This document shows positions 1 to 64,000 of a DNA stretch of 64,000 nt, one piece after another (positions within the stretch are counted from its first letter, which is position 1; every line of letters starts with the position of its first letter). A program made the position numbers and the translations under genes. The notes beneath the pieces were generated by a model. The model ran no database searches, was not told the origin of the DNA, and saw only the letters and a program-made list of their open reading frames with translations. This stretch comes from Nitrospinaceae bacterium (GTDB taxonomy: Bacteria > Nitrospinota > Nitrospinia > Nitrospinales > VA-1), in assembly GCA_021604505.1 (NCBI GenBank), contig BQJC01000003.1, positions 186,001 through 250,000 of the forward strand. Reading direction: 5' to 3'.

Positions 1-26
1 TGCTCTGCCAGTTGAGCTAACGGCCC
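1..26 (-). tRNA. tRNA 5' part, probably tRNA-Lys (cut by window start)
   Basis: Read on the minus strand, bases 26 to 1 give a tRNA 5' half: acceptor strand GGGCCGT, then TA, the D-stem GCTC, a D-loop AACTGGCA and the closing GAGC. The anticodon lies outside the window, so the isotype is a guess. The acceptor strand and D-arm look most like tRNA-Lys, but Val or Ala types share much of this arm. Confidence 0.8.
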
Positions 27-96
27 ACGCATTGGTTTTTATATGGATGGCGGATTGGTAAACTAGCACTTTCAATTCTTTGAGTCAACCAACGAG

Positions 97-130
97 AAAA
101 GCACAGATCGAAAAGGAGATCTGTGCTTTT
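97..130. terminator. bidirectional hairpin terminator
   Basis: A perfect 13-bp stem (97-109 with 118-130) has an 8-base loop, with A-rich and T-rich ends on either side. It can terminate in both directions. It lies between the end of the minus-strand membrane protein gene (182) and the minus-strand tRNA, so it would insulate the two. Confidence 0.7.
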
Positions 131-181
131 GGCTCTATCAAATTTGGCATGGCTACGATTTATTTTTGAAAGCCCTTTCGA

Positions 182-517
182 TCAGGAGGGACCAAACACA
201 TACGAGACCACTTGAAATTGGATCGCACTGATCCAGCTGGCAAACCCGCCCAATATCAGCGACAGAAACAAAAATAAGAAGGCCTTTTGTCTATCTTCCC
301 GCATTTGCACGGCATCGACCAAAAACCCGACACACATCATTCCAAAAAAAAGAACCTTTTGGGCGTTCCACAAAATTTCTTCTCCTTCGAGGGGTTCCTC
401 CCGCATTCCAGGAAAATGGTATTCATTCATAAACCCGATGAAGTACACGGCGATCAAAAGCAGGACCCAGACTTTTTGAAGAAGAATGAGCGTTTCTGCA
501 ATTTTTTCCTGGGACAC
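182..517 (-). CDS. small three-helix membrane protein, unknown function
   Basis: A 111-residue protein with three hydrophobic segments (about residues 12-28, 54-68 and 78-100), so probably integral to the inner membrane. The start is GTG at 517, preceded by GGAG at 528-531 with 10-base spacing; an ATG nearby is in another frame. The short hydrophilic stretch between helices 1 and 2 is acidic. I do not recognise the family. The gene is followed by the hairpin at 97-130 and preceded by about 370 bases without another gene, so it looks monocistronic. Confidence 0.6.
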   Translation of the reverse strand: MSQEKIAETLILLQKVWVLLLIAVYFIGFMNEYHFPGMREEPLEGEEILWNAQKVLFFGMMCVGFLVDAVQMREDRQKAFLFLFLSLILGGFASWISAIQFQVVSYVFGPS

Positions 518-540
518 CGTGTTGCCGCTCCATTAAATTG

Positions 541-884
541 AGATTTGCATTAGAACCCTACCCTATTTCTTCGAGGTAGGGCCAAAGTTTCACTAATAAA
601 GAATACGATTAAAACCAATAAGATACCATCGGGCTGGAGCAATTTTTTCACCATTTTAGAAATAATCTTATGATATAATTGACTCATTCCACAAGAGAAC
701 GGGTTTGATAATAAGGCGTTATCAAAAACAATCCGTGCCATTTTACACGAAGACTTTGTGTATTGAGCCAGGGTCGGAAAGATCCTTGAAAAAAACAGGA
801 CCTTTCCAATCCCATAAATCCTTATTTTGTTTCTTAACGGTATTGGGCATTTAATTAAACATTTTTTCCAGAAGGGATCATCAA
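541..884. other. intergenic region, no gene seen
   Basis: AT-rich spacer between a minus-strand and a plus-strand gene, so it should hold two divergent promoters. No clear -35/-10 pair was found. The only open frame (550-741, minus) lacks a ribosome-binding site and has unconvincing composition. Confidence 0.4.
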
Positions 885-1520
885 ATGGCTATCAGATTAG
901 GAGATACGGCGCCAGATTTTACCGCCGAGACTAGCGAGGGAAAGATTGAGTTTCACAAATGGCTGGGAGACAGTTGGGGCGTTCTGTTTTCCCACCCAAA
1001 GGATTACACTCCGGTTTGCACCACGGAGCTGGGCCGCGTGGCAAATTTAAAAGGCGAATTTGACAAAAGAAATGTCAAAGTTCTTGCTTTGAGCGTGGAT
1101 CCGGTCGATTCCCACAAAGGCTGGATCAAGGACATCAACGAAACGCAACAATGCACCGTGAATTACCCCATCATCGCCGATCCGGACAGAAAAATCGCCA
1201 CCATGTATGATATGATTCACCCGAACGCTTTGGACAATCTGACTGTGCGGACCGTATTTGTGATCGGCCCCGATAAAAAGGTCAAGTTATCCCTGACATA
1301 CCCTGCTTCCACAGGTAGGAATTTTGATGAAATTCTGCGGACCATCGACTCGTTGCAGTTGACCGCAAATTACCAGGTGGCAACACCCGTCGACTGGAAG
1401 CATGGAGAAGATTGTGTGGTGGTCCCCGCCATCAAGACGGAGGATATCCCGGCTAAATTTCCTAAAGGGCATAAGGTCATCAAACCTTATTTAAGGACGA
1501 CACCGCAACCCGACCTTTAA
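885..1520 (+). CDS. 1-Cys peroxiredoxin (Prx6-type)
   Basis: Reduces hydrogen peroxide and organic or lipid hydroperoxides in the cytoplasm. The 211-residue length and the active-site stretch PKDYTPVCTTELG, with peroxidatic Cys45, are typical of the Prx6/AhpC-TSA 1-Cys group. The C-terminal extension (after about residue 160) that marks Prx6 is present. Two further cysteines, near 89 and 176, are not in the usual resolving position, which agrees with a 1-Cys mechanism using an external reductant. The ATG start has a purine-rich AGAAGGG site upstream. The gene appears to be alone, closed by the strong terminator just downstream. Confidence 0.95.
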   Translation: MAIRLGDTAPDFTAETSEGKIEFHKWLGDSWGVLFSHPKDYTPVCTTELGRVANLKGEFDKRNVKVLALSVDPVDSHKGWIKDINETQQCTVNYPIIADPDRKIATMYDMIHPNALDNLTVRTVFVIGPDKKVKLSLTYPASTGRNFDEILRTIDSLQLTANYQVATPVDWKHGEDCVVVPAIKTEDIPAKFPKGHKVIKPYLRTTPQPDL

Positions 1521-1539
1521 TTTTACTATTTTTGAGAGG

Positions 1540-1571
1540 GCCCGGGCGGAACAGCCGTCCGGGCTTTTTTT
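1540..1571 (+). terminator. rho-independent terminator
   Basis: A 10-bp GC-rich stem (1540-1549 with 1555-1564, one G-T pair), a 5-base loop and a run of seven T. It ends the peroxiredoxin transcript. Its T-run touches the annotated ATG of the next gene at 1572. Confidence 0.9.
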
Positions 1572-2453
1572 ATGACCACTCCAAAAGACTCCAATCAGGT
1601 TTCCCATCTCATCCGTCTTCTCGATGATAGAGACGAATTTGTCCGCACTAAAGTCCGTGAGCAGTTGCTCCAAATCGGAGAGGACGCCCTCCCCTTTCTG
1701 GAAATCACCGCCAAAACTGAAAACCTCAACCTTCGCGCCATCGCTACTGAAATCATTCAGGCGATTTTACCGAAGCAACTGGGAGAAAAATTCCGGCAGC
1801 TGGTTCTTTCTGCCCGAGGCGGGGATCTGGATCTGGAACAAGGGGTTATCTGTCTGATGGAACTGGGTCATTACGGCACCCAACCGGAAAAAGTAACGCT
1901 TCCTCTCGACCGAATGGCCAAAAAACTGAAAGACCGTCTAAGTGCGGAAGATTCCCCGCTGGAAGTCGTGCAACATATGACTCGGTTGCTTTTTATCGAA
2001 GAAGGGTTTTCCGGCAACCATTCCAACTATCTCGATCCGGACAACAGCTACTTCAACAAAGTACTCGAACGCCAAACTGGAATTCCAATCACCCTGTCGG
2101 CTTTATGTCTGTTTATCGCCCAACGGCTCAACCTCCCCATCGTCGGAGTGGGTCTGCCCGGACACTATATTGTAAAATATGCTTCCCCGACCGATCCCGT
2201 TTATTTTGATCCGTTCAACCAGGGCCGCATCCTGAATAAGGAAGACTGCATTCGATTGGTGACCAGCGTGGGACACCAGTTTGAAGAGCATCATCTCTCC
2301 CAAGCGACCCACCGGGAAACGCTGGTGCGGATGATGAACAACCTGGTGGCGGCCTACAGCCAAACCAACGAACTGGAAAAGTCCCGGCACCTGAGGGATT
2401 ACATTAAAATTTTATTAGACTCTCCTCATAGTTTTTCAACCAATTCTCCTTAA
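1572..2453 (+). CDS. SirB1-type transglutaminase-like/TPR protein
   Basis: A 293-residue protein. Residues about 1-75 form helical HEAT-like repeats (LLDDRDEFVRTKVREQL pattern). From about 90 it matches the SirB1 N-terminal (Transglut_core2) family, including NSYFNKVLERQTGIPITLS, GVGLPGHYIVKY and a YFDPFNQGRIL stretch. The C-terminal end is short, so the usual TPR part is reduced. The family is linked to various phenotypes but has no settled reaction. The ATG at 1572 directly follows a terminator T-run and has no convincing ribosome-binding site, so the true start may lie downstream or translation may begin on a near-leaderless message. Confidence 0.8.
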   Translation: MTTPKDSNQVSHLIRLLDDRDEFVRTKVREQLLQIGEDALPFLEITAKTENLNLRAIATEIIQAILPKQLGEKFRQLVLSARGGDLDLEQGVICLMELGHYGTQPEKVTLPLDRMAKKLKDRLSAEDSPLEVVQHMTRLLFIEEGFSGNHSNYLDPDNSYFNKVLERQTGIPITLSALCLFIAQRLNLPIVGVGLPGHYIVKYASPTDPVYFDPFNQGRILNKEDCIRLVTSVGHQFEEHHLSQATHRETLVRMMNNLVAAYSQTNELEKSRHLRDYIKILLDSPHSFSTNSP

Positions 2454-2470
2454 TTCTTCTGGGAATAGAA

Positions 2471-3229
2471 ATGGAAAAATCGATTGTAGTGACGGGTGCC
2501 GGCCAGGGAATCGGGCAGTCCATTGCAAAGCTTCTTGCCGAGCAGGGCTTTTCTCTCCTTCTTTTGGGCCGCAACGTAAAATCTTTGGAAACCACGCGGA
2601 AGTCCCTGGAAAATCCTGAATCGCATCAAAGCTTTTCATGCGATATAAGGAACCGGGATCAGATTCATAAAGCGTTGACCGACAGCGGCATAGCATCACT
2701 GTACGCCGTCGTCGCCAATGCGGGGGCGGGCGGAGAAAATCATTATTGCGAAGAAGACCGTTGGAAAGAAATCGTCGATACCAACCTCACCGGAAGTTAT
2801 TTCACGGTGCAGGAATGCCTCCCTTTTCTGAAAAAAGCGCCTGACGATTATAAAAAAATCGTGATCATCTCTTCCATTCTCGCCCGGCTGGGAGTTCCCG
2901 GATATTCAGCCTATTGCGCCTCGAAAGCCGGCTTGCTTGGGTTGATGCGGTCTTTGGCGGCAGAGTTGACTTCCGACAAGATCCTGGTGAACGCCATTTG
3001 CCCGGGATGGGTCAACACCGCCATGGCGCATGAGGGGCTTCAAGGCTTCGCCGACGCACTCAGCATTTCCAAGGAAGAAGCCTGCAAACAGGCGATGGCC
3101 CAGGTTCCGCTCGGGAAAATGTCCGAACCGGAAGAAATCGCCCATTTAGTCGCGTTTCTCATTTCAGACGCGCAAACCTCGTTCACCGGGCAGACTCTGG
3201 ATATCAATAACGGCGCCCTGATGCCGTGA
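2471..3229 (+). CDS. short-chain dehydrogenase/reductase (FabG-like)
   Basis: A 252-residue classical SDR, likely an NAD(P)H-dependent oxidoreductase in the cytoplasm. It has the glycine-rich cofactor motif TGAGQGIG near residue 8, the VVANAGAGG structural motif near 75, a catalytic serine in IISSILAR and the YxxxK pair in SAYCASKAG. The C-terminal part carries the common EEIAHLVAFLISDAQTSFTGQ pattern. It starts 17 bases after the SirB1-like gene, so the two are probably cotranscribed. The substrate cannot be read from the sequence; no fatty-acid or polyketide genes adjoin, so acyl carrier reduction is not implied. Confidence 0.9.
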   Translation: MEKSIVVTGAGQGIGQSIAKLLAEQGFSLLLLGRNVKSLETTRKSLENPESHQSFSCDIRNRDQIHKALTDSGIASLYAVVANAGAGGENHYCEEDRWKEIVDTNLTGSYFTVQECLPFLKKAPDDYKKIVIISSILARLGVPGYSAYCASKAGLLGLMRSLAAELTSDKILVNAICPGWVNTAMAHEGLQGFADALSISKEEACKQAMAQVPLGKMSEPEEIAHLVAFLISDAQTSFTGQTLDINNGALMP

Positions 3230-3275
3230 CCGCCACCTTGACAGCTTCGTTTATAGGATCAAACTAAAGGGAAAA

Positions 3276-4043
3276 TCAAGCCTGGGTTTCTTGAGGGGAG
3301 GAATCAATACCGATCCCCTGAGGAAGGGGTTTCAGAACCGGTTCCGTGCTGTGCTCCAAAGGGTCCAGAAATTGACCCAACTGTTCCTGCAGGAAACGCA
3401 CAAGATCATTCAAGGATCGCAAAATTGTTTCGCCTTTCGGCAATCGCGCCGCCTGGGCTTCCAGCTCGGCTTCAACAGAAGCTGAAACCAACGCAGGAAG
3501 ATCTCTGATTGCATCGGTGTTGATCGGCTCTAACGGCAACCCCGTCCCTTCAATGTTTCCAGGGTCAGAGATTGCGACAGGTTGACGGGATGACGATTCC
3601 TGCAAGGAAAAGGTTGTGGTGATCACCCGTTCAAGTTCCAATTGAATTTCATCGATCACCCCGAGTGAACCGGCTAAAACGTTGGTTGCTCCCTGCAGAT
3701 CAAACTCAGCCTGGGCAAAGAAACTACGGGCGACCGGCGCGATGTTATCGACCAGCCGTTGAATGGCGTCCAGTTCCTGTTCATTCAAGTCCCCCTGGAC
3801 ACTCAAGGAATACCGGGAAGCCGCAACGGCAACCGACGTAAAATCCTGAATGGTTTGGTTATCATGGAATCTGGTTTGAGATTCTGATTCTGCGAGGGAC
3901 CGTTCGTTTTCGAAAGACAGGTTGACGAGATCCCCCTCTTCCGTTTTGAGGGTCAGCCCCCCGGCGAACGAAGCATGAACTGAGGCTGAATAACTGCGGC
4001 GGTCAAAAACGGGTGTCTGCGCTGAAATTTCCGGGATTGCCAT
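3276..4043 (-). CDS. unknown protein, likely in the flagellar (sigma-28) regulon
   Basis: A 255-residue, mostly polar protein with no signal peptide or membrane segment. It opens with a proline/serine-rich stretch and an ASFAGGLTLKTEEGDLVNLSF segment, followed by predicted helices (about 80-160) and a C-terminal helix with LVRFLQEQLGQFLDPLE. I do not recognise a named family. A sigma-28-like promoter element about 50 bases upstream (4092-4119) has the same 16-base spacing as the element before the third flagellin. This suggests a late flagellar or motility-associated product, which is inference from regulation only. It is convergent with the SDR gene. Confidence 0.75.
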   Translation of the reverse strand: MAIPEISAQTPVFDRRSYSASVHASFAGGLTLKTEEGDLVNLSFENERSLAESESQTRFHDNQTIQDFTSVAVAASRYSLSVQGDLNEQELDAIQRLVDNIAPVARSFFAQAEFDLQGATNVLAGSLGVIDEIQLELERVITTTFSLQESSSRQPVAISDPGNIEGTGLPLEPINTDAIRDLPALVSASVEAELEAQAARLPKGETILRSLNDLVRFLQEQLGQFLDPLEHSTEPVLKPLPQGIGIDSSPQETQA

Positions 4044-4091
4044 TGGACTGTACCACTTTTATATTCCAAAATTTGCTTCCCACTTATTTTT

Positions 4092-4119
4092 GTAACGGCA
4101 AAAACCAAAAAAATATTTA
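4092..4119 (-). promoter_or_regulatory. sigma-28 (FliA)-type promoter candidate
   Basis: On the minus strand, TAAA is followed by 16 bases and GCCGTTAC, close to the FliA consensus TAAA-N15-GCCGATAA. It lies about 50 bases before the ATG at 4043. The spacing is one base longer than consensus, as in the element at 13020-13047. Confidence 0.55.
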
Positions 4120-4228
4120 GAAAAAACTTGCTTTTTTAAAAATTTTTTCGCCAAAACTTTCCGAATTAATGCTCAAACAGGCATGTTAAATTACACTGAA
4201 TGTACAGGTGGGCAGAATTCTTGCGGAG

Positions 4229-4756
4229 TCAAAGATCACGCAGGAGGGGAAGTCTGGCATCCTTTTCCGACAAGATGGGGTCTTTGACAGGCCAGGCAAT
4301 GCCAATATCAGGATCGTTCCAGAGAATCCCGCGTTCTCCTGAAGGGGCATAATATTCCGAGCATTTATAAAGAAATTCCGCGGTTTCACTCAACACACAA
4401 AACCCATGCGCGAACCCGGCAGGGATGTAGAGTTGCCGGTGGTTTTCTTCAGAAAGCTTTACCCCGCTCCACTTTCCAAATGTTGGCGATCCTTTTCGGA
4501 TATCCACCGCCACGTCAAACACTTCTCCACGAATGACCCGCACCAATTTGATCTGCCAGGGGTCCTCTTGAAAATGCAGTCCCCTGAGGACGCCCTTCCT
4601 GGAAATGGAATGATTATCCTGGAGAAATTCATCCTTGATTCCGCAATCTTCATATTTCTTTTTGACATAACTTTCAAAAAAGGAACCCCGGGAGTCGGAA
4701 TGCACCTTGGGTTCAATGATTAAAACATTTTCCAGTTCTGTTTTGATGACCTTCAT
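4229..4756 (-). CDS. rfbC: dTDP-4-dehydrorhamnose 3,5-epimerase
   Basis: RmlC/RfbC-type cupin epimerase acting on dTDP-4-dehydro-6-deoxyglucose in dTDP-L-rhamnose synthesis for surface glycans. Diagnostic motifs are SRGSFFES, the catalytic-histidine segment VLRGLHFQ, and IPAGFAHGF. The product is about 175 residues from the ATG at 4756. A TTG six codons further upstream is also possible, but the ATG matches the usual N-terminus (KVIKTELENVLIIEP). The rfbA, rfbB and rfbD partners are not adjacent. The O-antigen ligase-like gene upstream on the same strand fits a surface polysaccharide setting, although a spacer and a small opposing gene separate them. Confidence 0.93.
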   Translation of the reverse strand: MKVIKTELENVLIIEPKVHSDSRGSFFESYVKKKYEDCGIKDEFLQDNHSISRKGVLRGLHFQEDPWQIKLVRVIRGEVFDVAVDIRKGSPTFGKWSGVKLSEENHRQLYIPAGFAHGFCVLSETAEFLYKCSEYYAPSGERGILWNDPDIGIAWPVKDPILSEKDARLPLLRDL

Positions 4757-5009
4757 ATTTTTTTTCAAATCCAATAGCTATTCAGAAATAATCAGATACC
4801 CAATAAATAAAATCGTTCGGAAGCTTACCCTCAAATCGATACAGTTTGTCTTGTTTTCCTGCCTATTTAGTTTAAAAACCCAAAAATTTTCACGTCCCAC
4901 ACAATAAACAAGTAAAGGTTTTATCAAAATGCTTCGATAACGTTATAATTCTTTTTTTTCCTGGGATTGAAAAATCCGGTTGGGAAACCATCTCATTTTA
5001 AATGGCCAT

Positions 5010-5243
5010 ATGAAAGCAAAAAACAAATCTAAGGCTGAATTTTTTAAATCAACTCCTCTGCGTCGTAAACCCCGCGCCTCCAAAAGCACTTTGAGTCAAA
5101 AGCCCGAATTACTCCCATCATTTGGCGAGGACGCGAAAACCATCCGTCAGGAAGTCATGCGCGTAAAAAATAAATTAAAAAACGACTCTCGTTTATTCGA
5201 ACAATTGGGATCCCAGGATTTACTAAAAAAACGCAAAGGTTAA
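5010..5243 (+). CDS. small basic protein, uncertain
   Basis: A possible 77-residue lysine/arginine-rich protein beginning MKAKNKSKAEFF and ending KKRKG. It has no cysteine pairs or membrane segment. An upstream ATG at 4980 would add ten residues; neither start has a strong ribosome-binding site. The last four bases overlap the end of the convergent O-antigen ligase gene. The basic composition could suit nucleic-acid or ribosome binding, but nothing identifies it and it may not be expressed. Confidence 0.4.
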   Translation: MKAKNKSKAEFFKSTPLRRKPRASKSTLSQKPELLPSFGEDAKTIRQEVMRVKNKLKNDSRLFEQLGSQDLLKKRKG

Positions 5244-6424
5244 ATCTGCCTCGAACCCGGTTCGTTATTTCTGCTGACAAAGGGCAATGCCATGATGAAA
5301 TATAACAGCATGGCAACCTCAGAATCGTAAAAGTTCACTTCAAACAATCCACCAGCCAAAAATCCCAGAACTGCAGCGGCACAACCGGGCAGAACCCAGT
5401 CCGCGTTCAAACCTTCTGTTGGACCGCGAAACTTTCTGAACAAAGCCAGAAAATAACCCACCCAGATTGAGATCCACGCACTCAAACCCAGAAAACCCGT
5501 ATCCACCGCCAATTGCACAGGGTTATTATGCATTCCACGGTACTTTTTAATGTATCCCGTGGGGTCGGGGTAATCAGGATGCACCAAATCCATGCATCGG
5601 AAGCCGCACCCGGTCAAAGGGTAATCCTTGAACACTTCCCAGCCGCCTTGCCACAGAGCCAGACGCGACTGTAAGGTCCAGTCCTGGAGATTCACCATCG
5701 AGTGAAGCCGATCCTTTACCCCTGCGGGTGAAAACAGCAATGTCAAAACCAGCAACACCGGAATTCCCCAAAGCAACCGGGTCCGCCAGACAAAAACCAG
5801 AAAAACCAACCCGGTCAAAAACCCCAGCCAGGCTTGCCGGGTTAAAGTGAGAAGAAGGCAGGCGATGATTATAAATACGGCGGCGCCCAGCCATTTCTCT
5901 CTGGGCTGGCGGAATAGAAGTCGTCCCAGAGCAACCAGGCCCACCAGCATCAGGATTCCCGCAAACGTCATATAAATGCTCATGGTCCCCTCCACTCGGG
6001 TTTTGGTAGTGACCGGGGTTAACAATCCCTGATAAATTCCATAAAGAGCAGAGACACAGCCCGCCGCAACCAGAATCAAAACCAGGAAATCCCTTTGTTT
6101 CTCATTCTCAATACTGTTGACCGCCCAGAAAAAGATGAGAATTTGCAGAAGTTTTTTAAGCGATTTAAAACTGTAGCCAGGGTCAACCGCCATCACTACT
6201 GCTAAAATGGACGCCAACGTGAAAAGTAAAAAAGGAATTCCCAGTGGATGCCGAACCTGTCTCCAGGTACGGGTCAAAGAAACCTTCGTCACCCAGGCCA
6301 CCGTTCCGACAGCAAAGGCGATCTGCGTGATGCTGATGGAAAACATCGAAAACACCACGAACACGATCAAGCTCAGGGTCAATACCCTGTCCAGAGCTGG
6401 CAGCCAACGGTCGGTGGAAGTCAT
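5240..6424 (-). CDS. O-antigen ligase / Wzy-type polysaccharide polymerase family
   Basis: A 394-residue polytopic membrane protein with roughly ten hydrophobic segments. Between about residues 270 and 300 is the large periplasmic loop of the Wzy_C/WaaL family, containing the HNNPVQLAVDTG stretch; family members carry an essential histidine there. The family transfers or polymerises undecaprenyl-linked glycans at the outer face of the inner membrane. Sequence alone does not separate a lipid A-core ligase from a polymerase. The start ATG at 6424 gives MTSTDRWLPAL, a short cytosolic tail before helix 1. The gene stands alone between a convergent small ORF and a divergent hisA. Confidence 0.88.
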   Translation of the reverse strand: MTSTDRWLPALDRVLTLSLIVFVVFSMFSISITQIAFAVGTVAWVTKVSLTRTWRQVRHPLGIPFLLFTLASILAVVMAVDPGYSFKSLKKLLQILIFFWAVNSIENEKQRDFLVLILVAAGCVSALYGIYQGLLTPVTTKTRVEGTMSIYMTFAGILMLVGLVALGRLLFRQPREKWLGAAVFIIIACLLLTLTRQAWLGFLTGLVFLVFVWRTRLLWGIPVLLVLTLLFSPAGVKDRLHSMVNLQDWTLQSRLALWQGGWEVFKDYPLTGCGFRCMDLVHPDYPDPTGYIKKYRGMHNNPVQLAVDTGFLGLSAWISIWVGYFLALFRKFRGPTEGLNADWVLPGCAAAVLGFLAGGLFEVNFYDSEVAMLLYFIMALPFVSRNNEPGSRQI

Positions 6425-6762
6425 ACTTTAGGAATTAAACCCAAAAAATTTCTCATATTTAAGAGAAAGGACTCAAGGTTTCATCAGGATAATAAGAATT
6501 TGGAAGAACGAACCGCGTGGGATTATACGGGCTTCTATTTTTAGTGTAAACATTTTCCCTACCGATGTTTTCATTGATGAAAAATCTAAAATAGGCAATC
6601 CTCGGCGCAATCTGCTAGAATCCCCTGTTTATATCAACCTGGCATGCTTTGGCCGTATTCTCTTTTAAAAATGATGCAGATCAATCGTTCTAGAGGTTCA
6701 TGCAATACATGAGCAGTATCAGCACATCCAATGTCTAAAAATAATCTATCAAAGAAAAAACC
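6425..6762. other. divergent intergenic region, no gene seen
   Basis: Spacer between the O-antigen ligase gene and hisA, expected to carry both promoters. A TAGAAT -10-like hexamer lies near 6615 without a good -35. No leader-peptide or histidine-attenuator structure was recognised. Confidence 0.35.
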
Positions 6763-7500
6763 ATGATGAGAATCATTCCCGCTGTGGATATTAAAAACGG
6801 CAAGTGCGTCCGCCTGATTCAGGGAAAAGCCGACCAGGAGACCGTTTACTCCGACGACCCGGTCGCCATGGCCTGTCACTGGGACGAAGAAGGCGCAAGG
6901 CTCATCCACGTGGTGGACCTCGACGGGGCTTTCGACGGCAAACCCAAAAACGCCGAATTGATTAAAGATATCATCTACAACAGTTCGGTCGACATTCAGG
7001 TCGGAGGCGGCATCCGCACTATGGAAGCCATCGAAATTTATGTCAATGCCGGGGCGTACCGGGTGATATTGGGAACCATCGCGCAGAGCAATCCACAATT
7101 CGTGGAAGACGCTTGCAAACGCTTTCCCGGAAAAGTCACCGTCGGCATCGACGCCAGAGACGGGTATGTCGCCGTGAAAGGCTGGACCGAAGTCTCCGAC
7201 AAAAAGGCCACGGACCTGGTGCAACAAATGGAACCCTTGGGAGTGAACGGCTTTATTTTTACCGATATCAGCAGAGACGGAATGCTGCAAGGCCCCAACC
7301 TGGCCAGCATCCGCGAATTCGCCGAAGCCACGAAACTGCCCGTGACCGCCTCCGGCGGAGTGGGCAGTCTGGCGGATATATCAAACCTCATGGCACTGGA
7401 GCCGCACGGAGTGACCGGCGTCATCACCGGAAAGGCCCTTTATGACAAAAGCGTCTCCCTTCGCGAGGCGCTCAAACTGGTGGCGGATGATGCTGGCTAA
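6763..7500 (+). CDS. hisA: phosphoribosylformimino-5-aminoimidazole carboxamide ribotide isomerase
   Basis: ProFAR isomerase, fourth step of histidine biosynthesis, a cytosolic (beta-alpha)8 barrel. The 245-residue length is normal. It begins with the strand-1 motif [15 protein letters not shown] (catalytic Asp), carries VQVGGGIR-type phosphate-binding residues as [11 protein letters not shown], and has the second catalytic Asp in FTDISRDGM plus VTASGGVGS near the end. Two adjacent ATG codons at 6763 and 6766 are both possible starts. It overlaps hisF, so the two are translationally coupled. Other his genes are absent from the window. Confidence 0.97.
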
Positions 7501-8326
7501 ACGCGTCATCCCCTGTTTGGATGTGAAAGACGGCCGCGTCGTCAAAGGCGTCAAATTCGTCGACCTTCGGGACGCCGGAGACCCCGTCGAAATCGCCGCC
7601 GCTTACGAGCAGGAAGGCGCCGATGAGCTGACGTTTCTGGACATCACCGCGTCGCACGAAAACCGCGACACGATTCTCGATGTGGTGGCCCACACGGCGG
7701 ATAAGGTTTTCATGCCCTTGACCGTTGGCGGCGGAGTGCGAAAAATCGAAGATATCCGCAACCTGCTCAAAGCCGGAGCCGACAAAGTGGCGATCAACAC
7801 CGCGGCGGTGCACAACCCGGAGTTCGTCGAACAGGCGGCCAAACGGTTCGGAAGCCAATGCATCGTGGTGGCCATCGATGCCAAACAGGCCAACCCGGAA
7901 AAGCCGCCCACCTCCCCCTCGCTCGACTGGCATTCCCATCACCCGGACTTATTCATAACGGAAAAGACGGTTCACCCCATTTGGGAGGTTTTCACTCATG
8001 GAGGACGAAACCCGACCGGAATCGACGCTGTGAAATGGGCGAAACAGATGGAATCGTTTGGAGCCGGAGAAATTCTTTTGACCAGCATGGACCGGGACGG
8101 AACCAAAGCCGGTTACGACCTGCCGCTCAACCGGAGCCTGTCGGAAGCCGTCGGCATTCCCGTGATCGCCTCCGGCGGCGCCGGAACTTTAGAGCATCTC
8201 TATGAAGGAATCGTGGAAGGAAAGGCCGACGCGGTTCTCGCCGCGTCTATTTTTCACTTCAAGGAATTCACCATCGGCGAAACCAAAAAATACCTGCAAT
8301 CCAAAAACATACCGGTAAGAATCTGA
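7490..8326 (+). CDS. hisF: imidazole glycerol phosphate synthase cyclase subunit, with an enlarged loop
   Basis: Cyclase half of IGP synthase; with HisH glutaminase it converts PRFAR to IGP and AICAR. Catalytic residues are in place: Asp11 in IPCLDVKDG and Asp130 in VVAIDAK. The [13 protein letters not shown] and IASGGAGT motifs are intact. The start chosen is the second of two ATG codons (7487, 7490), giving [12 protein letters not shown] and an 11-base overlap with hisA. The protein is 278 residues, against about 250-258 usually. The extra length is a proline/histidine-rich insertion at about residues 133-163, between the strand carrying Asp130 and the EVFTHGG segment. No hisH adjoins. Confidence 0.96.
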
Positions 8327-8367
8327 AACCGTTTCTATTTTAATTTCGGTATTTAGGGAACAAAACC

Positions 8368-9303
8368 TCACTTCACGCCGCAGTGTTTCAAGCGGATGGA
8401 TTTTGCTTCCGCATCGAGGGTGGCTTCTACACCAAAAGGCAGGGTCCACATTTCCTTTCCGTGGCCGACGGGGAAATTGCTGACGATCGGGACGGATAAT
8501 TCGTCGAATAGTTCCTGATACATTTGCTTCGACAAGCCATTTCTTGTTTTTTGCAGATGGCAGTTGACCATCTCCCCAAGAATGATTCCTTTAATGCCTT
8601 TGAATTTTCCAGCGGCTTTCAATTGCCAGAGCATACCGTCGACCCGGTAAGGCGCTTCATTAACATCCTCGATCAACAGAATTTTGTTGGCGGTTTTCAC
8701 CTCAAAAGGGGTTTTCAGCGACCGGCAAAGCAGAGTGAGACATCCACCGATGATTTCCCCCCTGGCGACACCAGGATGGAGGACGCGCGCCTGAGGAGAC
8801 ACCATCGTTTGACCTTCGGGTTGACCGGTCAGAAGATTCAAAAACTGTTTTCTCGATTTCTTCATGGCGTACTGGCCAAAATTCCCTGCCACCATCGGAC
8901 CGTGAAACCCAACCAGCGAACATTTTTGATATAGATAGAGTAAAAGCAGAGTGATGTCGCTGGCTCCCACGAAAATTTTTGGATTCTCACGAATGACTTT
9001 CGGTTTCAACCAGGGAAGCAGGCGATTCACCCCGTACCCCCCCCTGGCGCAAATAATGGCTTTGACGTCCTGATTTTCAAACATGGACATCAGATCTTCC
9101 GCGCGATCTTCATCCCTCCCGGCCAGATACTTCCGGCGCGATAAAACGTGTTTACCCAGTAGGGGTACGAGCTTCATCTTTTTCAGAACCGCCAACCCTT
9201 TTTCCAAAAGATCGGGGTCCACCGGACCGGCGGGAGCCACAACACCCACCCTATCCCCCTTTTCCAGCTTTTTAGGCTGAATCAACTTTTTAGATTCACT
9301 CAT
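8368..9303 (-). CDS. LD-carboxypeptidase (peptidase family S66)
   Basis: Cleaves the terminal D-Ala from the murein tetrapeptide during peptidoglycan recycling, in the cytoplasm. The protein is 311 residues from the ATG at 9303. It has GDRVGVVAPAGP at the N-terminus, ARGGYG near 90, the nucleophile serine in VGASDIT, the catalytic Glu region LLIEDVNEAPYR and the histidine in FPVGHG. A longer reading from 9387 adds a hydrophobic stretch, but it would run into the start of the divergent gene at 9365 and leave no room for a promoter. I therefore prefer the short cytosolic form. Confidence 0.92.
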   Translation of the reverse strand: MSESKKLIQPKKLEKGDRVGVVAPAGPVDPDLLEKGLAVLKKMKLVPLLGKHVLSRRKYLAGRDEDRAEDLMSMFENQDVKAIICARGGYGVNRLLPWLKPKVIRENPKIFVGASDITLLLLYLYQKCSLVGFHGPMVAGNFGQYAMKKSRKQFLNLLTGQPEGQTMVSPQARVLHPGVARGEIIGGCLTLLCRSLKTPFEVKTANKILLIEDVNEAPYRVDGMLWQLKAAGKFKGIKGIILGEMVNCHLQKTRNGLSKQMYQELFDELSVPIVSNFPVGHGKEMWTLPFGVEATLDAEAKSIRLKHCGVK

Positions 9304-9364
9304 TACAAAATGATTCCGAAGGATTACAATGAAAAAGCAGTAATAACCAACAAGGGGTGCCGCA

Positions 9365-10114
9365 GTGACACAAATGGCCGCGATCATTCAAACAAGAATG
9401 GGCTCCACACGCCTGCCAGGGAAGGCTGTCCGCCTCCTGGCGGGAAAACCGCTGGTCGAGCATATCATCAAACGCATTCAAGCCGTAAACGAAATCGACT
9501 GCATCGTACTGGCCATCCCTTCGGGACCTTCAGAGAAACCACTTGCAAAAATCGCTGAACGAATGGCAATCAAATGTGTACAAGGTCCGGAGGAAGATGT
9601 TCTTCAGCGTTTCATCCTGGCCGGAAACGATTGCGGCGCGCAACACGTTGTCCGCATCTGCGGTGACAATCCGCTCATCGACCTCAACCTCATGCGATCC
9701 CTGACCCTCCAGCATTTAAAAGAAAGTGCTGATTACACTTTTAGCCCGGATGCCATTCCTCTGGGAACCGGAAGCGAAGTGGCGAAACTGTCCGCGTTGG
9801 AAACAATCGCACGAAAAACCAGTCAGCCGGTTTACCGCGAACACGTCACCCCCTATTTTCACGACTATCCCGACACGTTTCACCTGGAACGAGTCCCCGC
9901 CCCAACCTACTTAAAGGACAAAAGCGTTCGGCTGACCGTCGACACGGAAAAAGATTTTCAGCTCATCGATCAAATTTATAAAAAGTTTTATTCACCCTCC
10001 CAATCTTTGCTGGATCTGGAAGGAATCATGCAATTTCTTTCAACCAACCCAAAACTCGCCGCCCACAACGCCGATATCAAACAAAAAGACTGGCGTAAAG
10101 AACGCATTCGGTAA
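9365..10114 (+). CDS. SpsF/NeuA-like cytidylyltransferase family protein
   Basis: A nucleotidyltransferase of the acylneuraminate cytidylyltransferase/SpsF group, 249 residues. The N-terminus IIQTRMGSTRLPGK is the family nucleotide-binding motif. RICGDNPLID carries the metal-binding Asp pair, and a VDTEKDF motif follows near 195. The GTG start at 9365 is supported by AAGGGG eight bases upstream; an ATG three codons later is an alternative. Relatives activate nonulosonic or related sugars for surface and flagellar glycans. Its place directly before the flagellins makes a flagellin glycosylation role plausible, but that is inference. Confidence 0.85.
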   Translation: MTQMAAIIQTRMGSTRLPGKAVRLLAGKPLVEHIIKRIQAVNEIDCIVLAIPSGPSEKPLAKIAERMAIKCVQGPEEDVLQRFILAGNDCGAQHVVRICGDNPLIDLNLMRSLTLQHLKESADYTFSPDAIPLGTGSEVAKLSALETIARKTSQPVYREHVTPYFHDYPDTFHLERVPAPTYLKDKSVRLTVDTEKDFQLIDQIYKKFYSPSQSLLDLEGIMQFLSTNPKLAAHNADIKQKDWRKERIR

Positions 10115-10231
10115 AAAAGACTTTCAAAAACTTATTTTCCTGGTTTTGCTTTACCTATCCTTTCGTTAAAAAGATGGAATCCCGATTAAAACGATTATTC
10201 TCGACGTTCTTAAAAATATTCAGATTTACAT

Positions 10232-10258
10232 TAAAGTTCTAAAACAAACTGCCGATAC
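10232..10258 (+). promoter_or_regulatory. sigma-28 (FliA) promoter of flagellin 1
   Basis: TAAAGTTC, an 11-base spacer and GCCGATAC match the FliA consensus TAAAGTTT-N11-GCCGATAA with two differences. It leaves a 5' leader of about 200 bases before the flagellin ATG at 10469. Confidence 0.9.
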
Positions 10259-10468
10259 ACAGATTAAGTTGAGGAGTGTTTGATTTTTCAGGACTTATAA
10301 GCAAAGTCATACCGAACCAAACAGTCAATCACGAAAACAGCTTGATATTTTTTAGTGGAAACTGGGGTTAGCCACTTAAAACAAAGACCTCGGGGGCACG
10401 CAGTAAGCAACAAAGAGTTTAAAAATATTGTTTAAAAAAGTTTCCAACTCATGGTGGAGGATTAGGAA

Positions 10469-11326
10469 ATGCCTGTACGAATTTTCAACAACATAGCTTC
10501 GCTCAACGCCCAGAGGATTCTGGGCAACAACAATGACCGTCTTGCCCAATCGGTAGAACGTATTGCATCCGGTATCCGGATCAACCGTGGCGCCGACGAC
10601 GCGGCGGGTCTCGCCATTTCAGAAGCCCTTCGGTCCGACATCCGGGCACTTCGACAAGGGATTCGAAACGCCAACGACGGAATTTCTCTCATCAACGTCG
10701 CGGAAGGCGCCCTCAACGAACAATCCTCGATTCTCATCCGTCTTCGCGAGCTGTCTTCCCAGGCGGCTACCGGAACCGTTGGGTCCACGGAGCGCGCGAC
10801 CATCCAACTGGAGTTCACGGCCCTCAGGAACGAAATCGACCGTATTGCAAATACCGCGGAGTTCAACGGCCAAAAACTGGTCGATGGTTCCCTCGCATCC
10901 TCGGTTTCTTCAGGTAGTCAGATCCTGATTCAGATCGGCATCGACAGCTCAACGAACAGCCGCATCAACCTCAACACAGAAGTGAATCTCGGCGCGATCA
11001 CCGCGTCCAGCCTGTCCATCGACGTACTTTCCGTGACCACAGCCGGGGCGGCATTGACAGCGCTGGATTCGATCAACACGGCAATCGCTACAGTAACCGC
11101 AGGACGGGGAGCGGTGGGAGCGGTACAAAACCGGTTGGTTCGGTCGATTTCAAATCAGTCGATTTCGGTTGAAAACTTGCAAGCCGCGGAGTCCGCAATT
11201 CGTGACGCAGACATCGCCGAAGAAGTGGCCCTTTTGACACGGAATCAGATTCTGGTGCAAACGGCAACCGCATCGGTGGGACAGGCCAACTTGATCCCGC
11301 AATCGGTGTTACAGCTGCTCGGTTAA
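10469..11326 (+). CDS. fliC: flagellin 1
   Basis: A structural filament protein, 285 residues, exported by the flagellar type III apparatus. The conserved N-terminal D0/D1 helices (RIFNNIASLNAQR, then IASGIRINRGADDAAGLAIS) join directly through a short middle part (about 140-190) to the C-terminal D1/D0 helices (AESAIRDADIAEEVALLTRNQ and QANLIPQSVLQLLG). There is no D2/D3 hypervariable domain, so the filament surface should be thin. The start has a GGAGG site. It is the first of four tandem paralogues and sits behind a sigma-28 promoter. Confidence 0.97.
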   Translation: MPVRIFNNIASLNAQRILGNNNDRLAQSVERIASGIRINRGADDAAGLAISEALRSDIRALRQGIRNANDGISLINVAEGALNEQSSILIRLRELSSQAATGTVGSTERATIQLEFTALRNEIDRIANTAEFNGQKLVDGSLASSVSSGSQILIQIGIDSSTNSRINLNTEVNLGAITASSLSIDVLSVTTAGAALTALDSINTAIATVTAGRGAVGAVQNRLVRSISNQSISVENLQAAESAIRDADIAEEVALLTRNQILVQTATASVGQANLIPQSVLQLLG

Positions 11327-11469
11327 ATCGATTCATCGTAAAAAGTGTGAGAAAAATGCCAGAAGAAAAACTCATTTCCGCCGCCTCTCAAATGCAAAAC
11401 ACCGCATCACGGATCGACGAGAGGTTTGTCAGGGACGGCAATTTTCCTTCACCAGCAAACACACCCATT

Positions 11470-11512
11470 GCCAGGAGCGGTTCATACGGATGCCCCGTGT
11501 TCCGCTCCTGGC
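11470..11512. other. inverted repeat after flagellin 1
   Basis: A perfect 11-bp stem, 11470-11480 with 11502-11512, with a 21-base loop and no T-run. It lies about 145 bases after the flagellin 1 stop and may be an mRNA 3'-end structure rather than a classical terminator. Confidence 0.5.
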
Positions 11513-11636
11513 CTTGAGTCTGCTATCCAGAAAAAAATCACCGATCCTCCCCACGCCCCCCTTCCCACCCATTCATAGACCCCCGGCAAATAACCCGCGG
11601 GTTTTCATCCTGCTGGAATTTTCCAAGATTTTAAAT

Positions 11637-11663
11637 TAAAGAAAATTACATCTTCTCCGATAC
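11637..11663 (+). promoter_or_regulatory. sigma-28 (FliA) promoter of flagellin 2
   Basis: TAAAGAAA, an 11-base spacer and TCCGATAC give the correct FliA spacing with good -10 agreement. The resulting leader to the ATG at 11862 is about 190 bases, similar in length to the other flagellin leaders. Confidence 0.85.
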
Positions 11664-11861
11664 GTCTCATTGAGTATGAGATTGCCCAATGCAACTATTG
11701 GCAAAAAACCAAAACCCTTGAAAAACGGAGGTATCGACTAACTAATTGTTTTAATGGTGGGGAAATGAATTCCTCACTTAGGGTTAACGCTTGGAGGCGT
11801 GTTTTGGTATGGAGGCCGAAACAATAACCCGAAAAAACCTTAAATCATGGAGGATGAGGCA

Positions 11862-12719
11862 ATGCCAGTTCGAATCTTCAACAATATTCCCTCGCTCAAT
11901 GCCCAAAGAATATTGGGTCAAAATAACGATCGACTTGCGCAGTCGGTAGAAAGAATCGCATCCGGAATCCGGATCAACCGTGGCGCCGACGACGCCGCGG
12001 GTCTCGCCATATCCGAAGCATTACGTTCCGATATTCGCGCCCTCAGACAAGCCGTTAGAAATTCCAACGACGGTATTTCCTTGATCAATGTCACGGAAGG
12101 CGCGCTCAACGAACAATCATCGATTCTCATTCGTCTCCGCGAGTTGGCTTCCCAGGCCGCGACCGGAACCGTCGGTTCTACAGAACGCGCAACGATCCAA
12201 TTGGAGTTCAGCGCTCTCAGAAATGAAGTCGACAGAATCGCTGCCACAACCGAGTTCAACGGCCAGAAGCTGGTCGATGGTTCTCTCGCATCATCTGTTG
12301 CCAGCGCCAATCACATTCTCATTCAGGTAGGCATCGACAGCACAGCCGATAGCCGGATCGACCTGAATCAGGAAGTGAACCTGCAAGCGATCACTTCAAC
12401 CAGCCTTGGTATCGAGAGCCTGAGCGTGACCTCTGCAGGAAATGCGCTGACGGCCCTGGACACCATCAACAGTTCCATAGCCACAGTGACTGCGGCTCGC
12501 GGCGCGGTCGGCGCGGTTCAGAACCGCCTGGTTCGTACCGTCGCCAACCTTTCCATCACCGTGGAAAACCTGCAGTCGGCGGAATCGGCCATCCGGGACG
12601 CGGACATCGCCGAAGAAGTCGCTCTGTTGACGCGGAATCAAATCCTCGTTCAGTCCGCAACAGCCATGGTGGGCCAGGCCAACCTGATCCCTCAATCGGT
12701 CCTGCAGCTGCTGGGCTAA
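11862..12719 (+). CDS. fliC: flagellin 2
   Basis: The second flagellin, 285 residues and nearly identical in layout to its neighbour: D0/D1 N-terminus RIFNNIPSLNAQR with DDAAGLAIS, short central region, C-terminus ending SVLQLLG. An ATG at 11847 opens the same frame, but it lies at the ribosome-binding site itself (GGAGG), and all paralogues begin at the MPVRIF position, so 11862 is the start. It has its own sigma-28 promoter and ends with a hairpin and then a T-run terminator, so it is a separate transcript. Confidence 0.97.
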   Translation: MPVRIFNNIPSLNAQRILGQNNDRLAQSVERIASGIRINRGADDAAGLAISEALRSDIRALRQAVRNSNDGISLINVTEGALNEQSSILIRLRELASQAATGTVGSTERATIQLEFSALRNEVDRIAATTEFNGQKLVDGSLASSVASANHILIQVGIDSTADSRIDLNQEVNLQAITSTSLGIESLSVTSAGNALTALDTINSSIATVTAARGAVGAVQNRLVRTVANLSITVENLQSAESAIRDADIAEEVALLTRNQILVQSATAMVGQANLIPQSVLQLLG

Positions 12720-12745
12720 TATTAAGTTTTCACCCTTTGAAATTC

Positions 12746-12795
12746 CGGAGGGAGTCCGCATTCATTCGAAACCTCAGTGAATGCGGACGGCTCCG
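12746..12795. other. long imperfect hairpin after flagellin 2
   Basis: A perfect 11-bp stem (12754-12764 with 12778-12788) is extended by a second 5-bp helix (CGGAG 12746-12750 with CTCCG 12791-12795) across a small internal loop. No T-run follows, but the true terminator lies 75 bases on. It could protect the flagellin 2 message from 3' decay. Confidence 0.5.
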
Positions 12796-12869
12796 CCTTC
12801 TCCAAATTATGAATTGGTGGGGGATGCTCGCTCGAGCTCTTCCTTAAACCGGGAGTGGAGTGGCAAATG

Positions 12870-12901
12870 AAAAAGCGCCTCTTTTTAGAGGCGCTTTTTT
12901 T
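12870..12901 (+). terminator. rho-independent terminator after flagellin 2
   Basis: A 12-bp stem (12870-12881 with 12888-12899) includes A-T closing pairs. It has a 6-base loop and continues into a T-run. It separates flagellin 2 from the sigma-28 promoter of flagellin 3. Confidence 0.88.
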
Positions 12902-13019
12902 ATTGCCCTGGAAATTTTCTGGCGTCGAAAAACCTTTAAACTATGGCTTTTTGGGCAAGAGGGCGCCTGTCTGGCTGGCCCCTTTATTCATGAAAAACTG
13001 TGGGTTTTGAAAAAAGTCA

Positions 13020-13047
13020 TAAAGGTTATTTTTCCAAAACCCGATAA
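13020..13047 (+). promoter_or_regulatory. sigma-28-type promoter of flagellin 3
   Basis: TAAA, a 16-base spacer and CCCGATAA. The -10 is one base off consensus and the spacing one base long. It leaves a leader of about 180 bases to the ATG at 13233, in line with the other flagellin genes. Confidence 0.7.
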
Positions 13048-13232
13048 AAAGCAATAGTTAACGTCATCCCAAACCTTGAACGGTCTTGGGATTCACTTTA
13101 AATCATTATTTGAGGAGGTTGCTCGAAAATATTTAAAAAACGGTAAATTTATTTTAATTTTTCTGGCAAGTTTCAGCAGGGAAGCTGGAACTGGGAAATG
13201 GACAATTCCTATTATCAAGGAGGATAAAAGTT

Positions 13233-14090
13233 ATGCCCATCAGGATCTTCAACAACATTCCCTCGCTCAACGCCCAAAGAATATTGGGCATCAACAATGA
13301 TCGATTGGCGATATCGGTGGAACGGATTGCTTCAGGAATCCGGATCAACCGGGGCGCCGACGATGCCGCGGGTCTCGCCATATCGGAAGCATTGCGATCT
13401 GACATTCGAGCCCTGCGTCAAGCCATAAGAAATGCCAACGACGGCATATCCCTGATCAACGTTACCGAAGGCGCCTTGAACGAACAGTCCGGTATCCTCA
13501 TCCGGCTCCGGGAGCTTTCTTCCCAGGCCGCAACGGGAACCGTCGGTTCTACCGAACGCCAAACCATCCAGTTGGAATTCGACGCGCTTCGAAACGAGAT
13601 CGACCGAATCGCGGCCACCACGGAATTCAATGGACAGAAACTGGTCGATGGTTCTCTCGCTTCCTCAGTTGTCGCCGCCAATCAGATTTTGATTCAGGTG
13701 GGAATCGATTCCTCGTCCAACAGCAGGATCAACCTGAACGCGGAAGTGGATTTGCAGGCCATCACCTCGTCCAGCCTGGGGATAGACACGCTAAGTGTGA
13801 CCACAGCCGGGGCGGCGCTCACGGCGCTCGAACAGTTGAATTCTTCCATATCCGTGGTTACCCAGGGACGGGGTAAGGTTGGCGCGGTGCAGAATCGATT
13901 AGTGCGTACAATCGCCAATCTTTCCATCACCGTCGAAAACCTGTCCGCTGCGGAATCCGCCATTCGAGATGCGGACATCGCCGAAGAAGTCGCGTTCCTG
14001 ACGCGGAACCAGATTCTGGTGCAGGCGGCGACCGCAATGGTCGGGCAGGCCAATCTGATTCCTCAGGCGGTTTTGCAGTTGCTCCAGTAG
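13233..14090 (+). CDS. fliC: flagellin 3
   Basis: The third flagellin, 285 residues, with the same two-ended D0/D1 structure (IPSLNAQRILG, DDAAGLAISEAL, AESAIRDADIAEE) and a C-terminus AVLQLLQ. It differs from flagellins 1 and 2 mainly in the central 150-220 part, where a LEQLNSSISVVTQGRGKVGA stretch occurs. An AAGGAGG ribosome-binding site precedes the ATG. No terminator follows before flagellin 4, only 105 bases on, so this transcript probably continues into it. Confidence 0.97.
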   Translation: MPIRIFNNIPSLNAQRILGINNDRLAISVERIASGIRINRGADDAAGLAISEALRSDIRALRQAIRNANDGISLINVTEGALNEQSGILIRLRELSSQAATGTVGSTERQTIQLEFDALRNEIDRIAATTEFNGQKLVDGSLASSVVAANQILIQVGIDSSSNSRINLNAEVDLQAITSSSLGIDTLSVTTAGAALTALEQLNSSISVVTQGRGKVGAVQNRLVRTIANLSITVENLSAAESAIRDADIAEEVAFLTRNQILVQAATAMVGQANLIPQAVLQLLQ

Positions 14091-14195
14091 CGTTGAGGAG
14101 CAGTGCAAAATTTTAAATAAAAACCAGAGATCAGCACGGAAGCTGACTCTTTATGGACATGAAAAAGAACCATACCTTTTCAGGGAGGAAAAGAA

Positions 14196-15044
14196 ATGTC
14201 ATTGAAAATTTTTAACAACATATCTTCTCTCAATGCCCAGAGATCGCTGGAAACCAACCGGTCGCAACTAGGGGCTTCCATCGCCCGCATTTCTTCAGGC
14301 ATTCGCATCAACAACAGCTCGGATGGAGCCGCGGAACTCGCTATTTCCGAAAGCTTGAACTCCGATGTGCAAACTCTAAAACAAGGCGCCAGAAATCTCA
14401 ACGACGGCTTGGCGCTGATTAACACGATCGACGGAGCCTTGAACGAACAGGCCGGCATCCTCATCCGTTTACGCGAACTGGCTTCCCAGGCCGCAACCGG
14501 AACCATCGGCGATACGGAACGGGAAACCATTCAGTTGGAGTTCGACGCACTGCGCAATGAGTTGGACCGGATCGCAAACACCACCGAGTTTAACGGGCAA
14601 AAACTCATTGATGGCTCTCTGGCCGCCGATGCCGTTGAACAGGTTGTTTTGCAAATCGGACTCGACTCCTCTACAGACAGTCGAATCAATTTGAATGAAA
14701 CCCTGAATGTCACAGCGGTCACATCACAAGCCCTCAGTTTAGATGACGAATCCATTGTCACACAGGGAAACGCCTTGAATGCCATAGAGGATTTAACCAG
14801 TGCCATTGATACCCTCAACGAAATCAGAGGCCGGGTGGGAGCCAATCAGAACCAGTTGACCCGGGCCTTGAACAACTTGAATGTATCGATCGAAGGCTTG
14901 AGCACTGCCTTGACTACCATTCGGGACGCGGACCTGGCGGTTGAACTGGCAAGTTTGACCAAGAACCAGATTCTGGTCCAGTCGGGAGCGGCCATGGTGG
15001 GTCAGTCCAACCTGACGCCGCAAGCGGTCCTGACTCTGCTTTAA
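14196..15044 (+). CDS. flagellin 4, divergent paralogue
   Basis: A 282-residue flagellin-family protein, clearly less similar to the other three. The almost invariant ADDAAGLAIS core is changed to SSDGAAELAIS, and the C-terminal IRDADIAEEVA becomes IRDADLAVELA. N- and C-terminal D0 helices are otherwise complete (ISSLNAQRSLE, TPQAVLTLL), so export and polymerisation should be kept. It may form a filament segment near the hook or a minor filament component. It lacks a visible sigma-28 promoter and probably relies on read-through from flagellin 3. Confidence 0.93.
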   Translation: MSLKIFNNISSLNAQRSLETNRSQLGASIARISSGIRINNSSDGAAELAISESLNSDVQTLKQGARNLNDGLALINTIDGALNEQAGILIRLRELASQAATGTIGDTERETIQLEFDALRNELDRIANTTEFNGQKLIDGSLAADAVEQVVLQIGLDSSTDSRINLNETLNVTAVTSQALSLDDESIVTQGNALNAIEDLTSAIDTLNEIRGRVGANQNQLTRALNNLNVSIEGLSTALTTIRDADLAVELASLTKNQILVQSGAAMVGQSNLTPQAVLTLL

Positions 15045-15102
15045 TTTTTTAAAAAATTTCACTCAAATTATTTTGATACTATTAGCAAATTATTTCTAAC
15101 CG

Positions 15103-15133
15103 CATTCCCGCCTTTTGGCGGGAATGTTTTTTT
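15103..15133 (+). terminator. rho-independent terminator after flagellin 4
   Basis: A perfect 10-bp stem (15103-15112 with 15117-15126), a TTTT loop and a seven-T tail. It closes the flagellin 3-4 transcript. Confidence 0.93.
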
Positions 15134-15175
15134 GCGCTTGAGAATTTTCTAAATAAAAAAAATGCTTCAAGCAAC

Positions 15176-16213
15176 ATGAAAAAATTAACCGCAGGGATCA
15201 TCGGTTGCGGAAGAATCGGCAGTCTTCTAGAAGAAGACCCCCTGCGTGGAAAACCCTGCACCCATGCCGGAGGGTTTACCTCCCTTCCTTCGGTTAAACT
15301 GACGGCAGGATGCGATATCGATGCATCCCGGCTCAAAAAATTCGGCAAGCGTTGGGGCGTTGACCGGCTTTATACGGATTACCGTGAACTGCTCAATCAG
15401 GAAAGCCCCGACATCGTCTGCATCGCCACCTGGACGCACCTTCACGCAAGCATGGTCATAGAAGCCGCCCGGTCTGGAGTGAAAGGAATATTTTGCGAAA
15501 AACCCTTGAGCATCGATCTCTCCGAGGGCCGGAAAATGGTGAGAGCCTGTGAAAAAAATGCAGTTCCACTTATCATCAACCATGAACGGCGCTGGGATCC
15601 CCACTACCAAAAGGCCAAAAGCATTATCGACTCGGGAAAGATCGGAGAGGTGCGCACCATCATCGGCAATGCGCTGAGCTGGAAGCCGCCGAAAATCCCC
15701 GTGGACTCACATGGAGGCGGCGCTTTGTTCCATGATGGAACTCATTTGACGGATCTTTTTTTATTTTTCGGCGGCCCCATGGATTGGGTGTCCGGTCACG
15801 AGGTGCGGCCCCATGGAAAAAAATACATTGAGGAAACCGCTTCGGCCATGTTGCGCTTTAAAAGCGGGGCCCTGGGATTCATCGAAGGAGGCGGCGCGAG
15901 AAATTATTTTAATTTTGAACTGGACATTCAGGGTTCCAAGGGCCGTCTTCTCATCGGAAATGACGGAAGAAAGCTCTATTTGACTAAAACGAGCAAACGC
16001 TTCACCGGATTTCAGGAGTTGCAACCGGCGAATTTTCCAGAACCCAAACGTCTTCAAAGCCCCTTTACAGGCGGCGCTAAGGATATGGTCCGTTGTATTC
16101 GAACCGGCCGGGACAGCGTCTCCAGCGGACGCGACGGATTGAAAGCCTTGGAGGTCATCCTGGCCATTTATCAATCGGCCCAGTCAAATGGGAAACGGGT
16201 AAAATTGAAATGA
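15176..16213 (+). CDS. Gfo/Idh/MocA-family oxidoreductase
   Basis: An NAD(P)-dependent sugar dehydrogenase-type protein, 345 residues. The N-terminal Rossmann fold shows GIIGCGRIGSLLEED, and the family EKP motif is present in GIFCEKPLS, with its lysine. A histidine-containing HGGGALFHDGTHLTDL stretch in the C-terminal domain fits the active-site H/D residues. Relatives act on nucleotide-activated or free sugars. Together with the SpsF-like protein on the other side of the flagellins it suggests a glycan-modifying function for the filament, which is inference. It overlaps the next gene by 4 bases. Confidence 0.88.
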   Translation: MKKLTAGIIGCGRIGSLLEEDPLRGKPCTHAGGFTSLPSVKLTAGCDIDASRLKKFGKRWGVDRLYTDYRELLNQESPDIVCIATWTHLHASMVIEAARSGVKGIFCEKPLSIDLSEGRKMVRACEKNAVPLIINHERRWDPHYQKAKSIIDSGKIGEVRTIIGNALSWKPPKIPVDSHGGGALFHDGTHLTDLFLFFGGPMDWVSGHEVRPHGKKYIEETASAMLRFKSGALGFIEGGGARNYFNFELDIQGSKGRLLIGNDGRKLYLTKTSKRFTGFQELQPANFPEPKRLQSPFTGGAKDMVRCIRTGRDSVSSGRDGLKALEVILAIYQSAQSNGKRVKLK

Positions 16214-16860
16214 ATCCTAAAAATCACGTCTCTTTAATTTTAAGTCTGGTATTGATTCTGCTTCTCAGCACACTGGCGAAAATATATCTGAACGCGAATG
16301 CCGAATTTAATCTGGCGGAAGAATTTGCTTCAAAAAATAATTTTAAAGACGCCGTAACCCATTATGAGCGGTCGATTCAGTGGCATCTACCCGGACTAAA
16401 TTTGCAGGAGCGTGCCGCAGAAGGTCTATGGAAAGTGGCGCAAAAATACGAAGCAGAAGAGGATTTTGAAAATGCTATCAATGCATATCGACTGCTTCGC
16501 GGGGCTTTTTACTCGGTCCGCAGTTTTTACACGCCAGGCAAAATCTGGATTCAGCGGTGCAATGAAAAAATTGCCATTCTGATGGCCAAAAAGCCGGCAA
16601 CTTCGGAATCGGAAAAATCGAAGTCTTACGAAGAACGGCTGAAGGAAAATTTGCGGCTGCTGTCCTCGGAGAAACCTCCAAAACCCTTCTGGGCGATGCT
16701 GGCTGTATTCGGCTTCTTTGGATGGATCGCGTGCGCCGTCTTGTTTATCATTTACGCCATAAAGAAAACCGGGGAAATTCAAACGCGGCCCGCTCTTTTC
16801 TGGGGGGCCGGCTTTCTTTTGTTTTACGGCCTGTGGATTGCCGGATTGTTTTTCACCTGA
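16210..16860 (+). CDS. membrane-anchored TPR-like protein
   Basis: A 216-residue protein. Residues about 7-26 form a signal-anchor helix. A helical part with TPR-like spacing follows (EFNLAEEFASKNNFKDAVTHYERS, then EDFENAINAYRLL), and two hydrophobic helices sit at the C-terminus (about 160-184 and 192-214). The repeat domain should face the periplasm. The start is the ATG at 16210, which overlaps the stop of the oxidoreductase gene (ATGA), so the two genes are coupled. The longer upstream frame only reads through the neighbour. Function is not recognised. Confidence 0.8.
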   Translation: MNPKNHVSLILSLVLILLLSTLAKIYLNANAEFNLAEEFASKNNFKDAVTHYERSIQWHLPGLNLQERAAEGLWKVAQKYEAEEDFENAINAYRLLRGAFYSVRSFYTPGKIWIQRCNEKIAILMAKKPATSESEKSKSYEERLKENLRLLSSEKPPKPFWAMLAVFGFFGWIACAVLFIIYAIKKTGEIQTRPALFWGAGFLLFYGLWIAGLFFT

Positions 16861-17061
16861 TCCTCCTGTTGTTGGAAAATTAAATTTTGTCCAGGAATCA
16901 TTAAAAATTTTTAATGGAAAAAAAAATGTTTGCTATGATATTTTTTTCAAAAAACGTTTATGCTTGCCTATTGCCCGCAGATAGATCGTCCTAATTTTGC
17001 ATCAAATTCATGAAGGTTTTTCTCCAAATCCAGTTTCAATTCTCCGAGTCGTGAAGAGTCC

Positions 17062-18018
17062 ATGATTGAAGTCGAAAATTTGACCAAATTTTACGGCCCC
17101 CGGCCAGCGATAAAGGGCATCACCTTTAATGTTAACAAAGGCGAGGTGGTCGGGTTTCTCGGCCCCAACGGAGCGGGGAAATCCACCACCATGAATATTC
17201 TTTGTTGCATCATGCCCGCCACCAGCGGTTCCGCTAAAATCTGCGGCCACGATGTTTTTGAAGAGTCGATGGAAATCCGCAAAAAGATCGGCTACCTGCC
17301 GGAAACACCTCCCCTGTACCCGGACATGACCGTGACCAGCTATCTGAGATTTGCGGCCAAAATCCGCCGGGTTCCGTCCAATAAGGTTTCAACTGCCGTG
17401 GACCGGGTCCTCGAAAAGTGCGTGTTGAAGGCGGTGCGAGATAGAATCATCCAGCGCCTTTCCAAAGGGTTCCAGCAACGGGTGGGGTTGGCGCAATCCA
17501 TGATCCATGACCCGGAAATCCTCATTCTCGATGAACCCACCATCGGCCTCGATCCGATTCAGATCATTGAAATCCGCAAATTGATTCAGGAACTGGCCAG
17601 CTCACATACCATCATACTGAGTTCGCATATCCTTCCCGAGATCACTCAGATCTGTAAGCGGGTGATCATCCTGCATGAAGGGGAAATCGCGGCGGTAGAC
17701 TCCTTGGAGGGATTGACAGCCTCGCTAAATAAAAGTGACCGCTTTATATTGAAAGTGCGCAACAGTCAAAACGGAATTTCCGACAAATTGAAAACCCTGG
17801 ATAAAGTCGTTTCCGTCAAGAAAGAAAACGACGGTCAGTTTCTGGTCGAAAGCGAGATGGGCTCGCACGTCCAGGACCAGGTGGCGCGTCTGGCCCTGGA
17901 AAATTCCTGGGGCATTGAAGAGTTAAAGCTCGTCTCGATGACCCTTGAGGATATTTTCCTGCGCCTGACCTTGGAAGAAAACGAACCGAAAAAAGAAAAC
18001 AATGGAGTCAACGCATGA
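17062..18018 (+). CDS. ABC transporter ATP-binding protein (ABC-2/GldA type)
   Basis: A 318-residue ATPase subunit. Walker A GPNGAGKST near residue 35, signature LSKGFQQRVGLAQ near 135 and Walker B ILILDEPTIGLD near 155 are complete, as is the H-loop histidine in LSSHILPE. The extra C-terminal domain (about 220-318) is usual for the CcmA/GldA branch. It drives the permease encoded next; the ATG of that gene overlaps this stop. The full set (ATPase, permease, GldG-like, DUF4340) is widespread outside gliding bacteria, so gliding is not implied; the exported substrate is unknown. Confidence 0.93.
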   Translation: MIEVENLTKFYGPRPAIKGITFNVNKGEVVGFLGPNGAGKSTTMNILCCIMPATSGSAKICGHDVFEESMEIRKKIGYLPETPPLYPDMTVTSYLRFAAKIRRVPSNKVSTAVDRVLEKCVLKAVRDRIIQRLSKGFQQRVGLAQSMIHDPEILILDEPTIGLDPIQIIEIRKLIQELASSHTIILSSHILPEITQICKRVIILHEGEIAAVDSLEGLTASLNKSDRFILKVRNSQNGISDKLKTLDKVVSVKKENDGQFLVESEMGSHVQDQVARLALENSWGIEELKLVSMTLEDIFLRLTLEENEPKKENNGVNA

Positions 18019-18782
18019 GAAACGCCTGGGTCATTGCCAAAAGGGACATGGGTTCTTATTTTAATTCCCCGGTCTTTTATGTGGTGACCACCGTATTCCT
18101 GGTGATCTACAGCTTTATTTTTTCGCAGATCCTGACCTTTTTCAGCTTTCAAAGCGTTCAGGCCAGCCAGTTTCGCGGCATGAACATCGGCCTGAACCTG
18201 AACGAAATGGTGATCGAGCCGTCATTCCAAAACATGGCGGTGACCCTGCTCATGATCATCCCCATTTTGACCATGCGCAGTTTTGCCGACGAAAAAAAAA
18301 GCAAAACCTACACCCTGTTGCTGTCTTCACCCATACACCTGAAAGAAATCATCTTCGGAAAATTTCTGGCCTGCATGACGGTGGTGGCGGTGATGATCCT
18401 GCTATCGTCTTACTCCATCGGATTTCTGCTGATGCTGGGGGAGCCAGAAATAGGCCCGATCGTGACAGGTTATCTGGGTATCCTGCTCATGGCGGGGTGT
18501 TATGTCGGCATGGGCGTGTTTGCTTCCTCCTTGACGGACAACCAGATCATCGCGGCGGTCATCGCCTTTGGCATGTCGCTGTTCATGTGGATCATCGGCT
18601 GGGCGTCGCAAGCGGCCAGCGCCGGCCTTGCGGAAGTCCTGCAATTTCTTTCTCTGGTGGATCACATGCAGCGCTTTCTAAAAGGCATCGTCGACACCAG
18701 CGATGTGATCTATTATATATCCTTCATTCTCTTAACTTTATTTTTGACGCACCGGGTGCTCGATTCACAACGATGGAGATGA
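18015..18782 (+). CDS. ABC-2 type permease (GldF-like)
   Basis: A 255-residue inner-membrane permease with six hydrophobic segments. It begins MRNAWVIAKRDMGSYFNSPV, typical of ABC-2 subunits, and contains the MRSFADEKKSKTYTLLLSSPI cytosolic loop that contacts the ATPase. Its start codon overlaps the ATPase gene stop (ATGA). It would form the channel for the ATPase at 17062-18018, with the GldG-like protein as a periplasmic partner. Confidence 0.92.
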   Translation: MRNAWVIAKRDMGSYFNSPVFYVVTTVFLVIYSFIFSQILTFFSFQSVQASQFRGMNIGLNLNEMVIEPSFQNMAVTLLMIIPILTMRSFADEKKSKTYTLLLSSPIHLKEIIFGKFLACMTVVAVMILLSSYSIGFLLMLGEPEIGPIVTGYLGILLMAGCYVGMGVFASSLTDNQIIAAVIAFGMSLFMWIIGWASQAASAGLAEVLQFLSLVDHMQRFLKGIVDTSDVIYYISFILLTLFLTHRVLDSQRWR

Positions 18783-18786
18783 CGGA

Positions 18787-20361
18787 ATGAAATTATGGAT
18801 CGCCATTTCAGGCTGGCTGGCATTATTGCTGGGGCTTTTCTGCCTGTTGCTTTATATTGTCGCTCCCCATCAAACCATCTGGATGGCTTCGATCGGTGGC
18901 ATCGCGGGGGTCAACGCGATATTTTTTCTTTTTTCAGAACGAGACGCCATCAAACGCCGGGTCAAATCGCGAACCGCGGTGTATGGAATGAACACATTCA
19001 TCCTGTGCTCAGTTTTCCTGGGAATTCTCGTGTTTGCCAACATGCTCTCCGCGCGTCACAAACATCGCTTTGATTTCACCTCATCAGGAATCTTCACTCT
19101 GGCCCCGCAAACCGAAAAGATCGTCGCCAATCTTCCCAGAGAGGTCACGCTGACGGCTTTTTTCCAAAGCGAGTCGCCGACCAAAGCGGACTTTAAAAAC
19201 TTGATGGACGGCTACCTGGACCTGTCCGACAAAATCAAATTGTCTTTCGTCGACCCGGACAAAAACCCCGCCATCATCAAGCAATACGGGGTGACCACCT
19301 ATGGAACCGTGGCGCTGGAAAGCGGCAAACAGGAAACCAAGATACAGAATCCAACGGAAGAAAGCATCACCAATGCGCTTTTAAAAGTGACCAAAGACGA
19401 AAAGAAAACCATCTATTTTCTCGAAGGCCACGGAGAACGCGATCCAGATGACACCGAAGGCCAGGGATATTCCACAACTAAAACAGCTCTGGAACGCGAT
19501 GGTTTTGCCGTGGAAAAACTTCTCCTTCTGCAAACCGCAGCGGTTCCCGAAAATGCCGATACGCTGGTGATCGCCGGACCGCAAAAACCCATTCATCCTC
19601 AAGAACAGAAAGCCATGGAAGAGTATCTCCATAAGGGAGGTTCCATTTTTCTGCTCCTCGACCCGCAAACGGAAACCGGGCTGGATGATTTTTTAAACCG
19701 CTGGGGCATCGAGGTTCAGGAAGACATTGTGATCGATCCGATGTCGAAACTTTTCGGAGGCGATTACGCCGCTCCCGTGGTCAATCAATACATGCTCCAC
19801 GACATCACCAAAGATTTTGCTCTGCCCACCATCTTCCCGGTCCTTCGGTCGGTGACCGCAAAAAAGACCGACGGCCTTGAAGTCGAAGAGCTCCTGCAAA
19901 CAGGCGCCAACAGCTGGGCGGAAAGCGATTTCGCCGGCAAGAAAGTGAAATTCGATGAAGGCGTGGATCGAAAAGGCCCGGTCTCCATTGCCGTGATCGC
20001 CTCGAAGAAAATTGCTTCTGAGGAAAAAACAACTCCGGAAGCCAACGCGGACGAAGCAAAAAACCAAGACGGTAAACAAGAATCCGCCAGGAAAGGCAAC
20101 CTGATGGTCGTGGGCGATTCCGATTTCGCCAACAACACCTACTTCAATTTTTCCGGCAACGGTGATTTTTTTCTCAACACGGCCTCCTGGCTGGCGGAAG
20201 AGGAAACCCTGATCTCCATACGCCCGAAGGAACGAAAAGACAGCCCCATCCATCTGACCAGTGACTGGGGAGGCGCCATATTTCTCCTGGGAACCATTAT
20301 TTTCCCTGGGGTCGTGGTCATGGTCGGAGTAAAAAAATGGTGGACGAGGCGGCGCCTATGA
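18787..20361 (+). CDS. GldG-like ABC transporter auxiliary protein
   Basis: A 524-residue protein of the GldG/ABC_transp_aux family. Two or three N-terminal membrane helices (about 4-26, 31-48 and 72-95) are followed by a large periplasmic part and a C-terminal helix (about 492-514). The conserved FTLAPQTEKIVANLP segment and EGHGERDP stretch are present, and a low-complexity, lysine/alanine-rich linker occurs near 415-435. It starts 4 bases after the permease and ends overlapping the DUF4340 gene. The role is probably substrate handling or coupling at the periplasmic face of the transporter. Confidence 0.9.
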   Translation: MKLWIAISGWLALLLGLFCLLLYIVAPHQTIWMASIGGIAGVNAIFFLFSERDAIKRRVKSRTAVYGMNTFILCSVFLGILVFANMLSARHKHRFDFTSSGIFTLAPQTEKIVANLPREVTLTAFFQSESPTKADFKNLMDGYLDLSDKIKLSFVDPDKNPAIIKQYGVTTYGTVALESGKQETKIQNPTEESITNALLKVTKDEKKTIYFLEGHGERDPDDTEGQGYSTTKTALERDGFAVEKLLLLQTAAVPENADTLVIAGPQKPIHPQEQKAMEEYLHKGGSIFLLLDPQTETGLDDFLNRWGIEVQEDIVIDPMSKLFGGDYAAPVVNQYMLHDITKDFALPTIFPVLRSVTAKKTDGLEVEELLQTGANSWAESDFAGKKVKFDEGVDRKGPVSIAVIASKKIASEEKTTPEANADEAKNQDGKQESARKGNLMVVGDSDFANNTYFNFSGNGDFFLNTASWLAEEETLISIRPKERKDSPIHLTSDWGGAIFLLGTIIFPGVVVMVGVKKWWTRRRL

Positions 20362-22136
20362 AGTTTAAGGGGACGATCTGGATGGCCGCCGTATTGATCG
20401 GCATCGTTCTTTATTATTATCTGGTCGACGTTCCGGCGGAAAAAAAACAAAGAGAAGAAAAAGAACGCGCCGAAAAAATCCTGCTGTTTGAAACCGATCA
20501 GGTTGAAGAATTCCGCATCATAAATAAAGACCAGGTACTGCATCTCAAGCGTAAGGACCCCTCCGGCTGGGAATTGCTCGAACCCGTTAAAGCCCAGGCC
20601 GACCCAAAGACCGCCGCCTCCTTTTTATCGAAATTACAATCCGCCCGCTATTCCCGTACCGTGGAGGACTCAGCGAAAGATCTTGCCGTTTACGGCCTAA
20701 AGGAACCCTCCTTGACCCTCCACCTGCAATTGAAAGAACAAGGACAGAAAACCCTGCTCGTGGGCGATGACCATCCCATGAACCAAAATCTATACGTCAA
20801 AAGAAGCGATGAAAATAAGGTGTTGCTGGCAACCCTCAAGAGAGCGGATCTGGACAAATCGCTTTTCGACCTCAGGGACAAAAGCCTTCTGAATTTCAAG
20901 GAAGAAGAGATCGCTGAAATCAAATTTCAAATCGACGGGAAATCCTTTCAACTGACCCGGAATAATGAGCAGTGGAAAATTGATGACGACGCCAAAGGCG
21001 ATAGCGATGAAATCAAAGGTTTTCTAAAGCGGGTTAAAAATTTCACGGTCAAAAAGTTCATCGACGAAAACCCGGAATCCCTCACAAAATATGGTTTGGA
21101 CGCGCCTTCCAAACGATTGACCCTGGAAACCGCCGGCGAAAGCAAGCCCATGACACTTTTAATCGGCAGCAAATTGGAAAACGAAGGATTTTATGGGAAA
21201 GTCGAGAGCGCCAAAAACGTCGTCTTATTTGGTAGTCAGCTCGTCGAAACGCTTTCCAAAAAACCGGTCGATTTTATCAGCAAAGTCCTGTTTGAATTCC
21301 AGCGGGACAAAATATCTCAGATTGAATTGCGAACGAAAAACGAAGAAATTCTTATAACCAGGAGCAAACAGGACGCCTCGAAGTGGTCCCTTGAGAAGCC
21401 TGTTGAATCCTCCGCGGACTCCGCCACCGTCAGCAGTCTGCTGCTCGATTTAAGGGATGCCCGAGTGGTCGAATTTGTCAAGACCTCTGTAAAAACCCCG
21501 GCGCTGTTTGGGCTCGGCGATCCCCAGAAGGTGCTCACCGTTCACATAGAAGGCGAAAAATCATGGGCCCTGAAAATCGGCAATAAATCCAGCGATGAAA
21601 AACACGTCTTCGCAAGCAGAACGGGAGATTCCACAGTTTTTATGATCGCTTCAGATACTGTCGATAAACTGTTTCGCTCTCTCCACGATCTGAAAAATAA
21701 AAAACTTCTCAGTTTTGTGAAAGATGAAGTCGAAAAGATCCTAGTCGAGTACCCCGACAAAGCATTTGAACTGCAAAAGCGGGGAAACGACTGGCATCTC
21801 ACCCGGCCTGAGAAAATTGCAAAGGTGAAAGGATTCATAGGTAACGATATTCTCTGGTCCCTAAACAGTCTGGAATACGAATCGATCGTCTCTCCTCCCC
21901 TGGACAACAAAGCTTCCGGTCTCGAGACACCCACGGTTTCTGTCACAATCTGGAAAGGAAAGGACCAGAAAGCGGGCAGAATCGTGGTCGGGAAAAAGAC
22001 CGGGGACAAAGCCGAACATTTTGCCAGAGTAGACGGCGCTTCTGACCTCTACACGATCAAAGACCGGCTCTTAGAAAGCCTGCCTAAAGATTTGCAGAAA
22101 TTCAAAGACGAGCCGCCACACGGCCCTACCCGCTAA
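20358..22136 (+). CDS. DUF4340 protein of the GldG-type export module
   Basis: A 592-residue protein with one N-terminal membrane anchor (about residues 5-23) and a long periplasmic region of repeated DUF4340 units. Each unit runs from a hydrophobic strand to a YGLxxPSxxLxL motif, seen near 115, 250 and 380. The start is the ATG at 20358 overlapping the GldG-like stop (ATGA); a frame-matched ATG at 20337 would sit inside the upstream gene. DUF4340 proteins commonly close this operon type, but no biochemical activity is established. Confidence 0.9.
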   Translation: MKFKGTIWMAAVLIGIVLYYYLVDVPAEKKQREEKERAEKILLFETDQVEEFRIINKDQVLHLKRKDPSGWELLEPVKAQADPKTAASFLSKLQSARYSRTVEDSAKDLAVYGLKEPSLTLHLQLKEQGQKTLLVGDDHPMNQNLYVKRSDENKVLLATLKRADLDKSLFDLRDKSLLNFKEEEIAEIKFQIDGKSFQLTRNNEQWKIDDDAKGDSDEIKGFLKRVKNFTVKKFIDENPESLTKYGLDAPSKRLTLETAGESKPMTLLIGSKLENEGFYGKVESAKNVVLFGSQLVETLSKKPVDFISKVLFEFQRDKISQIELRTKNEEILITRSKQDASKWSLEKPVESSADSATVSSLLLDLRDARVVEFVKTSVKTPALFGLGDPQKVLTVHIEGEKSWALKIGNKSSDEKHVFASRTGDSTVFMIASDTVDKLFRSLHDLKNKKLLSFVKDEVEKILVEYPDKAFELQKRGNDWHLTRPEKIAKVKGFIGNDILWSLNSLEYESIVSPPLDNKASGLETPTVSVTIWKGKDQKAGRIVVGKKTGDKAEHFARVDGASDLYTIKDRLLESLPKDLQKFKDEPPHGPTR

Positions 22137-22206
22137 GATTCCTGCCAGATTCCCTAAGAAAAGCTCTCCGCCCCCAATCCCGGCACCGTCTATCAAGCCC
22201 CATAGC

Positions 22207-22237
22207 TTCATTTTACGCACAAAAATGAAAGGATTTT
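22207..22237 (+). terminator. weak hairpin terminator candidate
   Basis: An AT-rich 8-bp stem (22207-22214 with 22222-22229) is followed by GGATTTTTT. It could end the four-gene export operon. The stem is weak, so confidence is low. Confidence 0.35.
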
Positions 22238-22348
22238 TTGTAGCAGGCGACCTATATTTAGGTTCTCAAGAACGCCTTTTTGGATGGAGAGACAAATGCC
22301 CTTAGAAATCTCTCTCAGACAAGCAAAAAGTTATGAGGAGCCCCTATC

Positions 22349-22714
22349 ATGAATAAGCTAGAAACCGTTGAATCGTTGATCCAAAAAATACCGTGCCCCG
22401 TATGTTTGAATTCACGGTTTGAGATTAACCTGAGCTGCGACCTCCCCCACTCGCTATGCGATTTCCACGCTATATGTGAACACTGCCATTACAAGTTCGT
22501 GGTCACGGAAGACTATACGGGAAGCAAAGATATCCTTCAGAGTGTGAAGGAGCATGTTAAAAAAAGCGGCTGTCCGACCTGTCATAGCCAGGATCTGGAA
22601 ATTGAATTTTTATGCGATCTCGGGTCGGAAGATTGTTTTTTCCTGGTGAAATGCAAAGAAAATGACCATTACAGCAAAGTGGATCAAAAAGGCATTAGCT
22701 ATCTATTCAGTTAA
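22349..22714 (+). CDS. small protein with duplicated zinc-ribbon-like halves
   Basis: A 121-residue protein made of two related halves. Each begins with a CPxC pair (CPVC near residue 15, CPTC near 76), then about 10-12 residues to an LxCDL segment (LSCDL, FLCDL), and each half has a further cysteine downstream. The first half has an extra CEHC. The spacing suggests metal binding. A GAGGAG ribosome-binding site precedes the ATG. It stands alone, with a terminator-like structure after it. I do not recognise the family; a regulatory or chaperone-like zinc protein is only a guess. Confidence 0.75.
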   Translation: MNKLETVESLIQKIPCPVCLNSRFEINLSCDLPHSLCDFHAICEHCHYKFVVTEDYTGSKDILQSVKEHVKKSGCPTCHSQDLEIEFLCDLGSEDCFFLVKCKENDHYSKVDQKGISYLFS

Positions 22715-22740
22715 CCAGGAAAACCGGTCCCAAAAGCGGT

Positions 22741-22793
22741 AAAAACGACAGGTTTTTCCCTTAGGGGAAAGCCCTCCCCGGTCCTGTCTTTTT
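22741..22793 (+). terminator. terminator-like structure
   Basis: An outer stem GACAGG (22747-22752) with CCTGTC (22783-22788), bracketed by A5 and T5 runs, encloses a second hairpin (TTTCCC with GGGGAAA). It fits termination of the 22349-22714 gene. Confidence 0.6.
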
Positions 22794-23766
22794 GCAAAAT
22801 AAAGGCTCTCAAGAGAACCGTCAAGTTTCCCTGAGGTATTGCCGTAGAGATATTTACGAAGCAGTCAGGCAAAAAGCATCCACCCCCCGATATTTCTTAG
22901 TTTTCCGTTTTTAACCACTGTTTTCACTACTATATACAGGCAAAGTTTATTATTTTGACCCACTATATTGTAGTTCGGAGAAAATAAACCGCCCTGCAGA
23001 AAATTTTTTTCCCTCCATGTCATTGAAAATTAATGTATTTTATTGAAAGCGAACCATACGATAATTTTTATAGTTGACAGCCCCCATATGTGGTGGTACC
23101 GTTCCCTCGCTACACTAAATAAAGGGAACAAATGCCACCCGTTGATGTCCAAATGATAAAATTTATACGGAATAGGAAATTTAAGGATTTATAAATTCCG
23201 AATACCGAAAACCCCGAAAGGGTCATTGAACTTCCAACGGCGGGTTACTAAAAGAGAGATGTCCATGTTAGTAAAGACACATTCCAGAAAGTTTGCAGTA
23301 AATCGTGGTATTTTTGGAATGTACGCCAGTCTCAAACCCCTTCCCAAACCCCCAAAAATTATGATCGCCAGCCGAGACCTCCGTTTTTCTTGGCAGAAGA
23401 AAACCTTCCAAGTGGCGCACCATGGAAACTCTTTTTGCACCCGGGGAATTTCTAACGAAAATTCTCCTGGGGAAATAGTAACCCGCCTCCTTTCTTTGAA
23501 TTTAACCGTCTCGCCTGTTACCAATGTTTGATCCGCTTACAGGTGCCGTCATGTCAAGGGCAGGCATGTGGAGTCTTTTATTAGTTTCCATTTGAGTTGG
23601 TTCACCGGGCGGGGCGGTTTTCTATACTTCCAATTTAAAAATTAACAGCACGGACGGCGATGTTGTTTTGGCGGCTCCGGGAGTCATTTCGAAGAGCCTC
23701 CTTGCCTTCAACCATCACTTGAATTAATATTAAAAATCACTGTAGACAAAAGGATTTAGGGGATTT
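22794..23766. other. nearly 1 kb without a supported gene
   Basis: AT-rich first half, mixed second half. A TTGACA hexamer is at 23074-23079. A short inverted repeat (GTTCCCT 23101-23107 with AGGGAAC 23123-23129) is followed by a 20-codon open frame from 23132. Overlapping frames on both strands at 23189-23531 have unnatural composition and no consistent ribosome-binding site. Nothing here was recognised as a known RNA. Confidence 0.5.
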
Positions 23767-24195
23767 ATGACGGAGGATTCTCATCTAAAATGTGAAGTGT
23801 CGGGAGAGCGTATTCCCACCTATTCCCACCCGGGAGATGCTGGAGCGGACCTGAGGTCGTCTGTGACCGAGGTGGTTCCCGCCCGAGGAAAAAGCCTGGT
23901 TGCGACCGGAATCTGTCTCAAACTTCCCCCTGGGCACGTGGGGTTGATCTGGCCACGCAGTGGACTGGCAGTCAAGCATTCCTTAGACTGCGGCGCCGGA
24001 GTGATCGATTCCGAATACCGGGGTGAAATCAAAGTCCTGCTGTTCAATCATTCCGATAAAGATTACGCCGTAAAACCGGGCGACCGGATCGCCCAGCTCA
24101 TCGTTCAAAAATTCGAAAAGGTGGATTTCATTCCGGTGGATCGTTTGGAAGATACCGTCCGCGGCGGCAATGGATTTGGCTCCACCGGGTCGTGA
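23767..24195 (+). CDS. dut: dUTP diphosphatase
   Basis: Hydrolyses dUTP to dUMP and pyrophosphate, keeping uracil out of DNA and feeding dTMP synthesis; a homotrimeric cytosolic enzyme. All five trimeric dUTPase motifs are visible in 142 residues: HPGDAGADLRS, PRSGLA, GVIDSEYRGEI with the catalytic Asp, GDRIAQLIV, and the C-terminal RGGNGFGSTGS arm that closes over the active site. It stands about 130 bases before the Nfu gene and may be cotranscribed with it. Confidence 0.96.
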   Translation: MTEDSHLKCEVSGERIPTYSHPGDAGADLRSSVTEVVPARGKSLVATGICLKLPPGHVGLIWPRSGLAVKHSLDCGAGVIDSEYRGEIKVLLFNHSDKDYAVKPGDRIAQLIVQKFEKVDFIPVDRLEDTVRGGNGFGSTGS

Positions 24196-24333
24196 ATACA
24201 CTCAGCGCAACCCAGCCACAAATCTTGTATTGAAAGCGTGGTTTTTTGCCTTTTTCACCCAAAAAGGTTTACAATGACAGATAGCCTCGGGTTTTTAGGG
24301 GTTTGGTGAATCACCGGATCAGTGGAGAGGGAA

Positions 24334-25038
24334 ATGGGTTCGTTTAAAGGCTGGTTACAGAAAATGTTTGGAATTCCCGCAGGAGGTTCGGGAGATTCTC
24401 CCGGTGCAGCAACCCCGCCTGTTGCCAACCCCGCCGCCGAGGAAAGCCATTTTCGCGTTGTCCGCGTTCAACCCACGCCAAACCCGGACGCCTTTCAATT
24501 CATCATGAGCGGTCCGGTCATTTCCGAGGGAACCAAGACATTCAACTCGGCAGACGAAGCCAAAGGCGACCCGCTGGGTGAAGCCCTGTTCGGCATTTTT
24601 GGAATTGAAAACGTGTTCCTCAAAGAAAGCTATGTGACCGTCACCAAGTCGAAAGTGGTGGGCTGGCACACCGTGATGGAAACCGTTGGTGAAACCATTG
24701 AAAATCACCTGCATTTTTACGACGGAGGGACGGTTGCCGAAGAAAGTAAACCAGAGGTCGATCCTGTTCTGGAAAGCTTCAAAAAGGACGAATTTGCCAC
24801 ATATTCCGAAAAACAAAAGACCGAAGTGATTGAAGCCCTTCTCGATGTCGCGATCCGTCCCGCCCTTTCCAATGATGGCGGTGGACTGGACATTCTGGGA
24901 ATCGATGGGTCCGTTGTAAAAATCCATTACCAGGGCGCCTGTGGAAGCTGCCCGAGCTCCACAACCGGGACATTGAATTACATCGAAAATTTCCTGAAAG
25001 AAGCGGTTCACCCTGACCTAACGGTTCAAGCCAACTAA
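24334..25038 (+). CDS. Nfu-type iron-sulfur cluster scaffold protein
   Basis: A 234-residue protein with two domains. About residues 38-130 form an Nfu_N domain (RVQPTPNPDAFQFIMSG). About 155-230 form a NifU C-terminal domain with the cluster-binding motif CGSCPSS preceded by ALSNDGGGLDIL. It should assemble or carry [4Fe-4S] clusters to client enzymes. A GTG at 24322 in the same frame is less likely than the ATG at 24334, which has GGAGAGG upstream. No isc or suf genes are near. A TACAAT hexamer at 24270 could be its -10. Confidence 0.92.
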   Translation: MGSFKGWLQKMFGIPAGGSGDSPGAATPPVANPAAEESHFRVVRVQPTPNPDAFQFIMSGPVISEGTKTFNSADEAKGDPLGEALFGIFGIENVFLKESYVTVTKSKVVGWHTVMETVGETIENHLHFYDGGTVAEESKPEVDPVLESFKKDEFATYSEKQKTEVIEALLDVAIRPALSNDGGGLDILGIDGSVVKIHYQGACGSCPSSTTGTLNYIENFLKEAVHPDLTVQAN

Positions 25039-25085
25039 AAAAATACCCCCCCTTCCCGCTCCTGCTTTAAAAAACCCCTAGAGCC

Positions 25086-25658
25086 TCACAGCCATTTACT
25101 GGGAATCTCAGGCGGCCGGTAATCCAAAATGTACTTTAGCGCCGCTTCAGGGTGGGGTTCCACAGCAAACAGATCCACCGTCTCTTGCTTGGCGAACTTC
25201 AGGTCGACCATTTCCTGTAAATTGGCAATCAGCCCGTCATAAAATTGATGGGTGTTGATAAACACCAACGGCTTTTGTGTCAATTTCAGTTGTTTCATGG
25301 ACAGGATTTCCATCGCCTCTTCCAAAGTACCGATGCCGCCGGGAAGGGTGATGAAGGCATCCGATTTTTGATCCATGACGCCCTTCCTCTCCCGCATATC
25401 CTTGGTCACGATCAATTCATCCGCTTCCCCATACTCGATGTTTTTATACCTAAAAAACTCGGGAAGCACTCCGGTGACCCTGCCTCCAAACTCGTGAACC
25501 CCCCGGGCGACACATCCCATCAACCCGATGGAAGCGCCTCCGTATACCAGATTCAAACCCAGACGCCCCAACCGGCGGCCAAGGTCGGTCGCCGTTTCCT
25601 TATAGACCGCCTCTACGGATTCACTGGAGGAACAAAACACACAAACAGAACGAAGCAT
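25086..25658 (-). CDS. LOG-family (TIGR00730) nucleotide phosphoribohydrolase
   Basis: A 190-residue Rossmann-like protein of the lonely guy/lysine decarboxylase-like family. It shows VCVFCSSSES at the N-terminus, GGASIGLMG near 40 and the family motif PGGIGTLEE near 105, with its catalytic Glu. Relatives release nucleobases from nucleoside 5'-monophosphates; many bacterial copies have been misnamed lysine decarboxylases. The exact substrate is unresolved. The gene is single and convergent with the Nfu gene. Confidence 0.93.
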   Translation of the reverse strand: MLRSVCVFCSSSESVEAVYKETATDLGRRLGRLGLNLVYGGASIGLMGCVARGVHEFGGRVTGVLPEFFRYKNIEYGEADELIVTKDMRERKGVMDQKSDAFITLPGGIGTLEEAMEILSMKQLKLTQKPLVFINTHQFYDGLIANLQEMVDLKFAKQETVDLFAVEPHPEAALKYILDYRPPEIPSKWL

Positions 25659-25869
25659 TCTTCTGCACCTTTAAAGTTAAAGTTTGAAACCCGGCAGCCA
25701 GGCGCTGCAAAGCTTAAAAAGTTTTAATAATCCATGTAATGGAAATCACATAAGTTTGTGATGGGTTTCCTTCATCGGTCCACTAAAAATAGTTACCCTA
25801 AGATCATGAAAAGGCATGGCTCCACTCATATCCCACAATCATCAAAATCACCCACACCGGAGGTACTCC

Positions 25870-26076
25870 ATGTTTCATGAAGTAAAGATTTTGAACCCCA
25901 AAGGAAAATTAAAAAAACTGATTTCCAGTCAAGAGTTACGGCAGGAACACTGGAGAAAGTTTAACGAACTGAGCCATGAAATCACCATTGGGAAATTTTC
26001 CAGAGGCCGGGTTCCGCAATCCGTCAGACACGTTCTGGAAAGCGAGTTTCACGATCATGAGGATGAATTCCGATAA
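25870..26076 (+). CDS. small conserved-looking protein, unknown
   Basis: A 68-residue charged protein starting MFHEVKILNPKGKLKK, with a very good GGAGG site 7 bases before the ATG; the longer frame from 25816 has no ribosome-binding site. The C-terminal end (VLESEFHDHEDEFR) is acidic and histidine-rich, the N-terminal half basic. No membrane segment or cysteine. I do not recognise the family, though the HWRKFNELSHEI part looks helical. It stands alone between an AT-rich promoter region and a coiled-coil gene on the same strand. Confidence 0.65.
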   Translation: MFHEVKILNPKGKLKKLISSQELRQEHWRKFNELSHEITIGKFSRGRVPQSVRHVLESEFHDHEDEFR

Positions 26077-26266
26077 ATACAAACCAGTCGTCCAAAACAT
26101 ACCAAAGATTTTCCGGTATTTTCTTACAATCCTCTCCAATCGCTCACATCTAAAAACTTATTAAAAAACCGCCTCTTATGAAACTTTTTCGACCCATCCT
26201 TTGATTTCCATTTAAAATAGTGTTCAGCAAAAACCAAATGGAAACCATGAGGTGAAATCGAATCTT

Positions 26267-26668
26267 ATGACCAAAGAGCAGTTCGATCAATTCAAAAATA
26301 AGATTCTTGGACTGTCCGGCGATGCGGAGGCATTTTGGGAGGAAATTAAAGCCTTGCAAACCACTAAAGAAAAAGCCATTCGCCTGGTAAGGGAACAAAA
26401 GTACTTATTGAACGTCAGGAAAGGAGAACTTCAAAAAGCAAAAGATGAAATAAAAAATTTCAAATCTCACCTCAGAGAAGCCGTTCAAAAAATTAAACAA
26501 CTCGAAGAAGAGAAATCAAAAAGCATCCCATCTCTCCAAAACGAGAGAGAGGCTCTCAACAGCCCTGTTGACCTTGAAAGCATTGCCAACGATTTTGACT
26601 GGAAACTGGCAAAAAAAGAAGAGGAAAGAACGCTGAGAGATTTCAAGAAAATGGAGCTCGGCTTCTAA
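26267..26668 (+). CDS. coiled-coil protein, unknown
   Basis: A protein of about 133 residues, almost entirely helical, with heptad-like Lys/Glu/Leu patterning from about residue 20 to 90 (EIKALQTTKEKAIRLVREQK, then LREAVQKIKQLEEEKSK). It ends in a mixed charged tail. The ATG at 26267 follows GAGGTGA; a GTG at 26252 would add five residues but overlaps that site. No cysteine or membrane segment. It is probably a cytosolic dimer or scaffold, with no family recognised. It is convergent with the dioxygenase-like gene. Confidence 0.6.
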   Translation: MTKEQFDQFKNKILGLSGDAEAFWEEIKALQTTKEKAIRLVREQKYLLNVRKGELQKAKDEIKNFKSHLREAVQKIKQLEEEKSKSIPSLQNEREALNSPVDLESIANDFDWKLAKKEEERTLRDFKKMELGF

Positions 26669-26738
26669 CCCTTCCGAAAAAGTTTCGCGCACGGCATCCA
26701 GTTTTCAAATTAGCCGCCAGGATAAACTGCGCCGAGGG

Positions 26739-27554
26739 CTAAGCCGGAATCACAAAGTTATAATCGCCAACCAGGCCATCGTCTATTTTCCCCAGGAGAT
26801 CCTTCTTATATTCGATGATCAGGCTCTCCTGGTCTTCTGTTGGAATCCTCGGGTTCCTGAGAAGAAAGTCCTTGGCGTTCAGTTCCTGAATAAAATCAAT
26901 TTCCTGAATTTGATCGCCTTTGAAATAGAGCTGAGTCACCCTTTGCGGATAACCCGGTGCCAGAATCATAATGTGCAAATGCGGCGGGCGGTACCAGCGG
27001 TTTCTTAAATCGGCGGGATAAAACCCAGGAACCACCGTCTTGAACCAATAATCGCCGTTTTTATCGCTGAGGCTTCGGCCCCAGTATTGAAAATTTGCGT
27101 CATGCTTTCTGGCAATCATTTTCCCGGTTCGCGGATGCGAGAATTTCGTATTCTCCGCATCTCCCCGATGGTTGTATCTTCCTGATTCATCCGCACTCCA
27201 TAGGATGATCACCGCTCCCGGTAGGGGAGTAGGTTGTCCTTCAGTAAGCCCTAACACCCGGCCTCTCAAATATACGACTTGCCCCCTGGCTTTTCCTTTG
27301 CGGCCCTTAACAAAAGTCAAATCGTTATCGTTGGCCATACTGATCGGCACGCTAAAATCAGGGTTCTCACGGATCACATGCGCCTCATCTCCTTCATCCG
27401 GAAAAAACGGACCTAAAGGGTGAGGCGGAGTCACTTTGTCCATAACCTTCGCCAGTCCGGAGGCGCTCACAAAGGTTCCCGCCACCAGACTTAAAAAACC
27501 GCCACCCCATTTTAAAAAATTTCTTCTCGACAGTTCATCCGTATTGGGTTTCAT
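26739..27554 (-). CDS. Tat-exported intradiol dioxygenase-like protein
   Basis: A 271-residue protein with a twin-arginine signal (SRRNFLK followed by a hydrophobic stretch, residues 9-35), so folded before export to the periplasm or envelope. The core matches the protocatechuate 3,4-dioxygenase-like family. YLRGRV and GAVIILWSADESGRYNHRGD provide the first tyrosine ligand. GFYPADLRNRWYRPPHLHI provides the second tyrosine and the two histidines of the Fe(III) site. Exported relatives of this kind are known but their substrates are mostly not. No aromatic degradation genes adjoin, so pathway assignment is open. Confidence 0.88.
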   Translation of the reverse strand: MKPNTDELSRRNFLKWGGGFLSLVAGTFVSASGLAKVMDKVTPPHPLGPFFPDEGDEAHVIRENPDFSVPISMANDNDLTFVKGRKGKARGQVVYLRGRVLGLTEGQPTPLPGAVIILWSADESGRYNHRGDAENTKFSHPRTGKMIARKHDANFQYWGRSLSDKNGDYWFKTVVPGFYPADLRNRWYRPPHLHIMILAPGYPQRVTQLYFKGDQIQEIDFIQELNAKDFLLRNPRIPTEDQESLIIEYKKDLLGKIDDGLVGDYNFVIPA

Positions 27555-27778
27555 GATGGAAACTTTCGGTTAAATTAATATTGAAAAAGTTGTCTCCCGG
27601 ATTTTAGTCGCAGGAAATGAAAAGGCAATTAAGAAGAAATTAAAATTCCTTCATCCAGGCAGAAGTTCGCTTATTTAACTTGATAGGACCGGGTCGGAGG
27701 TTTGACCCAAAGGGGAAGGCAATCCAGGGCGAAAGGTGATTTACTATGAGCCGTTTCCAGCGTTGGTAAATCCCACCT

Positions 27779-27946
27779 TCATTTTTTGGCAAACAGACAT
27801 CTCACCTTTTGGGTTCCCATTCGGCCTTTCAGGAGAACAGAACCCCATAACAACCGCACGCCCATTTTACGCCAGTGCAGCCATTCAATCCTCCGGGCCT
27901 TCGATTTTATCCTGGCAATTTCTCTTGGAACAACAACGGAACTCAT
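27779..27946 (-). CDS. possible 55-residue basic protein
   Basis: A short frame starting ATG at 27946 with GAGG six bases upstream. The product is very basic (RIKSKARRIEWLHWRKMG) with no membrane segment. It is the only element I see in the 27555-28206 spacer, apart from AT-rich stretches that could be the dioxygenase promoter. An overlapping plus-strand frame exists but lacks a ribosome-binding site. It may be a real small protein or chance. Confidence 0.3.
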   Translation of the reverse strand: MSSVVVPREIARIKSKARRIEWLHWRKMGVRLLWGSVLLKGRMGTQKVRCLFAKK

Positions 27947-28206
27947 AGTGGCCTCGTTTTGGAAATGAGTGAACTTTTTGTCAAAATTCCCTGGTCTTTC
28001 TATAACCATCGGCACTTCAGAGCCAGATCTTAATCAGGATAAATCCACTTAAATCAATAAGAAAGAAGAAATTTCCACGACGGGGCCGGGCTTTTTCTGA
28101 AATGCGGACCAAACAGCGTTTTTACAAAGATTTTCAATTCATAGGAAAAAAGTATAAATGTTAGAATCTCAACCCATAATTTTTCAATAAACCCCATAAG
28201 AGGCCT

Positions 28207-28485
28207 ATGCCGGAATTTCGAGTTGAAAAAACAAGCGCACGCGGCTCATCGGAGAAACCCTGCGCCGAAGCCGTATTGAAGGAAACTCAGGCGATGACCG
28301 ATGACGGCTCCCTCCAATCCCGTAAGGTCTGGGTGATCAGCATCAATTTAATGGACGAACTGATCACCTTCCGGGACAAATATGGCGAATTGATCCTCGA
28401 TCAGGATCCCTCCTTCCTTGAAATCCCGGACTCCATAGAAATCTACGACGACTGGCGGGAAATAGAACACAAGCCCGCCGATTAA
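28207..28485 (+). CDS. small acidic protein, unknown
   Basis: A 92-residue cytosolic protein beginning MPEFRVEKTSARGS, with AGAGG just before the ATG. The second half is regular and acidic (VWVISINLMDELITFRDKYG, then SIEIYDDWREIE), suggesting a compact alpha/beta fold; the first 30 residues look flexible. One cysteine. No family recognised. It is convergent with the small lipoprotein gene 27 bases downstream. Confidence 0.6.
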   Translation: MPEFRVEKTSARGSSEKPCAEAVLKETQAMTDDGSLQSRKVWVISINLMDELITFRDKYGELILDQDPSFLEIPDSIEIYDDWREIEHKPAD

Positions 28486-28512
28486 CTCCTATCAAAGAGC
28501 CCTTTCCTGCCT

Positions 28513-28668
28513 TTAATACCCGCTTGAATAACCCCCGCTTTTTTTCTCATAGCCCGCTTTTGACTTCCCGGAAGAGGAAGAGTCCGCGTTGGGTGTGCTG
28601 GAACACCCACCCAATGCCAAGGGGATAAGAAATAAGGTCAGCGTTGCAAAAATCATCCACTTGTTCAT
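28513..28668 (-). CDS. small lipoprotein (51 residues)
   Basis: A short gene read from the sequence: ATG at 28668 with GGAGAG upstream, stop at 28513-28515. The product starts MNKWMIFATLTLFLIPLALGG, a clear lipoprotein signal peptide with the lipobox LGGC, so Cys22 would be the acylated residue after cleavage. The mature part is only about 30 residues, Ser/Gly/Lys/Tyr-rich with a repeated Gly-Tyr pattern (SKAGYEKKSGGYSSGY). It should be anchored in the inner or outer membrane. Tiny lipoproteins of this kind are common and of unknown role; compare entericidin-like proteins, though no homology is claimed. Confidence 0.7.
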   Translation of the reverse strand: MNKWMIFATLTLFLIPLALGGCSSTPNADSSSSGKSKAGYEKKSGGYSSGY

Positions 28669-29003
28669 TAGAATCTCTCCAATAGAATTGATATTGCAAA
28701 CAGGGTATCACCGTCATGACTTTTCCCTAAATAAGGACATCACAACAAGTTGTGATTGGGATTACATGAGTGGATTTTGATTCAGACGCTCCATTTTTTG
28801 AGGCCCTGGGTGAGGTTAATTCCCCTCTTTCTTCCATCAGGACCAGAAAGTTCCTATCCGATTTCTATAAACCAGATTCAACGCCTCATAAGCGCCTAGA
28901 CCCAGCAGAAACCATGCATGGTCCACGCATCCCACCAACCCTTCAGCTCTCAGCAGTTCGTACAACCTATTACAAATAAAGGATCTAAAAATTTATTTTG
29001 TTT

Positions 29004-29019
29004 TGGCACGCGAGGTGCA
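29004..29019 (+). promoter_or_regulatory. sigma-54 (RpoN) promoter
   Basis: TGGCACG, 4 bases, GTGCA: one mismatch from the consensus TGGCACG-N4-TTGCA, with the essential GG (-24) and GC (-12) at exact spacing. It points to the secreted-protein genes beginning at 29143 and predicts a transcript start near 29031. No enhancer-binding protein gene lies nearby. Confidence 0.8.
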
Positions 29020-29030
29020 ATTAAAGATTG

Positions 29031-29142
29031 CCATAAGGGGCGCGGGACCCCGGCTTCCCGAAGGGAGCCTCACTCGTAAATTCAATTCTAAACGTTTACA
29101 AATGAATCATCTCGTTCAATTTTAAGAAGAGGGAGAAAAAAA
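29031..29142 (+). promoter_or_regulatory. structured 5' leader of the secreted-protein cluster
   Basis: The predicted leader downstream of the sigma-54 promoter contains two adjacent hairpins, GGGG/CCCC (near 29037-29051) and GGCT(T)CCC/GGGAGCC (29052-29069). A short segment at 29061-29087 recurs before the gene at 30243. It did not match the known riboswitch classes I could recall, including c-di-GMP types. Confidence 0.45.
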
Positions 29143-29652
29143 ATGAAAAGGCCCAACTCAAACCTTATTAAATCCTTAGTTTTCACCTTTTTACTCTCAG
29201 CCGGAATTAATTTGGGAACACCCACTCACAGTGAAGCCGGTTGGGGAAGCTGGTTTGGGTGCGCTTTAGCAGGCCCAGTCGGTCTTGGATATTGTGCATA
29301 TAAGGAATCGAAGGGTTCTGGCAATAATGACGGGACCGTAACCCTGGATCAATCACCCACAACTTCAGGGTCAACCAGTCAAACCCATCAATATAATCCA
29401 GCCCATATTGTGGTTTTCCAAAAAAACCAATGCAAATCTTCTAATTCCATGCGGGGCACCTTGTTAGATTGCTCAAAAGCAATCGATTTTAAAAAGCATA
29501 ATGATTTAAACAGGGGATTGATCAACACGAGCGCCCCCGGATATGTATTTTTTCAGGAAACCCAATGCAAATTTAAGAGTTCCTGGGCAAACAATTCGGT
29601 CAGTTGCAAAAAGGTTTTGATGCGAAAAAGTTTTTCAAAGTTTTCCCGTTAG
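29143..29652 (+). CDS. secreted cysteine-containing small protein
   Basis: A 169-residue protein with an N-terminal signal peptide (about residues 1-32, cleavage around HSEA-GW). The mature part begins with a Gly/Trp-rich segment (GWGSWFGCALAGPVGLGYCAYK), then a low-complexity Ser/Thr linker. It ends with two related units, each with QCK near the start and a second cysteine about 12 residues later (QCKSSNSMRGTLLDC, QCKFKSSWANNSVSC). Disulfide-stabilised repeats are likely. GAGGGAG precedes the ATG. It is the first gene behind the sigma-54 promoter. Family not recognised. Confidence 0.7.
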   Translation: MKRPNSNLIKSLVFTFLLSAGINLGTPTHSEAGWGSWFGCALAGPVGLGYCAYKESKGSGNNDGTVTLDQSPTTSGSTSQTHQYNPAHIVVFQKNQCKSSNSMRGTLLDCSKAIDFKKHNDLNRGLINTSAPGYVFFQETQCKFKSSWANNSVSCKKVLMRKSFSKFSR

Positions 29653-29708
29653 GATCTTTTAATTGGACAGAAAAAATACCGTTCAACCTGCAAAAAGGGA
29701 GATGCAAA

Positions 29709-30077
29709 ATGAAAACATCATGCCGGGCATTAACTTTGACTCTGGTGGCGGTGATGGCATTTTCCATGATTGGAACCACGGCTTATGGCAAACCAAGGGG
29801 GTTCCTTTTTCCCAAGGAGAACAATTTATTGCACTCCCCAAGGATTCCATCGAAGGGGGGTATCAGGGTTGTTGTCTCACGCTGGACAAGTTACATCAAT
29901 TGTCTGGATATGCAAAGGCGAGGATTCAGGATTATGTGCCATAAACCGGACGCACCCGGCTTCAGGATCAATCTGCCTTCAGATGAGTGCGGGAACAGAC
30001 GCTGGGTTACCTCTGATGGGACTATAAATTCTACCCGAATGGCTTGCCAGGGTTATTTGGCGAACACAGAAAATTAG
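29709..30077 (+). CDS. secreted small protein with four cysteines
   Basis: A 122-residue protein. Residues 1-27 form a signal peptide ending GTTAYG, and the mature part holds cysteines at YINCLD, RIMCHK, SDECGN and ARMACQ-like positions (the last reads TRMACQG). The mature domain ends with a possible fold RRWVTSDGTINSTRMACQG. The start ATG at 29709 has GGGAG nine bases before it; the longer frame from 29604 lies inside the previous gene. It sits 56 bases after its neighbour, in the same likely operon. Probably periplasmic or extracellular with disulfides. Function unknown. Confidence 0.65.
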   Translation: MKTSCRALTLTLVAVMAFSMIGTTAYGKPRGFLFPKENNLLHSPRIPSKGGIRVVVSRWTSYINCLDMQRRGFRIMCHKPDAPGFRINLPSDECGNRRWVTSDGTINSTRMACQGYLANTEN

Positions 30078-30153
30078 GCACTCTACACAGGGGTATGCCA
30101 AATGTTACCCATCACTCCATGTGCTGAGCTCGCTGAACCCTGTCAACTTTTAA

Positions 30154-30178
30154 AGGAAGCGTCACTCGCGAAATCAAA
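30154..30178 (+). repeat. leader element shared with 29061-29087
   Basis: AAGGAAGCGTCACTCG followed by CGAAATCAA here, against AAGGGAGCCTCACTCG followed by TAAATTCAA before the first secreted gene. Both copies lie 55-90 bases upstream of a secreted-protein ATG, which suggests a duplicated leader rather than chance. Confidence 0.45.
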
Positions 30179-30242
30179 ATTGTGTGAGTCATATTCATCA
30201 ATTTCCGAATCTTTTCAATTCAAATCTAAAGGAGAAACCAAA

Positions 30243-30659
30243 ATGAAAAATCTGATCAAGGTATCAACAGTTTCGTTAGTCGCACTCACCTTAATGTTCG
30301 GTTCAGTCGGTTCCGCAATGGCCGGTTCTAAGCATCCAAGCTACGGGAACGCATATAAATTTTCATCCAATCAAGTAAAAAATTTCTCGCGACAAACCAA
30401 TATGGGGATACAGACTACCCAAACTCCAAAGGGTGGAAAACCGGGTAATAAACCTGAAGCTAAAGAATCGGCATGGGGCGGGTTCGAATCAACCGTTAAA
30501 ACTGTATATGGTGTTCTAACTAGGGATCCGTGGGCTTTGAGAGATGTAGCCGTGGCAGGAGCAGAATGGATAAGGGATGATGGACAAATCCGAGGGCACC
30601 AGTGTGATGATCCCTCATGCAGTTACACCCCTCCAACAGGTGGCCAGGGGTATGAATAA
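30243..30659 (+). CDS. secreted small protein, third of the cluster
   Basis: A 138-residue protein with a clean signal peptide (MKNLIKVSTVSLVALTLMFG to about AMAG, residue 25). The mature part is hydrophilic and Gly/Pro/Lys-rich, then an AWGGFESTVKTVYGVLTRDP segment and a C-terminal pair of cysteines (HQCDDPSCSY). The ATG at 30243 has an AAAGGAGAAACCAAA ribosome-binding region that is repeated almost exactly before the broken copy at 30736. The in-frame extension to 30102 is not needed. Exported; function unknown. Confidence 0.65.
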   Translation: MKNLIKVSTVSLVALTLMFGSVGSAMAGSKHPSYGNAYKFSSNQVKNFSRQTNMGIQTTQTPKGGKPGNKPEAKESAWGGFESTVKTVYGVLTRDPWALRDVAVAGAEWIRDDGQIRGHQCDDPSCSYTPPTGGQGYE

Positions 30660-30735
30660 TCTAAACTAAAGAAAGAAGAAAACTTTATACCTCGAAAACA
30701 TAAACCCAAAATATTCCCACTAAGGAGAAACCAAA

Positions 30736-30837
30736 ATGAATAATCTCGTCAAAGTATCCACCGTATCTCGGGTTCCAAGGATTTCTTTTGGAAATCCTTG
30801 GAACCCGAAGGTTACACAGGTGGTTACTGATCCCTAA
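30736..30837 (+). pseudogene. broken copy of the secreted protein gene
   Basis: The ribosome-binding site and first eleven codons repeat those of the gene at 30243: AAGGAGAAACCAAA, then MNNLVKVSTVS against MNKLIKVSTVS-type reading. After that the frame enters a long perfect inverted repeat and stops after 33 codons without a hydrophobic core or cleavage site. It therefore looks like a truncated duplicate whose signal peptide was interrupted by the inverted repeat. Confidence 0.6.
30769..30807. repeat. 17-bp perfect inverted repeat (hairpin)
   Basis: 30769-30785 pairs perfectly with 30791-30807 across a 5-base loop TTTTG. There is no T-run, so it is not a classical terminator. It sits inside the broken copy of the secreted-protein gene and could be a palindromic (REP-like) insertion or an mRNA end structure. 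Confidence 0.8.
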
Positions 30838-30843
30838 AAAAAA

Positions 30844-31995
30844 TCAAGAATCCCGCTCATCGGGAGTGAACAGCTTTTTGTATTCGCTGATGGCGTATCG
30901 GTCGGTCATCCCCGAAACATAGTCGCAGATTTTTCTTTCCAGAGACGCATCAGATGTTTGCGGGCCGGAAGAGTCCGGCAACAGCACAGGCATTTTTTTA
31001 TAGGCCTTAAAAATCTCCGTCAGATAAAGTTCGGCTTTAAACTCCATCCGCATGACTTTGCGATGCGTGTACATGTTCTTAAAAAGAAACTTTTTCAATT
31101 CTTTGTTCTTGTCATCCATCTCGGGACCAAACCCCGCCACCCGCAGCGGCGCAGAACGGATGTCGTCTGCCGTTTCCATATTCAATCGCGTTAAATTTTC
31201 CAGGGTGTGTTCACGAAAGTCCGTGATCAGGTCGTTGATGATCCTGCGGACAATCTGGTATTTTTTGAGCTTGAAATCCAGGTTGGAATATTTCGCGTCC
31301 AGCAGTTGTTCATTTTCGCTCCATAACGCCACATCCCGGAGTTTGCCGATATCCAAAAGGTTGGACGTGACCCCGTCGTCCAGATCGTGGGCGTTGTAGG
31401 CGATTCCGTCCGCAAAGTCCGCCACCTGCCCTTCCAGAGAAGGGTAGCTAAACTCTTTTCTCTTGGAAATAGGATTGTCCGCATCTTTCGAGTGCTTGCT
31501 GATGCCCTCCAATACTTCCCAGGTCAGATTGAGCCCGCTGAACTCCGGGTATCTTTTCTCGAGCAGTTTTACAATCCGCAGGCTCTGTTTGTTGTGCTCG
31601 AAGCCGCCATGCGCTTTCATCAGCTTATTGAGCACATTTTGCCCGGTATGGCCAAAGGGAGGATGCCCCAGATCGTGGGAAAGGGCGATGGCTTCCGCAA
31701 GGTCTTCATTCAATTGCATTGATTTGCAAATGGAACGGGTGATTTGTGCCACCTCCAAAGAATGGGTCAACCGGGTGCGGTAATAATCCCCCTCATGATA
31801 AACAAACACCTGGGTTTTATATTCCAGCCGGCGAAACGCGGACGAATGAATGACCCGGTCGCGGTCCCTTTGAAAGCGAGTCCGATAAGGATGTTCCTCT
31901 TCCGGGTACTGACGCCCCTGGCTCTCACCGCTTTTGACGGCGTAAGGAGCAAGCGCCTGCTTTTCGATCTGTTCAATGTCCTGGCGTTTGAGCAA
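30844..31995 (-). CDS. dgt: deoxyguanosinetriphosphate triphosphohydrolase-like protein
   Basis: HD-domain dNTPase that releases tripolyphosphate from dGTP or other dNTPs, 383 residues. RDRDRVIHSSAFRRLEYKTQV, the first metal-binding His in RLTHSLEVAQI and the HD pair in ALSHDLGHPPFGHTG are intact, with the third-metal Asp in FADGIAYNAHDLDDG. The start is TTG at 31995, supported by AAGGG seven bases upstream; an ATG nearby is out of frame. This shorter type (not the 505-residue Dgt of enterics) usually acts on several dNTPs. It is convergent with the secreted-protein cluster. Confidence 0.93.
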   Translation of the reverse strand: MLKRQDIEQIEKQALAPYAVKSGESQGRQYPEEEHPYRTRFQRDRDRVIHSSAFRRLEYKTQVFVYHEGDYYRTRLTHSLEVAQITRSICKSMQLNEDLAEAIALSHDLGHPPFGHTGQNVLNKLMKAHGGFEHNKQSLRIVKLLEKRYPEFSGLNLTWEVLEGISKHSKDADNPISKRKEFSYPSLEGQVADFADGIAYNAHDLDDGVTSNLLDIGKLRDVALWSENEQLLDAKYSNLDFKLKKYQIVRRIINDLITDFREHTLENLTRLNMETADDIRSAPLRVAGFGPEMDDKNKELKKFLFKNMYTHRKVMRMEFKAELYLTEIFKAYKKMPVLLPDSSGPQTSDASLERKICDYVSGMTDRYAISEYKKLFTPDERDS

Positions 31996-32158
31996 TGCAT
32001 CACCCTTTTAAAAATTCAAAATTGAAAACAATTTATCGATCAAATGAATTTTATCAAATTCCCATCCCGTTATCAGAACTCTTTAAGGCGGAGAGTTGAT
32101 ATCCGGAGATACCATGAATGGAGTCCCAATAAAAAACCGGGCCCTGGGGGTCCAACTC

Positions 32159-32417
32159 CTAATTTTTACCGCTGACGACATGGCCCACCACACATTTAAT
32201 CGCATCGACAAGCATTCCCTGGGCTTCGCCGGGATTGCCACCTCCCATTTTAAATTCATGACCCGTCGGTTTTTTATAATTGGCGTCAGTGAACTCCATA
32301 AATTTATCCACACCGATCCCCGCCCCTCTCAGGTTTTTTAATCCACGACTGGTTTTGAACCAAAACGGCCTGCGACGCTCTGAGTAAAACGGTCAGCTCT
32401 TTGGAAATGCCCTCATC
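32159..32417 (-). pseudogene. frameshifted gene remnant (DUF3365/Tll0287-like?)
   Basis: Two adjacent reading frames both look like genuine protein. One (about 32417 to 32330) reads GISKELTVLLRASQAVLVQNQ; the other (about 32345 to 32159) reads GIGVDKFMEFTDANYKK, then PTGHEFKMGGGNPGEAQGML before the stop TAG. A single frameshift near 32335-32345 joins them. No start codon with a ribosome-binding site precedes the first part, so the 5' end is also missing. The combined pattern reminds me of the Tll0287-like (DUF3365) sensor region, but that is from memory. It is the main content of the 31996-32611 spacer. Confidence 0.45.
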
Positions 32418-32611
32418 TTATCTGTCCATACAGGCATAATTCCCAGGCTTAACACAAATACAATCTAAACCAGGAATGACACGATTCTTCATAGCCCATC
32501 ACTCCAGGGTTTTGGGAAAATGAAATTGATTCGCAGCACCGCAGGCATTCTTGAGGCAATCCCCGGCTCTTTGGGACTGATCTGAAAGGGGGGGCGGGTT
32601 GTTCTGAAGTT

Positions 32612-34006
32612 TTATGCCAGCAGTTGTTTGAGAGGAAGCGTTATATAAAACGAACTGCCCTCACCGAGGCGCGATTCGCCACGGATGGACCCTCCGTGGC
32701 GTTTAACGATCTTTTTGCATATAGCCAATCCTATACCCGTGCCTTCGTATTTACTTCTTCCATGCAATCTTTCGAAGGGTTTAAAGATCCGATCAACATA
32801 CTTTTCTTTGAATCCAATCCCATTATCTTTAACAAGAATTTCACAGGTGTTTGAACCCTTCATGCACCCACGCACCAGAATCTCCGGCGCAACACCTTTT
32901 TTGTGGAATTTCAGAGCATTGCTGATCAGGTTTTGAAATAACTGCCTCATCTGCACTCCGTCGGCTTCCACCATGGGAAGATTTTCCAAGACGATCTTCG
33001 CATTCGACCGGGTGACCTGGGATTCCAAATCAGACAATACCTCGCGAACGATTGTATCCAGACACATCTTTTGAAATTGTTTGGCTTTGGTGCCGACCCT
33101 GGAATACTGAAGCAGTTCATCGATCAATATCTGCATTCTGGAAGCGGCGTCTCTCGTACGCTGTAAAAATTCCAGAGCCGTCTCGTTGGTTTCCGCGCCA
33201 AGATGCTCTTGTAAACGATTTCCGAACATAATGACTTTGCGCAAAGGTTCCTTCAAATCATGCGAGGCGATCGATGCAAAATCATCGAGATCCTGATTGC
33301 TACGCTTGAGTTCCTCCTCAATTTTTGTCCGCTCTTCAATTTCTATTTTCAATTGTTGGGTTTGATTTTCCAGGGTCAGGGTACGCTCCTTAACCGTTTC
33401 TTCCAGATTCGTGTTTTGATCCCGGATATACTTGAAAAGAGAGCCATTCTCAATCGCATAGGCGGTATTGGAAAGAACGATAGAAATTAAATTGAGTTGC
33501 TCTACAGGAACTTTGTGAACATCCTCTGCAAGCCTTCCCACAAACATTCCCACAACCCGGGTTTTCGTAATCAACGCGTGAAGAATTATCTGGCTTTCCG
33601 AACCCTGTTCCTTGACCACCAGGGGGCGATTTTGCCGCAATGCCCAGGCAAAGTTTCCCTGCTCAATATGAAAGCGCATTTCCTTTTCGATAAGTTCCCC
33701 TTGTGGCTCGGGGTCACAATCTTCCAATAGAAACTGGTTGTTTGAATCATCCACCAGATAAAAAGCCGTCGTGCGCAGTTTCATGAACGGGGTCAGGTGC
33801 TTGCGTGCATGCATGAAAAGGAATTTTGGGTCACGGTATAACTTGACGTCTTTATCAAGATCCCATAGAGAAGCCAAACGCTCCAATACAACGAAATACC
33901 AGCTGTTGGTTTTTTCCAGGTAGTCCAATCTGGATTTCAATTGTTCCTCTTTGGATTGCAAGGGTTCCACAGAATCCTTTTTAATTTCTTTTAAATGCTC
34001 CAGCAT
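32612..34006 (-). CDS. sensor histidine kinase, GAF-HisKA-HATPase
   Basis: A 464-residue cytosolic sensor kinase with no membrane segment. A coiled region (1-45) is followed by a GAF-like sensor domain (about 60-195) and a long coiled coil with ERTLTLENQTQQLKIEIEERT. Then comes a dimerisation/phosphoacceptor domain with the histidine in IASHDLKEPLRK and an ATPase domain with N-box NALKFHKKG, DNGIGF and GTGIGLAICKKIVKRHGG. The kinase resembles the phytochrome-like branch. The ATG at 34006 lies two bases after the HDOD stop, so the genes are coupled. No response regulator is adjacent; the HDOD protein may be the signalling partner. Confidence 0.9.
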   Translation of the reverse strand: MLEHLKEIKKDSVEPLQSKEEQLKSRLDYLEKTNSWYFVVLERLASLWDLDKDVKLYRDPKFLFMHARKHLTPFMKLRTTAFYLVDDSNNQFLLEDCDPEPQGELIEKEMRFHIEQGNFAWALRQNRPLVVKEQGSESQIILHALITKTRVVGMFVGRLAEDVHKVPVEQLNLISIVLSNTAYAIENGSLFKYIRDQNTNLEETVKERTLTLENQTQQLKIEIEERTKIEEELKRSNQDLDDFASIASHDLKEPLRKVIMFGNRLQEHLGAETNETALEFLQRTRDAASRMQILIDELLQYSRVGTKAKQFQKMCLDTIVREVLSDLESQVTRSNAKIVLENLPMVEADGVQMRQLFQNLISNALKFHKKGVAPEILVRGCMKGSNTCEILVKDNGIGFKEKYVDRIFKPFERLHGRSKYEGTGIGLAICKKIVKRHGGSIRGESRLGEGSSFYITLPLKQLLA

Positions 34007-34008
34007 CC

Positions 34009-34866
34009 TTATTCCGCCAAAAAAATTCCAATGGTGTCGTTGAATTGATTTTCGATCTGGTTCCACAACATAGGCAAAGAATTAACATCCATACCGATGG
34101 TTTCCCAGACTTCAGGTTCCAGATGAGGGATCAGAGGGCTTCCACTGGATCCCAATTGCATGCATTTCGCAAACAAGTCAGCGAGATTCAAAATGGCCGC
34201 TTCTCTGGAATATTCCGTAGCCTCCAAAGGACTGTGATGGTTTTTTAAAACCTCCGCTAAATTTGGAGGAAGTTTCCATTCTGTCAGCAAGGCGGCACCA
34301 ACAGGACCATGGTCAAACCCAAGAAGCTCCCGCTCCACTTCATAGTCAATTTTGTTTTCAGCATTGCACCGCTCCATAATTTCCCTGGCGTTTTCCGGAT
34401 GATTCTCAAAAATGATCAAACGGCCCACATCGTGTAAAATCCCGGTCAGATAATACTGCTCGGGGTTGGTTTCTTCGCAATTGATGGCAATGACCCAGGA
34501 AGCGATTCCACAACCGACGCTATGCTGCCAGAAGGAGTCCATATCGACGAATTCTTCAGGGATTCCTTTGAAAGCCGCCAAAACAAGCGTAGCCAGAGCA
34601 AGGTCGCGCAATTGCCGTGTCCCGACAATGGAAATTGCATGCGAGATCGTGTCAATTTCTGATGGAAAATTATAAAAAGAACTGTTTACAATTCTTAACA
34701 GCCGAACCGAAAGCGAAACATCGTTGCTGATGATCTTTGCAACGTCCCCAAAAGAACTCTCGGGGTCATTGATGACGTCATTGATTTCAAAATAAATCTT
34801 TGGCAGCGCGGATAATCGAATGGATCCCTTAATAAAATCCTGAGGGCTACCTGACATGGATTCCAT
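34009..34866 (-). CDS. HDOD-domain signalling protein
   Basis: A 285-residue protein whose main part (about 15-215) is an HDOD domain: LPKIYFEINDVINDPESSFGDVAKIISNDVSLSVRLLRIVNSSFY and an HD-like GILHDVGRLIIFENHPE. HDOD proteins usually lack enzymatic activity and act as scaffolds in signalling, often with histidine kinases. The C-terminal 70 residues add a helical cap. Its start (34866, or an ATG nine bases later) lies within the 3' end of the upstream gene, and the kinase follows two bases after its stop, so these three form one operon. Confidence 0.9.
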   Translation of the reverse strand: MESMSGSPQDFIKGSIRLSALPKIYFEINDVINDPESSFGDVAKIISNDVSLSVRLLRIVNSSFYNFPSEIDTISHAISIVGTRQLRDLALATLVLAAFKGIPEEFVDMDSFWQHSVGCGIASWVIAINCEETNPEQYYLTGILHDVGRLIIFENHPENAREIMERCNAENKIDYEVERELLGFDHGPVGAALLTEWKLPPNLAEVLKNHHSPLEATEYSREAAILNLADLFAKCMQLGSSGSPLIPHLEPEVWETIGMDVNSLPMLWNQIENQFNDTIGIFLAE

Positions 34867-35203
34867 CCATTCCCGGCATTTTCTTCAAGCGCTTAAGACA
34901 AAACAAGCGCATAAATTCAGCCACTGCCGGATGGTTCTGGTTAGTATGACAAAATAAGGCCTTCGCCTCCCTTTGTACCTTGGCAAGTTTCGCGGGATCA
35001 ATCTTCTCGGCCTCGGAAGTGAGTTTTCCTCCCTCCTCTGGTCCTTCGACATCGGCTTTTGTGATTCCCCAAGCCTTGAGATTTAAAATATGCTTCTCGG
35101 TGAGCCGGGTTCCAACAGGGATCAGTTCCCGACCCACATGATTCTTTACTTCAACCGCAAGCACCATCCCCGGTTTGAGCCGATTAGTTTTAGTAATGGC
35201 CAT
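34847..35203 (-). CDS. small protein with a beta-rich module seen in HD-GYP/HDOD proteins
   Basis: A 118-residue cytosolic protein. The first half (RLKPGMVLAVEVKNHVGRELIPVGTRLTEKHILNLKAWGI) is a beta-rich module that often forms the N-terminus of HD-GYP and HDOD signalling proteins. The second half is helical and charged. It overlaps the HDOD gene by 20 bases. Since the module is usually fused to an HDOD or HD-GYP domain, this looks like a split version of a two-domain protein, with both halves encoded in tandem. It probably contacts the HDOD protein. Confidence 0.75.
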   Translation of the reverse strand: MAITKTNRLKPGMVLAVEVKNHVGRELIPVGTRLTEKHILNLKAWGITKADVEGPEEGGKLTSEAEKIDPAKLAKVQREAKALFCHTNQNHPAVAEFMRLFCLKRLKKMPGMDGIHVR

Positions 35204-35493
35204 TTTGCCCCCCCAAAAAATGATCTGATGGATTGCATGGAATTCCGGAAACCAATAGCTTTTCGCTCAAAATCACCTTCTCCCGATATTTTATTATCGA
35301 CGAAAAAGCTTTTATTCTCAATAAGATATTAATTTTTCAGGCGGGAAACAGGAGGGCATCCTAAACTTTTGGATGAACCGGAATCAAATAAAACTTATGG
35401 TTTTTTAACCATTCAGGGGATTTTTTTCAGGAAATTCTGTCCATTTTTCAAGGGAAAAACAGAGCCCAAAAAGTCTTTGGGGGGGGGCCGGGC

Positions 35494-36153
35494 TCAGGAA
35501 GTGAGTTCTTTAATCAATTTCTCCCAATCTATCCTCTCGATTTCTTTTTTAGTGATAGGACCCATTTCCTTGAACTTTTGGTTTTCGGGATCATCCAGAA
35601 TGGAATCATCCTCAAACCTCATTTCAGAGTTTGGCTCATCAAAATCCGTATGGGGCTCCAAGGGTTTCTGAGTTTCATCCATTTTACCCTTATCAGCGGC
35701 TCGCCCCTGGTGGTTGCGCAACACTTCAAAAATCTGGTCAAAATTTTTGTTGATGGACGCGCCCAATTGTCCAAACTCATTATTGGCGGAAGCAAAATAC
35801 TCCTGGCTCAACTGGTAGTGAAGGAACCGATAGGAACTGATCTCATTTGCGCTTAGGTAATCTTCTGACGCCAGACGGTAGCGGTTTTCTTGCAGATAGA
35901 TTCTGCCGCGATACACACGGGCCAGAAAATGGCAGGGTTTAATACTCAACACCATGTTCAAGTTTAGAAGAGCCACCGTCACCCGGTTCTCTTCCAGGTT
36001 TTGCAGTGCCTGGTGGAAATGTTTTTTGACTTCCGGGTTCCAGTTTTCCTTTATCCTGAAAATCGGTTCAAACAAAGGGAAAAAGAAGCCTCCGATCTTG
36101 AACTGAACCCAGTGGTAAAATCCCCTTATTTTCCTAAAACTACTGCCAGGCAT
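35494..36153 (-). CDS. TPR-type protein, unknown
   Basis: A 219-residue protein. Residues about 45-130 carry TPR-like helix pairs (VKKHFHQALQNLEENRVTVALLNLNMVLSIKP, then ARVYRGRIYLQENRYRLASEDYLSANE). The N-terminus has a weakly hydrophobic stretch (FYHWVQFKIGGFFFPLFEPIF) that might associate with the membrane. The last 60 residues are acidic and disordered-looking (FDEPNSEMRFEDDSILDDPEN). The start at 36153 gives MPGSSFRKIRG. It stands alone, with about 290 unassigned bases on each side. Probably a protein-interaction scaffold. Confidence 0.75.
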   Translation of the reverse strand: MPGSSFRKIRGFYHWVQFKIGGFFFPLFEPIFRIKENWNPEVKKHFHQALQNLEENRVTVALLNLNMVLSIKPCHFLARVYRGRIYLQENRYRLASEDYLSANEISSYRFLHYQLSQEYFASANNEFGQLGASINKNFDQIFEVLRNHQGRAADKGKMDETQKPLEPHTDFDEPNSEMRFEDDSILDDPENQKFKEMGPITKKEIERIDWEKLIKELTS

Positions 36154-36483
36154 GGTTTCTCACCGATGACGCCAGGAACCCTCAAAAAGAGTATGGCATA
36201 TTGAAAAAACGGTTATTAGAATACCTAAGGAATGCTCCGATTCTATCCAAATTAAAAAAGCCCGTCAAATATTATCCGCAAAATTGAACTTATTATTTCG
36301 TGGCCCAACAAATTCCTCGAGTGCAAAAACAAATTTCTCCTCCTCGGAACAAAATTTTCGAGCGCCGTTTCCAGCGGATTATCCTTGGTTTTGAACTGTA
36401 AAACCCATTGCCAGCCCGCGGCCCCCTCCCCTAATTGATTAATTTCCTTGACGTTACAGCAATATTGTATTACTTTTGTACTT
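36154..36483. other. divergent intergenic region, no gene seen
   Basis: It lies between a minus-strand TPR gene and a plus-strand zinc-ribbon gene. TTGACG at 36448 with AT-rich sequence 17 bases on could be the promoter of the latter, which would make that message almost leaderless (ATG at 36484). Nothing else was recognised. Confidence 0.3.
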
Positions 36484-37425
36484 ATGCAATGTTCTAAATG
36501 CAGTTACATTCAATTCAAATCCTCCCCCAAATGCGCAAATTGCGGGTTTGATCTCAAGGGCCAGAAGTCCTCGAAAGCGGCCTTGGTGGAGCCGGAAAAC
36601 GGTTTTACCATTTTTGCCTCAGCGGGAGCGGCTACGGCCGTGGCTCATGCCACCCGGCCTGAAGTAGAAACAGACGCTCCAGAGGCTCAGGAAACGCCCG
36701 ATACCGAAGCGGAGACGGACGATCATCAGGAAGAGACCTCACTGGAAGCCCAGGAAGCCTACCTCACAGAATCCGGAGATTTTGAATTGGATCTGTCGGG
36801 AATGGACAATCCAGACGCTGAAGACTGGGTTGTGGGAGCCACCCTAACTGAGGACCTTGCAGAAATTTCAAAGTTTACTTCCGAAATGTCCCTGGAAAAT
36901 ATTGCTTCGAGGAGGAGTGAAATGCAAGTCCAGGGACTCGGATTCGACATGATCGGCGACATGGGCTCACCAGACACAGAGAGAACACAACAGGAAGAAG
37001 CACCTTCCTTCGATCCAGAACCCACCGTTGTCGATGAAGAAATGGCGATTGCCGAAATGGAACCCTACGCCCCGAAAAACAAGGCCGAACCTGACCTGGA
37101 TGAACGCGATTCTGCGCAGCAGCAGGATGAAAGTTCTTCCAGTTCCCCATCCGGCTCTCAAGAGGAAATCTCTCTGGAAACCGAATTGAAGCTGGAGACC
37201 AAGAACGATGCCAACAGCCAGGATCCGGAGAAAGAAAAAATAGACTTCCAGGACGGACCCATCGAACTGAATCCGGAACACGAACTGGAAGACCTCGACT
37301 TGGACCTGGAAACCGAAAATTTAAAAGACGAGGATGCCGCGAAGGATTCCCTCCCCGGCTCCGGTTTAACATTGGAAAACGACGACGAAATCAAACTCCC
37401 CACTGACGAAGACACCCCCAAATAA
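36484..37425 (+). CDS. zinc-ribbon protein with long acidic disordered region
   Basis: A 313-residue protein. The first 25 residues form a zinc ribbon (CSKCSYIQFKSSPKCANCGF, two CxxC pairs 11 residues apart). The rest is highly acidic and low in hydrophobics, rich in Glu, Asp, Pro and Ser, so likely unfolded, with short conserved-looking patches such as ISKFTSEMSLENI and FELDLSGMDNPDAEDW. The ATG at 36484 is preferred because it starts directly at the zinc ribbon. Bacterial zinc-ribbon proteins with disordered tails often tether partners; the partner here is unknown. Confidence 0.75.
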   Translation: MQCSKCSYIQFKSSPKCANCGFDLKGQKSSKAALVEPENGFTIFASAGAATAVAHATRPEVETDAPEAQETPDTEAETDDHQEETSLEAQEAYLTESGDFELDLSGMDNPDAEDWVVGATLTEDLAEISKFTSEMSLENIASRRSEMQVQGLGFDMIGDMGSPDTERTQQEEAPSFDPEPTVVDEEMAIAEMEPYAPKNKAEPDLDERDSAQQQDESSSSSPSGSQEEISLETELKLETKNDANSQDPEKEKIDFQDGPIELNPEHELEDLDLDLETENLKDEDAAKDSLPGSGLTLENDDEIKLPTDEDTPK

Positions 37426-37807
37426 AACCGTTTCCCCTGCACCGCCAGATTTTTTCATCCAACTTTAAAGTTGTTCACCCACTTCGGCCCTATCCCCGGG
37501 TAATAAACCAAACATCGAAAGCGGTACCATTTTCATTATCCCCTTCTCGTTGACGATTCCTCCCCATTTATTTGAATTTTATCTGGAGAAGGGTTTTGCC
37601 GGACTGCAAAAAAACTGGATTTTAACGGCAAATTGCATTATAAACGTAGGTTTTTGTGGTAAGTTCCTAGCTCATATTGATTCTAAATATTCACGAAAAC
37701 AAATGGACCGATGCTCCACCGGCCGGACGTCGGACCGGACAGGGCAATAGATTTTATAAATCAAATGTCAGTGCAATTTACTAAAAAACTAAAAACAGGA
37801 AAATAGG
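37426..37807. other. intergenic region, no gene seen
   Basis: An AT-rich upstream region of the aminotransferase/serA pair. An open frame at 37550-37750 has no ribosome-binding site and poor composition. The promoter was not pinned down. Confidence 0.35.
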
Positions 37808-38953
37808 ATGAAGAAAAGATACTTGCTCGCCCCCGGCCCCACCCCCGTTCCGGAAGAAGTTTCTCTTAAAATGGCGCAACCCATGATGCACCACCGCACC
37901 CCGCAGTTCAGCGCCATTTTTGCGGAAGCGGCGGAAGACGCCAAATACCTGTTTCAAACCAAACAGGACGTATTGATTCTCGCCTCGACAGGCACCGGCG
38001 GCATGGAAGGGTGCATCACCAATCTGTTTTCCCCAGGCGATACCGTTCTTGTCATCAACGGCGGGAAATTCGGCGAACGCTGGGGAAAAATTTCAGAAGC
38101 CTACGGCTTAAAGGTTGTCTGGCACAAGGTCGAATGGGGCCATGCGGCCAGCCCCAAGGACATAGAGTCCATTTTGAATCAAAATAAAGATATCAAGGGC
38201 ATTCTGGTGCAGGCATCGGAAACCTCCACCACCGCCGCGCAACCGATAGAAGAACTTTCCAAGCTGACCCGTGGGCGCGATGACCTTTTACTGGTGGTCG
38301 ATGCCATTACAGGGCTCGGCGTTTTCAACCTGCCGATGGATGAATGGGGGATCGACGCCCTAATCACCGGTTCGCAAAAAGCCCTGGAACTCCCACCCGG
38401 ACTTGCGCTCGTCGCTTTGAGCGAAAAAGCCTGGAAGTTTGCCGACAAATCGACTTGTCCGCATTTTTACTTCGACTTTAAAAAAGAAAAGAAAAATCTG
38501 GCCAATCAAACCTCCGCCTACACCCCGGCGGTATCGCTGGTCATCGGCTTGCGCGAGGTCTTAAAGGGCATCAAGGAAGAAGGCCTGGAAAGCGTATTCA
38601 AGCGCCACGACCGGCTGGCAAGAGCCACCCGCGCCGCCGTAGAAGCCATGGGCTTAAAACGCGTCGCGCCCGATTCTCCCGCGGACAGCGCCACAGGCGC
38701 ATTTGTCCCGGATGGTGTGGACGGTGGCAAACTGGTGAAAAGCATCCGCGATGACTTCGGCGTGACCCTGGCCGGCGGTCAGGATCAATGGAAAGGGAAA
38801 ATCGTGAGAATCGCTCATTTAGGCTATATAGACTCTTTCGACATCATCATTGCTATTTCCGCGCTGGAGATGGCGCTTGCTAAAATGGGGGCCAAGGTGG
38901 AGTTTGGCAAAGGCGTGGCCGCCGCGCAAAAGATACTGTTGGAAGGGTACTGA
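37808..38953 (+). CDS. class V aminotransferase (AGT/phosphoserine-type)
   Basis: A PLP-dependent aminotransferase, 381 residues, of the alanine-glyoxylate/serine-pyruvate family. It starts YLLAPGPTPVPEEV, and carries ASTGTGGMEG (phosphate-binding region), VDAITGLG (PLP-ring Asp) and the Schiff-base lysine in TGSQKALELPPGLAL. In several phyla without classical SerC an enzyme of this type makes phosphoserine. Its place immediately upstream of serA (75 bases, same strand) supports that role, though transamination of glyoxylate or pyruvate cannot be excluded. Confidence 0.9.
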   Translation: MKKRYLLAPGPTPVPEEVSLKMAQPMMHHRTPQFSAIFAEAAEDAKYLFQTKQDVLILASTGTGGMEGCITNLFSPGDTVLVINGGKFGERWGKISEAYGLKVVWHKVEWGHAASPKDIESILNQNKDIKGILVQASETSTTAAQPIEELSKLTRGRDDLLLVVDAITGLGVFNLPMDEWGIDALITGSQKALELPPGLALVALSEKAWKFADKSTCPHFYFDFKKEKKNLANQTSAYTPAVSLVIGLREVLKGIKEEGLESVFKRHDRLARATRAAVEAMGLKRVAPDSPADSATGAFVPDGVDGGKLVKSIRDDFGVTLAGGQDQWKGKIVRIAHLGYIDSFDIIIAISALEMALAKMGAKVEFGKGVAAAQKILLEGY

Positions 38954-39028
38954 TAACAACCCCTAAAATTTGCAGCAACTAGACCTAAAAGATAATTCAG
39001 GCAGGTTAACCATTTATCGGAGTGACTG

Positions 39029-40630
39029 ATGAAAGTTTTGGTTGCGGATAATCTTTCTTCCGCTGGAGTTGAAATCCTCAAAAACGAGGCAGGCATCGAG
39101 GTGGATGTCAAAACGGGCATGTCCAAGGAGGAACTGATTGCCGTCATACCCGCCTATGACGGCATTCTGGTGAGAAGCGCCACCAAAGTAACCGCCGATG
39201 TGATTGAAGCGGCAACCAATCTCAAGGTGATTGGCAGAGCGGGTATCGGCGTCGACAACATCGACGTGGCCGCCGCCGGCAAAAAAGGTATCATCGTGAT
39301 GAACGCCCCTGAGGGCAACGTGATCACCACCGGAGAACATGCGATGGCCCTGATGCTGTCGATGTCCCGAAACATTCCTCAGGCCAACGCCTCGCTCAGA
39401 AATAAAGAATGGGCCCCGAAAAAATTCATGGGGGTCGAACTTTACGAAAAAACCCTCGGCATTATCGGCCTCGGCCGCATCGGTTCCGTGGTCGCGGAGC
39501 GGGCGAAGGGATTTCATATGAAAATCATTGTCCACGACCCCTACATCCAGAAAGAGCGGGCCGAAAAACTCGGGGCCGAAGTCGTGGAACTCAAGGAACT
39601 GTTGCAACGGGCCGACTATATCAGCCTGCACACCCCGGGAATCCCAGGCAAAGCCCTGCTCGGAGAAGAAGAGTTTAATTTGATGAAACCGGGGGTCCGC
39701 ATCGTCAACTGCGCCCGGGGGTCCCTGATCGACGATGACGCGCTGATAAAAGCCGTCCAGTCGAAAAAGGTGGCTAAAGCCGCACTGGACGTTTACGCCA
39801 AGGAGCCTCTCTCTCCCGACAGCCCCCTGCTTAAAGTGGATGAAATCATCTGCACGCCGCATCTGGGGGCTTCCACTGAAGAAGCGCAGGAAAAAGTCGC
39901 CGTCGCAATCTGCGATCAAATGATCGACTTTCTGAAATACGGCAACGTCCGAAACGCCATTAACATGCCGTCCATCGACGCGGAGGCTCTCAAAAAAATC
40001 CAGCCCTATCTGGTGCTCGGTGAAGATTTGGGGGTTCTTGCATCGCAACTCATTGACAGCCCCATCCTCAAAGTGGAAATCCAGTACAACGGGGAAGTCG
40101 CAGGAGAAAATGTAGAACCCATCACCATATCCGTACTCAAAGGACTATTGAGCCGGTCCATCGACGGCATCAACATGGTCAACGCGCCCTTCATTGCAAA
40201 AGAACGGGGCATTGAAGTCCAGGAATCTAAAAGCAACGAAGTGCACGAATACACCAATACCCTGCAATTGCAGGTTAAAACCAAAAATGGCGACCGTAAC
40301 ATCACCGGGAGTATTTTTGGCAAGGGAGATCCACGCATCGTTAAATTCGATGAATATTTTCTCGAGGCGGTGTTATCCAAGAACATGCTGGTCCTCAATA
40401 ACATGGATGTTCCCGGCGTCATCGGAAACCTGGGGAAAACCCTGGGCGAACATAACCTCAACGTCGCCGGGTTTCATCTTGGAAGACTGAAGCAAAAAGG
40501 AAAAGCGATGGCGGTGATCAATATCGATTCTCCGCCCACCAGCGAAGCCTTACGGGTGCTGAGGGAAACCCCAAATATTCTTTCCGTCCACAGCGTGACC
40601 CTGAAAAACCAGCCAGACGCCGCCCAATAA
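39029..40630 (+). CDS. serA: D-3-phosphoglycerate dehydrogenase
   Basis: First committed step of serine biosynthesis, oxidising 3-phosphoglycerate with NAD. The 533-residue length marks the long form: catalytic and nucleotide-binding domains with GRAGIGVDNID, LGIIGLGRIGSVV, the catalytic Arg in NCARGSLID and His in CTPHLGAST. An intervening ASB domain (about 320-450) and a C-terminal ACT domain (NMDVPGVIGNLGKTLGEH) for serine feedback follow. GGAG precedes the ATG. It is cotranscribed with the aminotransferase and ends at a strong terminator. Confidence 0.97.
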   Translation: MKVLVADNLSSAGVEILKNEAGIEVDVKTGMSKEELIAVIPAYDGILVRSATKVTADVIEAATNLKVIGRAGIGVDNIDVAAAGKKGIIVMNAPEGNVITTGEHAMALMLSMSRNIPQANASLRNKEWAPKKFMGVELYEKTLGIIGLGRIGSVVAERAKGFHMKIIVHDPYIQKERAEKLGAEVVELKELLQRADYISLHTPGIPGKALLGEEEFNLMKPGVRIVNCARGSLIDDDALIKAVQSKKVAKAALDVYAKEPLSPDSPLLKVDEIICTPHLGASTEEAQEKVAVAICDQMIDFLKYGNVRNAINMPSIDAEALKKIQPYLVLGEDLGVLASQLIDSPILKVEIQYNGEVAGENVEPITISVLKGLLSRSIDGINMVNAPFIAKERGIEVQESKSNEVHEYTNTLQLQVKTKNGDRNITGSIFGKGDPRIVKFDEYFLEAVLSKNMLVLNNMDVPGVIGNLGKTLGEHNLNVAGFHLGRLKQKGKAMAVINIDSPPTSEALRVLRETPNILSVHSVTLKNQPDAAQ

Positions 40631-40631
40631 A

Positions 40632-40660
40632 AAAAGCGGCCCCGCCATGGGGCCGCTTTT
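40632..40660. terminator. bidirectional terminator between serA and the parvulin gene
   Basis: A perfect 12-bp stem (40632-40643 with 40649-40660), loop GCCAT, with A and T runs at the two sides. The flanking genes converge, so it can serve both. Confidence 0.92.
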
Positions 40661-40691
40661 CATGTATTCTCACTAAAAACCTGTCCCGCCG

Positions 40692-41270
40692 CTACGATTC
40701 GGAACTTTTCTCCGGTTCCGCGGGAACGCCTTCAGGCGCTTTTTGCCCGAAAACCTGCGCGATGATTTTATTGATCTTTTCCTCACCCAAAAGATTATAG
40801 ACCGCATTGGCGGATTTGAAATGCGGGCTGGTGAACAGACTCAGAACTTTTTTACTGGTGTACCCAAGCATCATGAATTCGTGGGCATAATTTTCAGCCA
40901 CCATCCTGAGAGTATCTTCATCGGCGTCTTCATCTCCCGTGGGCGGACCGGCATCGGGGTTGATGTCCGTCTGAATTTCATAAACATAAATCACATGCCA
41001 GCCAAACTCTGTCTTCACCGGACCCACAACCTGCCCTTCCTCAGCAGTGAAGGCGGCGACTTCAAACGCCCGGACCATCGCTCCTTTCCCAAACCAGCCC
41101 AGGTCCCCGCCGCGTTTTTTGGATGGGCATTCACTGTGTTGCTCGGCAAGGGATGAAAAATCTTCCCCGTCATCAATTTTCTGTTTTAATTCTTCTGCCA
41201 GTTCCTTGGAACTCACCAGGATGTGCCTGGCCTGAACTTTTTTGACTTTTTTTTCTTTTTGTTCGGACAT
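40692..41270 (-). CDS. parvulin-type peptidyl-prolyl isomerase
   Basis: A 192-residue PpiC-type isomerase. The rotamase domain (about 10-100) shows VQARHILVSSKELAEELKQKI, SECPSKKRGGDLGWFGKGAM and the end VGPVKTEFGWHVIYV, the standard parvulin pattern. There is no signal peptide or membrane anchor, so it is cytosolic, unlike SurA or PrsA. The second half (100-192) is an unusual acidic and helical extension. It is the last gene on the minus strand after the DUF1566 region and could help fold those proteins, which is speculation. Confidence 0.9.
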   Translation of the reverse strand: MSEQKEKKVKKVQARHILVSSKELAEELKQKIDDGEDFSSLAEQHSECPSKKRGGDLGWFGKGAMVRAFEVAAFTAEEGQVVGPVKTEFGWHVIYVYEIQTDINPDAGPPTGDEDADEDTLRMVAENYAHEFMMLGYTSKKVLSLFTSPHFKSANAVYNLLGEEKINKIIAQVFGQKAPEGVPAEPEKSSES

Positions 41271-41419
41271 GAGTTATTTTCCCGATGGCAAAAATAATAT
41301 TTAAAGCGTCAAACCTGATTCCCTTGCAAAACAGGAAGGCGAACCGCTTTTTTAATTTTGGAACTCACTTAGACTTGCAATTCAATCGATCTCGCAAACA
41401 ACCCGAATACCGCACTCTT

Positions 41420-42208
41420 TCAGTTCATATTCAGGGCACAACACTTTTTAAATTTTTTCCCCGATCCGCAAGGGCAGGGGTCATTAGGCTTAATTTTACC
41501 CTCAATGATCCTGGTCTCCGTGGGGGCCTTTAACAACTCCTCGCCAATTTTTTTGGCCTGCTTATACCTTTTCTTCAAGCGGTCAAAAAGGTCGGGGAGA
41601 GCCATATTTAAAGCCATCACCATGTCATTGTGCACCGGGTCCAGTCGGCCGTCCTCTTTCTCGCGGAGTTTTTCATTGAAGAAATAGGTGTAAGAAAAGG
41701 TCGGCGCCTGTTGATCGCTGTCCAATTCCAACTTATAAAAAGCCATTTTAATTTCGCGGTTATCGCTTCTCGGGTCCAGGTCGTAGGAATCCTCAGCGAA
41801 ATATTTTTCGTCATTGTAGGAAAATTCGAGCATCTCATTATTGCGCGGAAACATTTCAAAATAATTCACGTACCGTCCAGGCTCAAACATGAGATACGAC
41901 AAAGGGTTTTTCTCGCCGAACGCCTTGGCTTCCATATAACGTTGTTTGAACAGGACCAGCAACTCATCCGGAAGATTCTTTACGAACCCCTTGATGATTT
42001 CGGATTGGACTTTTGTCCACTTCGGCGTATTGGGAAGAGAGTTGGTGCTCTTGTTGAAATTGAGGAGGAAAATAATGCGGTTATCGCCCGTGTCCCTGTC
42101 GGAAAACGAAACGGTGACATGGTTGCAGTCGCAAAACGGATTGGTGCAATAGTAATCCTCCAGAACATAGGTGTTCTTGAAGTCCTCTTCCTCAAACCGG
42201 TAGGTCAT
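41420..42208 (-). CDS. SEC-C motif protein
   Basis: A 262-residue protein ending in a SEC-C zinc-binding tail (NDPCPCGSGKKFKKCC). The body (1-230) is not recognised; it has a cysteine cluster near the start (DYYCTNPFCDC) and an acidic, aromatic middle. The ATG at 42208 lacks a good ribosome-binding site. The frame stays open upstream to a strong AGGAGG at about 42267-42272, so translation may begin earlier at a non-standard codon. SEC-C tails occur in SecA and many stand-alone proteins, where they bind ribosomes or zinc. Confidence 0.8.
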   Translation of the reverse strand: MTYRFEEEDFKNTYVLEDYYCTNPFCDCNHVTVSFSDRDTGDNRIIFLLNFNKSTNSLPNTPKWTKVQSEIIKGFVKNLPDELLVLFKQRYMEAKAFGEKNPLSYLMFEPGRYVNYFEMFPRNNEMLEFSYNDEKYFAEDSYDLDPRSDNREIKMAFYKLELDSDQQAPTFSYTYFFNEKLREKEDGRLDPVHNDMVMALNMALPDLFDRLKKRYKQAKKIGEELLKAPTETRIIEGKIKPNDPCPCGSGKKFKKCCALNMN

Positions 42209-42289
42209 GACCGAGGACTTACTTTCTTCGCTGTTAATTATCGAATACGCTTCGATGACAAACCTCCTTTTAAAACATGGCCCAGCCTG

Positions 42290-42778
42290 TTAACTCGTGT
42301 ATCGCCCTGACGACAGTCCTCCAAGGTTTCTCATCGGCTTCGGCGCTTCGCCACTCAAATTGCGGACCGGACGGACGGATTCTTTCCCGATCTCTTCCTT
42401 GTTCGCCAGGTTCTCGTGCCCATAGCGGTAATAAAAAACCGCGGCGGTGCTATGCGCTCTTTCCAGATTCGTCCATGTGGAAAACCCTCCGCCCGGTGAA
42501 AAACTCGAATCGATAAAAATTTCCAAGCGATCGGTGTCTTTGATGTAAATATTCTCATCATAGATCCCTTCCGCTTCCTCCAGGGTGGGGAGTCTCCAGT
42601 TGTTGAACCCGGCAAATTTTTTGTCATTCAATTTTTGAATATAGTTTATCGCATCATACCAGTTCAACCATTTACTGGTGTCTTGAAAAGAATCCGTCTG
42701 CTTCCACATCAACTGTGTTTCAAAATCGGTAACGGTTCCATCGCCGTTATCTACAAACCTTTTTTTCTTTGTTTCCAA
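42290..42778 (-). CDS. DUF1566 (Lcl C-terminal type) protein A
   Basis: A 162-residue single-domain protein: RFVDNGDGTVTDFETQLMWKQ, then NWYDAINYIQKLNDKKFAGFNNWRLPTLEEAEGIYD and SFSPGGGFSTWTN. The start is TTG at 42778, with AGAAAGGA eight bases upstream; a longer frame to 42913 would overlap the neighbour and lacks a ribosome-binding site. No signal peptide is visible, so it should stay in the cytoplasm, unlike many family members known from surface proteins. The C-terminal 25 residues are Gly/Ser-rich and unique to this copy. Confidence 0.88.
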   Translation of the reverse strand: METKKKRFVDNGDGTVTDFETQLMWKQTDSFQDTSKWLNWYDAINYIQKLNDKKFAGFNNWRLPTLEEAEGIYDENIYIKDTDRLEIFIDSSFSPGGGFSTWTNLERAHSTAAVFYYRYGHENLANKEEIGKESVRPVRNLSGEAPKPMRNLGGLSSGRYTS

Positions 42779-42836
42779 TTTTGATTTCCTTTCTAAAGAT
42801 ACAAAAATAATTTCCCGGTAAAAAAGGTCGCTTTTT

Positions 42837-43322
42837 TTAGAGCAATTCATCTTCTTTTTCGATATCGCGAACCAGGCGCGTCGACCCCCGCGAGGTGCGG
42901 TAAATATCATCAAATATTTGCATTCCTTTGCGAAAACCGAACCGGATCGCCTGGATTTTATTCCTCACATCGCTGGTCCAGTAAAGAAATCCGAATCCCG
43001 GTTGAAAAACCGTCGCGTGGGCAACGGTTTCCCCCATATGGTCTTTATTCTGCTGGGTTTTATCGTACAGGCTTTTGGCCTCGGCAACCGTGGGAAGCCG
43101 CCAGCCCTGAAATCCGCCAAATTTTTTTCGGTTCAATTCCTCGGAAAAATCCCTGGTCTGGACCCAGTTCATCCATTTTCCGGTCATTTGCCAGGTATCC
43201 AGTTTCAGCCAGAGCAACTCCCGCGCCCGGTCGATGACCGTGCCGTTTTCGGTTTCCGTAAACCGCGCCGCTTTCTGTTGCTTCGGAGCCTCCTGACTGT
43301 TTGAATTTGAATCGAGACCCAT
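42837..43322 (-). CDS. DUF1566 protein B
   Basis: A 161-residue protein with the domain from about residue 20 (RFTETENGTVIDRARELLWLKLDTW, LNRKKFGGFQGWRLPTVAEAKSLYD, FGFLYWTSDVR). It is one of the more divergent copies: the usual LMW becomes LLW and DNGDGT becomes TENGT. It has no cysteine. AGAGGTGA precedes the ATG. The first 20 residues are Gln/Ser/Lys-rich and flexible, with no signal peptide. It lies 58 bases before copy A. Confidence 0.88.
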   Translation of the reverse strand: MGLDSNSNSQEAPKQQKAARFTETENGTVIDRARELLWLKLDTWQMTGKWMNWVQTRDFSEELNRKKFGGFQGWRLPTVAEAKSLYDKTQQNKDHMGETVAHATVFQPGFGFLYWTSDVRNKIQAIRFGFRKGMQIFDDIYRTSRGSTRLVRDIEKEDELL

Positions 43323-43377
43323 AAATTGTTCACCTCTTCAACACAAAAAATGCCCCAGGCGCATCCCTGCCCCGGAA

Positions 43378-44259
43378 TCAGTCCTTGATAGTTCGAACCG
43401 GACGCACGCCGTGACTGCGCAGTCCCTGCTTATGCCACTTATAATCCCCGTTATAAAAATGAAACCGCATGGCCAGAGATTTATCGGTTTTGTTCAAAGT
43501 TTTCGTCCAGGAAGTCTGGCCGCACCCCGGTGGAAAACCCTTGACCAAAAAGACCGTGTCTCCAAATTTATCCGTTACCGGGTTCGCCGGATCGTAAATC
43601 ATTTGCACTTCTTTTCGGGTGGGCATTCTCCAATCCGAATAACCGGAGGATTTTCGTTTATTGATTTCTTCCAGATACATTTTAGCTTCCTGCCAGGAAA
43701 CCCATTTGTCCAGCTCCAAATAGGAATCACTGGCTTTCCACATCAGACCGGCCACCTTGTCGGTGACGGTTCCGTCCTTGTTATCGATAAACCTGATTTC
43801 ATCACTGTCTCCTGATTTCTTGCCGATCTTCCGAACCAGACGCAGACCGCTCGGGAACCCTTCGTTTTCCTTGGCCAGCCAAAATTCGTAGTTGGACCGA
43901 AGGTCGAAACCCATTGCCGCCTTCGCGCCTCGGGTTTCGCTGGTCCAGGTGGAAAACCCGCAACCGGAAGGGAAGATAGGATCCAGATGAATTTCAGTTC
44001 CTTGAACATCGATGTTCGATGCTTCCCAGTCGAACAAAGTTCTCGCGTCGGACGCGGTTGGAAACCGCCAGTTGTTATATCCGGCGAATTTTTGTTCGTT
44101 CATTTTTTTTGAATACTCAAGTCCTTCATGCCAGGTGATGAGCCTTCCCAACTCCAGCCAGGTGTCGTTTTTCACCCACATGAGACCATGCCGGACATCG
44201 GTGATCGTCCCATCTCCATTATCGATAAAAGCGGATTTTTTTTCAGTATCTTCCATCAT
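43378..44259 (-). CDS. tandem DUF1566 protein C (two domains)
   Basis: A 293-residue protein with two full DUF1566 domains, about residues 9-143 and 152-292. Each has its own DNGDGT- or DNKDGT-type opening, LMW, DWRxPT-like segment (NNWRFPTASDA, SDWRMPTRKEV) and a WT box (FPSGCGFSTWTSE, FPPGCGQTSWTK). The paired GCG cysteines are shared with copy G. Two ATG codons start the frame; the second (44256) has better spacing to GGAAAGGA. It is probably a product of in-frame gene fusion after duplication. Confidence 0.9.
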   Translation of the reverse strand: MMEDTEKKSAFIDNGDGTITDVRHGLMWVKNDTWLELGRLITWHEGLEYSKKMNEQKFAGYNNWRFPTASDARTLFDWEASNIDVQGTEIHLDPIFPSGCGFSTWTSETRGAKAAMGFDLRSNYEFWLAKENEGFPSGLRLVRKIGKKSGDSDEIRFIDNKDGTVTDKVAGLMWKASDSYLELDKWVSWQEAKMYLEEINKRKSSGYSDWRMPTRKEVQMIYDPANPVTDKFGDTVFLVKGFPPGCGQTSWTKTLNKTDKSLAMRFHFYNGDYKWHKQGLRSHGVRPVRTIKD

Positions 44260-44274
44260 TCCTTTCCAAGGAAA

Positions 44275-44760
44275 TCAGTTACGGACCGGAGGCCGGGTGT
44301 GATCCTTTTTAACGAGATCTTTCCTGCAAAGTCTCGTTGCGCCAAAGCTGTATTCATCCAGGGAAGTCACTTTTCCCTCGACAAAATCAAAACGCGGACG
44401 GCGGGTCGACGTATCTCCCATGAGCCAGACATGCTTGAACCCACCTTCCGGAAATACCTCGTCAATATGTATCGTAGCGCCCCCTTTGGCGACGTTCGTC
44501 GCTTCTTCATCGAAAAGGGACGTCGCCTCATCGATCGACGGCAAACGCCAGTCACCATACCCTCCAATTTTGCGAAGATTTTTTTTGTCCGCATAATCAC
44601 GCGATTCATGCCAGTTTAAGAATTTTCCCTTGTCCTGCCAGGAATCTTTTTTCATCCAATAGACCTTGGTTTTTGTGTCATAAACGACATGCGGACCCTT
44701 TTCAACAAACCGTTTTGGTTTTGTGGGTTGATCCTGAGGAACCGGAACCTGTTCAGCCAT
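44275..44760 (-). CDS. DUF1566 protein D
   Basis: A 161-residue divergent DUF1566 member. The opening is changed (RFVEKGPHVVYDTKTKVYWMKKDSW instead of DNGDGTVTD), but NWHESRDYADKKNLRKIGGYGDWRLPSIDEATSLFD and a WLMGDTSTRRPRF segment keep the fold order. It ends GATRLCRKDLV. AAAGG precedes the ATG. The N-terminal 15 residues are Pro/Gln-rich. The loss of the Asp/Gly-rich opening suggests that any calcium-like site there is absent in this copy. Confidence 0.82.
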   Translation of the reverse strand: MAEQVPVPQDQPTKPKRFVEKGPHVVYDTKTKVYWMKKDSWQDKGKFLNWHESRDYADKKNLRKIGGYGDWRLPSIDEATSLFDEEATNVAKGGATIHIDEVFPEGGFKHVWLMGDTSTRRPRFDFVEGKVTSLDEYSFGATRLCRKDLVKKDHTRPPVRN

Positions 44761-44874
44761 TGTAAACCTTTATCAAAAATGTGAATCCACCGTTTTCTCA
44801 TCGGGCAAAGGCGCCTGCCTTCGGATAAGAATCAAAAACCCATCTCCATCATGAGGAGCCCCTTCCAGGGACTG

Positions 44875-45093
44875 TCAATCCCCGGTATAACCGATTTCGA
44901 CATTGCCTTCATCCACATTGACGATCACCGGAACCATGTACTGACCGTTGGTGTACTCCAGCAGTTTTTCCAATCCCTTAGGGTCGCTATCGACATTCAC
45001 ATAGGCAAAGGATTTATTCTGCTTTAGAAAATCTTCCCTGGCCTTTTTAGTGTGCGGACAGTCGTTTTTCCCAAAAATCATGTAATGACTCAT
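44875..45093 (-). CDS. glutaredoxin-like protein
   Basis: A 72-residue thioredoxin-fold protein. It opens YMIFGKNDCPHTKKARE, a CxxT active site in the glutaredoxin position, then VNVDSDPKGLEKLLEYTNG and MVPVIVNVDEG, which carries the cis-proline. It lacks the second cysteine, so it would act in glutathionylation or as a monothiol carrier rather than a dithiol reductase. AAGGA precedes the ATG. It is embedded among the DUF1566 genes on the same strand; its link to them is unknown. Confidence 0.88.
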   Translation of the reverse strand: MSHYMIFGKNDCPHTKKAREDFLKQNKSFAYVNVDSDPKGLEKLLEYTNGQYMVPVIVNVDEGNVEIGYTGD

Positions 45094-45151
45094 ATTTTCC
45101 TTCTATCTAAACTCCATTCCCGTGTGACGAAAATTGGAGGTTGCAAATCTC

Positions 45152-45781
45152 TTATCGTTCGAATTTTTTAGTTTCCTGCCGCCATTCGGGTTCCCAATTG
45201 TCCTTAATGTCATCGCGAACAAGACGGACATGGGAATACTCGTTTTCCTTATGCTCCCAGACTTCATTGCCAGTCACATAGCTGAACTTCATGGCGTATT
45301 GGTGGTAATCCGGCTTCTCTTCGAAAGTCCAGGTATTGTGCCCCTGCCCTGAATCAAACGCAGGATCGATATGCAGCTCGGCTCCGGCTTTATCGTAATT
45401 GGACATGGTGAAGGAAAAAAGCGTTTTGGCATCGTCAAAACTCGCCAACCGCCAATCGTCGTAACCGGCGAATTTTTTTTCGTTCATGAGTTCGCAATAA
45501 TCGTGCGCTTCAAACCAGGTGATCCCGTATCCAAATTCATCGAAGGAATCCGCCTTTTTCCACATCAAACTGTTGCGGGTATCGCTGACGGTTCCATCGC
45601 CATTGTCGACAAAACTGGGGAGCTCTTCTTCGACTAAGGCTTCCTCATCCTCATCCCACTCTTCTTCGCCTAACCACTCCTCGCCTTCATAGCCTTCCTC
45701 GTCGAGGGTGTCGGCGCCCGATTCCGCTTTTTCCTTATCCGCATCTAGGTCTTCATTTTCCAACTTTTCTTCGTCGGACAT
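45152..45781 (-). CDS. DUF1566 protein E with acidic N-terminal region
   Basis: A 209-residue protein. The first 55 residues are extremely acidic (GEEWLGEEEWDEDEEALVEEE), followed by a DUF1566 domain with FVDNGDGTVSDTRNSLMWKKADSF, EKKFAGYDDWRLASFDDAKTLFS and GQGHNTWTFEE. The C-terminus is charged. The start is ATG 45781 with an AGGAGTGG site; the 45799 alternative is further from it. The acidic leader resembles those of the TPR gene (48588) and coiled-coil gene (51535), perhaps a shared localisation or interaction tail. Confidence 0.88.
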   Translation of the reverse strand: MSDEEKLENEDLDADKEKAESGADTLDEEGYEGEEWLGEEEWDEDEEALVEEELPSFVDNGDGTVSDTRNSLMWKKADSFDEFGYGITWFEAHDYCELMNEKKFAGYDDWRLASFDDAKTLFSFTMSNYDKAGAELHIDPAFDSGQGHNTWTFEEKPDYHQYAMKFSYVTGNEVWEHKENEYSHVRLVRDDIKDNWEPEWRQETKKFER

Positions 45782-45872
45782 CCTGCCACTCCTAATCAAT
45801 TAAAACTGGATAACGGCTTGATCAACGCGTCACAAAATACGCAAAAATAAATTCCCCTGCCCTTCGGCGGCC

Positions 45873-46316
45873 TTATACGTCGCGAACCAGCCGAACGGAA
45901 GTGCCCGTGGTGGAAACGCTTTGTTCCACACAAACCTCCCGGGCGCCGGGAAAATAACATTTCCAGGCGTAAGAATCGTAGCGAGTTTCACTGGTCCAGA
46001 CACTAGTCTCTCCCCCGGCCTGATAATTCGCAACCCGGCGCGCGGGTTTTTCCACTTTTTGCTTCAAAAAAATTATACGATACGCTTTGTCGTTTCGGAA
46101 TAAAGACCGCACTTCACTTTTTGTCGGGAGTCTCCAATCATTATATCCTAAATATTTCTGCTCATTACAAGCGTTCACATAACTGTTGGCTTCGTCCCAA
46201 TTGAGCCACTTCCCCAATTCCTGCCGGGAATCCTTAACCGACCACTGGAGGTCTTCTTCAGTATCAACAACCGTTCCATCTTCTTTTATTTGAAAATTCT
46301 CGGATACTTCTGCCAA
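45873..46316 (-). CDS. DUF1566 protein F
   Basis: A 147-residue short member: QIKEDGTVVDTEEDLQWSVKDSR, then NACNEQKYLGYNDWRLPTKSEVRSLF and GGETSVWTSETRYD, ending SVSTTGTSVRLVRDV. The start is TTG 46316 with GAGGTGA just upstream. The LMW motif is LQW here. It contains three cysteines, in NACNEQ, WKCYFPG and EVCVEQ, more than the other copies. No signal peptide. Confidence 0.85.
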   Translation of the reverse strand: MAEVSENFQIKEDGTVVDTEEDLQWSVKDSRQELGKWLNWDEANSYVNACNEQKYLGYNDWRLPTKSEVRSLFRNDKAYRIIFLKQKVEKPARRVANYQAGGETSVWTSETRYDSYAWKCYFPGAREVCVEQSVSTTGTSVRLVRDV

Positions 46317-46719
46317 GGTTCACCTCACGGGAAAACGTGCAATGCAAAAAATCACCCAATTTCAACGGCGCATTCTTGCCCAGTTAAAAAAGTCCACGTC
46401 AGGATTAGCGGCACCCAAAAATCCCAGGGACAAGATCAACCAGAAGCGAGCAAAATCCAGAAACAGGGTGACCCGGTTTAAAAAGAATAATTTATTGTAT
46501 GGGCAAGAGATTTTATTTCAATAAAATATCATTGAGAACGACTATTTTCAACCCCAATTCAAACTATCGCTCGTCCTATAAAATGGCGCAAAACCGGCCA
46601 AAACGGGAAGGGGAAAGTGTGGAAAGGCAAAACCAGTCAGCTGGGAAAAACTGCAAAATAAGCAAAGATCAAAACAGTGGTCAAACCTTTCCCAGACCTG
46701 GAAATCGAGAGCGATCGGA
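46317..46719. other. gap inside the DUF1566 region, no gene seen
   Basis: About 400 bases of A-rich sequence between two DUF1566 genes. Reading frames on both strands have low-complexity Lys/Arg composition and no ribosome-binding sites. It may hold a promoter for copy F and the genes after it, or be the remains of a lost copy; no DUF1566 motif was found in any frame. Confidence 0.35.
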
Positions 46720-47217
46720 TCAGCGCCACCCTCCCCCTTGAGTGATAATATCCCTGACTTCCGGGATCTTTTCCTGCTTGATCTTGCTGGAGTCAAATTC
46801 GCCCCGAACGAGCCTCACACTGGTGTTGAGGATATCATCGACTTCCTTGTGCCCACCCATACCGTTATTAAAAGAATAAACGTATGCGGTGATCTTTCCT
46901 CGGGTGTTGCTCGTCCAGGTATCGAACCCACATCCAGGTAAAAAAACATCGTCGAGATGAATATCGATCCCGTATTTGTCCTTTAGAGTCTTTTCTTTAT
47001 CATAGAGAGTCTGGGCTTCCTTCTTGTCAGGCAGCCGCCAGTCCGAATATCCTGCAAACGCAACCTCATTTTTTTTGTTCTTATATTTTACCGCCTGGGT
47101 ATGAGTGAGAAATTTTTTAATATCCAGATAAGAGTCACTCTGCACCCACATCAGGTTGGTCAAAGTATCGGATACCGTTCCATCCCCATTATCGATGAAT
47201 CTTTGATGGTCGCTCAT
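46720..47217 (-). CDS. DUF1566 protein G
   Basis: A 165-residue member close to consensus: RFIDNGDGTVSDTLTNLMWVQSDSY, then KKNEVAFAGYSDWRLPDKKEAQTLYD, FLPGCGFDTWTS and SVRLVRGEF. AGGAG precedes the ATG. It shares the GCG cysteine with both domains of copy C, so these are probably the closest relatives. The last 25 residues leave the domain and end in a Gly/Trp tail. No signal peptide. Confidence 0.9.
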   Translation of the reverse strand: MSDHQRFIDNGDGTVSDTLTNLMWVQSDSYLDIKKFLTHTQAVKYKNKKNEVAFAGYSDWRLPDKKEAQTLYDKEKTLKDKYGIDIHLDDVFLPGCGFDTWTSNTRGKITAYVYSFNNGMGGHKEVDDILNTSVRLVRGEFDSSKIKQEKIPEVRDIITQGGGWR

Positions 47218-47288
47218 GTTTGCTCCTACTATTCCTCTTGATCGTTAATCACCATGCGCTATTTTAAAACCCGGTGCCGGTAAAAATC

Positions 47289-47323
47289 AAAAAAAAAAGC
47301 TGGAAGGCTTTCGCCTCCCAGCT
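47289..47323 (-). terminator. rho-independent terminator (minus strand)
   Basis: On the minus strand an 11-bp stem (47313-47323 with 47298-47308, one G-T pair) with a GAAA tetraloop is followed by nine T. It ends the transcript of the secreted protein at 47350-47838 and so divides the gene run into at least two transcripts. Confidence 0.9.
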
Positions 47324-47349
47324 CATTTTGAATCTTTAAGACTAAAATA

Positions 47350-47838
47350 TTATCTTGCTGTCTCAGAACGATGACCCATGTTACTGAAGATTCCTCTTTC
47401 AGTTCCTTCGGGCATTCCCATACCAGGCTCGATATAGGTTCCAGGACGCGTGTGGTCGAGATGATAATTGCTCTGATAGGTTTTTCCAGAACCTGCATCA
47501 ATTTTCCAGTCATGGCGGTCAAACCGCTGCCTTTGACAGTTCACTGAGATCGTACCCGGGCCATTGTTGGTGATGATGGACTTCATGGCCATGGCGTTGG
47601 TCTCGTATCCACCCGGAGGCAACGTTGCCTTGAATACTTTTTCCCATGCATAGGCATGAGGACCAATGTCAAACGTAATATTGGTTTCTTCAGTCTCACT
47701 TGTGTTGTAAACAACCCATGAAGCATTTTCACAGATGGCTTTGCCGCCGGACTTCACTTCGGTCACGTTGGCACTTGCCAAAGCTACAAAAGAAAATAAC
47801 GCGAAAACCGTGATTGCACTAACAGCCGTCCTTCTCAT
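47350..47838 (-). CDS. small secreted protein, unknown
   Basis: A 162-residue exported protein. The signal peptide covers about residues 1-23 (cleavage after ALASA). The mature domain is beta-rich with two cysteines (KAICENAS and VNCQRQ) that could pair, and a repeated aromatic/Asp pattern (NITFDIGPHAYAWEKVFKA). The last 40 residues are Gly/Pro/Met-rich. GGGGGAG precedes the ATG. It ends in its own strong terminator, so it is not simply cotranscribed with the downstream DUF1566 genes. Family not recognised. Confidence 0.75.
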   Translation of the reverse strand: MRRTAVSAITVFALFSFVALASANVTEVKSGGKAICENASWVVYNTSETEETNITFDIGPHAYAWEKVFKATLPPGGYETNAMAMKSIITNNGPGTISVNCQRQRFDRHDWKIDAGSGKTYQSNYHLDHTRPGTYIEPGMGMPEGTERGIFSNMGHRSETAR

Positions 47839-48149
47839 TTGCTCCCCCTTTCAATAGCGGAATTAACTTGAAGATAATATAACATCAATCCCTACATTCA
47901 GAAAACCTAAACCACCTCCTATCGACTTCTTTTTATCTTATCTATTCGAAAAATTCCTGGCGCAAATTGTCGCTTTCGGTATAGGTAACCCTTCCAACTT
48001 TCATTGGCTTTTCTAGGGTCGGGCAAAAATATCAAACACCATGCGATAAGTCAACCTTTATATTTTGAGGGGAACCCGCAAGAAACACAACTCTTTTAAA
48101 ATCAATAAAAATGGACCTTTCCAGGTTTTTTCGTCAAACTCCCCGTTCT
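47839..48149. other. intergenic region upstream of the secreted protein
   Basis: It should hold the promoter of the minus-strand secreted protein gene. A TATATTAT-like stretch lies about 50 bases before its ATG without a clear -35. A small hairpin near 48117-48135 with T-runs could mark the end of the LRR gene transcript. No gene seen. Confidence 0.4.
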
Positions 48150-48545
48150 CTAAACCCGGAACTTCAATGTGGTCAACTTGACCAAAGAAAGAGAATTTCT
48201 CAAAAATTTCTCCCCGTCTTCCGAAATGTCATTGACCACCAGTTGAAGAGCCCGCAGGTTTTTCAAATATTTAGCGTTTGCCAGATGGCGGGCGCCTTCG
48301 TCGCCAATGCTGTTGGATGAAAGATTCAAGGTCGTCAAATTAGAAAAAATAGCAGATTCGGTGATCGCCTTCACCCCATCGTCTCCAATATGGTTCTGTG
48401 ACAAATCCAGAGCGCGTAGTTTATTCAGGCTCTCTTGCTGAGCCAAAGCCCGGGCCCCCACTTCACGGATGAATTTTGCTTTTAAGCTCAAAACCTGTCC
48501 GTCACTGCTCAAATTATCTCTCACGAGTTCCTCTATGTTCGCCAT
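48150..48545 (-). CDS. short leucine-rich-repeat protein (RNI-like)
   Basis: A 131-residue protein of four to five LRR units of the ribonuclease-inhibitor/LRR_6 type (LRALDLSQNHIGDDGVKAI, LTTLNLSSNSIGDEGARHL, LRALQLVVNDISEDGEKFL). There is no signal peptide or membrane segment, so the repeats should face the cytoplasm. The array is too short for a closed horseshoe and probably binds a single partner. It lies 42 bases from the acidic TPR gene on the same strand. Confidence 0.85.
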   Translation of the reverse strand: MANIEELVRDNLSSDGQVLSLKAKFIREVGARALAQQESLNKLRALDLSQNHIGDDGVKAITESAIFSNLTTLNLSSNSIGDEGARHLANAKYLKNLRALQLVVNDISEDGEKFLRNSLSLVKLTTLKFRV

Positions 48546-48587
48546 GATTTTTTCCTAATCAAAAAGCTTCATCGCAAAGCGAAGCAA

Positions 48588-49439
48588 TCAGCCGGTTCCT
48601 GGAATGTCTTTGGCCTCGAATCCATATTCATCAAATGCCTTCCACCCCTCCTGAAGCATTTTTTTTGCGTATTTAACCATCAGATTCGCCTGAGAATGGT
48701 TGGGATCGATGTCCAAAGTTTTTTTGAGGTGTTTCAGCGCAGCTTTTACATCCTTGATTTCACCGCCATAATGTTCAATCTGCCGCGATTTGTCGATCAG
48801 GTCCGAAGCCCATTTATAATAGGTATCGGCGATTTGCTGCGGCGCATTTTTGCTGACGTATTCAACAATATCTTCATCCGCCTTTAAAAAATTCAAATTC
48901 TGAATGGCGGATTCAAACTCGCGAATCGGAATTTCATAATCTTCATTAGCCACCTGAGTGATCGTATCCCCGGCTTTATGGGCGGAATGCAGGCCGACGG
49001 AGCTTCTGACAACCGTTCCGTGGATTCCCGATATGAGTTTGCTGTAATGCAGGTTGCCAATCGCAAAGTGAATGATCGCGGTGAACTCCTTTTCCGTATC
49101 CAATTCCAGAGCCAGGTCAAATTCATCTCTGGCTTCTTCCAGATCCCCAAGCTCTACCAGGGCTTCCCCTAAATTATAATGGTGAACGCAGTTATCCGGT
49201 TCTTCCTCAATTTGCTGGCGGAATTCTTCAATCTGAGCCTCAAGGTCAAACTCAAGCTCTTCCTCCTCGTCGAACTCGGTGAGGGTCTGCCCATCCGATG
49301 GGATCAACCCGGCTTCCGATGCCTCAGCAAGAGGATCGACGGAGTCCCCCGTTTCTTCAGAGGATTCCGGAGCGTCTTCAGCAGATTCCGGAGCGTCTTC
49401 GGAATCTTTCAATTCCTCTTTTTGATTTTCGTCATCCAT
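48588..49439 (-). CDS. acidic TPR protein
   Basis: A 283-residue protein. Residues 1-65 are strongly acidic (repeated DAPESAEDAPESSEE-type units). The middle holds TPR pairs (NCVHHYNLGEALVELGDLEEARDEFDLALEL, then FAIGNLHYSKLISG), and further helices near the end include LKHLKKTLDIDPNHSQANLMVKYAKKML. It is cytosolic, with a short tail after the last repeat (WKAFDEYGFEAKDIPGTG). It is a likely scaffold for the other proteins of this run; partner unknown. Confidence 0.85.
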   Translation of the reverse strand: MDDENQKEELKDSEDAPESAEDAPESSEETGDSVDPLAEASEAGLIPSDGQTLTEFDEEEELEFDLEAQIEEFRQQIEEEPDNCVHHYNLGEALVELGDLEEARDEFDLALELDTEKEFTAIIHFAIGNLHYSKLISGIHGTVVRSSVGLHSAHKAGDTITQVANEDYEIPIREFESAIQNLNFLKADEDIVEYVSKNAPQQIADTYYKWASDLIDKSRQIEHYGGEIKDVKAALKHLKKTLDIDPNHSQANLMVKYAKKMLQEGWKAFDEYGFEAKDIPGTG

Positions 49440-49462
49440 ATTTCAACTCTTATTTTCTGCCG

Positions 49463-50086
49463 TCATTTTTGCGCGGCCTGTTCCGGAGAATTCACTTTTC
49501 TTACCAGCCGAATCGTCGACAAAGACAACCCCGGACCGCCTTTGGGACTGGGATAGGCTTTTCCCCGGATGAAATTGAAAGTCCACGCGTAGTCTCCCTT
49601 CTTATGCGTTTCACTCGTCCAGAAACAACAACTGGTATTTCCAAAAATCGGGTCCATGTGAACTTCATTGGTTGTCCAATAATATTTCCAGGGAATTATT
49701 TTTTCCGCTTCATAAAGTGTGGCCAATTCTTTCCGGGTGGGTAGTTTCCAATCGTCGTAACCGGCAAAACGCTTTTCGTTGATGTCCTGAATATAGCCTT
49801 GAGCCATTTCCCAGTTGAGCCATTTTTTCTGCTCCTGATAGGAGTCCTGTTGCTTCCACATCAACCCTTCCTGAAGGTCGGTCACCGTGCCGTCCTGATT
49901 GTCTTGATACCGGGGGTCGTTGGAGGGCGCCAAGGTTTTATTTTTGTCTGTCAAAGATAAAATTTGCCCGCCGAATATCTCGTCTTTACCCTCCGTTGCA
50001 GCGTTTTCAGCAAACACCACCGTTGTCATCGGGAATAACAGAACCCACACCAGAAAAAACACCTGGGAAACGCCGCTTCTTTTCAT
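49463..50086 (-). CDS. exported DUF1566 protein H
   Basis: A 207-residue member with an N-terminal signal peptide (MKRSGVSQVFFLVWVLLFP, then TTVVFAENA), the only clearly exported DUF1566 copy here. The domain begins with a changed opening (RYQDNQDGTVTDLQEGLMWKQQDSY), then RFAGYDDWKLPTRKELATLYEAEK and a cysteine pair in NTSCCFWTSE. I chose the ATG at 50086 because AAGGA lies 6 bases upstream; ATG codons at 50098 and 50110 are alternatives. It should be periplasmic or on the surface. Confidence 0.87.
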   Translation of the reverse strand: MKRSGVSQVFFLVWVLLFPMTTVVFAENAATEGKDEIFGGQILSLTDKNKTLAPSNDPRYQDNQDGTVTDLQEGLMWKQQDSYQEQKKWLNWEMAQGYIQDINEKRFAGYDDWKLPTRKELATLYEAEKIIPWKYYWTTNEVHMDPIFGNTSCCFWTSETHKKGDYAWTFNFIRGKAYPSPKGGPGLSLSTIRLVRKVNSPEQAAQK

Positions 50087-50189
50087 TTTATCCTTCATCC
50101 ATTGGATCATCGGACACCGATCTTCCAATACCAACCCGTTGGAATGCACAGATACCCATCCATTGATTCGACACTCTTTTATGTTTCCC

Positions 50190-51215
50190 TTATTCTTCTT
50201 GAGGCGCCCAATCAGGCTCCCATGAGAGGCAGATGCCAGCAGGGTTCTGGAATTGCCCCGGCTCCTTGCCGATCACCCCCCATTTGGCAACAAAGTTCAG
50301 ATCCGGATCAAACTTTTGAATCCTTTGATTGATTGTATCGACTACAAACACATACCCATAGGGGTCTTCAACCGCCGCCACCGGGCAATTGAACTGTCCG
50401 TCCCTTTTCCCCGGCTCCCCCATCACACCCAAACTTTCCCCCTCGCGCGAAAAAATCTGCAACCGGTTTTGACTCTTTTCAGCAACCAGAATCGTTCCAT
50501 CGCGGCGAACGAGAATGCCGCTGGGAAAATTAAGCCGGCCCTGCTCCGAACCATACTCGCCAAATTTGGATAAATATTGCCCGTCTTCGTTGAATATCTG
50601 AATCCTTTGATTGTCCCGGTCGGCAACATATATATTACCTTCTTTATCCAAAGCGACCCCCGTCGGAAATTTGAGAAACCCGTCAAAATCACCGGCAAAA
50701 CCAAAACTCAACAGAAAGTCGCCGTCGTCGTCATAACGCTTGATGCAATGATTGTGGGTATCGGCAACCAGGACGGTTCCAGTAGGTTCCGCGATGATTC
50801 CCTCCGGCCAGTAAAACTTTTCCTGGCCCCAGCCCTCGCTTCCGAACACATGCAGAAAATCGCCGTCAGGATCAAATTTTTGTATGCGGTGACACCCCGT
50901 ATCCGCCACCCAGATGTTGCCGTTGGTGTCCACGGTGACTGCACCCGGTGTTTTAAATTCCCCTTCATTATAAGGAGGCCGGGTTCCACCGGAACGGCCA
51001 AAGGCTGAGAGGAATTTGCCGTTTCCGTCAAATTTCTGAATCCGATCGTTTCCGGAGTCTGCGATCCAGACATATAACTTGGAATGATCGACGACAAATT
51101 CTTCTGGCTGTTCCTCCGGAAGGGTTTCGCCTTCAACAACAGCAATGGCATCTTTAGGAAGGGATTCGTCCGGCGCCACCGGTTCAAGATTTTCTCCTTG
51201 TAACTCTTCTGACAT
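50190..51215 (-). CDS. NHL-repeat beta-propeller protein
   Basis: A 341-residue protein of six NHL blades, each with a VADTxxHRIQKFDxDGxFLxxFG-like pattern at roughly 45-residue spacing (from about residue 45). Examples are WIADSGNDRIQKFDGNG, WVADTGCHRIQKFDPDG and YVADRDNQRIQIFNEDG. A full six-bladed propeller is therefore expected. The first 45 residues are acidic, like those of its neighbours, and no signal peptide precedes them, so it should stay in the cytoplasm. NHL propellers bind protein or RNA; no enzymatic domain is fused here. Confidence 0.93.
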   Translation of the reverse strand: MSEELQGENLEPVAPDESLPKDAIAVVEGETLPEEQPEEFVVDHSKLYVWIADSGNDRIQKFDGNGKFLSAFGRSGGTRPPYNEGEFKTPGAVTVDTNGNIWVADTGCHRIQKFDPDGDFLHVFGSEGWGQEKFYWPEGIIAEPTGTVLVADTHNHCIKRYDDDGDFLLSFGFAGDFDGFLKFPTGVALDKEGNIYVADRDNQRIQIFNEDGQYLSKFGEYGSEQGRLNFPSGILVRRDGTILVAEKSQNRLQIFSREGESLGVMGEPGKRDGQFNCPVAAVEDPYGYVFVVDTINQRIQKFDPDLNFVAKWGVIGKEPGQFQNPAGICLSWEPDWAPQEE

Positions 51216-51534
51216 AGTGCCTCGCTACTCGAATGTTAGTCGGTTTCCACGATTAAAATGGGTGAGGTCCTCAAACGACGGGCGGCTCCTCATTATTAAA
51301 CACCCCATCAAATGACTGCGGATTCTAAAACCCATGAGGCGCATCTTGATCGTCACAAAGAGAAGGCCTCTTTGGAGACCTTTATTTGGAAACCAGGGGG
51401 TAGCTTCCAAATCAATAAATAACCTTGAGAAGAAAGAAATTTTAAAAAATCTGGCGTCCTTAAGTGAGTGGCAACGATGGGGTTTCTAAAGTTATGAGGG
51501 CGATCCCCCCCGGACTTTATGCAACCCAACGGCA
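51216..51534. other. intergenic region, no gene seen
   Basis: About 320 bases between the coiled-coil gene and the NHL gene. Short frames here lack ribosome-binding sites. It probably contains the NHL gene promoter; no clear hexamer pair was found. Confidence 0.35.
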
Positions 51535-52146
51535 CTACTCCTTGATCATGAATGTTTTGCAATCAAGAATCTGATATTCAAAATCGCAGGCCTTCTGCAG
51601 TTCCGCCAACCGTTCGTTCCAGTTAGTTACAAAGTTATCGAGGCTCTCCGATTTGGGTTTCTTTTTCATCAGGCCGACTTCTTTCATCAACGGCTTCACC
51701 AGATTCTTATGAATCAATTGCAGGGTGTTGCGCAATTTCAAGATAACGTCTTTGGTCACCAGCTCCCGCGTCACCCCATCGACATTTTCCAGCAGTCTGA
51801 GAAATGATTGTATGGTGGACAGCTGAGTCGCATAGCTTTCAGCCAGCTGGTGGTTGTATTTCAAACCGCAATCGATGTGAGCAGGCAACAACCACATGCT
51901 GCAATGATGATCAAACTTGACCGAAAGAGTAATAAGCTTTTGCAGGTAGTCGACTTCACGGAGATCTTCCTCCTCATCTTCACCTTCTTCCAGTTCCTTT
52001 GCCGCTTTCTCTTTTTCTTTCTGGAGCTCTAATTTGATTTTCTCAAGCTCACTCAAATCCGCTAGGGAATCAACGTCCTTTGTGTCCTCACCAGCGGCTT
52101 CCTTGCCTTGTTCTTCATTCTTGGTTTCAGTGTCCTGGTCGCTCAA
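51535..52146 (-). CDS. acidic coiled-coil protein, unknown
   Basis: A 203-residue cytosolic protein. Residues 1-75 are acidic with a coiled-coil stretch (ELEKIKLELQKEKEKAAKELEEGEDEEEDL). The rest is a helical bundle (YLQKLITLSVKFDHHCSMW, then LSTIQSFLRLLENVDGVTREL) with a cysteine/histidine pair (DHHCS) and a CDFEYQILDCKTF end. It is the most upstream gene of the minus-strand run and faces the radical SAM gene across a divergent promoter region. No family recognised. Confidence 0.75.
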   Translation of the reverse strand: MSDQDTETKNEEQGKEAAGEDTKDVDSLADLSELEKIKLELQKEKEKAAKELEEGEDEEEDLREVDYLQKLITLSVKFDHHCSMWLLPAHIDCGLKYNHQLAESYATQLSTIQSFLRLLENVDGVTRELVTKDVILKLRNTLQLIHKNLVKPLMKEVGLMKKKPKSESLDNFVTNWNERLAELQKACDFEYQILDCKTFMIKE

Positions 52147-52357
52147 GGGCCAACCTCCTCTTAAAGCTCGGGTGGTTTAAAACTTCTATTTCAATATGTT
52201 GCCATCCTGTTTGGGAATGAAAGAAAGTATAGTCCTTCCATTGGGGGGTGTCAAGCGATTCAACCTCCACATTTACCAGGCTTTTTAGTCGCCAGTCGCG
52301 ATACTTCCGTCTCCGGAACTCCAATGAAATTTTAAACTCCTTTGAAGAAAGCCTTGA

Positions 52358-52386
52358 TTGACAGTCCCTTTCAGCGGGGTTATCCT
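52358..52386 (+). promoter_or_regulatory. sigma-70 promoter of the radical SAM gene
   Basis: TTGACA at 52358-52363, a 17-base spacer and TATCCT at 52381-52386, placing the transcript start near 52393, about 65 bases before the ATG at 52458. It is the strongest -35/-10 pair in the 52147-52457 divergent spacer; the opposing promoter was not identified. Confidence 0.8.
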
Positions 52387-52457
52387 TTACGGACACAAAA
52401 GCTAATCTTAACAAATATATCCACAAACCCGGACCGGGTTTCGTTCAGGAAAATACC

Positions 52458-54263
52458 ATGAAATCGGCTCTGATTTTCCCTCCGCAATGGTTTCCCAGTC
52501 AGCCCTACCTGGCCTTGCCGACCCTGAAGGCCTACTTGGAAAACAAGGGGCACACAGTCGATCAGTTCGATTTCAATATCGAAAGTTATGAAATCTTTCT
52601 TTCCCGGAACTATTTGACCCGTTGCGTGGAAATCATTCGCCAACGCCTCTCCAAACCGGCATACACCGCCGCGGACCAACAGGCGCAAGCGGTTTACCGG
52701 CAAATCCTCTCCGACCCGGATTACCTGGAAAGCGTTTTTTCGGAAGTCGAAGACGCGGCCAATGTCCTACGCACCGAAGAATTATTTTTTCAATTCCCGC
52801 TCTACAAAAAGGCTTACACCACCCTTAAAATCGCGATGAAACTCATTTCATTCGCGCATCACCCGAGTCGCATTGATCTGGAATCATTCTTCATGCAGGG
52901 AACCCCGGAGGAAAACCTGGCCGGCATCGTGTCCGCCACACAGGATTCTATCAGCAATCCTTATCTTGGCCTTTACCGGGACCACCTGATCTCAAAGGTA
53001 AATTGGAAAAATTACGGGCTGGCGGGGATCTCCATCATCCATGTCGGGCAGGTGATTCCGGGGCTGACCCTCGCGCGTCTGCTACGCAAACAATACCCTG
53101 ATCTGCACATCGTCATTGGCGGCAGCGTATTCGCTCGCCACCAGGATATTCTGAAAAACAAACAAACCCTGTTCGAAGAATTCTTTCACAGCATCATTTT
53201 ATTCGAAGGCGAGGAACCCCTCGACCAGCTCATCGTTCACCTGAAGGAACATAAACCCATTCACACGGTTCCCAATCTGATCTACCTGGAAGACGGCGAA
53301 GTCAAGCGCAACGAAAAATCCAAAGCTCTGCCATACGAACAACTGGCGCGGCCCAACTTCGACGGCCTTCCCTTGGAAAAATACCTGATGCCTTACCCCG
53401 TCCTGCCCTATATGGCCAGCCGCGGATGCTACTGGGGCAAATGCACGTTTTGCACGCACAGTTTCATTTACGATTCCTACTACCGTAAGGATAACGAACA
53501 GCGCGTGGCCGAAGACCTGGACCACCTCGGCAAACGTTACGGGACAAAATATTTTACCTTTTCAGATGAAGCCATATCACCCAGCGCATTTCGCCGCATG
53601 TCTTCCGCGATCCTTTCCAAGGGAGTGGAGATGCGGGCCCTGGGGATGCTTAAATTCGAATCGGGAAATGTGGAAACTCCCGAATTGTTTGAAGAGATGC
53701 AACGCGCCGGATTCATCATGCTGTTTTTCGGATTGGAAAGCGCCAACGACCGCATTCTTTCCATCATCGACAAGGGCTGTGATCAGGCCACGGAAAAGCT
53801 GGTGCTGAAAAACAGCTCCGATGCAGGAATCTGGAATCACCTTTACCTGTTTTTTGGCTTCCCCACGGAAGAAAGGCACGAAGCGGAAGACACCATCCAG
53901 TTCACCGTGGAAAACAGCGAAACAGGAACCGGAATCATTCATTCCGTCGGGCAGTCTACCTTTGCCCTGGAAAAGGATTCCGCCGTCTACCACAACCCCG
54001 CAAAGTTCAAAATCGAACGCATCCTGCACGACCCGGATCGGGACATGGCCATCGTTTTCGATTTCGATATTAATGAAGGCATGTCGCGGGATGAGGTCAT
54101 GGAGGTGTACGAAAATTTCAATGAAATCATTCAGGAAAATTTTCCTTCCAGAAATATATGGAACTTTCTGTCCCGTGAGCATTTTCTTCTTTATCTGGAC
54201 CGCTTTGGTAAGGAAGAGATTCTCAACATGGCCAAAGATGAGGAATTGACGGCACAGGCCTGA
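52458..54263 (+). CDS. B12-binding-type radical SAM protein
   Basis: A 601-residue protein. Residues about 1-190 resemble a cobalamin-binding Rossmann domain (ALIFPPQWFPSQPYLALPTLKAYLENKG, then LHIVIGGSVFARH). The radical SAM part starts near 310, with cluster cysteines 324, 329 and 332 in RGCYWGKCTFC. This is CX4CX2C, one residue longer than the standard CX3CX2C. A GLESAND motif follows near 425. The last 120 residues are a family-specific extension. No lipid or porphyrin genes adjoin; a MidA-like methyltransferase and a second radical SAM protein lie downstream, suggesting peptide or protein modification. Confidence 0.9.
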   Translation: MKSALIFPPQWFPSQPYLALPTLKAYLENKGHTVDQFDFNIESYEIFLSRNYLTRCVEIIRQRLSKPAYTAADQQAQAVYRQILSDPDYLESVFSEVEDAANVLRTEELFFQFPLYKKAYTTLKIAMKLISFAHHPSRIDLESFFMQGTPEENLAGIVSATQDSISNPYLGLYRDHLISKVNWKNYGLAGISIIHVGQVIPGLTLARLLRKQYPDLHIVIGGSVFARHQDILKNKQTLFEEFFHSIILFEGEEPLDQLIVHLKEHKPIHTVPNLIYLEDGEVKRNEKSKALPYEQLARPNFDGLPLEKYLMPYPVLPYMASRGCYWGKCTFCTHSFIYDSYYRKDNEQRVAEDLDHLGKRYGTKYFTFSDEAISPSAFRRMSSAILSKGVEMRALGMLKFESGNVETPELFEEMQRAGFIMLFFGLESANDRILSIIDKGCDQATEKLVLKNSSDAGIWNHLYLFFGFPTEERHEAEDTIQFTVENSETGTGIIHSVGQSTFALEKDSAVYHNPAKFKIERILHDPDRDMAIVFDFDINEGMSRDEVMEVYENFNEIIQENFPSRNIWNFLSREHFLLYLDRFGKEEILNMAKDEELTAQA

Positions 54264-54355
54264 ACTTTTTATAGGACCGGCGAACCTTCTCCTCCAGCGC
54301 TGCCAATTTCCTGAGAATAGCAATTTGACAACGCCGTCTTAGAGAGTTTCATTGG

Positions 54356-54384
54356 TTGACAGCTTCTGGCGGATACCCTAAAAT
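54356..54384 (+). promoter_or_regulatory. sigma-70 promoter of the TPR gene
   Basis: TTGACA at 54356-54361, exactly 17 bases, then TAAAAT at 54379-54384. Transcription would start near 54391, about 55 bases before the ATG at 54446. The TPR, methyltransferase and second radical SAM genes can thus be expressed without the first gene. Confidence 0.82.
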
Positions 54385-54445
54385 TTATTCATACCGCTCA
54401 GATGAACTCATAATTACGTCAGAAAATACAAGGAGTATTTGCATA

Positions 54446-55588
54446 ATGGCAGAGGCAAAAGGCAATCCTACCGATTGGGTCACCATGAAAATTGACCCGG
54501 AAATTTTTGATGAGCTGGGTGTTCGCGATCCGGAGCAGATCAAACTGGAAACCAAAATCATGAAAATGGTTCGCCAGGTAAAAAAAGAATTGAAAACCGA
54601 TCCGGACAATCTGGACAAGTTAAATGAACTGGCCACCTACTATATTGACGGCGGAAATTACCAGGACGCCATCGATATTTTGAAAAAGGTCGTCAGCAAG
54701 GATCCCAAAAATGCCCGCGCCTACAAGGTGCTCGGAACCGCTTACAGCTTGCACAAGCACGAAGACGAAGCCATTCGCGATTTGAACCGCGCCGCCGAGC
54801 TGACGCCCGATGACCCGGAAATTCATTTTAACCTTGGCGGAGTCTATATGTTGCAGGAGTGTTTCGCGAACGCCGTTCAAAGTTTTAAAAGGGTTGTCGA
54901 GCTGGACCCCACCGATATCATGGGTTATGCGAATCTGGCCGCTGCTTATGACATTCAAATGATGTATGAAGAAGAGATCATGGTGCTTAAAAAGGTCTTG
55001 ATGTTCAGCCCTGAAGACAAGGAACTCCGGTCCGCACTCTCCACCTCCTATTTTAACGCCGGCCATTACGATGAAGCCCTCAACGCCGCCTTGTGCGTCG
55101 TGGACATTGACGAGAAAGACCCTCAGGCTTATTGCAATCTGGGGAGCTGTTACTCGGTAAAGAACATGGTCGACGAAGCCATCGGGGCTTTTAATAAGGC
55201 CAGCGAACTGGACCCCGAATACAATTTGCCGCACACCAACCTGGGATCACTATACGCCACAATGGGCCGACTGGAAAAAGCCATCAAGGAATTCAAACTG
55301 GCCGCCTCATTGAACCGGAGCGATGCTCTCGCCTGGTACAATCTGTACAATTGCTACAAAGAAATCGGGCGATTCGAGGATGCCGAGGAAGCCTACCGAA
55401 CCTATGAAAAATTGATGAAAACCATGGGAGAAGACAGCCCGGACTCCAGCGGGGGAATCGCGGAAGGCGCGAATCCTTCCAACATACCCGGCGGGGTTTC
55501 CCAGACCGGTGGCTATGCCGGCGGCGGGGACATGTCCGGAAACGCGCCTGGAATGGAAGCCCTCACTGACGACCCGGATTCCAAATGA
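54446..55588 (+). CDS. TPR-repeat protein
   Basis: A 380-residue cytosolic protein with seven or eight tandem TPR units from about residue 55 to 330, each with the W/L-G-Y-A-F-P pattern (LATYYIDGGNYQDAIDILKKVVSKDPKN, then AYKVLGTAYSLHKHEDEAIRDLNRAAEL). The last 50 residues are Gly/Pro/Ser-rich and disordered. AAGGAG precedes the ATG; the longer frame from 54356 runs through the promoter and is not used. It follows the radical SAM protein and precedes the MidA-like methyltransferase, so it may be a docking protein for their substrate. Confidence 0.92.
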   Translation: MAEAKGNPTDWVTMKIDPEIFDELGVRDPEQIKLETKIMKMVRQVKKELKTDPDNLDKLNELATYYIDGGNYQDAIDILKKVVSKDPKNARAYKVLGTAYSLHKHEDEAIRDLNRAAELTPDDPEIHFNLGGVYMLQECFANAVQSFKRVVELDPTDIMGYANLAAAYDIQMMYEEEIMVLKKVLMFSPEDKELRSALSTSYFNAGHYDEALNAALCVVDIDEKDPQAYCNLGSCYSVKNMVDEAIGAFNKASELDPEYNLPHTNLGSLYATMGRLEKAIKEFKLAASLNRSDALAWYNLYNCYKEIGRFEDAEEAYRTYEKLMKTMGEDSPDSSGGIAEGANPSNIPGGVSQTGGYAGGGDMSGNAPGMEALTDDPDSK

Positions 55589-55623
55589 CCTCACAATTCC
55601 TGAAGGGAATGTGAGATAGACCG

Positions 55624-57009
55624 ATGAATCAAGGTTCCCCGCAACCCCTGCCGCTTGGGGATTTTAAACCTTCAGACCAATGGCAGACCCATATCAATTC
55701 CATTTTTTATGGAATGCTGGGTCCAAAAATCCACAACCACTTCCAAACCTACGTCAGTCTGGACCATCGGCTGGCACACACACTGGCGGAAGACTATTTC
55801 CATCAGGTTGCGGATAAACCGTCCTCTCCATCCACCCGTTTTATTCAGGAATGGGGAGTCGGCAACGGCAACCTGGCCGCCTGCTTTCTCTCCCACTTGA
55901 AAGCAATCGATTCCGAGCAAACCGTTTACCCCTTCACCCATTACGTCCTGTGCGATTATTCCGCAGAGATCCTGAAAGGCGTTCGGGCCAATCCGCGCCT
56001 CAGAGAGCACGACGGACATTTTTCCACCGTCCAGGTGAATGCCGACCGTCTGGATTGCTTCAAACCGGCTTCGATCGACAAGATCATTTCCAATGAAATC
56101 TGGGACGACCTGTCCACCAAGGTGCTTTTGAAGCATCAAGGCATCTTGTATGAAGAATACCTGCAGCCGAATCTGGACCCGGCTTTACTGAACATCGAAT
56201 TCGAATCCTTTATAAAAATGTTCGAGAACAAGGATCTCGAATCCTTGCAAGCCCAGCCTCCCTTCCTCGCGGCGATCGTTTGGGAACGAAGCTTTCAACG
56301 CGTGGACATCGGCGACTGGCCTTATGCCGAGACTATCCAGGCGCAAATAGACGAGTGGACGGAGGAAATTCCCATGCCCATCAACACCGGCGCCTTCATC
56401 ACCCTGGAGCGCGCCCGCCAGCTTTTGAGCCCGGACAGTCAGGGATACACCGCCTTCGATTACGGCATGTTTTCCATTAAAGAACTCAACACGGAAGGAC
56501 GCCCCTACTGCAACCTCTACGGCGGGCAATACACCTTCATGGTGAACTTCGATCTGATGCTGCGGGCGGGGCAGGCCGCGGGATTCTCAGACGTAAAAAA
56601 AGAATACCAGCACCTGTATGTGGGCCGCCATCTGAACGGAAACACCGCCAGCCTGGTGGAGATTTTACAGAATCATCCGCAGGTCGCCGAAATGCCCCCC
56701 TGGGACCGGGATCTTTTGATGATTCAGACCCTGCAAGCCGTCAACTCAGCTTATAAAAGTCCGTACAAAAACAAAATGAAGTATCCGCCCATAGAGGGCA
56801 CACCCAAAAAACAGCGTAAGCTGATCGCCAAACTAGTGGACAGTCTCAGCCCTCACGGTGTTCCCGATACTGTAGCTTATGTCAAGGAAAGCGAAGTTTT
56901 TGCCGCGCTGAAACCGCTCAGAAAACTGGGCTACCGGGAAAAAGACCTTAAAAAGGCCTTTCACACACCGCCTCCCCCCATTGCCTTCACCGCCATCCAT
57001 TTTCGTTAA
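55624..57009 (+). CDS. MidA-like SAM-dependent methyltransferase
   Basis: A 461-residue protein. The glycine-rich SAM-binding loop is in FIQEWGVGNGNLAACFL near residue 75. CDYSAEILKGVR carries the acidic ribose-binding position. SNEIWDDLSTKVL near 157 matches the MidA/NDUFAF7 NELLDALP-type segment. Family members methylate proteins, for example an arginine of complex I in mitochondria, but bacterial targets are mostly unknown. A C-terminal part of about 100 residues is Lys/Pro-rich. It starts 35 bases after the TPR gene and is probably in the same transcript. Assignment to MidA is moderate. Confidence 0.7.
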   Translation: MNQGSPQPLPLGDFKPSDQWQTHINSIFYGMLGPKIHNHFQTYVSLDHRLAHTLAEDYFHQVADKPSSPSTRFIQEWGVGNGNLAACFLSHLKAIDSEQTVYPFTHYVLCDYSAEILKGVRANPRLREHDGHFSTVQVNADRLDCFKPASIDKIISNEIWDDLSTKVLLKHQGILYEEYLQPNLDPALLNIEFESFIKMFENKDLESLQAQPPFLAAIVWERSFQRVDIGDWPYAETIQAQIDEWTEEIPMPINTGAFITLERARQLLSPDSQGYTAFDYGMFSIKELNTEGRPYCNLYGGQYTFMVNFDLMLRAGQAAGFSDVKKEYQHLYVGRHLNGNTASLVEILQNHPQVAEMPPWDRDLLMIQTLQAVNSAYKSPYKNKMKYPPIEGTPKKQRKLIAKLVDSLSPHGVPDTVAYVKESEVFAALKPLRKLGYREKDLKKAFHTPPPPIAFTAIHFR

Positions 57010-57122
57010 GGCGAATCCGGCGCAAACCCGGCCTTGAATTACTTTGAGCCCACTTCCAGATTCATCCTATAATAATAGTTCCAGGCATTTCATCGACCAT
57101 AAACGCAGGTTCACTTTTTAAA

Positions 57123-58142
57123 ATGCTAAGCATTTTTGTAGAAGCCAGTTGCAACCGCTACAACCGCGACGAATGCGTCGATTGCCACGTCTACGAACCC
57201 TTAGGCCACCTGCCTAAATCCGAATGGCACATGCCGCCTGAAGACGCCAAGATCATGGCCGACAGAATACGCTCGGTCGATGTCCTGAACACCCTGGCGC
57301 AACAGGAAATCAACCTGACCGGCGGCGAGGCATCGCAGAATCCTCATATCGTCGAAATCTTTAAAATCTTCCGCACGGTGACCCCCAACGTCTGCCTGCA
57401 CACCAACCTCGACATCAACTCGGACCAATCCAAACGCTGGCTGAGGCTGGTGGAGATCATGAAGCTGGGCGGCAGGATCGACATCACCCTGTACCCGGTG
57501 TCCTGGGAAAAATTTCAAAAACCTCTGCTGAAAAAAACTTTGGAACTGCAAAACCGCCTGCTGGTGAATGTGGTTTTCGAGAATCTCAACAATTTAAGCG
57601 ATCAACTCCAACTGCTTCTCGATTTTTTCAAAGAACAGGGAAAAACCTACGATCATGTCGTGAACCTTCTTCAGGAATACCACGACAAAGTGTCCACCCT
57701 CAGGAAGACCGATCCCGATTGTGATGAAGCGGCCTATCTCCGCCACATGGGAAACCCGGGATCTTTTGCGCAAAAGAAGGAATTTACTTTCGGAATCAAT
57801 CTCCTGCCCGCCTTCAAGGTGGACGCCGAGGGGCGCCGGGCGATGGCATCCATTCCTTTCCCTAAGGAAAATTACCTGATCGAATGCCCTGCCGCGCGCG
57901 GCTCCATCGACATCATGACCGTCCGCCAGGACGGGGGCATGACCCCCTGCTGTGACGTGGGAAACCTTAAATGTCAGCCCAGATTCGGCAACCTGCTCAA
58001 GGATTCACCGGAAAAAATCCTGGAACAATTTGAAGCCTCACGGAAAATCATGGCCGCCGGCATCATGAAAAACCGGGAAAATATAAAGAACGACAAACCG
58101 GGCGCATGGGTGGAAGAAGGAATTCCGCCTTATTGCAGTTGA
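57123..58142 (+). CDS. radical SAM protein with SPASM-like C-terminus
   Basis: A 339-residue radical SAM protein. The cluster cysteines are C10, C18 and C21 (CX7CX2C), an atypical spacing, followed by the SAM-binding NLTGGEASQNP near residue 62 and HTNLDIN near 98. The C-terminal region has ECPAARG, then DGGMTPCCDVGNLKCQP, like the auxiliary-cluster (SPASM) segment of peptide-modifying enzymes. It contains seven or more cysteines after residue 190, enough for at least one auxiliary cluster. Gene order with the B12-type enzyme, TPR protein and methyltransferase suggests a shared modification pathway. Confidence 0.87.
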   Translation: MLSIFVEASCNRYNRDECVDCHVYEPLGHLPKSEWHMPPEDAKIMADRIRSVDVLNTLAQQEINLTGGEASQNPHIVEIFKIFRTVTPNVCLHTNLDINSDQSKRWLRLVEIMKLGGRIDITLYPVSWEKFQKPLLKKTLELQNRLLVNVVFENLNNLSDQLQLLLDFFKEQGKTYDHVVNLLQEYHDKVSTLRKTDPDCDEAAYLRHMGNPGSFAQKKEFTFGINLLPAFKVDAEGRRAMASIPFPKENYLIECPAARGSIDIMTVRQDGGMTPCCDVGNLKCQPRFGNLLKDSPEKILEQFEASRKIMAAGIMKNRENIKNDKPGAWVEEGIPPYCS

Positions 58143-58342
58143 TACCGCTTCAACTCACCCAAAATTTTTCTCTCCGTGAATGCCCAAAAAACAAGAATTT
58201 TCACTTTGCATAAAAAAACCGGCTTTTCCTTTGATCAGGGAGGAACGATAATAAGGAATTATCCTCTCAACGTTTGGCGCCCCTGAGGCGCTGTTTTAAT
58301 GGCTGACCGGGACTTGAGTGAAAACGATCTGGAGCGGAAACT

Positions 58343-58546
58343 ATGAAATACATTTTAATTCTAGTGTGGTTGTCAGCCTCTGGAGAGGAACTACATAAAC
58401 AGAATTTTGTGGAATATTCCGAATTGAAAACCTGTGAACTGCATAGAGACGACGCCAGAAGCCAAAAGGGCAAAAAGGATTACCCCGTATTGACCAGTGA
58501 GGAGGAATACACCCTGAAAGATGCCTACTGCAAAGAGGTAAAATAG
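58343..58546 (+). CDS. small exported-looking protein after the radical SAM cluster
   Basis: A 67-residue protein: a short hydrophobic N-terminus (MKYILILVWLSAS), then charged sequence with cysteines near positions 32 and 64 (LKTCELHRDD and DAYCKEVK). GGAG lies about 10 bases before the ATG. It lies about 200 bases after the second radical SAM gene on the same strand. Its size, position and cysteines would allow it to be a substrate of the cluster, but the sequence shows no clear leader-core layout or double-glycine cleavage site, so this is only a possibility. Confidence 0.6.
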   Translation: MKYILILVWLSASGEELHKQNFVEYSELKTCELHRDDARSQKGKKDYPVLTSEEEYTLKDAYCKEVK

Positions 58547-58653
58547 AAAATACCCCTTAGCCAGAATGCATGCAATCTAAGAAAAAGCGACCCATGGCCG
58601 AAGGACTAAAAAAGTCTTACGGCCATTTTTTCCGCGAATGTTCCATTCAGGGT

Positions 58654-59724
58654 CTAACGCCGGGCCTCCAGGACCATATTGAACGGCGTTTCCGCAACCC
58701 GCCGGAATTGTTTGAATCCACCGGAGGTCACCACTTCCCGAAGCCGTTTTTCACCAGCCTGCGCTCCCAAAGCCAAACCCACTTCCTGGCTCAGCGAGGA
58801 CGGCGTGCAAACCGTCGTTGAAAACGAATAATACACCTGGCTCACAGGGTTGAGATTCTGTTCCAAAGAGTCGTTGGCGAAGGGTTCCACGATCATCCAG
58901 GTGCCGTTCGGGTCTAGTTTACTGTACACGTGTTTGGCGGCTCCCGCCGGATCGCCCATATCGTGCAGGCAATCAAAAAAAGTGACCAGGTCGTAGGATT
59001 CACCGGGAAATTCCTTAGCCTTGGCTGTTTCAAAGGTCACGTTTTTCAGTCCCTTTTCCAGTGCCAGTTGTTTGGCCTGGTCGATAGAAGGCTGGTGAAA
59101 GTCGAACCCGTAAAAATGGCTGTTCGGAAATGTCTCCGCCATGAGCAGAGTGGAATGTCCAAAACCGCATCCCACATCGGCTGCCTCACCGCCTTTTTCC
59201 AGCTTCCCCTGCACTCCGTCCAGGGCGGGAATCCAGGATGGAATCAGGTGAGCTTTGTAAGTGGGTTTGAAAAATTTGGCCACACCGCAGAACAGACAGG
59301 AGTCGTGAGCCCCCCAGGAAACCCCCTCGCCCGTGCGGAACGCATTAGAAATTTTTGGCTCGTCGGCAAACAATGAAGCGATCGAAGTGAATCCTCCCCC
59401 CATATAAAACGGACTTTCTTCATCCGCGAACACCACCGCTTGTTCCGCAGTCATGGAGAAATGGCTTTTTTCCGGGTCGTACTGTACATAGCCCGATGCG
59501 GCCTGGTTCGAAAGCCATTCTAAAACATATCTTGCCGTTGTCCCGGTGCGTTCCGCCAGGTCGTCGGCATTCAGAGGACCGTGTTCGGCAAGCGCCTTGT
59601 ATAATCCCAGCTTTTGGCCAATCACCACCAGCACTCCGCTGGAAGCGGCTGCCAGATCGCCGACCATTTTCCCCATGAATTCGTGCAATTTGTTTTCATC
59701 GATGGATTGCGATTGAGTTGACAT
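58654..59724 (-). CDS. SAM-dependent methyltransferase with winged-helix N-terminal domain
   Basis: A 356-residue protein. Residues about 15-95 form a winged-helix dimerisation domain (KLGLYKALAEHGPLNADDLAERTGTTARYVLEWLSN), as in O-methyltransferase and Rv2258c-like enzymes. The catalytic part has the SAM loop ADVGCGFGHSTLLMAE near 185, the acidic FYGFDFHQPSID and DLVTFFDCLHDMGDP. Likely a small-molecule methyltransferase. A strong GGAGG precedes the ATG. A palindromic operator matching the TetR gene operator lies in its promoter region, so it is probably repressed by the neighbouring TetR protein. Confidence 0.9.
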   Translation of the reverse strand: MSTQSQSIDENKLHEFMGKMVGDLAAASSGVLVVIGQKLGLYKALAEHGPLNADDLAERTGTTARYVLEWLSNQAASGYVQYDPEKSHFSMTAEQAVVFADEESPFYMGGGFTSIASLFADEPKISNAFRTGEGVSWGAHDSCLFCGVAKFFKPTYKAHLIPSWIPALDGVQGKLEKGGEAADVGCGFGHSTLLMAETFPNSHFYGFDFHQPSIDQAKQLALEKGLKNVTFETAKAKEFPGESYDLVTFFDCLHDMGDPAGAAKHVYSKLDPNGTWMIVEPFANDSLEQNLNPVSQVYYSFSTTVCTPSSLSQEVGLALGAQAGEKRLREVVTSGGFKQFRRVAETPFNMVLEARR

Positions 59725-59789
59725 TTTCCACCTCCTTGCATCACGGTTTTCGTTTTAATTTTCACCTAAGTCATTGACATTCATTCGAA

Positions 59790-59809
59790 TAAACCAACCG
59801 GTCGGTTTA
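59790..59809. promoter_or_regulatory. TetR-type operator in the methyltransferase promoter region
   Basis: An imperfect palindrome TAAACCAACCGGTCGGTTTA. Aligned with the element at 60426-60445, the ACCAACC and GTC blocks and the outer arms agree (about 15 of 19 positions). It resembles the core of known TetR/NemR-type boxes, which have TAGACC and GGTCTA arms. Confidence 0.75.
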
Positions 59810-59827
59810 ATCTTGTGAGAAAAAAAA

Positions 59828-60415
59828 TCAGCTGGACAGCGCTTCCAGATGATTTCGAAAATTTCTAAAACCTCTGGTAACCACCTTCCAGTCTTTATTG
59901 ACCCTCGCCAGAACGATTGAACCTTCCAGCATCACGACAAATTGTTCGGCAAGTTCCTTTGCAGTCGCATGACCTTTATTCCCATTCCCACAGGCGGCGG
60001 GCAGGAAGATCAGTTCCAGACGAGCTTCCAGTTTTTTAAACAGTTTGGAAATTCGAGTGCGTATCCTGGGATTGGTTTCCGCCAATTCCATACCCAGATT
60101 TGCTAACAGACAGCCGTTGCCCCAAAGCTCTTTGGCCAGTTTGTCCATGTGGTCCACGAAGGCCAGCATTTTCTGCCTGGGGTCCTGGACCTCATTGAAC
60201 GGGCCATCAAAAATTTTCTCTCTCCCGCCCTGGTGATACCATTCCAGCAGGACGAGACCCAGTTCCTCCTTTGAAGGAAACGCATGATAAAAGCTCCCTT
60301 TGCTCACCCCGGCTTTTTCACAGATTTCATCCACCGTGGTCGCCGGATATCCCTTGGACAGCATCAAACCCGTCGCGGCCTGCAATAATTTTTCTTGCGT
60401 CTTCGTGACATTCAT
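59828..60415 (-). CDS. TetR-family transcriptional regulator
   Basis: A 195-residue repressor. The N-terminal DNA-binding domain (about 8-55) has the helix-turn-helix TTVDEICEKAGVSKGSFYHAFPSKEELGL. The C-terminal helical domain (70-190), which binds the inducer, holds a cysteine in NGCLLANLGMEL that could sense electrophiles. The two palindromes flanking it, one in the methyltransferase promoter and one in its own, point to repression of that gene and autoregulation. The effector is unknown. Start ATG at 60415; its ribosome-binding site is weak. Confidence 0.93.
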   Translation of the reverse strand: MNVTKTQEKLLQAATGLMLSKGYPATTVDEICEKAGVSKGSFYHAFPSKEELGLVLLEWYHQGGREKIFDGPFNEVQDPRQKMLAFVDHMDKLAKELWGNGCLLANLGMELAETNPRIRTRISKLFKKLEARLELIFLPAACGNGNKGHATAKELAEQFVVMLEGSIVLARVNKDWKVVTRGFRNFRNHLEALSS

Positions 60416-60421
60416 ACGCTC

Positions 60422-60450
60422 ACATTAGACCAACCAGTCAGTCTAGTCAA
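60422..60450 (-). promoter_or_regulatory. TetR gene promoter with operator in the spacer
   Basis: On the minus strand TTGACT (60445-60450), a 17-base spacer and TAATGT (60422-60427). The palindrome at 60426-60445, similar to that at 59790-59809, fills the spacer exactly. Binding there would block polymerase, which indicates autorepression. Confidence 0.75.
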
Positions 60451-60590
60451 TAAAAAAAGCCACCTGATCCCTGGATAATGAACACGCGTGATAGAACCGG
60501 CTTGAAAGTTCAGAGTGGGCGGTGGGAGTTCATTAACCGCGGTTAAAGAAGTACCAACGGCCATGAAGACTTTGGATGGGCTTCACTCCA

Positions 60591-61256
60591 TCACATCTCA
60601 TCTGAATTGTTCGATAAGGCGGAAGAATGAGGGACCTGTTTATTTTCAAAATCGGCTTGTTTGATATAGGGGTCGGTCGTGTGGAATTGATCGATATCTT
60701 CGATGAGAGCTTTCGTTTCCTCGATCATCTTCGGAGCCAGATGTTTACTTCTGAATAAAATTGAATAACGGTCCACATATTGATTGACTGCTTCCACCGT
60801 TTTTTTGATTTGCTCGAATTCCAGTTTGCGATTGCGGTTTTCTCGAGAAAATCGACCGAACGCAACCCAATCCTTCACATCTTTCATGGTGTGTCCAAGG
60901 CCCACATTTTTCTTTATGAAGCCCTCTTCCCCCATTTCTTTGATCTGGCGGACTATGTATTCGGCGACATCGCTAAAAGGAATGCCTTTCTCCGTTTTGC
61001 ACAAATAGTCGAGAGTGAACATGAGGCCAACCATCTGAGAGTCGACACGCATAGCAAGAAAAGAATGGTTTCTCAGCTCACGATTTCTTTCATATCGATC
61101 CCACATGCCCCCGTGGTCTTTAACCTGACTCACTTGATTGTGTAAGGGACCGATTAATTCAGTGCAGGGTGTTGATCGCGCATGAACGGTTCCCCCAATG
61201 AAGGGGGCGATAATGGCGATTTGTATCAATAAAGGAAAAAACGTGCGAAATTTCAT
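60591..61256 (-). CDS. exported protein of unknown family
   Basis: A 221-residue protein with a signal peptide (MKFRTFFPLLIQIAIIAPFIGGTV, cleavage near VHARS). The mature part is helical, rich in charged residues, with two cysteines (STPCTELI and LDYLCKTEKG) and no membrane segment. It carries regular hydrophobic-helix patterns (QIKKTVEAVNQYVDRYSILF, then MIEETKALIEDIDQFHTTDPYIK) that suggest a helical bundle. It stands alone after an AT-rich region. Periplasmic; function unknown. Confidence 0.75.
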   Translation of the reverse strand: MKFRTFFPLLIQIAIIAPFIGGTVHARSTPCTELIGPLHNQVSQVKDHGGMWDRYERNRELRNHSFLAMRVDSQMVGLMFTLDYLCKTEKGIPFSDVAEYIVRQIKEMGEEGFIKKNVGLGHTMKDVKDWVAFGRFSRENRNRKLEFEQIKKTVEAVNQYVDRYSILFRSKHLAPKMIEETKALIEDIDQFHTTDPYIKQADFENKQVPHSSALSNNSDEM

Positions 61257-61849
61257 CGGATTACCCCCCTTGGCAGGAATTACTAATAAGCCGATCGCAT
61301 ACCCCTAAAACTATACCCGGAGAAAATTGAAGTCAACCCCCTTTTGTCATCGAAACCGGTCCCAGGCGGATGAACGGAAAGGCACATCCTTCTGATTCGT
61401 CTGGCGGCATCCTGGTCCCTAAAAATATTAAAACTATCTTAAACACTGTATTTTAATCCAAAATGCCTATCCGCGTTCCAAAATTAAGGTGAAGAACTTT
61501 CCTCATAATTTCACCGTCGATCGTGTTTCCGACCTCCTCTTCCTTGGCCGGGGAAAAGAAAAGTTGCCAACAGCTGCTGAAAAAGGTTTTTCGAATGGAA
61601 AGCATTTATCCTCAAAAAAAAGGAATTTCGACTGCAGCTGGCTCCAAACTTCAGAGAAGGCGATGAGAACAAAGTTTTTTGAACGCCGGGGATCGTATGT
61701 CCGGTTTGCGACAGATGGGAGCCAGGAATCGCCGCCCTCACCGGGTTGAATAACAAATCCGATAATTATAAAATCATCGCGCCTTTGATTTTCGAATTTG
61801 ACTCGAATGGAGCCCGGGTTGGACCCAACCAGGCAGAGAGTGCGACGCA
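61257..61849. other. intergenic region, no supported gene
   Basis: About 590 bases between an exported-protein gene and a divergent histidine kinase gene. Overlapping frames at 61489-61749 (plus) and 61503-61862 (minus) have weak composition and no ribosome-binding site in agreement. It should contain both divergent promoters. Confidence 0.4.
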
Positions 61850-63427
61850 GTGAGCCCCACAAAGTCTTCAGCCTCGATTAGAAAAAAGCTGATCCTGATA
61901 CTCGGGACGATTATGGCTGGAATTTTGTTATTAAGCGCTTTGGAATTTCAATCTCTAAATTACCTCAACTATGTCAAGAAAAGAACGCAACTTTCCTACG
62001 AAAAGCTTCACCTGTTGAACGAATTGGAAAGTCAAACCGCTCTCGGCATCAAAGAGTTCAGCGATATCCTGTTACTCGCTGACGGGAAGGAAGTAAAAGA
62101 TTTATTAAATTTTCAAGAGAATATTCTGGCAATTTTAAGGCAATTAAAAAAAGCCTCCGAATCAGAAATCGAGTTTGAAAGAGAAGAAGAAGTAAAAGAA
62201 GCGGGTAAAGAAGAACTCAAAGAACTTGCGGAATTAGCAGATCCTGTAACTCGGATTTTCAAAGACATTGTTAAGGCTTTGGATAGCTCCATACCCGAGG
62301 TGGAACGAATCAGGCTTTATCGGGAAATTGTTGAAAACCGCTATGAAGGCCACCTCCAACCCTTCCTGAAACTAGCCATCCAAAACGAATTCAGCGAAAT
62401 CCAGAAAATCGGCCAGCAAATTGAAAAAAATAAAACCTCATTGATATTTTATTCCTGGAGCACGATAGGTTTTATTTTGTTTGTCTTTTTTTTCGCTTTC
62501 AGAAATACCCAGAAAACCATCATCGAACCTATAGAAGAACTTAAAAACGCCACCAGCAAACTCGGCGAAGGGAATTTTGACATCGAATTAGAGGTTAAAA
62601 ACCAGGACGAAATAGGCGTTTTAGCGGAAAACTTTAAAAGCACGGTGGAGAGCCTCAGGTGGCATTACGAAAGCATGCTAAAGGCCAAAGAAGATGCCAT
62701 AAAATCCAGCCAGGCCAAAACACATTTTTTATCGCGCATGAGCCATGAATTGCGCACGCCCATGAATGCTATTTTAGGTTTCGGCCAGCTCCTGAATATG
62801 GACTCGGCCCATCCTTTGTCGGAATCGCAAAAGACCAAGGTGGACGAAATTTTAAAGGCAGGAAACCATTTATTAGAGTTGATCAATGAGGTGCTTGACC
62901 TCTCCCAAATCGAATCCGGAAAAATCACGTTGTCCCTCGAGGAGGTGGGTTTTCAGGAGGTTCTCGAGGAGTTGATCACGCTGATTCGCCCCCTGGCAAA
63001 GCAAAAAGGAATAAAAGTCATTCGTCCAAAAGGTCAATTTTCCGATTTAACCGTTGTTGCCGACCGGACCCGCCTAAAGCAGGTATTGCTCAATTTGTTT
63101 TCCAATGCCGTCAAATACAACAGGGAAAACGGTTCCATCTACGTAAAAATTATAGAGGCCGGGAAAGACAGGGTCATGATCTCCATCATCGATACCGGCA
63201 TGGGGATCTCAAAAGAAAATTTAGATTTATTGTTTGACCCCTTCAACAGAATGGGCCTCGAAGATTCTGGAATTGAAGGAACGGGCATTGGTCTTAACAT
63301 CGCCAAACAACTGATCGAACTCATGGACGGATCGATTCACGTCGAGAGCATTCCCGATGAGGGAAGCCGGTTTTCCATCGAACTGCCCAAAGGAAAGAAC
63401 CGCGTTCCAACAGAAACACCCACCTGA
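61850..63427 (+). CDS. membrane sensor histidine kinase (HAMP-HisKA-HATPase)
   Basis: A 525-residue kinase. An N-terminal helix (about 12-30) and a second (about 197-217) enclose a periplasmic helical sensor region of about 165 residues, followed by a HAMP linker (IIEPIEELKNATSKLGEGNFDIELEVKNQDEIG). Then comes the phosphoacceptor helix with His in FLSRMSHELRTPMNAILGF and the ATPase domain with NLFSNAVKYNRENGS, DTGMGIS and GTGIGLNIAKQLIELMDG. The start is GTG at 61850. No receiver domain is fused and no response regulator lies next to it in the window; it may be an orphan kinase. Confidence 0.93.
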   Translation: MSPTKSSASIRKKLILILGTIMAGILLLSALEFQSLNYLNYVKKRTQLSYEKLHLLNELESQTALGIKEFSDILLLADGKEVKDLLNFQENILAILRQLKKASESEIEFEREEEVKEAGKEELKELAELADPVTRIFKDIVKALDSSIPEVERIRLYREIVENRYEGHLQPFLKLAIQNEFSEIQKIGQQIEKNKTSLIFYSWSTIGFILFVFFFAFRNTQKTIIEPIEELKNATSKLGEGNFDIELEVKNQDEIGVLAENFKSTVESLRWHYESMLKAKEDAIKSSQAKTHFLSRMSHELRTPMNAILGFGQLLNMDSAHPLSESQKTKVDEILKAGNHLLELINEVLDLSQIESGKITLSLEEVGFQEVLEELITLIRPLAKQKGIKVIRPKGQFSDLTVVADRTRLKQVLLNLFSNAVKYNRENGSIYVKIIEAGKDRVMISIIDTGMGISKENLDLLFDPFNRMGLEDSGIEGTGIGLNIAKQLIELMDGSIHVESIPDEGSRFSIELPKGKNRVPTETPT

Positions 63428-63495
63428 AGAAAACCCCGTAAAAACGCAAACCGCATCTCTTGGATTTCCATCCACGGAAACTGAATAGATTTCAA

Positions 63496-64000
63496 TCAAC
63501 CAGCAAGTTGTTTGGTGAGGGCGTCGATCATGGTGGGAATTTTGGCGAGGGGTTTTTCGGCGGCCAAACGGCCGTCTTGAAAGTCTTCGTAGCTCGTGTA
63601 AACGATGGGGTGGACCGTCGTCACGCCGGATTCGTAATACAACACATTGATCAAATCCGCAGAAGACATGAACGAGCGGTTGCCACCGGCATTACAGAGG
63701 ATGCCTGCGACTTTGTGTTCCAAAGCCCCGGCGGTGATGTCTATAAAGTTCTTGAGCACGCCGGACATCGACCAGCAATAGACCGGCATGCCAAATACGA
63801 AAGCGTCCGCCGATTCCAGCAGACGATACGCGTTCTGCATGTCCTCGTTATAATCCTGAAGGCTCCTGCCGTCGCAAAACTCCATCTCCAGGGACCGTAG
63901 ATCCAGCGTTTTGAAATCCAGCTTTCGGGACTGCAAAACTTTTTCCGTTTCCGCCACCACGAGGGCGGTTTTGGAATCCTTGGACAAACTCCCTTGCACG
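63496..64000 (-). CDS. NADPH-dependent FMN reductase-like flavoprotein (5' end cut)
   Basis: A flavodoxin-fold oxidoreductase running off the window end; about 167 residues are visible. The P-loop-like start (GSLSKDSKTALVV) matches the family's GSxRxxS flavin-phosphate loop, and FGMPVYCWSMSGVLKNFIDI is the standard flavin-ring segment (PxYxxxxSGxLKNFID). The visible GTG at the very edge is probably not the start: relatives have about 6-8 residues before the GS motif. It reduces FMN or quinones with NAD(P)H. It is convergent with the histidine kinase. Confidence 0.85.
   Translation of the reverse strand, partial: VQGSLSKDSKTALVVAETEKVLQSRKLDFKTLDLRSLEMEFCDGRSLQDYNEDMQNAYRLLESADAFVFGMPVYCWSMSGVLKNFIDITAGALEHKVAGILCNAGGNRSFMSSADLINVLYYESGVTTVHPIVYTSYEDFQDGRLAAEKPLAKIPTMIDALTKQLAG

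Follow-up and report, generated by a model that had tools for sequence, protein, structure and literature searches.

The stretch of Nitrospinaceae DNA analysed here, 64,000 nucleotides long and referred to as the window, carries a conserved two-part locus made up of a plus-strand cassette, headed by the gene for a B12-type radical SAM enzyme, and a divergent minus-strand operon (41420-52146) that is itself conserved in the maps of relatives. Our tentative proposal, to which we give somewhat less than an even chance, is that this is a Nitrospinales-specific protein-modification locus that acts on its own proteins, with a chemistry and a substrate that we infer. The genes, in window coordinates, are as follows.

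52458..54263, plus strand: B12-binding-type radical SAM enzyme with a CX4CX2C motif; PF04055 at 48.3 bits (cut-off 29.5), PF02310 weak; orthologues order-wide
54446..55588, plus strand: TPR protein A (TPR-A); TPR repeats, then a poorly conserved linker and a conserved C-terminal tail, IPGGVS
55624..57009, plus strand: COG1565/MidA-like SAM-dependent methyltransferase (MT), from PF02636 and Foldseek; order-wide
57123..58142, plus strand: second radical SAM enzyme (rSAM2) with CX7CX2C and a SPASM/Twitch-like C-terminus; optional member
51535..52146, minus strand: cl5, acidic conserved protein, first gene of the divergent operon; in 56 of 77 genomes, all of a single order
50190..51215, minus strand: NHL-repeat propeller (PF01436, 131 bits), signal peptide not evident; conserved neighbour
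49463..50149, minus strand: Lcl_C-domain protein (PF07603, 83.3 bits) with a signal-like N-terminal segment
48588..49439, minus strand: TPR protein B, acidic N-terminus; conserved neighbour
48150..48545, minus strand: small leucine-rich-repeat protein (PF13516); conserved neighbour
47350..47838, minus strand: cl7, small conserved protein, exported-looking, without a Pfam match; conserved neighbour
42290..47217, minus strand: seven tandem Lcl_C (DUF1566) proteins, PF07603 above cut-off in all seven; order kept in relatives
42290-42913, 42837-43322, 43378-44259 and 44275-44760, minus strand: four of the seven array members (PF07603)
45152-45799, 45873-46316 and 46720-47217, minus strand: the other three array members (PF07603)
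44875..45093, minus strand: glutaredoxin-like protein (CPHT; PF00462, 38.2 bits) within the Lcl_C array; position kept in relatives
41420..42208, minus strand: SEC-C motif protein (PF02810), end of the divergent operon

The four genes that the first-pass annotation had placed at 52458-58142 are all real and lie where it put them, in the order B12 enzyme, TPR-A, MT and, where present, rSAM2. The open reading frame of TPR-A is listed as 54356-55588 on the plus strand, but translation more likely begins from the ATG at 54446. That annotation was also right to see a conserved gene unit, but its extent of 52458-58546 is too small, since the unit reaches from at least 41420 to past the window end; it recognized the cassette and overlooked both the larger divergent partner operon and the optional status of the CX7CX2C enzyme. 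The divergent operon encodes eight Lcl_C (DUF1566) proteins in total. Its first product, cl5, reached no Pfam or NCBIfam family, and the SEC-C protein at its far end recurs in two relatives whose loci extend that far (L034 and L134). The genes 3' of the cassette, which lie just past the window end and were also mapped in relatives, encode a second NHL protein, a cytochrome protein, cl12 and a STAS-like protein.

Conservation was assessed in 291 genomes, 77 from Nitrospinota and 214 from outside the phylum; the counts take in incomplete assemblies, in which absence is no proof of loss. MT was found in 57 of the 77 Nitrospinota genomes, all of one order, and in none of the 214 others. Among good-quality genomes it is present in 28/28 of the order and in 28/31 of the phylum, the remaining three lying outside the order, and one strict-pattern scan of a public genome collection returned, as named records with a match, Nitrospinaceae/Nitrospinota. 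About 25 genomes retain both the cassette order and the divergent cl5-NHL-Lcl_C operon. The absence of co-occurrence in other genomes had been set beforehand as one refuting outcome; the genes do co-occur, MT and cl5 being found together in 53 genomes, both missing from 17 and present singly in 7. In two lineages the parts of the locus are far apart and yet all kept (G014, on L100, L132 and L133; G038, on L105 and L134). Such unlinked co-occurrence supports a functional tie between the two halves, although shared ancestry by itself could produce the same pattern. With a locus confined to one order, co-occurrence is confounded with descent.

The B12-type enzyme belongs to the radical SAM superfamily, with PF04055 above its cut-off and a three-cysteine cluster motif (C324, C329 and C332) that is invariant in alignments. 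The B12-binding domain, PF02310, scores 18.7 bits in the window copy, below the cut-off of 32.1 but at the expected place, and 27-30 bits in paralogues; several NCBIfam B12/radical SAM models also align over this region. The CX4CX2C spacing had been described correctly and taken to be peculiar. It is present in all 36 distinct sequences of the family that were matched and in every paralogue inspected within the phylum, including two in the window's own genome (46.7% and 32% identity), and is thus the norm for this family; as a mark of unusual chemistry it was rejected. More distant relatives of the enzyme occur in two genomes outside the phylum. The best curated model, TIGR03975 (rSAM_ocin_1), scores 116.6 bits and so falls far short of the 281.85 required, where a true member in a relative, used as a positive control (L128 720-2567), scores 601 bits. 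Members of rSAM_ocin_1, which are RiPP maturation radical SAM C-methyltransferases, share the B12-binding and radical SAM layout, but the L128 protein carries CX7CX2C in place of CX4CX2C. A search of PDB sequences returned the solved B12 radical SAM enzymes OxsB (6e-8), TokK and CysS, which are similar across the B12/radical SAM core, although the alignment is partial and distant and the gene context differs.

In rSAM2, by comparison, the unusual spacing holds: the cluster cysteines C10, C18 and C21 are invariant in alignments and CX7CX2C occurs in 50/50 distinct family sequences matched, so that the motif is as first described, fixed in the family and not due to chance. The cysteine-rich, SPASM-like end noted at the same time is also real. 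Beyond the cluster, C200, C255, C276, C277, C284 and C338 are near-invariant, the last five of them in this C-terminal part, and among 16 family members scanned a SPASM match was obtained in all and a Radical_SAM match in 15, with E-values up to 0.1, the SPASM match of the window copy lying below the cut-off. Comparison with PDB sequences gave no meaningful relative. An AlphaFold2 model (pLDDT 77, pTM 0.81), in which the cysteine regions are of low confidence, was matched by Foldseek to SuiB, MoaA, AbmM, SkfB and PqqE at E-values of about 1e-4. SuiB, SkfB and PqqE are peptide modifiers and would point to a peptide or protein role, with MoaA matching as well. The fold matches, the sub-threshold SPASM match and the conserved C-terminal cysteines are the points of likeness between rSAM2 and SuiB, SkfB, PqqE and MoaA; unlike them, it carries CX7CX2C at its extreme N-terminus. 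This unconventional motif is known in the polytheonamide C-methyltransferases PoyB and PoyC (PMC5682303, PMC11285071), where it resides in a B12 enzyme, whereas here it resides in a non-B12 enzyme.

rSAM2 was found in 39 of the 77 Nitrospinota genomes and in none of the 214 genomes outside the phylum. In many relatives a second CX7CX2C paralogue lies directly 3' of the Lcl_C gene that corresponds to window 49463..50149, or a few genes further on. The tree of the family resolves two clades (support 100/100): the first holds the cassette copies, the second those that lie in the divergent operon or derive from it. With one supported clade for each half of the locus, the CX7CX2C enzyme has long been tied to both operons, and the tree points to an old duplication followed by many losses. 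The locus persists in many genomes that have no CX7CX2C enzyme, which is therefore not essential to it.

The assignment of MT to the MidA-like methyltransferases, proposed in the first-pass annotation, fits the domain and fold matches. PF02636 was detected in 10/10 family members, with a best E-value of 1.1e-7, and reaches 21.0 bits on the window copy, just under the gathering cut-off of 23.3; other members score better. The structure model is of low confidence (pTM 0.48), but its top six Foldseek matches, which include 4g67, 4f3n, 1zkd, 5ztz and 5zu0, are all COG1565/MidA proteins (E 5e-6 to 4e-4, TM-scores near 0.2), in agreement with the Pfam result; the description of one of these structures names the methylation of arginine in proteins and the assembly of Complex I. 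MT differs from MidA/NDUFAF7 in its length of about 460 aa, in the window copy's score below the Pfam cut-off and in forming a subfamily found only in Nitrospinales. Comparison with PDB sequences found no relative.

The small open reading frame at 58343-58546, which the first-pass annotation regarded as a possible part of the system, is present, yet none of the related loci contains a homologue of it, not even those of congeners and of relatives that are 85% identical; the comparison covered this frame and four intergenic stretches, and the frame was dropped as a precursor or substrate. The C-terminal tail of TPR-A is a better, though unproven, substrate lead. IPGGVS is 91-98% conserved, against a mean identity of 32% in the linker before it, and PGGV is present in the tail of 42 of the 43 complete TPR-A homologues. 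The exception, G038, has the B12 enzyme, the TPR protein and MT without the tail, which indicates that the tail is not strictly required, and it may equally be a docking motif. Genomes without the CX7CX2C enzyme have the tail as well, and no correlation between the two was seen. An IPGGVS-like motif was also considered as a substrate tag shared across the genome and was discarded; the nucleotide matches numbered three, including the one at TPR-A itself. The proteins of the divergent operon, too, are better substrate candidates than the short open reading frame.

Every score of the three enzymes against NCBIfam is below the curated family cut-off, none can be placed in a specific family, and the comparison with characterized radical SAM families that had been suggested thus yielded no homologue in a characterized subgroup. 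Together with fold matches to peptide- and protein-modifying enzymes, this makes protein or peptide modification a fair lead, and to that extent the original suggestion of an undescribed modification pathway stands, without its small substrate frame and its appeal to CX4CX2C. In the mechanism that we propose, the B12 radical SAM enzyme would probably act as a C-methyltransferase and the MidA-like enzyme probably as a protein N-methyltransferase on proteins encoded by the locus, which the SPASM/Twitch radical SAM enzyme, if present, may modify further. TPR-A could serve as a scaffold or substrate carrier, and the candidate substrates are its Gly-rich IPGGVS tail and, from the divergent operon, the Lcl_C and NHL proteins. 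The mature assembly would probably be a scaffold or sensor, located in the cytoplasm or the envelope and tied to respiration. Gene content and order, spread and co-occurrence, the enzyme superfamilies, the conservation of the cysteines and the conserved tail are observed. That the substrates are proteins, which proteins they are, which reactions they undergo and any respiratory role are predicted from the features described above. A fully specified version, in which the IPGGVS tail of the TPR protein is itself the substrate, receiving C-methylation by the B12 enzyme, N-methylation by the MidA-like enzyme and an optional cross-link by the CX7CX2C enzyme so as to assemble a Nitrospinales-only Lcl_C/NHL scaffold that adds to dependence on external B12, is a long shot.

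Other products of the same enzymes have to be weighed. The substrates of B12 radical SAM families also include lipids, tetrapyrroles and phosphonates, and the radical enzymes and MT might build a small molecule, lipid or cofactor specific to Nitrospinales that the Lcl_C/NHL operon uses or senses. The B12 enzyme does match the HpnJ, ladderane-type and BchE models weakly, paralogues of it sit at other loci without TPR and MT genes, and the structures matched by the rSAM2 model include MoaA. However, the lipid and tetrapyrrole scores are all far below cut-off and lower than those of RiPP and P-methyltransferase models, the mapped locus has no other conserved biosynthetic enzymes, and MT resembles a protein methyltransferase; we consider a metabolite rather unlikely, if the nearest competitor. 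A RiPP pathway of the classical kind, in which a short precursor peptide of its own is encoded next to the enzymes, as the first-pass annotation envisaged, would account for the pairing of SPASM/Twitch and B12 radical SAM enzymes, which is typical RiPP cluster content, for the fold matches to SuiB and SkfB and for a motif known from PoyB and PoyC (PMC5682303). It is nonetheless distinctly improbable, given that the frame at 58343-58546 is without homologues even in congeners, that the cassette contains no peptidase, transporter or precursor-recognition domain, and that the locus is universal in its order (28/28 good genomes) where most RiPP clusters are patchily spread.

A role in respiration more specific than that of our proposal, in which nitrite oxidoreductase or the partners with which it exchanges electrons would be matured, draws on the cytochrome neighbour. 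This protein combines two cytochrome c domains with EB_dh in one chain (L113 1824-3458) and so fits the alternative NxrC type, with haem c sites and a haem b domain, described in Nitrospina gracilis (PMC3578206); it is a conserved neighbour in an order that includes marine nitrite oxidizers, and it or other respiratory subunits would be the targets. Against this, long NxrA-like frames of about 1170 aa occur in class-level relatives that lack the locus (G055 and G059), on which ground maturation of this enzyme was rejected as the sole role. Moreover, nxrAB is absent from the locus, the cassettes of L105 and L106 were found without the cytochrome as a neighbour, and with its signal-like N-terminus this protein would mature outside the cytoplasm, whereas the enzymes look cytosolic. 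Such a function is unlikely, and modification of the locus's own proteins remains the reading that we prefer.

The literature that was searched yielded no description of the locus and no paper linking Nitrospina with radical SAM and TPR proteins, or DUF1566 with radical SAM enzymes. Nitrospinales include the most abundant nitrite oxidizers known in the ocean, and a B12-type radical enzyme with paralogues sits in a locus universal among them. If proteins are what the locus modifies, its enzymes would found new families of radical SAM proteins and methyltransferases, and the B12 requirement of these bacteria would have one explanation. In cultured relatives several genes of B12 synthesis are missing and B12 uptake is encoded, so that they appear to be B12 auxotrophs (PMC8026999), which makes the B12 enzyme of this locus ecologically interesting.

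The TPR protein of the four-gene cassette, TPR-A, ends in a distinctive tail:

54446-55588, TPR-A, with a glycine-rich C-terminal tail containing IPGGVS

Comparison of homologues showed that IPGGVS is kept in 42 of 43 and lies C-terminal to a variable linker. The tail is possibly a substrate or docking motif. Among the Lcl_C (DUF1566) proteins of the divergent operon, the one encoded at 46720-47217 terminates in ITQGGGWR, an ending that recurs in several relatives.

Paralogues of the cassette's radical SAM enzymes were also found at loci outside the window (coordinates local to each locus). Paralogues of the B12 radical SAM enzyme (L126, 9414-13056; L130, 8742-10619) adjoin a small protein as well as a large one that is NHL-repeat-like and looks exported, and in one relative a true rSAM_ocin_1 enzyme (601 bits, CX7CX2C) forms a tandem pair with a CX4CX2C paralogue (L128, 720-4537). 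In two genomes the second CX7CX2C paralogue is separated from the main locus (L030, 5752-6771; L032, 6313-7332), and its neighbors there, judged by eye, are GroEL-like and SelO-like genes.

Downstream of the cassette (58654-60415), a TetR-type regulator adjoins a methyltransferase with a Rv2258c-like winged-helix N-terminus. Directly past the window end lies a cytochrome:

L113, 1824-3458, an EB_dh domain and two cytochrome c domains in one protein

This protein is of the alternative NxrC type.
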